This document shows, piece by piece, positions 1 to 34,953 of a stretch of DNA of 34,953 nucleotides. Each line of letters begins with the position of its first letter. The stretch's first letter is position 1. The notes below the pieces were generated by a model. The model worked only from the letters and a program-made list of their open reading frames with translations, made no database searches and was not told the origin of the DNA. A program made the translations under genes and the position numbers. The stretch comes from Syntrophaceae bacterium (GTDB lineage Bacteria > Desulfobacterota > Syntrophia > Syntrophales > UBA2185), in the NCBI GenBank assembly GCA_003153775.1, contig PMBI01000094.1, positions 1 through 34,953 on the forward strand. Direction: 5' to 3'.

Positions 1-34
1 ACTAATAATTTATAAAATCGGTCAGAAAGCCAAT

Positions 35-1075
35 ATGAGTAAATTTAATAGAAATGATGCATTTTCTATCAATATAGCTGATCATGATTGTGATGAAAAA
101 GATTCTATTAAGTGCATAATAAAAATCAAGAAAGGACTTTTTGTCTTCTCTGGAAAAACTATATCAGAAATCTTACCGGCAGAAAAAATCGACCCTAATA
201 ACCAAGAGCCTGATACACGCCATGCATATCAAAAGGTTTATTCAATCGGTGCTGAAAATTCATTTGTAGCCAGGACAATCATTCAAGCAAAAGAAATTTT
301 AGATTCTCTGATATTAAGGGCCGAACTTGACAGGCAAATAATCTTAGACCATGTGTGGGATTGCTCAACTCTACTTTTTATGTGTGAAAATTCATATTAT
401 AGCATTTATTCTGAGACGATGAAGCTAATGCACGAATGCGATTCTATTGTAGAGAAGGGTAAGAGTGGTATTTACATTTCATCTTTACCGCAAGTGAATG
501 AACTCCATCAGCGTGTTTTTGTATTTTTCGGCAATGCGAAAAGATTCTTGGAAAAATCACATGAATTACTTTGCATATTTTATGGGGCGCCTAAAAGCGG
601 ATCAAAATTTAAGAAATACAGAGATTGGATGGTATCAAATAAACCGAGCAAAATAGAGGTTAGAGATTTATTAGAACAAGATAAAGACTGGATAAAGCTG
701 ATTGCATCGTGCCGAAATGCTCTCGATATCAACCACTCAAAACCTCAGTTTAAAGTAGAAATAGAAAACTTCAAAATGCATGCAGGTAACAAATTTTCAA
801 ACCCACGTTGGAAATATGATTTTAGTGCGGACAACGGGGAAGTCCAGAATAATTATTCAGACGTTATAAAAGATATGGATGTTCATCTAACAAACATGCT
901 GACCTTTTTCGAAGAATTGTTTGTGCTTTGTGTTCGAGATAACTGGGACCCTCGAATGAATTTTGAAATTTTTAAGCGAAACGAAGAAATAGTAGATAAG
1001 AAATGCCCAACTTTGTATTTTGTTTCATTGAAAACCGAAACGTCTAAACTCGACCTTCCAAGTGGTAATATTTAG
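35..1075 (+). CDS. Hypothetical protein, 346 aa, AT-rich, possible HEPN-like motif
   Basis: I do not recognise this family. The protein is soluble, with no signal peptide or membrane segment, and looks largely alpha-helical. Around residues 220-240 it has LIASCRNALDINH, in which R227 and H234 form an R-N-x5-H (RX6H) pattern of the kind seen in HEPN ribonuclease domains; this is a weak resemblance, not an assignment. The ATG at 35 has no clear Shine-Dalgarno sequence. Base composition is AT-rich like the element to its right and unlike the GC-richer genes after 9 kb. It lies just left of a truncated tmRNA/tRNA 3' end, so it may be cargo of a neighbouring integrated element whose left end is outside the window. 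Confidence 0.7.
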   Translation: MSKFNRNDAFSINIADHDCDEKDSIKCIIKIKKGLFVFSGKTISEILPAEKIDPNNQEPDTRHAYQKVYSIGAENSFVARTIIQAKEILDSLILRAELDRQIILDHVWDCSTLLFMCENSYYSIYSETMKLMHECDSIVEKGKSGIYISSLPQVNELHQRVFVFFGNAKRFLEKSHELLCIFYGAPKSGSKFKKYRDWMVSNKPSKIEVRDLLEQDKDWIKLIASCRNALDINHSKPQFKVEIENFKMHAGNKFSNPRWKYDFSADNGEVQNNYSDVIKDMDVHLTNMLTFFEELFVLCVRDNWDPRMNFEIFKRNEEIVDKKCPTLYFVSLKTETSKLDLPSGNI

Positions 1076-1262
1076 ATTATTCACATAGGGAGTATCCATT
1101 GACTTGTGTTGTCAATAAATCAGTTCAGTACAAGATAAACATTTCCTTCCATTGCCCATTTTCATCTTTATTGGGGAGCCAGAATTTAACTATAAATTAC
1201 TTAATAGTTTTAGCGCTTTTTTAGCGAATACGTGCTAAAGTCCCTATAAGCAATAGGGTCGA

Positions 1263-1291
1263 CGGGTTCGATTCCCGCCGCCTCCACCAAT
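1263..1291 (+). repeat. att-like direct repeat, left copy (tmRNA/tRNA 3' end)
   Basis: These 29 bp recur identically at 7113-7141. They read as a T-loop (GGTTCGATTCC), then CGCCTCC as the 3' acceptor strand, the discriminator A and CCA. CGCCTCC would pair with a GGGGGCG-type 5' end typical of tmRNA; a tRNA ending GCCTCCACCA is the alternative. No 5' part of such a gene lies upstream (an ORF is there instead), so this is a fragment left by site-specific integration rather than a functional RNA gene. The leftward integrase gene ends 14 bp to its right. Confidence 0.85.
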
Positions 1292-1304
1292 TTATTTAGT
1301 AATA

Positions 1305-2399
1305 TCAGCGACTTGTAATTTTATTTTTGACCTCTAAATGACCTCTAAAGTCCACTATATTTGCCCTTCGGTCTATCAGCATCTGGGTGATGCTTTCGTT
1401 TGATCTTTTTGCATACCTTTTAGTCATCTCTGGGTTCGTGTGACCCAACACTTTTTGAACTTTATCAAATTCAAATCCCCTATCGAGCAATTGACAACCC
1501 AATGAATGCCTGACAGCATTGTAAAGTTTAACCTTCCTGATACCCGCACTTGCACAGGCTTTAGACCAAACCTCGTTCAGATTTTTGTCTGTATATGGCT
1601 TGCCATCCTCTCTCGTAAAAACAAAGGTATTAGCGGTCATCGTCATCGACTTCAATATCTGTTTTACATAAGGCGTCAACCCATAGACCCTTTTCTTGTT
1701 GGTTTTTGTACTTTCCATTAATTGATTCTCTGCAAAGGCACGCCTTATGATAACTTCATCATCCGTTACACAGTCCCACTGAATTGCTCTCAGTTCCCCG
1801 ATCCTGAAGCCATACTCCATGCCGACCATGAATATCGGTCTATGTCTTTCTGGTATATTTGAAAGCACAATTTCCTGCTGTTCCAGTGTTAAATATTCTA
1901 TCTCTGGAAGTTCTCCCTTGCTGATCTTGGGGAACGGCGGCACTCTTGGAATATCTTCATTCCTCCAAGCCCATCTCATCATAGTCCGCAGACAAGAAAC
2001 GACGTTATACTTACCCTTCTCGCATCTCGGAATCCATTTGTGAAATTCCATGATGTCGTTATAACGGATATTACGCAGATCCTTGGTAGCGAAAAATGGA
2101 ATGATGAACCGCCGTACAGAATAGGAGTAGTCCTTAAGTGTATTAGGTTTTACATCTATAACCTGAAGCCATTGTTTTGAGTATTCGCTTAATGAAAGAG
2201 GATTATCAGGAAAATATGATCTAGGCTGGAAAGTTCCCTCGTCGATTTCCGCTCTGATCTTGCTAAGAAGTTTTTCAGCAGTTTTTTTATGCCATATCGG
2301 GTCACCATTGTACTTCCAAATCTTGTAACGTTTTCCTTCCCAATAAATCTGAATGTACCAACGCCCCGCCGGCGCGTGGTGAATAATTGACCCACCCAT
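1305..2399 (-). CDS. int: Tyrosine recombinase / phage-type integrase
   Basis: Catalyses site-specific integration and excision of the surrounding element. The order is an AP2-like arm-binding N-terminus (about residues 1-60), a SAM-like core-binding domain (about 65-160) and the catalytic domain. With the start at 2399 the catalytic residues are R199 (in GFRIGELRAIQW), a lysine near 232-235, R297 in the NAVRHS box, H320 in VLGHT and nucleophile Y329 in KRYAK. The first His of box II (usually HxLRH) is Asn here. I chose ATG 2399 because AAAGGGGGTGA stands 4-14 bases ahead of it; a TTG at 2456 would add 19 residues. The 3' end abuts the left att repeat, and rep lies just upstream on the same strand. 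Confidence 0.93.
   Translation of the reverse strand: MGGSIIHHAPAGRWYIQIYWEGKRYKIWKYNGDPIWHKKTAEKLLSKIRAEIDEGTFQPRSYFPDNPLSLSEYSKQWLQVIDVKPNTLKDYSYSVRRFIIPFFATKDLRNIRYNDIMEFHKWIPRCEKGKYNVVSCLRTMMRWAWRNEDIPRVPPFPKISKGELPEIEYLTLEQQEIVLSNIPERHRPIFMVGMEYGFRIGELRAIQWDCVTDDEVIIRRAFAENQLMESTKTNKKRVYGLTPYVKQILKSMTMTANTFVFTREDGKPYTDKNLNEVWSKACASAGIRKVKLYNAVRHSLGCQLLDRGFEFDKVQKVLGHTNPEMTKRYAKRSNESITQMLIDRRANIVDFRGHLEVKNKITSR
1328..1348. promoter_or_regulatory. Putative integrase arm-type site, left end
   Basis: Two adjacent copies of a TGACCTCTAAA-type unit lie 37 bp inside the left att repeat. The same 21 bp occur in the same orientation at 7046-7066, 46 bp inside the right att repeat, and I saw no other copy. 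Tyrosine integrases of the lambda type bind paired arm sites near the attachment core, so this is the likely role. The left copy is inside the last codons of the integrase gene, so it doubles as coding sequence. Confidence 0.6.
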
Positions 2400-2469
2400 A
2401 TAGTCACCCCCTTTGTAATTTGAAAGAGGGTTATCATGTTGTATTGGTAAATTCAATTTTAATCCCTAC

Positions 2470-2496
2470 AAAAATTGTCCCGGATTTCTTGATCCG
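2470..2496 (-). terminator. Possible weak terminator after rep
   Basis: Directly after the rep stop codon on the minus strand, CGGAT and ATCCG form a 5-bp stem around a 6-base loop, followed a few bases later by TTTTT. The stem is short and the T-run is offset, so termination may be partial and int may still be co-transcribed with rep. Confidence 0.4.
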
Positions 2497-3666
2497 CTAA
2501 AAAGGTACACCTTCAACAAATGTTCCCGACCGAATATATTCCAACATCACCAAGACTGTTTGCCGCTCTATCAATACAAAAAATTGAGTGAATTCATGAG
2601 ACAAACAGAAATTGAGTCCGTATTTAACCTTTTTATTTATCCCTTTACAAAAGTTCCTCAGCATCCTTTTCAACAGCACCATTTCATTATTTTCTACTTC
2701 GATCTCTTCTGGATTCTCTTCTATCGGATCACCTATCAACCCCCAACTCCGACCGATGCTTTCATCCGTGACAAAGTCTTCATTCTTGCTGATATATTTT
2801 TGCATGTACTTTCGCATCTGTTTTTGGGATTTAATGAAACGGAAACTATTTTTATGGTACAGCACATGGCGAGCTTTCATCTCGTATTCACCCTGTGTCC
2901 CCGTGATCTGAAGCCACTTGTCAACGATCCTAAAATACGTCTCAAGATATTTTCTATCGTCAACAGTTCCAATCCAAACCACGATATGAAAATGAGGTAC
3001 GTCTTCCCCCTCTAATTTTCCCGATTTCCTTTTTTTCCATTCTCTTTTCCATGCACCATTAGCCTCAATGCCCTCCCGTTCCATCCATCTTTTTAATTGG
3101 TGCAGGTCTTCAGAAGACTTTAATTTCCGTTGTTCTTGCGTAAGCTCTACCACCACGTCATCGGCGTAAGTGAGGTCAAACCAGAATTCAGGTCTGTGCT
3201 TCATCATCCCGAGATGCTTCATCATGTTCAACCTCGACCTTTTAGAAAATGTCGTTATCTTCTTTTTCTTTCCGCCGACCCGATTTATTTTGAAATCACC
3301 ATCTACAATGGACTTCTTAATCTTACGAACGAGACAGAGACCAGAATAAACCCTCAACAATTCATTTTGGCGAGCATCATCTCCGAGTTCTTGATCAAGG
3401 ACGGTATAATTACCACCAGACGTCTTTGCAAAATATACTGATCTTGCGATCCTATCCCGGAACTTCTGTTTTCTCTGGCTCCTGTTTTTATCGACTAACT
3501 TCTCAAGCAGATTCCAATAATAATCTAATCTGTCACCACTGGAATGCTTCTGCTCTTTTATGTCACTTATACAAGCATCGGGGGCTTCCGCCCGCCCTCC
3601 CGGGCTCACGTCGATGCCCGGGGAGGGCAGGCACGGCAGCGCCCCTTGACCTTTCTTAACTTCCAT
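2497..3666 (-). CDS. HUH-endonuclease replication initiator (rolling-circle type)
   Basis: Likely nicks a double-strand origin and starts rolling-circle replication of the excised element. Three family landmarks appear in order: motif 1-like FWFDLTYADD (about 161-170); the HUH metal-binding motif PHFHIVVW with H225 and H227; and catalytic YxxK motifs in YMQKYISK (Y287-K290 and Y291-K294). Length (389 aa) suits single-protein Rep relatives. The first 35 residues are Pro/Gly-rich and encoded by unusually GC-rich DNA with a long inverted repeat, so they may overlie an origin rather than form a domain. ATG 3666 has AGGAGG eight bases upstream, within a hairpin. The gene sits between a ribbon-helix-helix gene and int, all leftward. 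Confidence 0.85.
   Translation of the reverse strand: MEVKKGQGALPCLPSPGIDVSPGGRAEAPDACISDIKEQKHSSGDRLDYYWNLLEKLVDKNRSQRKQKFRDRIARSVYFAKTSGGNYTVLDQELGDDARQNELLRVYSGLCLVRKIKKSIVDGDFKINRVGGKKKKITTFSKRSRLNMMKHLGMMKHRPEFWFDLTYADDVVVELTQEQRKLKSSEDLHQLKRWMEREGIEANGAWKREWKKRKSGKLEGEDVPHFHIVVWIGTVDDRKYLETYFRIVDKWLQITGTQGEYEMKARHVLYHKNSFRFIKSQKQMRKYMQKYISKNEDFVTDESIGRSWGLIGDPIEENPEEIEVENNEMVLLKRMLRNFCKGINKKVKYGLNFCLSHEFTQFFVLIERQTVLVMLEYIRSGTFVEGVPF
3594..3628. repeat. GC-rich inverted repeat in the 5' end of rep; candidate replication origin
   Basis: GCCCTCCCGGGC (3594-3605) pairs with GCCCGGGGAGGGC (3616-3628) across the 10-base spacer TCACGTCGAT, with one extra G. It is by far the most GC-rich stretch in an AT-rich element and sits at the start of the HUH Rep gene, where such proteins often have their nick site. 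The assignment as an origin is inference. Confidence 0.55.
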
Positions 3667-3700
3667 AAAAAATGCCTCCTCTGAAACTTCCAGAAGAGGC
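3667..3700 (-). promoter_or_regulatory. Leader hairpin that contains the rep Shine-Dalgarno and ends in a T-run
   Basis: On the minus strand GCCTCTTCT (3692-3700) pairs with AGAGGAGGC (3674-3682, one mismatch) around a 9-base loop, followed at once by ATTTTTT and the rep ATG. The 3' arm holds AGGAGG, the rep ribosome-binding site. The structure therefore resembles an intrinsic terminator and also a Shine-Dalgarno sequester, suggesting rep is held down by attenuation or occlusion. Confidence 0.6.
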
Positions 3701-3839
3701 TTCTTGCAAAGACATCAATCTGATGTTAGATTTGACAACAGATCACTTCCTGTGCATGATGCCCGCAAAGCTAAGTGCTCATCTGGAAGATGATTTAGAA
3801 AGTCCAGTCATGTTCGCGCATGATCTGGGCTTTCGTTCT

Positions 3840-4106
3840 TTAGGCTACAATCCCCTTAACTGAATTTGTTTTCCTCCACTTTTTTGCCGTTTTATCCAGC
3901 ATCCTACCTGCGTCACGTAAAAGAACGCCCAACTGAAATATCCCTACTTTGTTTGTGAATTCACAGTAGGACACCAAGATTTCAACCATGTTACAAACGA
4001 GCTTCGACCTCGGGATATCTCCCTTCTCGGCAATCTTATCTAATCGTTCGACAAGCTCCTTGCTACAATGAAATGTTACCTTCTGTGCTTTACTATCATC
4101 AGTCAT
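3840..4106 (-). CDS. Ribbon-helix-helix (CopG/MetJ-type) small DNA-binding protein
   Basis: The 88-aa protein begins with a basic strand followed by two helices: KVTFHCSKELVERLDKIAEKGDIPRSKLVCNMVEI (about residues 9-43, strand-helix-turn-helix). That is the ribbon-helix-helix fold of CopG-type repressors and mobilisation accessory proteins. The rest (about 45-88) is helical and basic at the end. AGGGA lies 5-6 bases before ATG 4106. It lies upstream of rep on the same strand with about 170 bases between them, which contain the rep leader hairpin, so a role in copy control or as a relaxosome-type partner of Rep is plausible but inferred. Confidence 0.75.
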   Translation of the reverse strand: MTDDSKAQKVTFHCSKELVERLDKIAEKGDIPRSKLVCNMVEILVSYCEFTNKVGIFQLGVLLRDAGRMLDKTAKKWRKTNSVKGIVA

Positions 4107-4421
4107 CGTCGTCCCTCACTTTCTTCAGATAGACTAAAATATAATTAAATAGCTGTAGGCGTCTGATAGCCATATAGTATATCTTGTACACCATTGTCAA
4201 GACATTTCTTTACTGCTTTCCGTCTCTTCTTTTTCGGGGGGGTAATATAGGAAATTGTACCGAGAGGCGTTCTTGATGCTATATTCTAACAGTCAATGTG
4301 CCATTCAGGTTCTCGCAGAAATTAACGGCTTCCGTGAAGGCTATCGTGTACGTTGCGTTGATATCGCGATAAAGTTTTATACACGATACCTCAACTTACG
4401 AGGCAGACATAGAGCCTTAAC
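4107..4421. other. Intergenic region upstream of the RHH gene
   Basis: 315 AT-rich bases between the HicAB-linked operon and the RHH-rep-int group, both leftward. On the minus strand TTGACA (4195-4200) is followed by TATACT-like sequence, but the spacing (13 bases) is short for sigma-70, so no promoter is assigned firmly. A 62-codon rightward ORF (4255-4443) has no similarity I recognise and is taken as chance. Confidence 0.4.
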
Positions 4422-4844
4422 TTATGCTTTTATAAGAACTTGATGATTAATCACGTATACTGGGTCACCATAAGGATCGATGGTCTTCGTCCTATTAACA
4501 CTGCTGATTGCTGGTTTAATTTTTAAAATGGTTCCATCTTCGAGCTTATACGAATTCCAATCCTCGCGTATGATTTCATAGGGAATATCTTTTTCAGCAA
4601 CCTTAAGCTCAATCATAAGAGATTTTGACGGACTCGCCTTCAACTTCTTTGGCACAAATACTCCGGCAGCATTGCCCGCATTTACTGCGTAACCTTTAAT
4701 CCCGCCATCCGATACAGGAATAAGCTTTACTAAGATCAATCTAAACTTCAGCACACTTCCATCTTTAAGGGAGTAAATGTTCCATGGTTCACTTATGGCT
4801 TCAAAATCTGTATATCCCTTCATAATGCGATTTCCTACTTTCAT
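4422..4844 (-). CDS. Hypothetical protein with an internal duplication, third gene of the HicAB operon
   Basis: I do not recognise a named family. The 140-aa protein contains two copies of one motif: residues 14-37 (FEAISEPWNIYSLKDGSVLK...) and 89-112 (YEIIREDWNSYKLEDGTILK...), sharing the pattern E-x-I-x-E-x-WN-x-Y-x-L-x-DG-x-x-LK. The spacer (about 40-85) is Gly/Val/Lys-rich. This suggests two small beta-rich repeats. GGAG lies 7 bases before ATG 4844; a second ATG 21 bases in (residue 8) is also possible. It starts 14 bases after the HicB stop, so it is very probably co-transcribed with the toxin-antitoxin pair. No signal peptide or membrane segment. Confidence 0.75.
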   Translation of the reverse strand: MKVGNRIMKGYTDFEAISEPWNIYSLKDGSVLKFRLILVKLIPVSDGGIKGYAVNAGNAAGVFVPKKLKASPSKSLMIELKVAEKDIPYEIIREDWNSYKLEDGTILKIKPAISSVNRTKTIDPYGDPVYVINHQVLIKA

Positions 4845-4858
4845 ACCTCATCTCCATT

Positions 4859-5401
4859 CTAATTTTTTGCATAGCTGTACATAGGATTCTTAGTATTAGC
4901 TCCAATATCGCGAGTCACAGCGACTTCAGGAGCACTTACTTGCCCCGATGTCACTGCAACAGAGGGCGAAGCATTTAGGACAAGTTTTACTTGATTAAGC
5001 TTCTTATCAATACACTTTTCGATCCTTTCAAGCATGAGGTCTTGCTCTAAGTGTTTCTCCAAGGCATTTCGTATAAATTGGTTTAAGCTCTGTCCCTCCT
5101 CACGTGCGCGTAAAGCCATTTTCCTATGTAACTTGGGCGAAATCCGTAAAAGAAATTTTCCACTAAACTCTTCCTCGCTAACCGGTTCTGGTATATCTAG
5201 ATGTCTCTCCAAGCTAACTTCGAACCAACCAACCTTCGCGTCCTCAAGTTTTTCCAAAGCCTCCTCTATCGTATCACCATGTGCACTACAACCCGGCAAA
5301 TCAGTTATCTCAGCAATGTATCTAAGTCTCCCATCATATTCTTCAAACTGATCAATAGTAATTGGATAATACAACCCCATGTAATATTTTATGTCTTTCA
5401 C
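4859..5401 (-). CDS. hicB: HicB-family antitoxin with C-terminal RHH domain
   Basis: Neutralises the HicA toxin encoded just upstream and probably represses the operon. Residues about 5-70 form the partial RNase H-like HicB fold, with the diagnostic YIAEITDLPGCSAHGDTIEEALEKLEDA. Residues about 80-120 (SGKFLLRISPKLHRKMALRAREEGQSLNQFIRNALEKHL in part) are a ribbon-helix-helix DNA-binding domain, as in the HicB subgroup that autoregulates. The last 60 residues look disordered and are not conserved in the family as I know it. It follows hicA with a 9-base gap, the usual toxin-first order. Confidence 0.9.
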   Translation of the reverse strand: MKDIKYYMGLYYPITIDQFEEYDGRLRYIAEITDLPGCSAHGDTIEEALEKLEDAKVGWFEVSLERHLDIPEPVSEEEFSGKFLLRISPKLHRKMALRAREEGQSLNQFIRNALEKHLEQDLMLERIEKCIDKKLNQVKLVLNASPSVAVTSGQVSAPEVAVTRDIGANTKNPMYSYAKN

Positions 5402-5410
5402 TTTTTTCTC

Positions 5411-5731
5411 CTATTGAAATTCTCCGAGCCTTGTTAACGCTCTTATGGCTTTTTTCCTATCCTCCTTCGAAACAAATTTTTCTCTTCCGTGAGGCTCGTC
5501 CGCGGTAAACCGTTCATCCTCTCTTACGAAAACCCTGCTAGACCCTCTCTTATTAATCATATCAAACCCGTAGCATTTCGTCAGAACATCGACAAAAGCC
5601 TTCCAAGGCATGCGAACAGACCAGTCCCTGAAACTATCCCTATGAGAATATAATTCTTTCTTAGACAATGTGATACCACCCTTAGTATCAATATTCAAGA
5701 ATTCTTTAGAGTACAAGGGCAGCTTTGTCAA
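5411..5731 (-). CDS. hicA: HicA-like toxin (putative mRNA interferase)
   Basis: HicA toxins are small dsRNA-binding-fold proteins that cleave or block mRNA. Here WKAFVDVLTKCYGF (about 43-56), then RGSSRVF, EPHG and a final helix DRKKAIRALTRLG fit the longer HicA type with a GSR..F..PHG pattern, and the gene stands directly before hicB. The usual catalytic His after GS is absent (GSSR), though the EPHG His is kept. The open frame begins with TTG at 5731 and lacks a good ribosome-binding site; the next Met is residue 41, which would remove only sequence upstream of the HicA core. So the true start is uncertain and activity is unproven. Confidence 0.7.
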   Translation of the reverse strand: MTKLPLYSKEFLNIDTKGGITLSKKELYSHRDSFRDWSVRMPWKAFVDVLTKCYGFDMINKRGSSRVFVREDERFTADEPHGREKFVSKEDRKKAIRALTRLGEFQ

Positions 5732-5752
5732 GCCTTATTTATCCAGATAATT

Positions 5753-5787
5753 GCAATATCCGCTAACTCACTCTATCGGATATTTGC
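5753..5787. promoter_or_regulatory. Inverted repeat upstream of hicA, candidate operator
   Basis: GCAATATCCG (5753-5762) and CGGATATTTGC (5777-5787) form an inverted repeat with one extra T, 22 bases upstream of the TTG start of hicA. A related GCGGATAT lies at about 5836-5843. HicB proteins with an RHH domain bind such repeats. On the plus strand the repeat is followed by ATTTTTTC, so a terminator-like role cannot be excluded, but no rightward gene ends there. The rest of the 5732-6076 gap holds only the tRNA-like fragment at 5916 and, presumably, the promoters of the divergent genes. Confidence 0.45.
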
Positions 5788-5915
5788 ATTTTTTCTTGAG
5801 TATATGGTGTCTACTCGACAAATCATACGTCGCATAGCGGATATAGTAAAATTCAGTAAACAATCGGTAAGCTAACTTTATGCATAATAATATTAATCAT
5901 TTACACCATAGTATC

Positions 5916-5943
5916 CTAGGTTCAAATCCTCCCACCTTGGCTA
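5916..5943 (+). other. tRNA 3'-end-like fragment
   Basis: The stretch includes GGTTCAAATCC, which matches a T-loop and half of its stem, then CTCCCACCTTGGCTA, where an acceptor strand and a CCA-like end would be. Only three T-stem pairs form and no other tRNA arm is present upstream. It may be an old attachment-site scar inside the element, or chance. Confidence 0.3.
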
Positions 5944-6076
5944 AGCTCTATATATTCATGTTTCTATCGTATCCCATCCTAGAAACAAGAAAATTCTGTC
6001 ACCAGAACTAATAAATTGACTTTGTAGATAAATGTTGTCTATTATTTCTTATCCACGATAACGAAATATAAGAAAA

Positions 6077-6646
6077 ATGTTCAGTGACCCCCAACAAATT
6101 GAAGATACCGTATCATTGATCCTTAGAGTTATCAGTAAGCCATTCTGGCAGAAATTAGAGTTCTGGATTACTATCGTTATCGCAGTTACTGGGGTTATTT
6201 TTTCTATTTTGGCTTTTGCCGAGGCTAGAAAGGCCAAACGGGCTGCGACAGAAGCCGGAAGAACAGTAAAAATCCAGACTATAACAATAGAACTAACTGA
6301 GGTCTCTCAGAAGCTTGACAAACTCAGACCAAATATCCCCTTCAATGAGGCACGTGATATGTTAACAGAGATTTCCCGAAGGCTTCGCCGCATCATTTCT
6401 CCTTTTCAAGCAGACCCAGACTTAAAATGTCATATAGACACCCTGCGAGAAGTTTTAACAGGTGCAAAAGAATCCCTCAATTCTGTTCGTCCGACTGATC
6501 CAGCAAATGAGGAAACGCCTTATACAGTCTATTACGCTATAGAGTCAGATTTCGCATCCATTAATGATTGTGTCGCAGACCTACTCGGTCTGTTCGAAAA
6601 GAAAACCATAAATATCGGAGATGACAATGTCGCACCAAAAGGATGA
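6077..6646 (+). CDS. Hypothetical one-TM membrane-anchored protein
   Basis: Not a family I can name. The 189-aa protein has a single hydrophobic segment at about 29-49 (FWITIVIAVTGVIFSILAF), followed by a basic juxtamembrane stretch (RKAKRAATEAGR, about 51-62), which predicts the N-terminus outside and a cytosolic helical domain. Residues 65-189 are helical and charged (TIELTEVSQKLDKL, RDMLTEISRRLRRII). It is transcribed rightward, opposite to the rest of the element, and its last 20 bases overlap the next gene. The arrangement resembles two-gene accessory or defence cargo placed next to an att site, but function is unknown. Confidence 0.75.
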   Translation: MFSDPQQIEDTVSLILRVISKPFWQKLEFWITIVIAVTGVIFSILAFAEARKAKRAATEAGRTVKIQTITIELTEVSQKLDKLRPNIPFNEARDMLTEISRRLRRIISPFQADPDLKCHIDTLREVLTGAKESLNSVRPTDPANEETPYTVYYAIESDFASINDCVADLLGLFEKKTINIGDDNVAPKG

Positions 6647-7001
6647 GCTTATAATATACATAAATAAAATTACTGAATCCACACGCCTTGGTGAGATGTT
6701 ATGGACAAGAATCAATCCCACCACTTATACGTGGTCAACAGATAAACCGAAGCCAGCCAAAATCATTCTTCAACAAGTGCAAAGAAGCACAAGGCGTATA
6801 ATAGGGGGCAATATCATTGTCAGAACTAGTACACACTACTTATTCAAGGTGATCGACCAACACGGGCAAGAGGTGATCGCAGTAGACGGGTCTGAGGATG
6901 AATCAATTAACACGAGTCTTTCGCCACTCTATGAAGCAATATTATCAGGTTTTACGCAAAAAGGTATAGAGTTTCTGAAAACCATTCTGCCCGACCACTA
7001 G
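6627..7001 (+). CDS. Hypothetical small soluble protein, partner of the one-TM protein
   Basis: 124 aa, no signal peptide or membrane segment. It reads DELIIYINKITESTRLGEMLWTRI at the N-terminus, then a beta-rich middle (TYTWSTDKP..., YLFKVIDQHGQEVIAV) and a C-terminal helix (SPLYEAILSGFTQKGIEFLKTIL). This layout, a helix then strands with LW..I and Y.F.V.D..G, recurs in many small uncharacterised bacterial proteins, but I cannot give a family name. I chose ATG 6627 because GGAG ends six bases ahead of it; an ATG at 6621 follows GGAG with no spacing. The 20-base overlap with the upstream gene implies coupled translation. It is the last gene before the right att repeat. Confidence 0.75.
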   Translation: MSHQKDELIIYINKITESTRLGEMLWTRINPTTYTWSTDKPKPAKIILQQVQRSTRRIIGGNIIVRTSTHYLFKVIDQHGQEVIAVDGSEDESINTSLSPLYEAILSGFTQKGIEFLKTILPDH

Positions 7002-7045
7002 AAATTAACGATAAGAGTCGATATCGAATACCAATGTAAAAAATA

Positions 7046-7066
7046 TGACCTCTAAATGACCTCTAA
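7046..7066. promoter_or_regulatory. Putative integrase arm-type site, right end
   Basis: Same 21 bp as 1328-1348, in the same orientation: two adjacent TGACCTCTAAA-type units 46 bp inside the right att repeat. This copy is non-coding, between the last cargo gene and the att core. Confidence 0.6.
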
Positions 7067-7112
7067 CCATATTTTATATGGAAAATTAACAATAAGTTAG
7101 AGCATGAAGAAT

Positions 7113-7141
7113 CGGGTTCGATTCCCGCCGCCTCCACCAAT
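7113..7141 (+). repeat. att-like direct repeat, right copy
   Basis: Identical to 1263-1291 over 29 bp, again ending in a T-arm, CGCCTCC and ACCA. Its left flank (AGCATGAAGAAT) has no tRNA-like structure, so this is an attachment core only. It closes the element carrying int and rep. Its right flank, starting TATTGAAAAGTA, recurs after the next copy at 8031. Confidence 0.85.
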
Positions 7142-7220
7142 ATTGAAAAGTACTGGCCGGTTTTGTAGATACTAATTTATCGACCGTATTTCTTGTCAAA
7201 GATAAAGCTCTGACCCCAAA
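7142..7220 (+). repeat. Right flank of the att core, duplicated at 8057-8135
   Basis: After the att core the sequence TATTGAAAAGTA, then TTATCGACCG, TTCTTGTCAA and ATAAAGCTCTGACCCC recurs with scattered changes after the degenerate core at 8033. The unit with the core is about 105 bp. The AAAGCTCTGACCCC end resembles dispersed Deltaproteobacterial intergenic repeat ends, which is recollection rather than a search result. Confidence 0.7.
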
Positions 7221-7321
7221 TGTGCTTCTTTGAAATGTTACCCGTGTATTTGTGCCTTCACCATTCTTGCGTTCATCAGGAGATTGATTTTTTTCGGAAA
7301 CTTCCAGAAGGGAGATAAGCG

Positions 7322-7771
7322 ATGTCCGGTAACCTCGATGTAATTATCCTTGATGATGATCCCCAGATTTGTTCATTGATCACAGAAATCTTGAAGGGTT
7401 TCTATGTATGGGGGAATATCCACTCGTTCACCACTTATAGCGATGCGTTAAGCTTTTGCAAGAAGGAAAAATTGGGTATGGCCGTATTCATCCTGGATGT
7501 TTATCTGGGGAAGAAAACCGCCTTTGATTTTTTGGATCAAATTACCGATCGATATGCCTGGGCATTCGAAGACACGGTGATTATAACGGGTAATGCCAGC
7601 GATGACATTGTGAATATGTGTATTGCCTCGAACATCAACTACTTGATCGAAAAACCCATAAAATCCTATACGCTGAAATTAGCCGTCAGGGCCATCGTGG
7701 GCAAGTATGTTCGGTTCGCTAAAAGGATGCTGAGCAATTCCGATTTTGCCAAACGTGTAGCAGAAATCTGA
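7322..7771 (+). CDS. Single-domain response regulator (CheY-like receiver)
   Basis: A phosphoacceptor receiver without output domain, so it probably acts by protein contact or as a phosphorelay intermediate. Conserved positions are present: acidic D11-D12-D13 (VIILDDDPQ), phosphoacceptor D59 (FILDVYLG), T89 in VIITGNAS and K111 in EKP. After the receiver (about 125 residues) comes a short basic helix, KYVRFAKRMLSNSDFAKRVAEI. GGGAGA stands about 6 bases before ATG 7322. No histidine kinase is adjacent. It lies between two copies of the att-plus-flank repeat, so it may have been acquired as an insert. Confidence 0.9.
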   Translation: MSGNLDVIILDDDPQICSLITEILKGFYVWGNIHSFTTYSDALSFCKKEKLGMAVFILDVYLGKKTAFDFLDQITDRYAWAFEDTVIITGNASDDIVNMCIASNINYLIEKPIKSYTLKLAVRAIVGKYVRFAKRMLSNSDFAKRVAEI

Positions 7772-7870
7772 TTGGCCTGCATTTCGTCTTCGATCGGGGA
7801 GTAGCTGAAGCTATGACCCACTCCACCATGAAACAATCTGACACAGGCGCAAGAATTGACTGAAAAAGAA

Positions 7871-8026
7871 ATGACGGATTCCACGAGCGACTGGGAGAAC
7901 TGCAAAGGCCAGTGCGGATATACAACGTTTTGCAGTCAGTGCACGCGAGAACGCGACAGGCTGATCCGTGAAAAGGAACTGGCCGAACAGAAGCTCAGGG
8001 CAGGACTTTGCGATGATGATGAATGA
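7871..8026 (+). CDS. Small four-cysteine (zinc-ribbon-like) protein, 51 aa
   Basis: A short ORF with a clear composition: MTDSTSDWENCKGQCGYTTF then CSQCTRERDRL and a charged helix ending GLCDDDE. Cysteines at 11, 15, 21 and 24 form C-x3-C-x5-C-x2-C, a plausible metal knuckle, followed by a strongly helical tail (RERDRLIREKELAEQKLRA). The ribosome-binding site is weak (GAAAAAGAA) and translation may be coupled to the 11-codon frame MKQSDTGARID ending at 7863. The stop is seven bases before the degenerate att core. Coding is inferred from the cysteine spacing and codon make-up, not from a known family. Confidence 0.5.
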   Translation: MTDSTSDWENCKGQCGYTTFCSQCTRERDRLIREKELAEQKLRAGLCDDDE

Positions 8027-8030
8027 AAGC

Positions 8031-8135
8031 ATCGGGCTCGATTCCCGCCGCCGCCATTATTGAAAAGTAGTGCAGATTTTACAGACGCTATTTTATCGAC
8101 TGCGCTTCTTGTCAAGAATAAAGCTCTGACCCCCA
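8031..8135 (+). repeat. Third att-like core plus right flank (degenerate duplicate of 7111-7220)
   Basis: CGGGCTCGATTCCCGCCGC (core with one change at the T-loop) is followed by CGCCATTATTGAAAAGTAG and, after some divergence, TTTTATCGACTGCG, TTCTTGTCAA and ATAAAGCTCTGACCCC. The CCA end is altered (GCCGCCATT). Together with 7111-7220 it flanks the response regulator and the four-cysteine ORF as direct repeats. Its right half is also the 3' end of the leftward gene 8093-8959. Confidence 0.75.
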
Positions 8136-8959
8136 ATATCTCCCAATTCCTTAAGTAGCCCAAGTAGAGTATAGATGTGATCCAAGACCTGCGACCATAA
8201 GTGTTCCATGTTGTTTGCGTCTATGGCTTTCCGATCCTTGAGAACATCGGAGAGTCGGCTAATCAGTGTCTCCCTAAAAGCTTTTTGACTAAGTAGTTCC
8301 TGATGTTCAGGCCCCATGGCAACACCTTTTGTCAATCTTTCATTCATTTTCTCCCACGTCATATTTTCCTTGTCGGCCAACCGAGCCAACTGAAATAAAT
8401 CACCCTTTATTCCATCCAACAAATTCCTCATATGAACTGCAGCTTTTTCACGATTACTGGTATCAGATTTTGCACTCCAATAGGCGTTCTGGGCTTCATC
8501 AAATCGTTTCAGTGAATTTTCACTGGCATACTTCATCATTAGCTGACGAACTTGTTCGGGTCTTTGCTGGGCTTCTTGTAGGTCACGATAACGTTGAGTG
8601 TATTTATGAGAGTAAATCATGACATCAGGTCTGCTGGGGTCTCCGCAATTAACAACATAATCATATACTCTGCTTGTTCCAGCTGTCGCAATTGATGTAG
8701 CTGTAGTTGACGCAATGGTTCCGAAATCTGGCATCATAGGGATATTTTGTATTGTGTATTTATAGTCGCGCTCAAAGAATAGATTGAGTTCTTTTGGGGG
8801 AATATTTGCTGATTTTGTTTGGAGGTTGGTGAGTGCTTCGATTTCCCAATCCGTTACGTCCAAGTTCTTTTGGACTTCTGGCAGGACCTCTTTTTGGGCA
8901 ATGGTAAACCGAAAGAGCCATTCCGCAAGGTACTCCCTTTTCTTTTTCAAAAAGTCCAT
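8093..8959 (-). CDS. Hypothetical protein, 288 aa
   Basis: Not recognised. No signal peptide; mostly helical and charged, with one Thr/Ala-rich stretch (GTIASTTATSIATAGTSRVYDYV, about 79-101 in part). The second half (about 150-275) has regular amphipathic helices (DGIKGDLFQLARLADKENM, ETLISRLSDVLKDR). A resemblance to helical accessory proteins of nuclease-type systems came to mind but is too thin to use. The final 13 residues (SFILDKKRSR end) are encoded by the duplicated att-flank repeat, which supplies the stop codon, so the C-terminus may be shorter or different in relatives. It is transcribed leftward toward the repeat. Confidence 0.7.
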   Translation of the reverse strand: MDFLKKKREYLAEWLFRFTIAQKEVLPEVQKNLDVTDWEIEALTNLQTKSANIPPKELNLFFERDYKYTIQNIPMMPDFGTIASTTATSIATAGTSRVYDYVVNCGDPSRPDVMIYSHKYTQRYRDLQEAQQRPEQVRQLMMKYASENSLKRFDEAQNAYWSAKSDTSNREKAAVHMRNLLDGIKGDLFQLARLADKENMTWEKMNERLTKGVAMGPEHQELLSQKAFRETLISRLSDVLKDRKAIDANNMEHLWSQVLDHIYTLLGLLKELGDIGGQSFILDKKRSR

Positions 8960-9001
8960 TGTTATACCTCGCTTTTCCTATCTATCTAATATATTCCATA
9001 T

Positions 9002-9105
9002 TAGGTACAGCGCCCATTTATTGGAGCTAACCATCGAAGCGATTCCAGCCGTCTCCACCATTATTGACGAGTTGCAGATGGTCTTGTTAAGAATAAAAAT
9101 TTACC
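9002..9105 (+). repeat. Composite repeat: GACAGCGCCC-family copy A fused to a fourth, decayed att-like core
   Basis: TAGGTACAGCGCCCATTTATT (9002 on) starts like the dispersed repeat found at 9824, 10809 and 14257. It runs into ATCGAAGCGATTCC, then AGCCGTCTCCACCATTATTGA, which matches the att core end and flank of the copies at 7113 and 8033. Further on, GTTAAGAATAAA still resembles the flank. This gap (8960-9166) holds nothing else I can identify. Confidence 0.55.
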
Positions 9106-9166
9106 CCGCATTTTCTTGGATCAGACACCAACCAAACAGCAGCCACCTTCGCGGTGCATCGCAATA

Positions 9167-9781
9167 TTACTTAATATTTTGAGTTATTGATTCCATCGTC
9201 GTCCCGATTTTTTTCATAATATTACTCAGCGTTTCTATGAACTTACTGCGGCGATCCATCGTCATCTGGAGGCGGAGAGCGGTCATCTCACTCATCTCGT
9301 TCATTCCGTCGAGCTTGCCCTTCAAATCGTCCGGCATGGGTTTGAGTTTTGCCACCTTCGAATCAGCCTCCTGCCGACTGATTTTTGTGCGGAGTTCCCT
9401 TTTCTGTTCCTCAAATGATCTGAGCTTTCCATTCGTATCGCTAATGTCGTTATCCATGTATTTAATTGCTTGTATGTACGTAAGGAACTTAATCGCCTCG
9501 ACGTCCCCGGTCTTAATGGGCTGCCGAGTAAAGCGGTTAAGAATTACAGTATGTAAACTGCCGTCGTCCATTTGTCCCTGGCTCAATCTTTTCGCCTGTT
9601 CGTCGATCCACATACGGACACTTGGCGCAACCTTTGGTGCCAACTTACCATGAAGCGCCATTGCCTCAGGGGGAATTTCTGCGGGACGGGCAATATTAGC
9701 GGCGCACAATATGCCTGGTAGCAACGCTAACAGCAACGATAGCAACAATCCACCAGCAATGCGGAAGATGTATGTTCTCAT
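9167..9781 (-). CDS. Exported coiled-coil protein of unknown function
   Basis: Signal peptide at residues 1-28 (basic MRTYIFR, hydrophobic LLLSLLLALLPGIL, cleavage near CAA-NI). The mature part starts with a conserved-looking helical segment (IPPEAMALHGKLAPKVAPSVRMWIDEQAKRL) and then heptad-rich coiled coil from about 105 to 150 (DTNGKLRSFEEQKRELRTKI) and a Met-rich end. Probably periplasmic. No family is recognised. It is followed downstream by the composite repeat and preceded by repeat copy B, so it is likely its own transcription unit. ATG 9781 has GGAGG seven bases ahead. Confidence 0.8.
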   Translation of the reverse strand: MRTYIFRIAGGLLLSLLLALLPGILCAANIARPAEIPPEAMALHGKLAPKVAPSVRMWIDEQAKRLSQGQMDDGSLHTVILNRFTRQPIKTGDVEAIKFLTYIQAIKYMDNDISDTNGKLRSFEEQKRELRTKISRQEADSKVAKLKPMPDDLKGKLDGMNEMSEMTALRLQMTMDRRSKFIETLSNIMKKIGTTMESITQNIK

Positions 9782-9823
9782 TGTCGTTCCTCCATCCTAA
9801 GGATATTTTGTTGCACTTAAAAA

Positions 9824-9920
9824 ATAGGGACAGCGCCCGACTATCATAACAAACCGTCGAAGGGATTGCCTGTATCTTCGTAAATACTTCTTAAATCATC
9901 AGACTCCAGGAAAATGGGGA
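9824..9920 (+). repeat. GACAGCGCCC-family intergenic repeat, copy B
   Basis: Begins ATAGGGACAGCGCCC, includes GTCGAAGGGATTGC, then TATCTTCGTAAAT and ATCATCAGACTCCA. It aligns with copy C (10809-10904) over nearly its whole length. It sits between two leftward genes. Confidence 0.75.
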
Positions 9921-9952
9921 GTAACTCCTTCAGGTCAACCATCTCTTTCTTA

Positions 9953-10741
9953 TCAGGTTCTTGGGCCTTTTGTTCTCCTTTGCAAATTCAGCCAGTCGTC
10001 AACATATTGAGCGATCTCCTCCCATCCCGGTCCACCAATGACCCAATGACTATGATTCGGAAATTCTTTGAATGTGGAAACGGCCCTGTATTTATTAGCT
10101 GTCTTTTTCACCACGGAAGGCGGAGTAAGACGATCTTCTGACCCTGCGATGACCAACACCGGGCAGGTCACTTTGGATTCATCCACATATGTGGCTTTCC
10201 CCGGATCAAATAACCAGAACCCTATCTCAGCCGCAGCCCGTCCGGACTCATACACGAAATGCCCATATGCCTCTCTCTGTTCCTCTTCTGATAATAAGTG
10301 CAGAATGGAATATACCGCTTCATCAAACGTCTGCCTCATGGGATTTCTCCAGAATCCCCACTTGGTTATAACGCTCCAGAAGCTCCTGATGACGGAGGGC
10401 TTTAAAGCAAGAACGCCGCGGGATGATGCAGGGGTAAGAAGGACGAGCGACTGAGCAAGTCCTCTGCTCCCGAGAATTTGAGCGAGCAGACCGCCCATGG
10501 AGTGGCCCATAAGAATGGGCAAGGAGTCGAGCTGCTTAATTTCTTTTTCAAGATCAGCGGCATAATCGAGGACGCTCGTGGTTCCGAGCTGTCCGGGAGG
10601 GTCAGATTTGGGGTCAATGTCATGATACCGCAAATTTGGTGTTACGCAGCGATATCCTCTGCTCTCAAAGAACGGTTTATAGTATCTCCAGTCCCAGTCA
10701 TTCCCCCACATGCCGTGGATCATCATGATTGTCTGCTGCAC
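9953..10741 (-). CDS. Alpha/beta hydrolase
   Basis: A serine hydrolase of the alpha/beta fold, cytosolic, about the usual length for the family (262 aa). The nucleophile elbow is GHSMGG (Ser about 99); the acid is the Asp in VIAGSEDRLTPP (about 204) and the His is in FPNHSHWV (about 232). The oxyanion loop HGMWGNDWDW is near the N-terminus (9-18). The cap region between about 125 and 185 is helical. Substrate cannot be told; relatives are lysophospholipase- or esterase-like. Its upstream gap carries repeat copy C and the downstream gap copy B, so it seems monocistronic. Confidence 0.9.
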   Translation of the reverse strand: MQQTIMMIHGMWGNDWDWRYYKPFFESRGYRCVTPNLRYHDIDPKSDPPGQLGTTSVLDYAADLEKEIKQLDSLPILMGHSMGGLLAQILGSRGLAQSLVLLTPASSRGVLALKPSVIRSFWSVITKWGFWRNPMRQTFDEAVYSILHLLSEEEQREAYGHFVYESGRAAAEIGFWLFDPGKATYVDESKVTCPVLVIAGSEDRLTPPSVVKKTANKYRAVSTFKEFPNHSHWVIGGPGWEEIAQYVDDWLNLQRRTKGPRT

Positions 10742-10808
10742 TTATCCACCTCCTTTAACATTCCCCGGAATGTTCCCTATGCTTATACCAGTTGTCCGTG
10801 AAGAAGGA

Positions 10809-10904
10809 AAAGGGACAGCGCCCATCTATTATAACGAACTGGCGAAGCGATTCCGCTATCTTCGTAAATGCTTCTTGGATCATCAGACTCCAATAACAAT
10901 TAGA
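10809..10904 (+). repeat. GACAGCGCCC-family intergenic repeat, copy C
   Basis: AAGGGACAGCGCCCATCTATT, then GGCGAAGCGATTCC, TATCTTCGTAAATGC and ATCATCAGACTCCA. Best preserved of the four copies and the one most like copy B. It lies between two leftward genes. Confidence 0.75.
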
Positions 10905-10945
10905 AGAAAATGACTCCGTTACCGTCCTTCATACGAGGGCGCTGA

Positions 10946-12649
10946 CTATTTAGACAGGCTGACAAAGAAAGTCGCTTTACCCCTCTTGATCAAGAGAAGG
11001 ATGCTTTTCATCGTATTCTTTTTAGATACTTCCCGTACATAGTCATTCATGGAGGACATTTTCATTTTATTAACTTCCAGGATGATGTCCCGGGGTTGGA
11101 TACCACCTTGACCAGCAGGGCTTCCATCTTGGACATCAACTACAACGATGCCGCCTGTCCCGGTTCTCCCAAGATCTTGAGCGATTTCCGGTGTGATAGC
11201 CTGCACCGTCATGCCGAAGGCCGAGATCAGGTCTCCTCGATCCTTACGTTTGAACTCCTCTTGAGAGGCTACTGACAAACTAGTTTCCGCTTTGGCAGAA
11301 CGCACCGGGAGCGCTCTGGTGTAGTATTCGCTGATCGACTGGCGCCGCCAGATCCGTGAGCCCTCGTGGAAATTGAAGAGAGCGGCGTCGGAACCGCGTG
11401 TTTCCGAGGCCCATGAGCAATAAGAAGATGGCTCAATCATTTCCGTTAAGTGGATATCATAACTTCCTTGGGTTTTACCGCTGTCATACAAACCAGCCAG
11501 CTCACCCTGCGTCGGCATTCGCCAGTCCGCATAGCTTCCACCGCGATAACTCTCGCAATAGCTCTTGGCGTCCGACCAGTTGATGTTTGACCCATTATCC
11601 CTCGCCGCCCACATTAGTTTTGTCTTTGTATCCAAGACCGTCCCGTTATCATAGGCGATGAAACGACCGTCTCTCCCAATCTCGTTGGCTAAGGAAAGCG
11701 AAGGGGATGTCACAATAGCAAGCTGCTTCTCTCTTTCTGCCAGCTCTTGTTTTTCTCTGGCAAGGGCTTCTTTCTGTTCGAGCAGTTCCTTTTCCTTCCG
11801 CAACTTCTCCCTTTCCCCGTCAATCCTCCTCTGCTCGTCATCTAATTCCGCAGTGGGGGCAGCAGCTTCTTCTTTTACTGCTTCCGTGCTTTTGCCTGCC
11901 TTCCCGGGGACAAAGTAAAATTCCCCTTCGATTGAGGACAATTCCCACGGTACTTGCCCGGTCTCCTTGCGTAGCTTCTGACGAACTTTAATAAAGAGCT
12001 CCGTGATTGGTGTACCCGGTTCCTGCATATATTTGAGAAGGGCTCTCGTGTATGGGCTGTTCCTCCCCTCACCGTCTATCGCTACCCGACCGGGTGACGT
12101 GGAATAAGAAATTAATGTGCCCGTCGGGGCATTGCTCACGATGGCGAGGCCTCGGGAGGCGCTGCGGAAGCTCTTGCCGAAAGGGTTATCACGGCAGGCA
12201 TCGAGCAGCACGATGTTGAGACCGTTGTTGGCGTTTTCCATCTCAGCGAGGACGCGGCCGACATCGAAGGCCTTGAACCGCACGTCCGATTCCTTGTTGA
12301 TCCTCTCTCCTACGGGGATGAGATAATTGGTGCCATTCAACTGAACTCCATGACCGGCGTAATAGAAAAGGCCCACACCACCCCGTTTCAAACGGTTCCC
12401 GAAGTCCTCGATGGCTTCCTCCATCGTCTGGAGGTTCGCATCCTTCTTCAGGACAACTGTAAAGCCCGCTTTCTTCAGCACCGCAGCTATATCCGAGGCA
12501 TCATTGGTGGGATTCTTCAGCCGACCAGATTCGTAGGCGCTGTTGCCGATGACCAAGGCTGTGCGTTGTTCTGTGGCAGCATGGATATAAAATGGTGAAG
12601 ATAGGAGAATGATGACGAGGAAGATGTATAGAGTGCGGATGTGCCTCAT
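10946..12649 (-). CDS. Secreted caspase-like protease (peptidase C14) with coiled coil, DUF1566 and PDZ domains
   Basis: Order: signal peptide 1-25 (ending YIHA-AT); caspase-like p20/p10 domain about 27-250 with catalytic H100 (YYAGHGVQ) and C152 (LLDACRDNPF); a Glu/Lys/Arg-rich coiled coil about 268-312; a DUF1566/Lcl-type domain about 333-452 (TKLMWAARDNGSNINWSDA, DWRMPTQGEL); and a C-terminal PDZ-like domain about 475-565 (TGGIVVVDVQDGSPAGQGGI). Caspase-like proteins of this subgroup cleave after basic residues; here the periplasm is the likely site. DUF1566 domains are often surface or ligand-binding modules and PDZ domains bind C-terminal tails, so substrate selection is plausible. The four-part fusion is notable. 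Confidence 0.9.
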   Translation of the reverse strand: MRHIRTLYIFLVIILLSSPFYIHAATEQRTALVIGNSAYESGRLKNPTNDASDIAAVLKKAGFTVVLKKDANLQTMEEAIEDFGNRLKRGGVGLFYYAGHGVQLNGTNYLIPVGERINKESDVRFKAFDVGRVLAEMENANNGLNIVLLDACRDNPFGKSFRSASRGLAIVSNAPTGTLISYSTSPGRVAIDGEGRNSPYTRALLKYMQEPGTPITELFIKVRQKLRKETGQVPWELSSIEGEFYFVPGKAGKSTEAVKEEAAAPTAELDDEQRRIDGEREKLRKEKELLEQKEALAREKQELAEREKQLAIVTSPSLSLANEIGRDGRFIAYDNGTVLDTKTKLMWAARDNGSNINWSDAKSYCESYRGGSYADWRMPTQGELAGLYDSGKTQGSYDIHLTEMIEPSSYCSWASETRGSDAALFNFHEGSRIWRRQSISEYYTRALPVRSAKAETSLSVASQEEFKRKDRGDLISAFGMTVQAITPEIAQDLGRTGTGGIVVVDVQDGSPAGQGGIQPRDIILEVNKMKMSSMNDYVREVSKKNTMKSILLLIKRGKATFFVSLSK

Positions 12650-12801
12650 GACGCCCCCCTTTATGCGATTTAATTAAATCTGCTATACATTATTGTTTAA
12701 GTCAATTGCAAAATAATTGAAAGTTGGGTGAATGGAAATATTCGGTCGCGCTGATTGACAGTTCAGATGGAATGCTCATGCAACGCTTTCCATGCGCGAT
12801 C

Positions 12802-14058
12802 TTATCCCAGCGCTGCGTTCCAGACTTCGAAGTTATAAGCACCGTTCTCCGATGGTTTGAAGATCGTCACATAGGTGAGGACATGCCAGCCGATAAATTC
12901 ACGATTCGCGGGATCGAACTTCGCCCTGTTCCATGTCTTTCGCCAGGTTCCGGTATTGAAATAAATTTTGTCCTGAGTCAACCCATTCGGGAGGGACGTT
13001 TGATCCATGGGTACGATCAGGTAGTTGTGGGTATGTCCGTAAAGGACGAAACTGGCCTCGCCGGACCGGACCTTTGGTTCCGTAAAGGCACGTTGGTCAT
13101 ACCCCTCGGCAGCATCGCCGGGGAACCACTTTTCTTTCAGATCGGCGATCTTTTCCAGGGACTTTTTCGATGTGTGCGATGAAAGCTGCAGGGTAATCTG
13201 AAGGAGGTCGATCATGTCCGGCCACAGAAACTTGTCTTGTCCTTTGATGAAAGGCACCTTGAAAAAGGCATCCACGCAGGCGTCCCAAGCCTCTTCAATG
13301 ACCTTGCGGGCCACCACATTTTGCGTCTTATTGGCCACCATGAGCACCCAGGATGGCGCATCGAGAAGCGGCCGAATGTTATCCAGCTCTTTAAGCTGTT
13401 TGGCGATCCGCTCCATTTCATCCTTTGTGACGGAACCCGCGGCAACAAACCCGCTCAGGCTCCGGATCACCTGCTCAGGATATTTGTTGAGCAATTCGAT
13501 GACAATCGCATCGCCGATCGACGAAGCGTCGCGATTACCCATGTAATTGAAGTCGTCATAAATATCGCCATGGCGGGCAAAAACCTTGTAGTCCGGCTCG
13601 AACAATTGTGACTGAAAGGGATCCGTTACGGCGGCAATGCCCAAGGCCGCCGCCACAGCGTTCCTGCAGGCGGGGTAGCGGTTGATGAGCCAATCGTGAT
13701 TGCCGATGACATAGGTGATGTCGAAAGGAACTTTTTTCTCTTGAGCAAATTGCCGGAGGCCGCGAAGTTCCGACAATGACGGCCCATTCTTCTCGATGAT
13801 ATCAGCGAGAATTTTCTGAACAATCTTTTCCTGTTCGGGTCCGGCGCCATCCCAAGGCCTTTCAGGCACGGAGAGCCACCGTGTTGATCTGATGATGTCG
13901 AAGATATCGCCCAACAAGACCAGCCGTATCTCTTCGAGCGGCTTCACCGAGTCCGCAAGTTTTCGCAGATTTTCCGCAAAAATCCTGAATGCCGTGTGTT
14001 TAATCGTTTCTCCGGAACTGCCATCCGTCATATGGACATCACTTAAAAACACCAGCAT
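12802..14058 (-). CDS. Calcineurin-like metallophosphoesterase
   Basis: A binuclear-metal phosphoesterase. Metal ligands appear in order (numbering from the ATG at 14067): SDVHMTD (9-15), GDIFD (53-57), GNHD (122-125), RHGD (165-168) and GHTH (344-347). An insertion of about 170 residues, helical, separates RHGD from GHTH and is larger than in common family members, suggesting a lid or partner domain. No signal peptide. I prefer ATG 14058 (MLVFLSDVH), because AAAGG lies nine bases upstream of it; at ATG 14067 the same AAAGG touches the start codon. Substrate unknown: nucleotides, phosphodiesters or phosphoproteins are all possible. Confidence 0.88.
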   Translation of the reverse strand: MLVFLSDVHMTDGSSGETIKHTAFRIFAENLRKLADSVKPLEEIRLVLLGDIFDIIRSTRWLSVPERPWDGAGPEQEKIVQKILADIIEKNGPSLSELRGLRQFAQEKKVPFDITYVIGNHDWLINRYPACRNAVAAALGIAAVTDPFQSQLFEPDYKVFARHGDIYDDFNYMGNRDASSIGDAIVIELLNKYPEQVIRSLSGFVAAGSVTKDEMERIAKQLKELDNIRPLLDAPSWVLMVANKTQNVVARKVIEEAWDACVDAFFKVPFIKGQDKFLWPDMIDLLQITLQLSSHTSKKSLEKIADLKEKWFPGDAAEGYDQRAFTEPKVRSGEASFVLYGHTHNYLIVPMDQTSLPNGLTQDKIYFNTGTWRKTWNRAKFDPANREFIGWHVLTYVTIFKPSENGAYNFEVWNAALG

Positions 14059-14256
14059 GGTCTTCATCCTTTCAATTCATAAAAGTTCTTGCGGCTAAAA
14101 AATGTTATGCCTTCTATGAATCATGATTCCTGTCGGTGCGACGCCTGCCCCACGGAAGGGCAGCCTTCCTGGAGATGCGCGAAAAACGGGCAAAGCATTT
14201 CTATTCGGAAAAACAAGGGTCAGTTCTAAAGTTGAATCAAAGAATGTTAGAATATT

Positions 14257-14330
14257 AGAGACAGCGCCCCTTCATTATGGAAAAGCGGCGAAGCGATTCC
14301 CTGTTCGCCGGTGACATCGCAACCGATCCT
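14257..14330 (+). repeat. GACAGCGCCC-family intergenic repeat, copy D
   Basis: TTAGAGACAGCGCCCCTTCATT followed by GGCGAAGCGATTCC; similarity ends after that. The 14059-14389 gap also contains the perfect palindrome GAATCATGATTC (14118-14129) and no gene that I can support. Confidence 0.65.
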
Positions 14331-14389
14331 TCAGCTTATTGGTCATCATGGCGCTCCCACAAAGACATGGGCTGTTACGGAACGTGTCT

Positions 14390-16057
14390 TTATTTTCCGA
14401 GTTTTGTCTTGATATCATCCCTGAGGACTTTCTTGAGAATCTTGCCCACAGGGTTTCTCGGGATAGCGGAAATGATCTCAAGCCTCTCCGGAATCTTGTA
14501 AGCGGCGATTCCCTTCTCCGTCATGAAGTCCTTGATCTCCGAGAGTTCCAACTGCTCCCCGCTCTTCGGAACCACATAGACGCAGACCTTCTCGCCGAGC
14601 ATTTCATCGGTCATGGCAACGACCGCCACGTCCAAAACCTTGGGGTGGCCGAGGAGCATGTTCTCCACCTCCTGGGCGCTGATGTTAAACCCGCCTCGGA
14701 TGATGATGTCCTTGGTACGATCAAAGAAACCGATGCAATCGTTGTCCTTGATCTGGAAGAGATCACCGGTGTTGAAGAACCCTTCGTCATTGAAGGCCTG
14801 CTTCGTGAGATCGGGGCGCTTGAAGTAGCCGGAAATAACGTTGGGGCCCCGGTACCAGAGCTCCCCGACGGCGCCTTCCTCGGTCAATTCTTTTTTCGTC
14901 ACGGGGTCCAGGATTTTCAAATGAATTTTTTTCCTTAAAGGCGAGACGTTGACCCACTTCGAACCCGGCTTACCGTAGTGGGGAAAATGATCGATCCTCA
15001 TCTCAAGATCCGGGATGTCGACAGGGCCGGCCACATTGGCCGTCGCTTCGTTCTGGCCCCAGATGTTGGCGAATTCGATCCCCCAGCGCCGTTTCAGATC
15101 CTGCACAGACCACAGCGACGGCGGCGCCGAGCCGATCGTGATGGCCCTCATCTTGCTCAGGTTGAACTGATCCACCTTGGGATGCTTGAGCAGGGCATTC
15201 ACGACCGCCGGTACAAGAAGCGTATATTTTATTTCTTCCGTCATAAGCTGCATGATGAAGGTGGGGCCGTCAAAGGGATGGTGCAGAACGAACTTTCCTC
15301 CGGACATCAACCAGGGTATGAAAATCGTACCAATGGAAGCCATGTTCACGAGGGGACCCGCGGTGATGAGGTTGTCGCCCGGCTTGATGGGCGCCGTCTC
15401 GTACTGAAAGACGCCCTGACACAACCAGTTGTTGTGGCTCAGCGGGCATCCCTTCGGTTCGGCCTCCGTCCCCGAGGACCAGCACAGGGTGAAAACATCG
15501 TTGGCGCTGATAAGTATCTTGTCCAGCTTTCCCGTAACGGGCCCGTTGGACATCTCCCTGATCTTGGCGAGGGTAATGACGTCTTTCACGGACGGGAATT
15601 TAATCTTGAGCTTTTCCGCCATCTCCTTGTGCTGGAAGTTATTGAAAACATCTACGGTAACAATGGCCCGCGCCTCCGTTATTTTCGCGATGTGCTCTAA
15701 TTCCGACTGGCGCCACTGCATGGGCATGGGCGTTATCAGGGCCCCTGCCCGTGTGATTGCCAGGTACAGCATGGCCAATTCCCACGTGTTGGGAAGCTGG
15801 ACCATAATGATGTCGTCCTTCTTGATCCCGAGGGCGAGAAGTCCCTCGGCGGTTGCATCCACGGCCCGATCGAGTTCCTTAAAGGTCAGCCTCTCCGGCT
15901 TCAGGCCTATCAGGTTTTCCTTGTTCGGGGGATCGACGAGACAGACCTTATCCGCCTGAGTCCGGACGTTGTCCTTGAAGTAATCGATCAACGTTTTGTC
16001 TCCCCATGCGCCCGCTTCCGTCCATTTCTTGATCATTTCTTGTGACGCTAAAATCAT
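14390..16057 (-). CDS. AMP-forming acyl-CoA ligase (ANL superfamily)
   Basis: Activates a carboxylic acid to its acyl-adenylate and transfers it to CoA. Residue numbers are for a start at 16057 (555 aa, normal length). The phosphate-binding loop is WSSGTEAEPKG (about 193-203), the adenine/acyl region IWGQNEAT, then GEL(W)YRGPNVISGYF, FFNTGDLF, the hinge FFDRTKDIIIRGGFNISAQEVE and the C-terminal catalytic lysine in NPVGKILKK. Closest in feel to the DhbE/benzoate- or medium-chain-type ligases; the substrate is not readable from sequence. GGAGGG lies seven bases before ATG 16057; an in-frame upstream ATG at 16120 and one at 16063 have worse spacing. No beta-oxidation gene is adjacent, but a crotonase lies at 25.8 kb. 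Confidence 0.9.
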   Translation of the reverse strand: MILASQEMIKKWTEAGAWGDKTLIDYFKDNVRTQADKVCLVDPPNKENLIGLKPERLTFKELDRAVDATAEGLLALGIKKDDIIMVQLPNTWELAMLYLAITRAGALITPMPMQWRQSELEHIAKITEARAIVTVDVFNNFQHKEMAEKLKIKFPSVKDVITLAKIREMSNGPVTGKLDKILISANDVFTLCWSSGTEAEPKGCPLSHNNWLCQGVFQYETAPIKPGDNLITAGPLVNMASIGTIFIPWLMSGGKFVLHHPFDGPTFIMQLMTEEIKYTLLVPAVVNALLKHPKVDQFNLSKMRAITIGSAPPSLWSVQDLKRRWGIEFANIWGQNEATANVAGPVDIPDLEMRIDHFPHYGKPGSKWVNVSPLRKKIHLKILDPVTKKELTEEGAVGELWYRGPNVISGYFKRPDLTKQAFNDEGFFNTGDLFQIKDNDCIGFFDRTKDIIIRGGFNISAQEVENMLLGHPKVLDVAVVAMTDEMLGEKVCVYVVPKSGEQLELSEIKDFMTEKGIAAYKIPERLEIISAIPRNPVGKILKKVLRDDIKTKLGK

Positions 16058-16337
16058 TATCATTCCCTCCTTGAGAATATATTGAATAGTTTTCAGACGG
16101 ATACAATTCCCGTTCAGCATTGTGTTCTATATAGTGTGCATGGCCAACTGTGTGAATTTATCCTCCTGGCTTACCTGGTTAAGAGGGCTGCAAAGACGAG
16201 AACCGCGGGATGCAATAGCAATATCCAGCCGAGACCATTTCCCATCCAAATCATAACCAATCTTCTGGCATGGTCCCATACTTTGTTAACCCCCTGTGGT
16301 TGAAAAATATGAAAAGCAATCTTTGCCCTAAAAGCAC

Positions 16338-16369
16338 AAAACCCCGCTCTCTTTTGAGAAACAGGGTTT
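16338..16369 (-). terminator. Candidate intrinsic terminator
   Basis: On the minus strand AAACCC and GGGTTT close a stem with TTTCTC/GAGAGC inside, followed by TTTTG. It lies in the 16058-16771 gap, downstream of the leftward 16772-17569 gene, so it probably ends that unit. The rest of this gap has no gene I can support; a 73-codon rightward frame (16539-16760) is AT-rich at its start and looks like chance. Confidence 0.45.
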
Positions 16370-16771
16370 CAATAGTCTATTCATGGCACCACGCTTACAA
16401 AAAAGGGGTCCAGGCTGGTTGTTAACCTCTTTACGATGCCTTATTAAAATATGCTTCTTTTTGTGCTCTAAATTCCTTGAAAAAGCAAGAGACAAATTTC
16501 ATTGATAGTAATAATTCGAAATTGAAAACGGGAAACTTGTGGAAGTTAAAATGATATACTTCGATGGATATTACTTTGAATTTCTAAGAATACAATACGG
16601 AAAGAATATTATAATAATATTAGAAGAATATGGGGAACATGATGTTGCAAAATTAATAACGGCAGAATGGGCGTTTCGAAAGCGAAGGGCACTATTTCTT
16701 TTACAAGCGCGCGGTTCACGCAGCGTCGGCTGTCGTTCTGCGCTGGGCGCAATAAAATGATACTACTGACG

Positions 16772-17569
16772 TCATTTTGCGACCTTGTCTCCGGTTACAA
16801 CTTGGCTGGCACCGGACCTTCTCGAAGTCAGGATTATTAACACGACCATTACCGCGGCGATAACGAGCGAAGAGACCATGCGGCCCAATGCGAGCCCACC
16901 TTCTGCGTGGGGCTTGGTTAAGATGTCACCGAGCGTCGCTCCGAGGGGTCGCGTTAGGACATATGCGGCCCAGAAAAGCACGCTGCCGGGGATCTTCGTG
17001 AAGAAATGCGCCGCCGCCACAAGCGCGATCAGGCCGGCGAATATCAGCGCGCCGCGCTCGAACCCGACACCCGTGGTTGTAGCTACGAAATCGCCGAGCG
17101 CAGTGCCGAGCGTGTTTGATACCAGAATCGTCACCCAGTAGAAAACCTCGTTCTTCCTCGTGGTGATATTCTCATACTGGATCTCTCCCGTGGAGCGGCG
17201 CCATATGAAAAGGACCGCGAGCACGCCACAGAAAAGGAAGAACGACGACTTCACGTAGCCGAGCTCGAGGGTGCGATCGAGGTAGTCCGACATCGTCGTG
17301 CCGACGGTCGTGGTGGCGACCACGACGGCCCAATAAAGGAACGCATAGTAGCGCTTCGACGCAACCTGAGCGGTGAGCGTGATGCAGAAGAATCCGAGAA
17401 AGATCAAACTGCTGACGGCATAGCCGAGCTTCAGCGTCATCGAAAGCTCATCGCCCCCGGTCTCGCCAAATGTCGTCGCACAGATCTTTATGACCCAGAA
17501 CATGAGGGTGACTTGCGGGACCTTACTGACCAGGTCGCCGCTCTTCTTGACAAGTTGCGGTTGGTTCAT
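16772..17569 (-). CDS. COG4705-type multi-spanning membrane protein
   Basis: 265 aa with about eight hydrophobic segments arranged as four repeats, each containing a T-x-G-x-x-x-x-D motif: ATTFGETGGDELSMT, ATTTVGTTMSDYLDRT, SNTLGTALGDFVATT and TRPLGATLGDILTK. Each is followed by an LG/VG-containing loop and another membrane helix. That four-fold pattern identifies the uncharacterised COG4705 family of the inner membrane. Function is unknown; a transport role is possible from the intramembrane acidic residues, but unproven. It heads a run of small stress or envelope genes on the same strand. The ribosome-binding site is weak. Confidence 0.85.
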   Translation of the reverse strand: MNQPQLVKKSGDLVSKVPQVTLMFWVIKICATTFGETGGDELSMTLKLGYAVSSLIFLGFFCITLTAQVASKRYYAFLYWAVVVATTTVGTTMSDYLDRTLELGYVKSSFFLFCGVLAVLFIWRRSTGEIQYENITTRKNEVFYWVTILVSNTLGTALGDFVATTTGVGFERGALIFAGLIALVAAAHFFTKIPGSVLFWAAYVLTRPLGATLGDILTKPHAEGGLALGRMVSSLVIAAVMVVLIILTSRRSGASQVVTGDKVAK

Positions 17570-17722
17570 GATTAAGCTACAAGAAACTCCGTTTTGTATT
17601 TGAAGGAAATCTTGGCGATAAAATATGGGGTGCGGTAGCGGTAATGATTACCGGAAGCTGCCATGCTTTTACATGCACAAGTACTCTCCGGTTTCACTCT
17701 ATTTGGCGTATGTTCAGACCCT

Positions 17723-17914
17723 TCACTTTCCCACGTGAATCGCTGATATTTTTCCCATGAATCCGAAGACACCCAATAGCCATATAACCACAACAATAAT
17801 CACGACCACATTCAAAATAGTCTTTATGGTGGATTGCATCGGTATGTAGCTATTAATCACCCACAGGACCACCCCAACGACAACCAAAACAAGAACTAAT
17901 TGAGTCAACGGCAT
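17723..17914 (-). CDS. Thivi_2564-family small membrane protein
   Basis: 63 aa from ATG 17914, with AGGAGG six bases upstream. The sequence MPLTQLVLVLVVVGVVLWVINSYIPM... then IKTILNVVVIIVVVIWLLGVF matches the two-helix Thivi_2564 family: TM1 about 4-22 and TM2 about 32-52, separated by a short loop with Pro and Ser. A longer frame starting at 17947 would add an implausible basic leader. Function unknown; the family is often beside CsbD and other stress-associated genes, as here. Confidence 0.82.
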   Translation of the reverse strand: MPLTQLVLVLVVVGVVLWVINSYIPMQSTIKTILNVVVIIVVVIWLLGVFGFMGKISAIHVGK

Positions 17915-17950
17915 AGTATTCCTCCTTTCATGCTGTCGGCGTCCCAATGA

Positions 17951-18130
17951 TCATTTACCCAGAACCTTCTTGACTTCGCCGATCTTTTCCTGAACTTTGC
18001 CGGCTATCTTTTCACCGGTGCCTTCGGCTTCCATATCAGGATCGTCGCTGAGTTTCCCGGCAACCTCCTTGATTTTACCTTTTACTTCGTGAAGCGTGCC
18101 TTCCACCTTGTCCTGCGTACTTGATTTCAT
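17951..18130 (-). CDS. CsbD-family stress protein
   Basis: 59 aa, too short for many gene callers. It reads MKSSTQDKVEGTLHEVKGKI, then KEVAGKLSDDPDMEAEG and EKIAGKVQEKIGEVKKVLGK. The repeated G-x-x-x-E-x-KGK and AGK-x-x-x-x-E-KIG pattern is CsbD/YjbJ-like: hydrophilic, helical, induced by general stress in other bacteria. AGGAG stands about eight bases before ATG 18130. It lies 36 bases after the end of the Thivi_2564-type start codon region, on the same strand, so the two may share a transcript. Confidence 0.88.
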   Translation of the reverse strand: MKSSTQDKVEGTLHEVKGKIKEVAGKLSDDPDMEAEGTGEKIAGKVQEKIGEVKKVLGK

Positions 18131-18293
18131 GGTATTTCTCCTTTTTTAGTTTTTTCCGAAGCCTTTCGGAAGAAGTGGATAGAACCCGTTAGAGAGATCG
18201 CATACACTGTGAAGCGAGCCGATTGAGATCTTTTTAAAAAGATTCTCCTTTGTTAGATATACTCATAGTCATTTCCCGCGCACTGAATTAACG

Positions 18294-18446
18294 TCATAGC
18301 CGCCCCAGCAGCACCAGGATGATCACAATCAGAAGAACCAATCCAAGTCCACCGGTGGGATAGTATCCCCAACTCCTACTGTGAGGCCAGGTCGGCAGAA
18401 CGCCGACGAGGACGAGAATCAAAATAACGATCAGTATCGTACCCAT
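18294..18446 (-). CDS. DUF3309 small membrane protein
   Basis: 50 aa: MGTILIVILILVLVGVLPTW, then PHSRSWGYYPTGGLGLVLLI and VIILVLLGRL. The LPTWPHSRSWGYYPTGGLG core between two hydrophobic helices is the DUF3309 signature. GGAGG lies seven bases before ATG 18446. Its start codon is inside the 3' part of the upstream CsbD-like frame (18376-18774, another frame, same strand), giving a 71-base overlap. Function unknown. Confidence 0.88.
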   Translation of the reverse strand: MGTILIVILILVLVGVLPTWPHSRSWGYYPTGGLGLVLLIVIILVLLGRL

Positions 18447-18774
18447 ATTTTTCCTCCGCTCCTGTTGTTTGAAGTTCTTGTTTGTTAGTTATTAAAGGCT
18501 GTCCGAAGCGAGCAAGAAATGCAAATGGCATAAAATCTTTCTTTATCGTCATTATTTCGCGTATGCTGCCGACAATTTCTGCCAATTCGACACCATCTTC
18601 ATATTCCAGATCGGCTTTATCCCGAATATATCCATATTTCTTCTGCAAGAGCCCCAAGAGCTTCTCGCCTCTTCCTTGGATCTCGACAAGGTCGTTATCA
18701 GTGAGTTTGCCCCACCTCTCTTTAATTCCTCCCTTGATCTCCTGTAATTTTCCTTTCAGAATATCTTGATTCAT
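18376..18774 (-). CDS. CsbD-like protein with a C-terminal extension
   Basis: The first 65 residues (MNQDILKGKLQEIKGGIKER, then WGKLTDNDLVEIQGRGEKLL and GLLQKKYGYIRDKA) match the longer CsbD/YjbJ class with its typical WGKLTDDDL motif. The remaining 67 residues are unlike the family; the last 24 overlap the DUF3309 gene in another frame. The tail contains EKYGYDTDRYFDSRPRRRS, low-complexity and probably non-essential, so a recent loss of the natural stop codon is one explanation. ATG 18774; AGGGAGG lies about 8 bases upstream. Confidence 0.78.
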   Translation of the reverse strand: MNQDILKGKLQEIKGGIKERWGKLTDNDLVEIQGRGEKLLGLLQKKYGYIRDKADLEYEDGVELAEIVGSIREIMTIKKDFMPFAFLARFGQPLITNKQELQTTGAEEKYGYDTDRYFDSRPRRRSADLASQ

Positions 18775-19331
18775 GTTCAGCCTCCCTTTGGCTGAAGTTG
18801 TCGCTTATCGCCATCCTACCCATTCCCGGTTTCTCTATTCGGATGTTCGCTGACTTTAACTCTTTTCTTCAGCCTTCAAGTTGATCTTATCTGGTTGTTC
18901 ATACACATCGCCGGCAGAAACACTTCAACACCCGCCGGCAGTCTTTCTGTCCCTGAACTCAGACTATTCGATATGGCTCTTTGGTGAGAAGAATAGGTGA
19001 CACAAGGGTCAATAAGCAATGATGATTAACTGTACGTATGTTGGTAGGTAAAGCCTATCCCTGGAGTTTGGACGGCAAAACTCCCCCTTGTCTGAAATTG
19101 GACCAAGGGAGATTTTTTGAGGCAGCCTTTCATGAGGTTGAGATTTGATGAGCTGAGCAGCTTGGTTTTTCCCGATACCACATGATTATTGTTTGGTTCC
19201 GTTGACCGCCTGATTTCCGGGCGGTACAAGAATATCAACTGATATTCGTTAGCCACGACCCTTCGCAAGACAACTCACATGAACTGAAAATAAATCAACG
19301 CAGCGCCGGCAACGCTCATCAGTATTAATCA
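18775..19331. other. Intergenic region with a bidirectional terminator
   Basis: 557 bases between leftward genes. The only clear structure is at 19081-19118: CTCCC and CTTG pair with CAAG and GGGAG around a short loop, followed by TTTTTT on the plus strand and TTTTG on the minus strand. This would end transcription of the 19332-19691 gene. An 80-codon leftward frame (19026-19268) spans the terminator and shows no protein-like composition. Confidence 0.5.
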
Positions 19332-19691
19332 TTAACGGATTGTCAGCTCCGAAACTACATTGAGGATGCCATTAGCGGTGTGGAAGAATAATTCATGGGC
19401 TGTAACTTGCTGGTGTTTGTCCGCTGTTTCTTGAAGTACAGGAACGACTTCAATAGCAGTTACATTCAGCCACTGGCCGTCCATATTTATGCGTACGACA
19501 ACGCCCTGCGCATCACGTTCATAAGGAATGTTGTAAGAGGTCAGCACACTCGCAACGAAATCGTTTTTTTTCTTGATTATTTGATCTGCCCTCTGCTGCA
19601 GGGGGCGGATTTTGCCATATTCCTGGGCGTGAACTGCGGGCAAATAAACAAAACACACGAGTAAAGCCAGCAAACAAACACTTTTTTTCAT
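19332..19691 (-). CDS. Small exported protein of unknown function
   Basis: 119 aa from ATG 19691, preceded by AAGGAG at seven bases. Signal peptide 1-22 (MKKSVCLLALLVCFVYLPAVHA, cleaved before QEYG). The mature protein has an N-terminal helix (RPLQQRADQIIKKKNDFVASVL) and then beta-rich sequence (VVRINMDGQWLNVTAIEVVPVL, ANGILNVVSELTI). A longer frame to 19805 has no ribosome-binding site and would put the signal peptide inside the protein. No family recognised; periplasmic location expected. Confidence 0.78.
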   Translation of the reverse strand: MKKSVCLLALLVCFVYLPAVHAQEYGKIRPLQQRADQIIKKKNDFVASVLTSYNIPYERDAQGVVVRINMDGQWLNVTAIEVVPVLQETADKHQQVTAHELFFHTANGILNVVSELTIR

Positions 19692-19974
19692 GATAAACTC
19701 CTTTGAATTATTAAACTCTACTTCCTCTTGATCTGCAATGTGTACATCTGCAGAACCGAGCTGTTGATATAGACCGTGACACAGCCGTACCAGGTCTTGA
19801 GTCATCCCCTCCGAAAAGCCTGTTCCCGTCTATTGTATCATATGTGTGCACCGACACTTGGGCAAAACGATCGCGTGCCTTCATGCCCTTCCCGACAAAC
19901 TCTGCCTTATGGAACATAGGGCGAGGTCGGCATCACGGCGGCCTATATCCGGATCTATCTTCTTGGCAGGGCTA

Positions 19975-20112
19975 TTATTTCCTGATGTCTTCTACTGCCT
20001 TATCGACTTTCTTGCCGGCGCGCTCCATGGGGCCTTCTTTCGCACAGCACGATAGCCCCACAATCAGGGCGATTACCGCCAACGCGGCGATGATACTCTT
20101 ATTCTTTTTCAT
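19975..20112 (-). CDS. Small lipoprotein, 45 aa
   Basis: MKKNKSIIAALAVIALIVGL, then SCCAKEGPMERAGKKVDKAV and EDIRK. The signal segment ends in a lipobox-like LSC-C, so one of Cys22/Cys23 is probably lipidated. The mature stub C-x-K-E-G-P-M-E-x-AG-K-K-x-D-x-A is a pattern seen in many tiny lipoproteins beside stress genes; it is short like entericidins but not the same. AAGGAG lies about nine bases before ATG 20112. Function unknown; probably envelope stress. Confidence 0.78.
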   Translation of the reverse strand: MKKNKSIIAALAVIALIVGLSCCAKEGPMERAGKKVDKAVEDIRK

Positions 20113-20343
20113 CAATTGATTCTCCTTTCACAAATGGATGAACATGCCTTAAATCTTACCCACAGAATTGAGAATACAGAATTGTGCAGTGATTCACAAT
20201 CAGGAATATCCTGATTTCGTTAATAAGAAGTCACTTTTTCGTGGAAGGAGTATAAAAAAGACGGCATTATGTGTCAATTAAATTTTGGCACAAAATATGG
20301 TTCTCGGCATGCGTGGTGCGGAAGGGCACTGTCGGATGATCCG

Positions 20344-20568
20344 CTAAGCGCCCTTATCTTTAGTAGTCACCTCATTTTTCTTTTTTCTGAAGCCTTGCCA
20401 CCAGAAGGTTGGGGTGACATGGCGTCCTAATATCGCGACCATCAATAAAGCCACGGCTGCTGCTACGACGTATATATATCCATAATTATCCCAGATACCC
20501 AAGGCATAAGGAACAACCAGGATCACAACGAAAATAAGTCCCCAAAGGGCCTTCATGCGTTCTTTCAT
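20344..20568 (-). CDS. Small two-TM membrane protein
   Basis: 74 aa with hydrophobic segments at about 8-25 (LWGLIFVVILVVPYALGI) and 29-48 (YGYIYVVAAAVALLMVAIL), then a basic cytosolic tail (GFRKKKNEVTTKDKGA). Not assigned to a family. A second ATG at residue 5 (MKALWG) is an alternative start; neither has a strong ribosome-binding site. Same strand as its neighbours, with wide gaps either side, which show nothing I can identify. Confidence 0.65.
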   Translation of the reverse strand: MKERMKALWGLIFVVILVVPYALGIWDNYGYIYVVAAAVALLMVAILGRHVTPTFWWQGFRKKKNEVTTKDKGA

Positions 20569-20660
20569 CTATCGCTTGCCTTATCGCTCCCTTTATATTC
20601 TCGGCAAGAATATCGCGTGCGAGATTGCCGGATCAGTGCCTTAAACCATATGCACGCTTA

Positions 20661-21314
20661 TCATCGATTGGAAAGGGTGGGCAGAGGCCGTGATCCGTCA
20701 TTCGGCATGACCTCAGCCGTATTCAGCAGCATGCCGATGAGCGTATAGGCGCCGTTGACGGCGATCAAGTCTACGACCTGCTGCTCTCCGAGGATGGTTT
20801 TCGCATTCTTGAAAGTCGCGTCGCTCACAAAATGCGTTCGATGAAGCTCCTCACTGAAATCATAAACAATCGACTCATCGGGCCGCATATTCCGGGGGTG
20901 CTTGCCATGCGCCAAATCTGCCATGATGGCTTCGGATAGTCCGGCCTCCTTTGAGAACCGATAATGCGCAAACCACATATACTGTGAAGACACTTGACAT
21001 GCGGTTATCATGATCGCCATTTCGTTCAGACGTAAGGGTAAAGAAGTCTTGTGACGGATGTAATCGAGGAGCTTGGCAAGCCGGTCCGCCATCTCCGGAC
21101 TACGCAACATAATATTCCATGGGCCGGCGATGGAACTGGAAGACTGTTTCATGATCTCGGCTGCCGCGCGCTGCTGGTCCTTGTTCAGCTCTTCTTTTGT
21201 TAACTGCCGGAAACGGTCGCTTCCGGCTTGCGCCCAGACGCAAGGGACGATCATCATTAAGAGAACGACGCCTAAAGCGGCCATGCCGATTTTTGTCCTG
21301 GTCGCGTTGACCAT
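20661..21314 (-). CDS. Exported carboxymuconolactone decarboxylase-like (AhpD-fold) protein
   Basis: 217 aa from ATG 21314, with GGAGG eight bases upstream; a frame open to 21362 lacks this. Signal peptide about 1-28 (IGMAALGVVLLMMIVPCVWA). The mature domain has the CMD pattern: GPWNIMLRSPEMADRLAKLLDY, then NEMAIMITACQVSSQYMWFAHYRFSKEAGLS, where Glu, the single Cys and His of the active helix are visible, but the CxxC of true AhpD peroxidases is missing. Secretion is unusual for the fold, though exported members occur. Role unknown; oxidative or lactone chemistry in the periplasm is a guess. Confidence 0.8.
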   Translation of the reverse strand: MVNATRTKIGMAALGVVLLMMIVPCVWAQAGSDRFRQLTKEELNKDQQRAAAEIMKQSSSSIAGPWNIMLRSPEMADRLAKLLDYIRHKTSLPLRLNEMAIMITACQVSSQYMWFAHYRFSKEAGLSEAIMADLAHGKHPRNMRPDESIVYDFSEELHRTHFVSDATFKNAKTILGEQQVVDLIAVNGAYTLIGMLLNTAEVMPNDGSRPLPTLSNR

Positions 21315-21510
21315 ATGAATAACCTCCGTCGCTATCTGAAAGCCATTGTACATTGATTTCATCGGGAGTCGCGAACTGCCGCAGCGCCGCGATCAGCCCT
21401 GCGGCAAATCACTTCGACTCCGTTATCTTCCTTTGTGGGCGCGATCCTGAAGCTTGCGACGTACACACGTCCAGGTTTCTCTACCCAGCCAAAGAAACGC
21501 AGGAGCAGAC

Positions 21511-22680
21511 TTATTTGACGGGCCCGCGCATAGATGCCGGGCGGCCGGGCAGTTGCAGGCTCTTGCCGGTATTGGTGACCTTCGTGCCGTCCACCTTCAG
21601 GATGGACACGTCCCTGTCGAGGAAGTTGCCGACGTAGAGATATTTTCCGTCCGGGCTGAAGACTGCCCCTTCGGGAAGCCCCCGCACCTCTACCTCACCC
21701 ACCTTTGTCACCTTCTTGCCATCGATCTTTAGCACCGCCACGCTGCCGTTGCGGTTGTAGAACCACGCTTTTTTGTCCGAATTGCTGCCCTTGAGCAGCA
21801 TTGCCACGGCGATCCTACCCGTGGGGCTGATAACAAAGCCTTCCGGCCCATCCCCGACCACGACATGGTCGATGACGCGCGGCGGGGTTGCCTCGAGGTC
21901 GATTATGCTTACAGTGTCCACCTGTCCGTCCGCGGCGCCCGAATTGCCGTTGTTGGCGGAGATGGCCAGCTTGCCGTTCGGGGTGACAGCGACGTTGTAC
22001 GGCCAGAGGCCGACGTTCATGTCATACTTGTTGTAGGTCACCTTCTGACCGTCTATCTCCAGCAAAGCGATTTTGTGCCCGGGGAACTTAGCTGCGAGAG
22101 CGCGCTTCCCGTCCGGTGTGAAGGCCACTGCGGCCACCTGTTCGCCCATGGGGACCGTGTCTACCAGCTTCACTTCCTTCCCCTCGATGGAGAGCACGCT
22201 GATGGAGTTGTCCGCCCGGTTCGTCACCAATGCGAGATTGCCGGCCCGGTTGATGTCGAGGCCGGAGGGCTGCTTACCCACCTCAACGGTGGCGATGTGG
22301 CTGGGCGGGCTTGTCGTGAGATCGATGACGTAGACCTTGTTGTCGGGCACGAACTTCCATCCTTCGCCATCAGGGACATTGTTGACGGAGTTCGCCACGA
22401 TGGCCAGGCGCCCGTTCGGCGTGATGGCCAGGTTCGTAGGCGGGCCGAAAACCGAGTTGGTCAGCGGCAGGTTGCTGATGATCCGCGGCGATTCCCGCTT
22501 GGAGATGTCCACGATGGAGACCGTGTCCTTGCCGGGAGCCGTGAGCACAAGCTTTCCAGCGTCGTTCCATGTCGCTTTCTCGTCGTTGCCGATGATCATA
22601 AGCTGCGCGCCGGCAACCAGCGGAAAGACCAGAAGCAACATTATGATCGCAATTGTTAATCGGATTCTAAGATGTTTCAT
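21511..22680 (-). CDS. Exported YncE/YVTN-type beta-propeller protein
   Basis: Signal peptide about 1-25 (TIAIIMLLLVFPLVAGAQ). The rest is a repeated blade of about 45 residues with the signature VSI(I/L)D/LKV-DG and ...TPNGRLAIVANS..., ALVTNRADNSISVLSIEG, FTPDGKRALAAKFPG, TPNGKLAISANN, SPTGRIAVAMLL, SPDGKYLYVGNFLDRDVSILKVDG. About seven repeats, the number expected for a closed propeller. Such proteins bind metals, DNA or partners, or act like lactonases; no catalytic residues can be singled out. Periplasmic. The upstream gap (22681-22892) is non-coding. Confidence 0.85.
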   Translation of the reverse strand: MKHLRIRLTIAIIMLLLVFPLVAGAQLMIIGNDEKATWNDAGKLVLTAPGKDTVSIVDISKRESPRIISNLPLTNSVFGPPTNLAITPNGRLAIVANSVNNVPDGEGWKFVPDNKVYVIDLTTSPPSHIATVEVGKQPSGLDINRAGNLALVTNRADNSISVLSIEGKEVKLVDTVPMGEQVAAVAFTPDGKRALAAKFPGHKIALLEIDGQKVTYNKYDMNVGLWPYNVAVTPNGKLAISANNGNSGAADGQVDTVSIIDLEATPPRVIDHVVVGDGPEGFVISPTGRIAVAMLLKGSNSDKKAWFYNRNGSVAVLKIDGKKVTKVGEVEVRGLPEGAVFSPDGKYLYVGNFLDRDVSILKVDGTKVTNTGKSLQLPGRPASMRGPVK

Positions 22681-22892
22681 GACTGTCTCCTTTCTTATTT
22701 CTGATAAGGGTTCATTTCAGGGCCGCACAAGAATACGAAAATCGGGGTTCAATGTCAAAGCAAAAGGGTCAGAGAGATCATATCGCAAAAACGACCGATG
22801 CCTTCTCCCGTTTCGGGAAGACATCTGCCTTGCAATCCTGCGAAAAATCGGATGGAGTCGGCTGCAGCGTTTTGTGTGTGTGGTATCCTTCT

Positions 22893-23282
22893 TTACTGGC
22901 CTTTTTTATCGAGGCACCATTTCACCCCGCCCCGACAGGCAATACAGAGGAAGACAAAACAATAGAGGACGGCCAATTCGCCTTTGTTGATTGCCGGAAA
23001 GAGATTGGCTCCCATTTGGAACTTCCAGTGGAATTGGAAATAGGCTACGGCCATCGTGCCGCTGCAGAGGAAAGCCGCCGCGCGCGTCTTAAACCCCAGC
23101 AGCACCGCCAGCCCGCACAAAAGTTCGATGATTCCTCCGAACCAGAGTTGTGACCCCACCGGCGGTTGCATTTCGGCAAGCACACCCAGAATTTTCTGGG
23201 CGCCATGGAATGAAAGCATGAATCCCGTCACGATGCGCAACAGCGCATAAGCGTGGTCCGCGTACTTTTCGAGCCATTTCAT
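22893..23282 (-). CDS. DoxX-family membrane protein
   Basis: 129 aa from ATG 23282; GGAGAG lies about eight bases ahead, and a TTG at 23297 would add only MESAL. Four hydrophobic segments: about 12-28 (YALLRIVTGFMLSFHGA), 46-65 (LWFGGIIELLCGLAVLLGF), 68-85 (AAAFLCSGTMAVAYFQF) and 101-117. R18 with HGAQK, and GGIIELLCGLAVLLGFKTR, are the DoxX/DoxD-like landmarks. Family members in other bacteria associate with oxidoreductases or thiol stress. Role here is not determined. Confidence 0.9.
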   Translation of the reverse strand: MKWLEKYADHAYALLRIVTGFMLSFHGAQKILGVLAEMQPPVGSQLWFGGIIELLCGLAVLLGFKTRAAAFLCSGTMAVAYFQFHWKFQMGANLFPAINKGELAVLYCFVFLCIACRGGVKWCLDKKGQ

Positions 23283-23506
23283 AAGCGCACTCTCCAATCA
23301 AATATTTTTGCGGCTTCTCTCAAGCCTGAATTTGCTGCGTAGACCTTCGTCTTTCCGAAGAGGCAACTTTGCACCATCACTGCATCTGCTGATTACGACG
23401 GTCTTATTTTCTGAATTGATATTTACCAATTCCACCCGTTCACAACGATTTCCCTTGCCTTCCCATAAGGATATTTATTGACAAGAGCCGTCACGGGATT
23501 GCCAGC

Positions 23507-24175
23507 CTATTTCTCTTCTTTCTTCAGAGATGTAACCAGCACTTCATAGTGGTTACGCCACAGCATGTCGATAAATTCGGATACCTTTTCACCGCGTACC
23601 CTCAGCATGACCAGATGGCTCTGTTCTTCCGGGATGGGGTGGATGAGGATCGTCAAAATCTCGAGATCATTCTTTTCGCACAAGGATACGATTTTGTAAA
23701 AGGTGTTGATTCTTTCCATGACGGGGATGCGGAAGAATATGCGCCGGCTATCGGATCCCATCCGGGAAATATTCGACAATGCCCCGAGAATGTCGGATTC
23801 CGTGATAATGCCTACTACTTTGGTTCCTTCAACGACAGGAACAGCTCCTATTTTATTACTTCGCATCACCACCCCGACTTCGTCGATCGTCGCATTGCGG
23901 TCGCAGGTGAGCGGCGACTTGGTCATTACCGACGCGACACGGACATTACGCAATTGCTCGGTCACTTCAGGAGAAAAAAGGGCCTTCGTCATCGCGTGCG
24001 GACCGACATAGGGATAGATATCGGAGATGACGATCATTCCGCAGAGATCGTTTTCCCCGCGGACTACAGGCAGTCGTCTGATCTTGTATCGTTTCATCAA
24101 ATACAGGACTTCTTCGAGACTCATTTCTTCCGTCGCCACTACGGGTGACTTAGCCATCCAGAAATGCACAAACAT
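23507..24175 (-). CDS. CBS-pair protein with C-terminal ACT-like domain (AcuB-type)
   Basis: 222 aa, cytosolic. CBS1 about 6-60 (MAKSPVVATEEMSLEEVLYLMKRYKIRRLPVV), CBS2 about 82-136 (VASVMTKSPLTCDRNATIDEVGVVMRSNKIGAVPVVEGTKVVGIITESDIL) and a C-terminal alpha/beta segment about 145-215 ending HYEVLVTSLKKEEK that resembles an ACT domain. CBS pairs bind adenine nucleotides and regulate partners; this combination is seen in AcuB-type regulators. The target is unknown. The ORF begins at ATG 24175; an internal Met at residue 7 (MAKSP) is a possible alternative. Confidence 0.85.
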   Translation of the reverse strand: MFVHFWMAKSPVVATEEMSLEEVLYLMKRYKIRRLPVVRGENDLCGMIVISDIYPYVGPHAMTKALFSPEVTEQLRNVRVASVMTKSPLTCDRNATIDEVGVVMRSNKIGAVPVVEGTKVVGIITESDILGALSNISRMGSDSRRIFFRIPVMERINTFYKIVSLCEKNDLEILTILIHPIPEEQSHLVMLRVRGEKVSEFIDMLWRNHYEVLVTSLKKEEK

Positions 24176-24271
24176 GGTCTTTATTCATCCTTTGGAAAAA
24201 GAGCGGGCAAATTGCGGTCACTGATCGTTACTGTTTGTTTTGTTGCTATTGCAGCGGAGAGTTCAATTTGG

Positions 24272-25402
24272 TCATGGCGCTTGGATGTAGGACTGCACGG
24301 TAACGTGTGCTCTTTCTATTTCTTTAACCAGGCGGGGTGTTACATTCTCCTCAAGGTCAGGCCGCATCTTGAACATTTCATAGTATTCACTTCTGATGGG
24401 CAGTTTTTCTTGATCATTGGCGCCGTAGCCCAATGTCTTACAGATCAGGTCAGAGAGACAGATTACAAACGTCTGTTTTATGTAGGGCTCGGGGATGGAT
24501 TCGGGAGGGAAGAATGAGGGGTGGTGATGGTACTCGATGCCTTTTACGATGCTCTCGGATAGTTGCCAGTTCTTAGCAATCATGCCTCCCAAACATGCGT
24601 GGTTTATTCCGTACTTTTGCTCCTCCCGTATCAGGAGGGGCGATTCGGCCGATTCTTCTCCCACCGGTTTCAGCATGTCGATAAAATACTTGCCTATGTC
24701 ATGGAGAAGTCCCATCGTGCCCATTTCATATTCGGAGAATTGAAATATGTTCTTGCCGAGATGCCCCGAGCAAACCGAAACCACGGCGGAGTGGGCCCAT
24801 GTCTTGCTGTATACGTCAGCACGCCCCGGGGGCATTACGTTATTAAGCGTCTCCTGTAGAACCAGCGCCCTGACGCTGTTATATCCGAGAAGGCTTATTG
24901 CCCTTCCTACAGACGTGATCTTCTCCGGACGGTTAAAATATGCGGAGTTCACCGCCCGCAGTATCCTCGCGGAAAAAACGGGATTTGTTACTGTAACCGA
25001 TGTAATCTCTCCCGGGTTCGACTCCGGGTTCCGCAACAGGTTCATCAGTTTTAAATAATTTACAGGTATCGGCTTGATGGTGGAGATTTTCTGTTCAACG
25101 GCTTCTCTGACTTCCGGACTCATATCCTCTATTGATTTTGGCGAAACGCCCTCAGCTATAGGGAAATAGGAGACTTCCGTGAGCACCGGGTAGGATTCGA
25201 GGAAGGCTTTTCTTTGGGATTCCGCGCTCGGAGTCGCGGCATGAGACGACGACGCCGGCGATTTTTCTTTATGACGTTTTCCCGTATCGCGCACAGGCTG
25301 CGAATGCTGCGATGGTTTCCGGCGGGATTTTTTTCTCTGCGATGATATATAAAATAGAGTCAGAGCCAGGGCAGCAAGAATTAGGCTCAAGAAGATGTTC
25401 AT
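24272..25402 (-). CDS. Membrane-anchored HDOD-domain signalling protein
   Basis: 376 aa from ATG 25402, with GGAGAGG about 5-8 bases upstream. An N-terminal membrane helix (MNIFLSLILAALALTLFYIS) is followed by a basic, Ser-rich linker (about 22-65) and then the HDOD domain (about 85-290): INPIPVNYLKLMNLLRNPESN-like start, NPVFSARILRAVNSAYFNRP, GRAISLLGYNSVRALVL and LLHDIGKYF, where the H-D pair is kept, plus EYHHHPS. HDOD proteins act in signal transduction, often linked to cyclic di-GMP or stress, usually without known enzymatic activity. It faces a non-coding gap on its upstream side. Confidence 0.88.
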   Translation of the reverse strand: MNIFLSLILAALALTLFYISSQRKKSRRKPSQHSQPVRDTGKRHKEKSPASSSHAATPSAESQRKAFLESYPVLTEVSYFPIAEGVSPKSIEDMSPEVREAVEQKISTIKPIPVNYLKLMNLLRNPESNPGEITSVTVTNPVFSARILRAVNSAYFNRPEKITSVGRAISLLGYNSVRALVLQETLNNVMPPGRADVYSKTWAHSAVVSVCSGHLGKNIFQFSEYEMGTMGLLHDIGKYFIDMLKPVGEESAESPLLIREEQKYGINHACLGGMIAKNWQLSESIVKGIEYHHHPSFFPPESIPEPYIKQTFVICLSDLICKTLGYGANDQEKLPIRSEYYEMFKMRPDLEENVTPRLVKEIERAHVTVQSYIQAP

Positions 25403-25636
25403 TTTAACCTCTCCTCTATACCTGTACACATGAGAAAACAGTTAAGGTTGATATATTTCTTTTCTGTCCAAATATGACGCTGAAGCTTGATCCCCAGGCA
25501 TTTATCTCACAAAAACATGAAAAATTGCAATCTTTAAATGCAGTTGGGCAAACTGCCGCGATCGCACATCTCAGGACATGGTTCTGCCGTTTGTCTTTAC
25601 GGATTAACAGAAAAACGGCAAGTGCCGGAGGTAAAT

Positions 25637-25726
25637 ATGAATCGGCGGAGAATTTTGACCGCGAGGATCGATGTATATCTGAGAACGGAAAATCTTAGAG
25701 GGAAGATAGCGAGCCGTTCCATTTGA
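25637..25726 (+). CDS. Tiny ORF, 29 aa, with a perfect ribosome-binding site
   Basis: MNRRRILTARIDVYLRTENL then RGKIASRSI. GGAGG precedes ATG 25637 at five bases. The RRR....RI.V.LRTE start recalls the opening of a PilZ domain, so it may be a decayed PilZ gene; nothing more is encoded after the stop. GAGCCGTT (25711-25718) and AACGGCTC (25733-25740) form an inverted repeat over its 3' end but without a T-run. The remaining 25403-25786 gap contains nothing else I can support. Confidence 0.35.
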   Translation: MNRRRILTARIDVYLRTENLRGKIASRSI

Positions 25727-25786
25727 AGATGAAACGGCTCAAGAGTGTACGCAACGATAGTCCAGTGTCTAAATGCTTGGCGGGCT

Positions 25787-26572
25787 TTACTGCCCCTTGA
25801 AGCTGGGTTCTCTCTTTCCTATAAAAGCGGAGATTCCTTCTTTCGCGTCCGCTGTCTTGCTGACCCAGATCATCCCCCGGCGCTCCAATTCGAGCTGCCG
25901 CTCTAACAGTCCGAAGAAGGCGTTATTGAAGTTCTCCTTTACGATAGAGTAAGACACCATCGGGCCTGAGGCAAGCTTGAGGGCAATATCCATCGTGGTC
26001 TTTTCAAGCTCATTGTCGTCGACCACCTTATTGACGAGCCCCATCTGGAGGGCATCCTTAGCATCGAATACAGGGTCCAAGTACACCAACTCTGACGCCT
26101 TGCCGAATCCGATCAGCAGCGGAACCATAAGGGTCCATGCCCCGTCGGGAATCATGCCGATAGAAGTGTAAGCCTGCCTGAACTTTACAGATGAAGCGCA
26201 AATTCTCAGGTCACATGCGGCGGCAATGCTCACTCCCGCACCGGCAGCCGTCCCGTTGATCATGGCAATGACAGGCTTTGAAGTACGGCGGATGCCGACG
26301 ATCGTAAAATGTAAGAACTTCGTCAGTTGCCGGATTTTCTCGCTTACATCGGGGGAGCTGTTAAAGAGCGCCACGTCTCCTCCCGCGCAGAAAGCCTTGC
26401 CCTCTCCCGTGAGCACAATTACTTTTACATCCCTGTCGTCTGCGCAGATTTCGAGGGCTTTGATGATATCGCTGAATAATTCAACATTGACAGCATTAAA
26501 CGATTTGGGACGGTTGAATCTGATGACAGCTACCTGATTGGCCTTTTGGAAAATAATATTGTCGAACTGCAT
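25787..26572 (-). CDS. Enoyl-CoA hydratase/isomerase (crotonase) family, PaaG-like
   Basis: 261 aa, normal length. The oxyanion-hole segments are KAFCAGGDVALF (59-70) and NGTAAGAGVSIAAACDLRI (106-124). In the catalytic region FRQAYTSIGMIPDGAWT (131-147), Tyr135 occupies the place of the first hydratase Glu (Glu144 in rat), while E161 (KASELVYL) fits the second and D143 in the IPD motif fits the Asp of PaaG-type isomerases. So isomerase or another crotonase reaction is more likely than plain hydration. GAGGAGG precedes ATG 26572. It lies 79 bases downstream of marR with its own operator-promoter, so is probably under MarR control, with acyl-CoA thioesters as effector or substrate. Confidence 0.9.
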   Translation of the reverse strand: MQFDNIIFQKANQVAVIRFNRPKSFNAVNVELFSDIIKALEICADDRDVKVIVLTGEGKAFCAGGDVALFNSSPDVSEKIRQLTKFLHFTIVGIRRTSKPVIAMINGTAAGAGVSIAAACDLRICASSVKFRQAYTSIGMIPDGAWTLMVPLLIGFGKASELVYLDPVFDAKDALQMGLVNKVVDDNELEKTTMDIALKLASGPMVSYSIVKENFNNAFFGLLERQLELERRGMIWVSKTADAKEGISAFIGKREPSFKGQ

Positions 26573-26615
26573 GTGCTTCCTCCTCGTTGGTTATTTAGAT
26601 ATTCAATCCCGCTTG

Positions 26616-26644
26616 TTAATAGTTTGACATCAAACTCTATTGCA
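26616..26644 (-). promoter_or_regulatory. Promoter with MarR operator upstream of the crotonase gene
   Basis: On the minus strand GTTTGATGTCAAAC (26622-26635, palindrome with one change) ends directly at a -10-like TATTAA (26616-26621). The -35 (TGCAAT, 17 bases away) is weak. The same operator touches the -10 of marR in exactly the same position, which supports shared control. Confidence 0.7.
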
Positions 26645-26651
26645 GAAAAAA

Positions 26652-27074
26652 TTAGAGGTTCGCGTTGATCTTGTTGAGCAGATTAACCAACGTTTCCCTT
26701 TCGTCGTCCGAGACCCCCTTGTATGAATGAGCCCGCAATTTCTGAGCGATGAGAAGAAAGCTGGGCTTCAAGGCCATTCCCTTGCGAGTCAAGGCGATGA
26801 GGCTGATGCGACTGTCGGCGGGATCACTCTTCTTTTCCACATAACCTATTCTGATCAACTTGTTCACCAGAGCTGTGATAGTGGATTTGTCTTTGGCGAT
26901 GATCCTACCGATTCCGGACATGGGCAAAGGCCCGCGCGCCATCAAATATCCCAGGATTTCGCCGTGGGAAGGGGCTAGTCCTTTAATACCATGGGCCTTC
27001 ATTTCCTGGGAAAGAAACCGATTCGCCTTGTACTGGATGCGCCCGATCAGGAAAATGATGTGATCCTTTTTCAT
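26652..27074 (-). CDS. MarR-family transcriptional regulator
   Basis: 140 aa from ATG 27074, the standard MarR length; a longer frame to 27158 would start before the promoter and is rejected. The winged-helix core is visible: APSHGEILGYLMARGPLPMSGIGRIIAKDKSTITALVNKLIRIGYVEKKSDPADSRISLIALTRKG, in which DKSTITALVNKL is the recognition helix and DPADSR the wing. Flanking helices (MKKDHIIFLIGRIQYKANRF and SDDERETLVNLLNKI) make the dimer. The operator lies within its own promoter and recurs upstream of the crotonase gene, so it should be an autoregulated repressor of an acyl-CoA-related pathway. Very short or absent leader. Confidence 0.9.
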   Translation of the reverse strand: MKKDHIIFLIGRIQYKANRFLSQEMKAHGIKGLAPSHGEILGYLMARGPLPMSGIGRIIAKDKSTITALVNKLIRIGYVEKKSDPADSRISLIALTRKGMALKPSFLLIAQKLRAHSYKGVSDDERETLVNLLNKINANL

Positions 27075-27080
27075 GGAGAC

Positions 27081-27109
27081 AACATAGTTTGATATCAAAC
27101 CATTGTCAA
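27081..27109 (-). promoter_or_regulatory. marR promoter with palindromic operator in the spacer
   Basis: On the minus strand TTGACA (27104-27109), a 17-base spacer and TATGTT (27081-27086) form a good sigma-70 promoter. The perfect palindrome GTTTGATATCAAAC (27087-27100) fills the -10-proximal spacer. The start codon is only six bases after the -10, so the transcript should begin at or near the ATG. Confidence 0.8.
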
Positions 27110-27382
27110 GATAATTTATGCGGGAATGTGTTATGTACAAACGTAGTAGCGAAGACAATATTGGATGAACGGGGGATGCGGGAATGGAGTGATAATCTTC
27201 TGGAGGAGATCATTAGATTCACTCTTATGCAAGGCCCTGATGCATTTGGATTTTAAGGGCCTTGCTTCGGGAAGACGTGTTTCCGGAGTTGAGGATAGTC
27301 TACGATCAGAAATCGGGCGGTCCTCGCTCCGGCATGTTGACGCGCGGCGACGGACTGTTTACGATCCGTCGAAGAGGCGCGC

Positions 27383-28729
27383 CTAACGCATGCCGTGGGA
27401 CCGGCGCGATTTCATTTGGGGCGAACCGGCGGGAAACGGGAACTGGGAAAGATCCTTCCGTCCCCTCCTCGCGCCGGAAGTGGGCCGCGAAGCCGGCATG
27501 GAAGAGCGGTCATTCCGTTCCGACGTATCTCTGACAACTCTTGTTGAGCCCGGTCTCTTCCTTGAGGTCGGGAAGTGGCCGGATCCCTTGCTGGTGACCG
27601 GCGCCGGAATGGTGTAATCGAAATTCGGCAATATTCGTCTTTCGAGCTTTTCACCGAGAACATTTTCGATGGTCCACACAAAAGCCCTGTCCGGGCGCGT
27701 CACAAAGGTGAAGGCATCGCCTGTTCTGGTAGCCCGGCCGGTGCGCCCGATGCGGTGCGTGTAGGCATCAACCGTATCCGGCATGTCATAATTGATCACA
27801 TGCGATATCTTGGAAACATCTATGCCGCGGGCGGCAATGTCGGTGGCCACGAGTACCTGGTACTTGCCGTTGCGAAAACCATCGAGCGCCTCCTGGCGTT
27901 TGTTCTGGGGCAGATCGCCCTGCAGCGATGTCACAAGAAACCCGGACCTTTTCATTTGTCTCGCGAGGCGAGTAGCGCGGTCCTTGGTGCGCGTAAAGAC
28001 CAGCACGGAAGCGGTATCTGTGCTGTCCAGAATCTTCATCAAGAGCGGGGCCTTGAGGTGCGGATCGACAGGATAAATTGCATGGGAGACGGTAGATATC
28101 GGAGCCGCATCGCCAACCTGAACCGCGACGGGATTGCGGAGCACGCTCTCTGCCAGGTTCCGGACATCATCCGGCATGGTCGCCGAGAAAAGAAGAGTCT
28201 GCCGCTCCACGGGAAGACGCTTCAAGATATTCTGGACATCCGGGAGAAATCCCATGTCGAACATTCTATCCGCCTCGTCGAGGACCAGCACTTCAATGCG
28301 TTTTAAATCGACAATGCCCTTATCCATAAGATCGATCAGACGTCCGGGGCAGGCCACAACAATATCCGCTCCGCTCTGGAGCTTCCTGATCTGGAGATTC
28401 TGGTTCACGCCGCCATAGATTGTGACGCTCTTCAGTTTCGTATAGCGGCCGAGGTGACCGATGGCCTCATGCGTCTGCTCCGCCAGTTCTCTCGTCGGGG
28501 CAATTATTAGAGCCCGGATACGCTTCCGCGGCCCGTCGATCAGACGCTGCAGAATGGGAAGAACGAAGGCGGCGGTTTTCCCCGTTCCGGTCTGTGCCTG
28601 TGCCATTACGTCCTTGTTCTGAAGAATGGGAGGTATAGCTTGTATTTGAATCGGCGTGGGCTCCGTATATCCGATAGCCCTGACACCTGATTCGATGTGG
28701 GGGTGTAGATTAAACGACTCAAAATTCAT
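27383..28729 (-). CDS. rhlE: DEAD-box ATP-dependent RNA helicase, RhlE-type
   Basis: 448 aa from ATG 28729, with AAAGGAAC about seven bases upstream; the frame continues to 28867 without a ribosome-binding site. Helicase motifs appear in order: Q motif GYTEPTPIQIQAIP, motif I AQTGTGKTAAF, Ia PTRELAEQ, GG and TPGR-like CPGRLID, II DEADRMFDMGF, III SATMP, then LVFTRTKDRA, TDIAARGID and VI HRIGRTGRA. The C-terminal 60-70 residues are a basic, Ser/Arg-rich tail (RKRPGSTRVV, GARRGRKDLS), as in RhlE relatives. Role: remodelling RNA, in ribosome assembly or cold response. Its leader carries a strong terminator-like hairpin about 290 bases upstream. Confidence 0.93.
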   Translation of the reverse strand: MNFESFNLHPHIESGVRAIGYTEPTPIQIQAIPPILQNKDVMAQAQTGTGKTAAFVLPILQRLIDGPRKRIRALIIAPTRELAEQTHEAIGHLGRYTKLKSVTIYGGVNQNLQIRKLQSGADIVVACPGRLIDLMDKGIVDLKRIEVLVLDEADRMFDMGFLPDVQNILKRLPVERQTLLFSATMPDDVRNLAESVLRNPVAVQVGDAAPISTVSHAIYPVDPHLKAPLLMKILDSTDTASVLVFTRTKDRATRLARQMKRSGFLVTSLQGDLPQNKRQEALDGFRNGKYQVLVATDIAARGIDVSKISHVINYDMPDTVDAYTHRIGRTGRATRTGDAFTFVTRPDRAFVWTIENVLGEKLERRILPNFDYTIPAPVTSKGSGHFPTSRKRPGSTRVVRDTSERNDRSSMPASRPTSGARRGRKDLSQFPFPAGSPQMKSRRSHGMR

Positions 28730-29019
28730 TATTGTTCCTTTTTTCTCTGTATTACCAAGTTCAACCTTGGGACGGATGATTGATTGCTGCTGCTCAATTG
28801 TTCGAGGTCTCCCTGGGCTGTTCGAATATGTGGGATCCGTCGGACGCCGTCGTCTTATTCTGTTCACCCTGCCTCCTTGCCATTTTTTTGCTTCGCGTTT
28901 TGTATGCGCACGAGTTTCTCTTACGCTTATTAAACCCGTTTTGACTTTGCTTCCTTATGTTCCGCCTGTCTTCGACAGGAATCGCTCATACATCTTATTA
29001 AGCAAAATTTCTTTACGTT

Positions 29020-29058
29020 AAAAAAAATCCCCAAAAAGCCTTCGTCAGGCCCTGGGGA
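29020..29058 (-). terminator. Intrinsic terminator or attenuator in the rhlE leader
   Basis: On the minus strand TCCCCA pairs with TGGGGA, with GCC/GGC inside and an internal loop, followed by eight T. It is a strong intrinsic terminator. The nearest gene that could end here (PilZ, 29766) is about 700 bases upstream and the rhlE start is 290 bases downstream, so it may be a leader attenuator. A smaller hairpin CCTGTC-TTC-GACAGG is at 28965-28979. Confidence 0.65.
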
Positions 29059-29765
29059 CATGAACCAAAACCATCTTGTTAAGGAATATAAGCTTTTTTC
29101 CAGCCAATGTCAAGGATTAATGGCGTTACACTTTCGTGTTTGATCGAAACTCTGCTCTCTTAGGGATAATCCGACGACCAATGAATATTAAGGTTTTTGG
29201 CGACACGAGAGAATCCGGTTCTTCTTATATGAACTATGTCAGGAGCATGTTATTTTTTTTGCCGCCTGACTCTCACGATTTTAAAATTCAGGTTGCATAG
29301 ACACACCGAACCTCTCACCCGGTCCGGGGTAAACCTGTGTCAACATATCAGGGAATTAAAGATCCGCACCAAGCTGCAGAGAGTCTTTGGCTCTTAAGGA
29401 ACAGTATCGCTCGGCATTCGTTCGCTGCAGAATTCAATAAAATGGCCATTCAGGTACCTGTATACCCCCCTGCCCATAATCAATTGAATATTTTAAAGCA
29501 TAATATTGTTAGACGGTTATGGTTATTTAGGGCCTCTTGGCGGTCGAGAGCGTCATCATCGCCTGCGGATTTATGCTTGTTCTGAACTCATATAGCGATC
29601 TTGATAATAGATAGAAATCTTCCCCCGATTATGTGACGGCAATTTACCGGGGTTGACGGGGCGGGTTTCAAGATATGGAAGTATATGCGGCTTCCGTCTT
29701 CATATGTGATTTAAGAACGGGACAGCATAGTGAACATATCCGGACGATTTGGCAGGATACGCCCT
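29059..29765. other. Non-coding gap between the PilZ gene and the terminator
   Basis: About 700 bases. The two open frames (29337-29585 and 29675-29863, plus strand) have no ribosome-binding site, no domain and odd composition, so they are not annotated. No tRNA, repeat or convincing structured RNA was found in it by eye. Confidence 0.45.
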
Positions 29766-30272
29766 TCAGGGTTTTCTCAGGTAGAAGCCGAGCTCTGAAT
29801 CTATGTAGCCAGGGAGTTCACAAAATTTACAGCCGACGGAACGCTCTTCTACTTCAGAGATGACGGCTTTTTTTCTGATAATGGAACTCCGCGGATTGTC
29901 CAACGTAAATTGGATATTTATTTCTTCGCCTACTGCCAAAGGGTCTTTCCTGATCATCTCAAACCTGCACCCCACCATGGATAGATTTATTACGATCATT
30001 TTCCCCCAATGACCCTCAGGAGTGGTTCTGTAATATAATCCTTCGAGTTCTGTATCTTTTCTGAAGAACTTTCTGAACTCAAGTTTCACTTCAGAGTCAT
30101 ATCCGCACACACAACTCATTCTCACTGAGCCTATATGGTCTCTGTATTTTATCACGGATTGCTTCCGCGAATCGCCGCACTTGGGGCAGAGGAAGGTCAC
30201 CATGCCGGTTTCGTCGACATACAGTATTTTGATGCTATCGTTTGACACGCTCTCTCCTGCATCCGTTTTCAT
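29766..30272 (-). CDS. Zinc-ribbon plus PilZ-domain protein (putative c-di-GMP receptor)
   Basis: 168 aa. Residues 25-60 hold two Cys pairs, CPKC (29-32) and CVC (54-56), with a GD and GYD after them, like a zinc ribbon. Then PilZ: basic RKFFRK (67-72) gives the RxxxR half, and INLSMVG (95-101) gives the (D/N)xSxxG half; VGEEINIQFTLDN and RSVGCKFCEL are typical strands. Both motif halves are present, so c-di-GMP binding is likely. The partner is unknown; the diguanylate cyclase gene starts 160 bases downstream in map terms, on the same strand. ATG 30272; the ribosome-binding site is weak. Confidence 0.8.
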   Translation of the reverse strand: MKTDAGESVSNDSIKILYVDETGMVTFLCPKCGDSRKQSVIKYRDHIGSVRMSCVCGYDSEVKLEFRKFFRKDTELEGLYYRTTPEGHWGKMIVINLSMVGCRFEMIRKDPLAVGEEINIQFTLDNPRSSIIRKKAVISEVEERSVGCKFCELPGYIDSELGFYLRKP

Positions 30273-30431
30273 TGTGATCTTTTAATACGCAGTTTCCGCT
30301 AATACAATACTAGAAAAATACTGTTAATATACCAGTATAAAACTACCATTTCATAGAAATAGTCTATCCTTGACCGGTTCCTCTTCCTCTTTTCAAATTG
30401 GCGTATCCTTTTCGCCGCCAATGAGGGTCTC

Positions 30432-31286
30432 TTACTGGGAGTCCGTTAAGCTGTCAAAGTCAACGACTCTGTTGCGTCCCTGCTGCTTCGCCCCATAGAG
30501 GGCCTTGTCGGCGCGATTGATGAGGGACAGATTGTCAACAGTCTCCTTATCCAATCCTGAAACGCCAATGCTGACAGTTATGGTTATCGCCTGCCTCTTT
30601 TCGTATTCGTTGGCCGGGACCATGATTGATTTTTCAACGGATCGGCGCAGTCGCTCTGCCAACTCGAGCGCGCTGGCGACAGAGGTGTGTGGCGCCAGGA
30701 CGGCAATCTCTTCACCCCCGTAACGGGCGACGATATCCGTATCTCGAACCTCCCTGAAAAGGAGCTGGCCCAGGCTCATCAAGACACGGTCTCCAATCTG
30801 ATGTCCGTAATTGTCATTGACGATTTTGAAGTGGTCAATGTCAAGCAGCAACAGCGAGAGCTGCATGTCATATCTGCGAGCCCTGGAAATCTCTTCATCC
30901 GTTCTCCTGTCCAGATACCGGCGGTTGTGGATGCCGATCAGATGGTCAGTGATGCTTTCATACTGAAGGGCAGACATCTGCTTTATTTCGATAGCAGTCT
31001 GCAGGGCAAGTGTGCCGACAAAGAGTATTAAAACTGCGCCGAGGAAGAATACCGCCGGCACAATGAGATTGAAGGCGTTATTGTATTCCATCCAATAAAG
31101 GAAAGTGAAACATACATACCCCATAATGAAAAAGAGGATCAGCGCCCTTAAGTCATTCCATCTTTTTCTCAGCGCCCCCTCGGGCAGTTGCCCTACGAGA
31201 CGCTGTATGGGGAAGAATGAAATGCAAAGGAGACATGCTCCCAGCAATAGGACCCCATTTATGATATAAATAGTTACACCTTGCAT
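30432..31286 (-). CDS. Membrane-bound diguanylate cyclase (GGDEF)
   Basis: Makes cyclic di-GMP from two GTP. Three or so N-terminal membrane helices (about 4-24, 47-66, 73-95) anchor a GGDEF domain (about 118-278): LTDHLIGIHNRR-like start, DIDHFKIVNDNYGHQIGD, and the active loop GGEEI (190-194) preceded by the inhibitory-site R-D-T-D (181-184), five residues upstream. All catalytic features are intact, so it is expected to be active and product-inhibited. No sensor domain beyond the membrane part. It is on the same strand as the PilZ protein 160 bases away and is probably its source of signal. Confidence 0.92.
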   Translation of the reverse strand: MQGVTIYIINGVLLLGACLLCISFFPIQRLVGQLPEGALRKRWNDLRALILFFIMGYVCFTFLYWMEYNNAFNLIVPAVFFLGAVLILFVGTLALQTAIEIKQMSALQYESITDHLIGIHNRRYLDRRTDEEISRARRYDMQLSLLLLDIDHFKIVNDNYGHQIGDRVLMSLGQLLFREVRDTDIVARYGGEEIAVLAPHTSVASALELAERLRRSVEKSIMVPANEYEKRQAITITVSIGVSGLDKETVDNLSLINRADKALYGAKQQGRNRVVDFDSLTDSQ

Positions 31287-31392
31287 ATAGATTTTCTCAA
31301 TGACTCCGGTTCTTCAGTAAGAGCATAACGAGAGCCGATGATACAGCCGTAGAGAGGCCTGGTGTCTCAAATACCATGTGAAACATGAAGAT

Positions 31393-31434
31393 ATGCAACG
31401 ACGTATCGACTTCCTGTCGAAGCGTAAGTTGCAT
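31393..31434. repeat. Long imperfect hairpin in the 31287-31865 gap
   Basis: ATGCAAC (31393-31399) pairs with GTTGCAT (31428-31434), and TCGAC (31406-31410) with GTCGA (31416-31420) around TTCCT; the middle is less regular. No T-run follows. It lies between divergent genes (GGDEF leftward, PEBP rightward), so it may be an operator or structured leader. A 63-codon frame at 31533-31724 in the same gap is not supported. Confidence 0.4.
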
Positions 31435-31865
31435 TCCCTTAATTAGTTGCCATCCTTTATCATATTATCGGTTATCTGCCCAGCTAACTTTATGACTAAT
31501 CTAAAGTTTTTTAATTTTGCAGCCGAGGCGCCGTGATGCCTGCAAAAATTTTTGCCGGGTCTCGGCTCAAGAAGGCGAAATGGCGACTTCCGCTCGTCCT
31601 CTCTTTACGCATACGTGGTGATTATATCTCTTTTTCGCACTTGATTCGGGATGGAAATATTGATATACGAAAATATCTCGCCTCATCCCTGAAAAAGCAT
31701 CTTCTCCCGTTCGCCGGCAGTTAGATGCAGTAGTCATAATTCGTTGTCAAGGGAAAAGCCGCTGCAGCAAGAAGGCAGGTGCCAACATGACGATAATCGC
31801 TCCGGGTTGTTTCAACATATATTCTGAACAGCAATATAATAACTATGAAGGCAGGTAAGTGACAG

Positions 31866-32432
31866 ATGCATTTCAAGAAACATTTCGTTTTCTGTGTGAT
31901 GATTGTGTTGATATCAATTCTTATGATCTTCGTCTCATGCTCCAAGTCAGGCGGAGATGCAAAGAAGGGTGTTGCATTGGAGGTAATAAGCGCGGGTTTC
32001 GGCAACGCGAAGTCGATGTCAGACAAGTATACGTGTGACGATGTGGACATATCGCCTCCCTTGGAGTGGAAAAACGTGCCGGCTGGCACGAAGTCATTTG
32101 CCGTCATCTCTGAAACACCGGACGCTCCCACGGGCAACTGGGTACAGTGGGTGATCTTTGATATACCCGCCGCTGTGACGAATCTGCCTCAAGGCGTAGC
32201 CAAAACGGGAGAGCTCGATTTCGGAGCAAAACAGGGCAAGAACGACTTTGATCAGGTGGGCTATTTCGGCCCCTGCTTGCCGGCAGGCGAGCATCGCTTC
32301 TACTTCAGGGTTTATGCATTGGACAGCCTGACGAATCTGAAGGCAGGTGCGAAAAAGGAGGAACTCGTTGAGGCCATGAAAGGCCACGTCCTTGCGGAAG
32401 GCTCATTGATGGGCGTCTACGGGCGCGAGTAG
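31866..32432 (+). CDS. PEBP-family (YbhB/YbcL-like) lipoprotein
   Basis: 188 aa. Lipoprotein signal 1-24 with lipobox IFVSC and Cys25. Then the phosphatidylethanolamine-binding protein fold: CDDVDISPPLEWKNVPAGTKSFAVISETPDAPTGNWVQWVIFDIPAAVTNLP and FGPCLPAGEHRFYFRVYALD, the two conserved blocks of the bacterial YbhB/YbcL group. These bind small phosphorylated or other anions; the exact ligand is not known for most. Starts with ATG 31866; AGG lies about 11 bases upstream. The next gene begins 80 bases downstream on the same strand. Confidence 0.9.
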   Translation: MHFKKHFVFCVMIVLISILMIFVSCSKSGGDAKKGVALEVISAGFGNAKSMSDKYTCDDVDISPPLEWKNVPAGTKSFAVISETPDAPTGNWVQWVIFDIPAAVTNLPQGVAKTGELDFGAKQGKNDFDQVGYFGPCLPAGEHRFYFRVYALDSLTNLKAGAKKEELVEAMKGHVLAEGSLMGVYGRE

Positions 32433-32512
32433 AGATCGGAACAGAGTAGAAGCAGGTTTCGAAGAATTGAAGCCTTACAGATTGTAGTTAATTTTACTAA
32501 GGGGGTGCGGTT

Positions 32513-32656
32513 ATGGATTTTTTGACAGGCATGGCTTATTGGGGGATCATCCTTCTTGCCGTAATCAATGCGATCATCGTTTCGCAAATGAAGGTGGTGA
32601 TTCACGGCGAAGAAGAAGAGGGTGACGAAAAGGGAGGCTCATGCAGTGTGGGCTGA
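32513..32656 (+). CDS. Small one-TM accessory protein of the symporter
   Basis: 47 aa: MDFLTGMAYWGIILLAVINA, IIVSQMKVVI, then HGEEEEGDEKGGSCSVG. One membrane helix (about 8-27) with a short acidic, Gly-rich tail. GGGGGTG lies about six bases before the ATG. Small proteins of this kind precede sodium:solute symporter genes in many genomes, and this one sits 88 bases ahead of one, so it is best called a symporter accessory protein. The assignment is by context and shape. Confidence 0.65.
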   Translation: MDFLTGMAYWGIILLAVINAIIVSQMKVVIHGEEEEGDEKGGSCSVG

Positions 32657-32744
32657 TCCTCAATATTACGGAATTGCGACTGCCTGCTTCACAGGGGGTC
32701 GGTTATACCTGTGTCGTTTTTTCACTTAGAAGGAGAACAGTCAT

Positions 32745-34274
32745 ATGGAATACTTAGCGAAACATTGGGCCATAATAGTCATCATGATTGTTTATACTGC
32801 GTTCTGTCTGGGCATCGGGCAGTGGTTTAAGAAGAGGGCCTCCGAAGGTGTCGATGCCTTTTATGTTGCCAAAAGGTCAATACCCGGCTGGGCCATTTCG
32901 CTTGCCTTTTTTTCCACGTTCATAAGCACGAATACATACATCGGGCAGGCGGGGTTCTCGTTTCAGGCGGGCCTCTCCTGGGCCTGGGTCGGTGTTTTCT
33001 GGGTGGTTTTCTGCATGATCTCCTGGCTCCTCCTGGGTCCGAGGATGAGGGTACAGACGGCCAAACTGAGCTCTGTCACAATTCCGGATTATTTTGACTT
33101 CCGCTACAAGAGCACATACTCCAAGGCCATCAGGATCTTCTCCGCCGTCATCATCCTCTTCGCCACTCTGTGGTACATGACGGCGATTGCCAAGGGCTGT
33201 GCCCATTTATTGGTCTCCACGCTCGGTATGTCATATGCCTGGGGTGCCTTCCTCGTTATTTTTGTCACGACGCTCTACTCAGTCATGGGCGGCATGTACA
33301 GCGTACTCTGGACGGATGCCGTGCAGGGACTCATCATGTTCTTTGTTGCGATTCTCATGGTCATGATTCCCGCCATGTACGTGGGCGGTTGGGAACCCCT
33401 GATGGCGAGCGTTGCCAACACGGCGCACCTGACGCCAAAGGGTCAACCCATAGGAAACGGCCTCATGACCTTTTGCACACTTGTCTCTTTCGCATACATC
33501 ACCAGCATCGGCCTTGCCGTCGGCATGAAACAGATAGCCGAACCACGCTGTCTGATCCGGTTTTACTCCATCGACAACGCAAAAAGCATGAAGTTCGCGA
33601 TGATCGCCACCCCGATCTTTCTGGGCATTTCCCTTGCCTGTGTCTTCGCGGTCGGCGCCCTCGTCCATGGGATGGCTACAGACCAGGAAGCCTCCTATCT
33701 CATCAGGCACACGGATGAAGTCGTCGGGTTCATGCTGGCGAAATTCAATAATCCCTGGGTAACGGGGGTCGTCATGGCCGGTCTCTTTGCTGCCGGCATG
33801 TCTTCTTACGCAGCGGTTTCGATCATCGTCGGGACGGCCTTCGTCGGTGACATATGGACGGTTGTAAAGCCTATGGAGCCGAAGAAGCAGGTAAGGTTTA
33901 CAAAATTGCTGATGTGGATCTACAGCGCCATCGTCTTCGTTCTCACACTTTACCCCCCTGCCGGCATCGTAGAGCTGACGGCCTTTTCCGGGGCCGTGTT
34001 TACGGCGGGCTTCTTCCCGGCCGTATTCGGCGGTCTTTTCCTGCGGTGGGGAACAGGGAAGGGCGCCTTCTATTCCATGATCATCGGTATCGCTACAACC
34101 GTTATCTGGCGGTTCGGCCTGCGATTCTATCTTCCCGGGATGAAGGATATCCACGAAATTATACCGGGGTTCATCATTTCCCTCATCGCCTATTTCATCA
34201 TCTGCAGGTTGACGGCAAGCGATATACCTGACAAGGAACATCTGGATCACGTCTTCCACACAAAGACGAGCTGA
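32745..34274 (+). CDS. Sodium:solute symporter (SSS family), possibly for malonate
   Basis: 509 aa, about 13 membrane helices, the normal size for the family. N-terminal helix (WAIIVIMIVYTAFCLGIG) and then the conserved FYVAKRSIPGWAISLAFFSTFISTNTYIGQAGFSFQAG region, where the core helix carries the Na+ and substrate contacts. AGGAG stands before ATG 32745. It is followed by a terminator and then mdcA, so malonate is the likeliest substrate, although a separate operon for mdcA is possible. Substrate specificity in this family cannot be read from sequence alone. Confidence 0.88.
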   Translation: MEYLAKHWAIIVIMIVYTAFCLGIGQWFKKRASEGVDAFYVAKRSIPGWAISLAFFSTFISTNTYIGQAGFSFQAGLSWAWVGVFWVVFCMISWLLLGPRMRVQTAKLSSVTIPDYFDFRYKSTYSKAIRIFSAVIILFATLWYMTAIAKGCAHLLVSTLGMSYAWGAFLVIFVTTLYSVMGGMYSVLWTDAVQGLIMFFVAILMVMIPAMYVGGWEPLMASVANTAHLTPKGQPIGNGLMTFCTLVSFAYITSIGLAVGMKQIAEPRCLIRFYSIDNAKSMKFAMIATPIFLGISLACVFAVGALVHGMATDQEASYLIRHTDEVVGFMLAKFNNPWVTGVVMAGLFAAGMSSYAAVSIIVGTAFVGDIWTVVKPMEPKKQVRFTKLLMWIYSAIVFVLTLYPPAGIVELTAFSGAVFTAGFFPAVFGGLFLRWGTGKGAFYSMIIGIATTVIWRFGLRFYLPGMKDIHEIIPGFIISLIAYFIICRLTASDIPDKEHLDHVFHTKTS

Positions 34275-34295
34275 TCATGAGTCTTTAATGAGAAT

Positions 34296-34333
34296 GGTGT
34301 CCCGCACGTCTTAGAGTGGGGCACCATTTTTTT
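34296..34333 (+). terminator. Intrinsic terminator after the symporter gene
   Basis: GGTG-CCC-CAC pairs with GTG-GGG-CACC around a short loop, followed by seven T. It lies 22 bases after the symporter stop and 20 bases before the mdcA ATG, so the two genes are separated by a strong terminator, or an attenuator ahead of mdcA. Confidence 0.8.
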
Positions 34334-34353
34334 ACATCCCCGGAGGTGAATTT

Positions 34354-34953
34354 ATGGGAGCACAGATTATACATGCAAGAGTTGACTGGGAATCCCGCAA
34401 GAAGGAATACAAGACGCGGATGGCCCAAGCGAAGGCCTTGACGGAAGGAGGGAAAGGCAAGGTTGTTGAGCCCTCCCGCGCCGTTGCCCTCCTCGAGACG
34501 ATCATCCGTCCCGGAGACCGTGTGGCCCTCGAAGGGAACAATCAGAAACAGGCCGAGTTTCTGGCCGACTGTCTCTGTAATGTCAATCCTGCGAAGGTGA
34601 ACGGACTTCATATGGTGCAGTCAGTCATCGCGCTTCCCGCCCACTGCGAGTTATTCGTCCGCGGTATCGCCAAGAAAGTTGATTTTTCGTTTTCGGGTCC
34701 GCAGGCTGTGCAGGTAACAAAGCTTGTGAATGAAGGGAAGATGCAGATCGGGGAGATTCATACCTATCTCGAACTTTTCGCGCGCTATTTCCTCGACCTG
34801 ACGCCGCAAGTCGCCCTGGTAGTCGGTGTCCTCGCGGACAAGAACGGCAACCTCTACACGGGCCCGAACACAGAGGATACGCCTGCCATCGTGGAGGCCA
34901 CGCGGTTCAAGCAGGGCATAGTCGTGGCGCAGGTGGAGAAGGTTACAAGCAAG
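34354..34953 (+). CDS. mdcA: Malonate decarboxylase alpha subunit, 3' end cut by window
   Basis: The alpha subunit transfers the acyl-carrier prosthetic group between acetyl and malonyl (malonyl-S-ACP:acetate transferase) in the malonate decarboxylase complex. The 200 codons visible match family hallmarks: GDRVALEGNNQKQAEFLA, KVNGLHMVQS, ELFVRGIAKKVDFSFSGPQ, GEIHTYLELFARYFLDLTPQV and LADKNGNLYTGPNTEDTPAIVEATRF. GGAGG lies seven bases before ATG 34354. The frame is open to the end of the window, so the remainder (usually about 350 more residues) and the other mdc genes would follow. Confidence 0.92.
   Translation, partial: MGAQIIHARVDWESRKKEYKTRMAQAKALTEGGKGKVVEPSRAVALLETIIRPGDRVALEGNNQKQAEFLADCLCNVNPAKVNGLHMVQSVIALPAHCELFVRGIAKKVDFSFSGPQAVQVTKLVNEGKMQIGEIHTYLELFARYFLDLTPQVALVVGVLADKNGNLYTGPNTEDTPAIVEATRFKQGIVVAQVEKVTSK

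Follow-up and report, generated by a model that had tools for sequence, protein, structure and literature searches.

A 5.85-kb integrative element with a predicted rolling-circle initiator between tmRNA-end repeats in a Syntrophaceae bacterium, a probable member of a small family of defence islands

The window, which is the whole 34,953-nucleotide stretch of DNA analysed, contains a 5.85-kb element with one att copy at each end (Table 1). The two repeats are perfect over 29 bp. Its integrase (Int) matched Phage_integrase at 2e-23 and also has arm-binding and SAM-like domains; the int gene ends 14 bp from att copy 1. No relatives of this integrase were found in IMG/VR. The cargo consists of HicB, a weak HicA and three proteins of 140, 189 and 126 aa, and no recognised defence system was found in it. 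The three proteins had no relatives in the collections searched. Profile searches with Pfam and PHROG detected no relaxase, coat or structural gene in the element, and among its proteins no Tra gene (FtsK-like), AlpA, primase or Zot/pI ATPase, with the reservation that small coat proteins are easily overlooked by such searches. Neither a packaging site nor an oriT nor an excisionase was identified in the element. The preliminary description had proposed an integrase, an HUH Rep, a ribbon-helix-helix (RHH) protein and HicAB, and had excluded relaxase, coat and structural genes. The exclusion was borne out by the profile searches, and Int, Rep, RHH and HicB are present; the HicA half of the pair is weak and lies below the cut-off.

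Table 1. Features of the window and of the related elements (L, locus; G, genome).
Feature	Position	Strand	Remarks
End of neighbouring array unit, cut by contig start	1..1262	.	ORF 35-1075 (+)
att copy 1 (int side)	1263..1291	+	first 28 bp = 3' end of tmRNA gene
Tyrosine integrase, 364 aa from ATG	1305..2399	-	Pfam Phage_integrase, Phage_int_SAM_3, Arm-DNA-bind_2; PHROG integrase
Arm-type repeat	1328..1348	+	TGACCTCTAAATGACCTCTAA, two tandem 11-bp units; presumed integrase arm site
HUH Rep (predicted), 389 aa	2497..3666	-	HFH motif, Y286-x3-Y290
Candidate double-strand origin	3559..3575	-	CTTGTATAAGTGACATA, inside rep
RHH-rep leader	3664..3842	-	covarying hairpin
RHH (CopG-type) protein, 88 aa	3840..4106	-	Pfam RHH_1 5.6e-6; candidate rep regulator
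140-aa protein	4422..4844	-	PHROG 21681 (unknown function) 8e-5
HicB antitoxin-like protein	4859..5401	-	Pfam HicB 5.6e-15
Probable HicA toxin partner, weak	5411..5731	-	Pfam HicA_toxin E 0.031, below cut-off; adjoins hicB
189-aa cargo protein	6077..6646	+	hydrophobic N-terminal stretch (read from sequence)
126-aa cargo protein	6621..7001	+	overlaps the 189-aa protein's gene
Arm-type repeat, cargo-side copy	7046..7066	+	TGACCTCTAAATGACCTCTAA
att copy 2 (cargo side)	7113..7141	+	
Degenerate att copy	8033..8061	+	
Degenerate att copy	9040..9060	+	
Ancestral right flank of tmRNA gene	24269..34953	.	adjoins tmRNA directly in G003
Relative L018 (G411)	repeats 8854/14099		tmRNA
Relative L021 (G478)	repeats 5798/12432		tmRNA
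Relative L020 (G433)	repeats 7321/12022		tRNA-SeC
Relative L019 (G533)	repeats 8666/13818		tRNA-SeC fragment
Truncated relative L095 (G494)			tRNA-SeC, int, tail of rep at contig end

The complete tmRNA gene of the same genome lies on another contig (G000:C80:10-363, minus strand), and its last bases are identical to bp 1-28 of the repeat. This contig stops 9 bases beyond the tmRNA. The search for the att 27-mer, with up to three mismatches permitted, found three places in the whole genome, namely both repeats of the window and the tmRNA end. ARAGORN detected neither a tRNA nor a tmRNA in the window, and the Rfam scan of the window gave no match at the gathering threshold. Since the tmRNA is complete elsewhere in the genome and absent from the window, the att copies of the window are integration scars rather than the gene itself. 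In a species of the same genus (G003), the tmRNA almost directly abuts sequence that is 83-85% identical to positions 24,269-34,953 of the window. This empty site indicates that positions 1-24,268 are an island array that separates the tmRNA gene from its ancestral neighbour. The element is thus a single unit within a tandem array, which explains why the window has no full tmRNA. It had been claimed that perfect tmRNA-end repeats bound the element and that an empty-site homologue should exist, and both claims were verified. The placement directly at the tmRNA gene needed correction: the repeats do match the tmRNA end, but the element is not beside the gene, and the array had been missed. That contig C80 joins contig C4 is deduced from synteny. 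The idea that the perfect repeats are a mere dispersed repeat was rejected, as the core matches the tmRNA and the empty site shows where it came from. The 66-nt stretch that follows att copy 2 is dispersed within the genus.

The array comprises, in order, the unit at the contig start, an att, the element, an att, a short unit, an att (8033), a short unit, an att (9040) and more island genes. The G+C content is 0.35-0.44 across the first 9 kb of the window versus about 0.45-0.59 further on. G002 shares the att and the right flank (98% over 86 bp) and has another left neighbour. A copy of the right end of the element occurs elsewhere in the genome of G003, from which it follows that related elements circulate in the genus. 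Could the element itself be dead, a formerly mobile DNA that is now a fossil unit of the tmRNA array? The degenerate att copies and short remnants of the array agree with such a fate, as does G005, where integrase scraps alone are retained near the tmRNA. However, the element has perfect att repeats, two intact arm sites, open int, rep and RHH genes and an intact origin motif, so that a dead remnant is very improbable.

Rep was searched for in 155 genomes from the class and 395 from the phylum. Six Rep carriers were found in the class, the genome of the window included, together with one more distant Rep. Four complete relatives of the element and a truncated fifth have the same gene order and are located at tmRNA or tRNA-Sec. 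In the complete relatives, int is at one end, rep is directly upstream of int, and an RHH-like gene is upstream of rep (the Pfam match to RHH is weak in L019 and L020 and absent in L018, where the gene was assigned by position and by eye). The protein in this position in L021 is 53% identical to the RHH protein of the window. The conserved rep-int neighbour order, on which the mobile-element interpretation had been staked, is thus present in the related elements. A near-empty tRNA-Sec site was found in G441, which belongs to the genus of the L020 host. The int end faces the RNA gene in L018 and L021, and the cargo end does so in L020. Between the window and L021, the integrases are 77% identical and the Reps 37%. 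Between L018 and L019, the Reps are 51% identical and the integrases 24%. The histories of int and rep disagree, which shows an exchange of modules.

Near each end of the element there is one copy of an arm-like 21-bp repeat. The window has four copies of the 10-bp half of this repeat, where 0.04 would be expected. All complete members have flanking direct repeats and, at about 65-100 bp from the outer att edge at either end, paired short repeats with a spacing of about 11 bp. L021 carries the same arm sequence as the window at the same distance. The repeat sequence tracks the integrase type, being TGACCTCTAAA in the window and L021 and TTTTGGTGCA in L018; among the tRNA-Sec members, it is TTTGGTTCAGT in L020 and GTTCTTAC-like in L019. 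The paired repeats are read as putative arm sites of the integrase, which has an Arm-DNA-bind domain.

All six Reps matched PF23343 (REP_ORF2-G2P), with a best value of 3.5e-12; the Rep of the window gave about 8.7e-6 to 8.8e-6, just under the Pfam cut-off. Residues H224, H226, Y286 and Y290 are invariant across the six, and the two invariant tyrosines correspond to the phiX174/P2-like layout. The AlphaFold2 model of Rep has a mean pLDDT of 60, and most of residues 150-280 are above 75. Viral replication proteins were matched by the model in BFVD with a top E of 4.9e-11. Foldseek of the model against the PDB gave no E below 0.001; in a second look at the PDB (VIA), HUH enzymes ranked first (3wrn, Z 8.2, rmsd 3.9, 150 aligned). 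No sequence relatives of Rep were found in the PDB, no match in PHROG, no helicase domain in the protein, and no relatives in the phage, plasmid (PLSDB) and IMG/VR collections at the sensitivity used. By its motifs and fold, Rep is classified as a two-tyrosine (superfamily I) HUH endonuclease and is a predicted nickase, at modest model confidence. The HUH fold of the preliminary description is upheld by the invariant motifs and by the HUH enzymes matched by the model.

Two other explanations of the element were weighed. The element may be derived from, or parasitic on, a filamentous (inovirus-like) phage, in which case an inovirus helper would package and export the single-stranded circles made by Rep. 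PF23343 is named after ORF2/G2P, the initiator type of filamentous phages, 5-7 kb is the size of an inovirus, and the Pf filamentous prophages use both kinds of target, tmRNA and tRNA-Sec (PMC7549136). Against this explanation, which we regard as unlikely, searches of the element of the window detected neither a Zot/pI-type gene nor a coat gene, Rep lacks a PHROG match, the tyrosine layout is that of phiX174/P2, and the structure matches are spread over several viral groups. The element may otherwise be an integrated plasmid-like mobilisable element whose Rep doubles as relaxase, with the circle transferred by the conjugation apparatus that another element provides, like a Tra-less pSAM2-type AICE or a MobT-type IME. 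The pSAM2-type AICEs combine Int with a two-tyrosine-related rolling-circle Rep (PMC3218068), the MOBT relaxases are related to such Reps (PMC11389934), and one Rep of the family matched Pfam RepSA weakly (0.029). The absence of a detected Tra or relaxase gene and of an identified oriT, and the dissimilarity of Rep to the plasmid Reps in PLSDB, make this explanation a rather unlikely one.

In phiX174, the replication origin lies within gene A, and the nick is at CTTG. A comparable motif, CTTGTATAAGTGACATA, is located in the N-terminal part of rep, which apart from this motif is not conserved. Its DNA is 97% identical across four members, whereas the 60 nt before it are 27% and the 60 nt after it 35% identical. 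Given the encoded peptides and the codon use of each gene, the chance of the codon agreement at the motif is about 1e-9 in a post hoc calculation. Three reps share a 19-mer; none of 300 synonymous shuffles reached this length (maximum 17). In L019, one inserted base puts CTTGTA in another reading frame with the nucleotides kept. Therefore, it is the DNA and not the protein that is conserved at the motif. The class-wide search with at most one mismatch found the four family reps and two other places, and its reversed control gave one match. The two other places, in G470 and G531, are stretches without a family rep (tblastn); they were set aside as probably chance, because the reversed pattern also gave a match. 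We consider CTTGTATAAGTGACATA a strong candidate for the replication origin, as in phiX174 gene A. The resemblance includes a YxxxY Rep, a candidate origin inside the initiator gene and CTTG at the presumed nick. Unlike in phiX174, the bases after CTTG are different, the protein similarity is remote, and the element has no capsid genes. The leader upstream of rep can form a hairpin with some compensatory changes among four sequences, which is weak evidence.

The cargo of the relatives points to defence. Type II restriction-modification with Vsr is found in three of the four complete relatives and PD-T4-9 in one, so that known defence genes are present in all four. In L018, genes for Vsr, HNH and a C5-methyltransferase are present, and the ORFs of L019 point to the same set. 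L021 carries a Vsr-like ORF and a fused methyltransferase-BsuBI/PstI enzyme, and L020 carries the PD-T4-9 A and C genes with a small gene between them. From their position, the 140-, 189- and 126-aa proteins of the window are candidate defence genes.

We propose the following mechanism. The tyrosine integrase would bind the paired 11-bp arm repeats and recombine the core at the tmRNA end. Insertion would restore the tmRNA end, and excision would yield a 5.85-kb circle. The two-tyrosine HUH Rep would nick this circle within the rep gene, at CTTG/TATAAGTGACATA, and drive rolling-circle replication with the helicase and polymerase of the host. Expression of rep may be kept down by the RHH protein, whose gene is immediately upstream, and perhaps also by the hairpin in the leader. 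HicAB and the remaining cargo may give stability or phage defence, because the relatives carry restriction-modification and PD-T4-9. In the least certain step, the replicated DNA would be packaged in a helper phage. As the element has no transfer genes, this is its most likely way of spreading. The PICMIs are 6-kb islands with excision and replication genes only, which replicate by rolling circle and spread in phage particles without packaging genes of their own (PMC10803314). I55 lies at tmRNA, carries restriction-modification and can be transferred by a jumbo phage (PMC12595487). In view of these precedents, transfer by a helper phage is our favoured guess; its rivals are packaging by an inovirus and mobilisation by conjugation. 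Replication on excision, as proposed earlier, is a prediction well supported by the anatomy, namely the HUH Rep, the RHH-type gene upstream and the candidate origin. The element may also be the satellite or minimal mobilisable island that the preliminary description suggested.

Taken as a whole, the element is probably an integrative rolling-circle defence island, a member of a small family and probably dependent on a helper for its transfer. Small integrative islands and rolling-circle replicons are already known kinds. Within the libraries and papers searched, which are a part of all literature, nothing was found that unites Int, RHH and exchangeable defence cargo with a two-tyrosine HUH Rep whose candidate origin lies in its gene. 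The chances are about even that the members form an undescribed phage-satellite or transfer-less family. Its core would be Int, the HUH Rep with its in-gene origin and RHH, with integrases swapped between tmRNA and tRNA-Sec and interchangeable anti-phage cargo. If such a family exists, the three proteins of the window would be candidates for new defence genes; with known defence systems in the cargo slot of 4/4 complete relatives, these uncharacterised proteins are worth testing. The family also provides a testable origin sequence. If this is true, a mobile defence island needs just one integrase, one nickase carrying its origin and one regulator.

Several known systems resemble the element in part. 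The PICMIs of Vibrionaceae (PMC10803314) are about 6 kb, with an integrase, a replication gene and few others, and have no packaging genes. They carry defence cargo, and their rolling-circle replication has been reported, while here it is predicted from the genes. Unlike the PICMIs, which have AlpA and a primase beside int at fis, the element has the HUH Rep and RHH, and the family is located at tmRNA or tRNA-Sec, the site being tmRNA in the window. The Pseudomonas tmRNA islands, I55 and kin, are also located at tmRNA with flanking tmRNA-end repeats, a tyrosine integrase, type II restriction-modification and other defence cargo, and no autonomous transfer genes; they differ in having AlpA and a much larger size, and no HUH Rep is mentioned in the part of the source available (PMC12595487). 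The pSAM2-type AICEs of Actinobacteria share a tyrosine integrase, tRNA targets and a rolling-circle initiator related to phiX174 gpA, but they carry an FtsK-like Tra gene (PMC3218068), none of which was detected in the element. The Pf prophages of Pseudomonas aeruginosa are likewise small, with a tyrosine integrase, targets that include tmRNA and tRNA-Sec, and replication of the rolling-circle type; unlike the element, in which none was detected, they have coat and assembly genes (PMC7549136). Finally, the Dehalococcoides ssrA islands are arranged in tandem at ssrA with direct repeats of its end and are thought to be mobilised by others (PMC3146451). They are without genes for independent replication, whereas the element has its own Rep.

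A 66-nt sequence follows two of the att copies in the window, and the same sequence is also present in two relatives of the genus (G003, contig C45; G002, contig C222). The 66-nt sequence is a dispersed repeat of the genus. In its outer part, the tmRNA island that holds the element encodes a caspase-like protein of large size, which matches the caspase model of PADLOC at 4.2e-9.

Within rep, a very G+C-rich inverted repeat lies immediately upstream of the candidate origin. The relatives lack it, and it is perhaps an inserted palindromic repeat.

In the source genome, the contig bearing the tmRNA (C80) stops 9 bases beyond the gene. A break at an att site such as this could mean that the element was excised in some copies and integrated in others, or that the assembly contains repeats.

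Coordinates of the features
Feature	Location	Position
66-nt repeat	window	7156-7221; 8072-8137
Caspase-like gene	window	10946-12649
Inverted repeat in rep	window	3590-3632
Contig end beyond tmRNA	G000:C80	1-9
Right-end homologue	L094 (G003:C271)	12205-12237
Integrase remnants	L048 (G005)	~7689-7784; 10876-10959
Distant Rep	L022 (G309)	9202-10837

In G003, a homologue of the right end of the element, including the arm repeat, directly adjoins part of the att core; this junction lies elsewhere than at the tmRNA, close to a TA-like gene pair. In G005, two remnants of the C-terminus of an integrase of the L018 type (L018 being the complete family relative at the tmRNA of G411) both have the tmRNA upstream, and are scars of past insertions. 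A distant Rep is encoded at a contig end in G309, a host from another family of the same phylum, in the order RHH-like gene, Rep and HTH-type gene.
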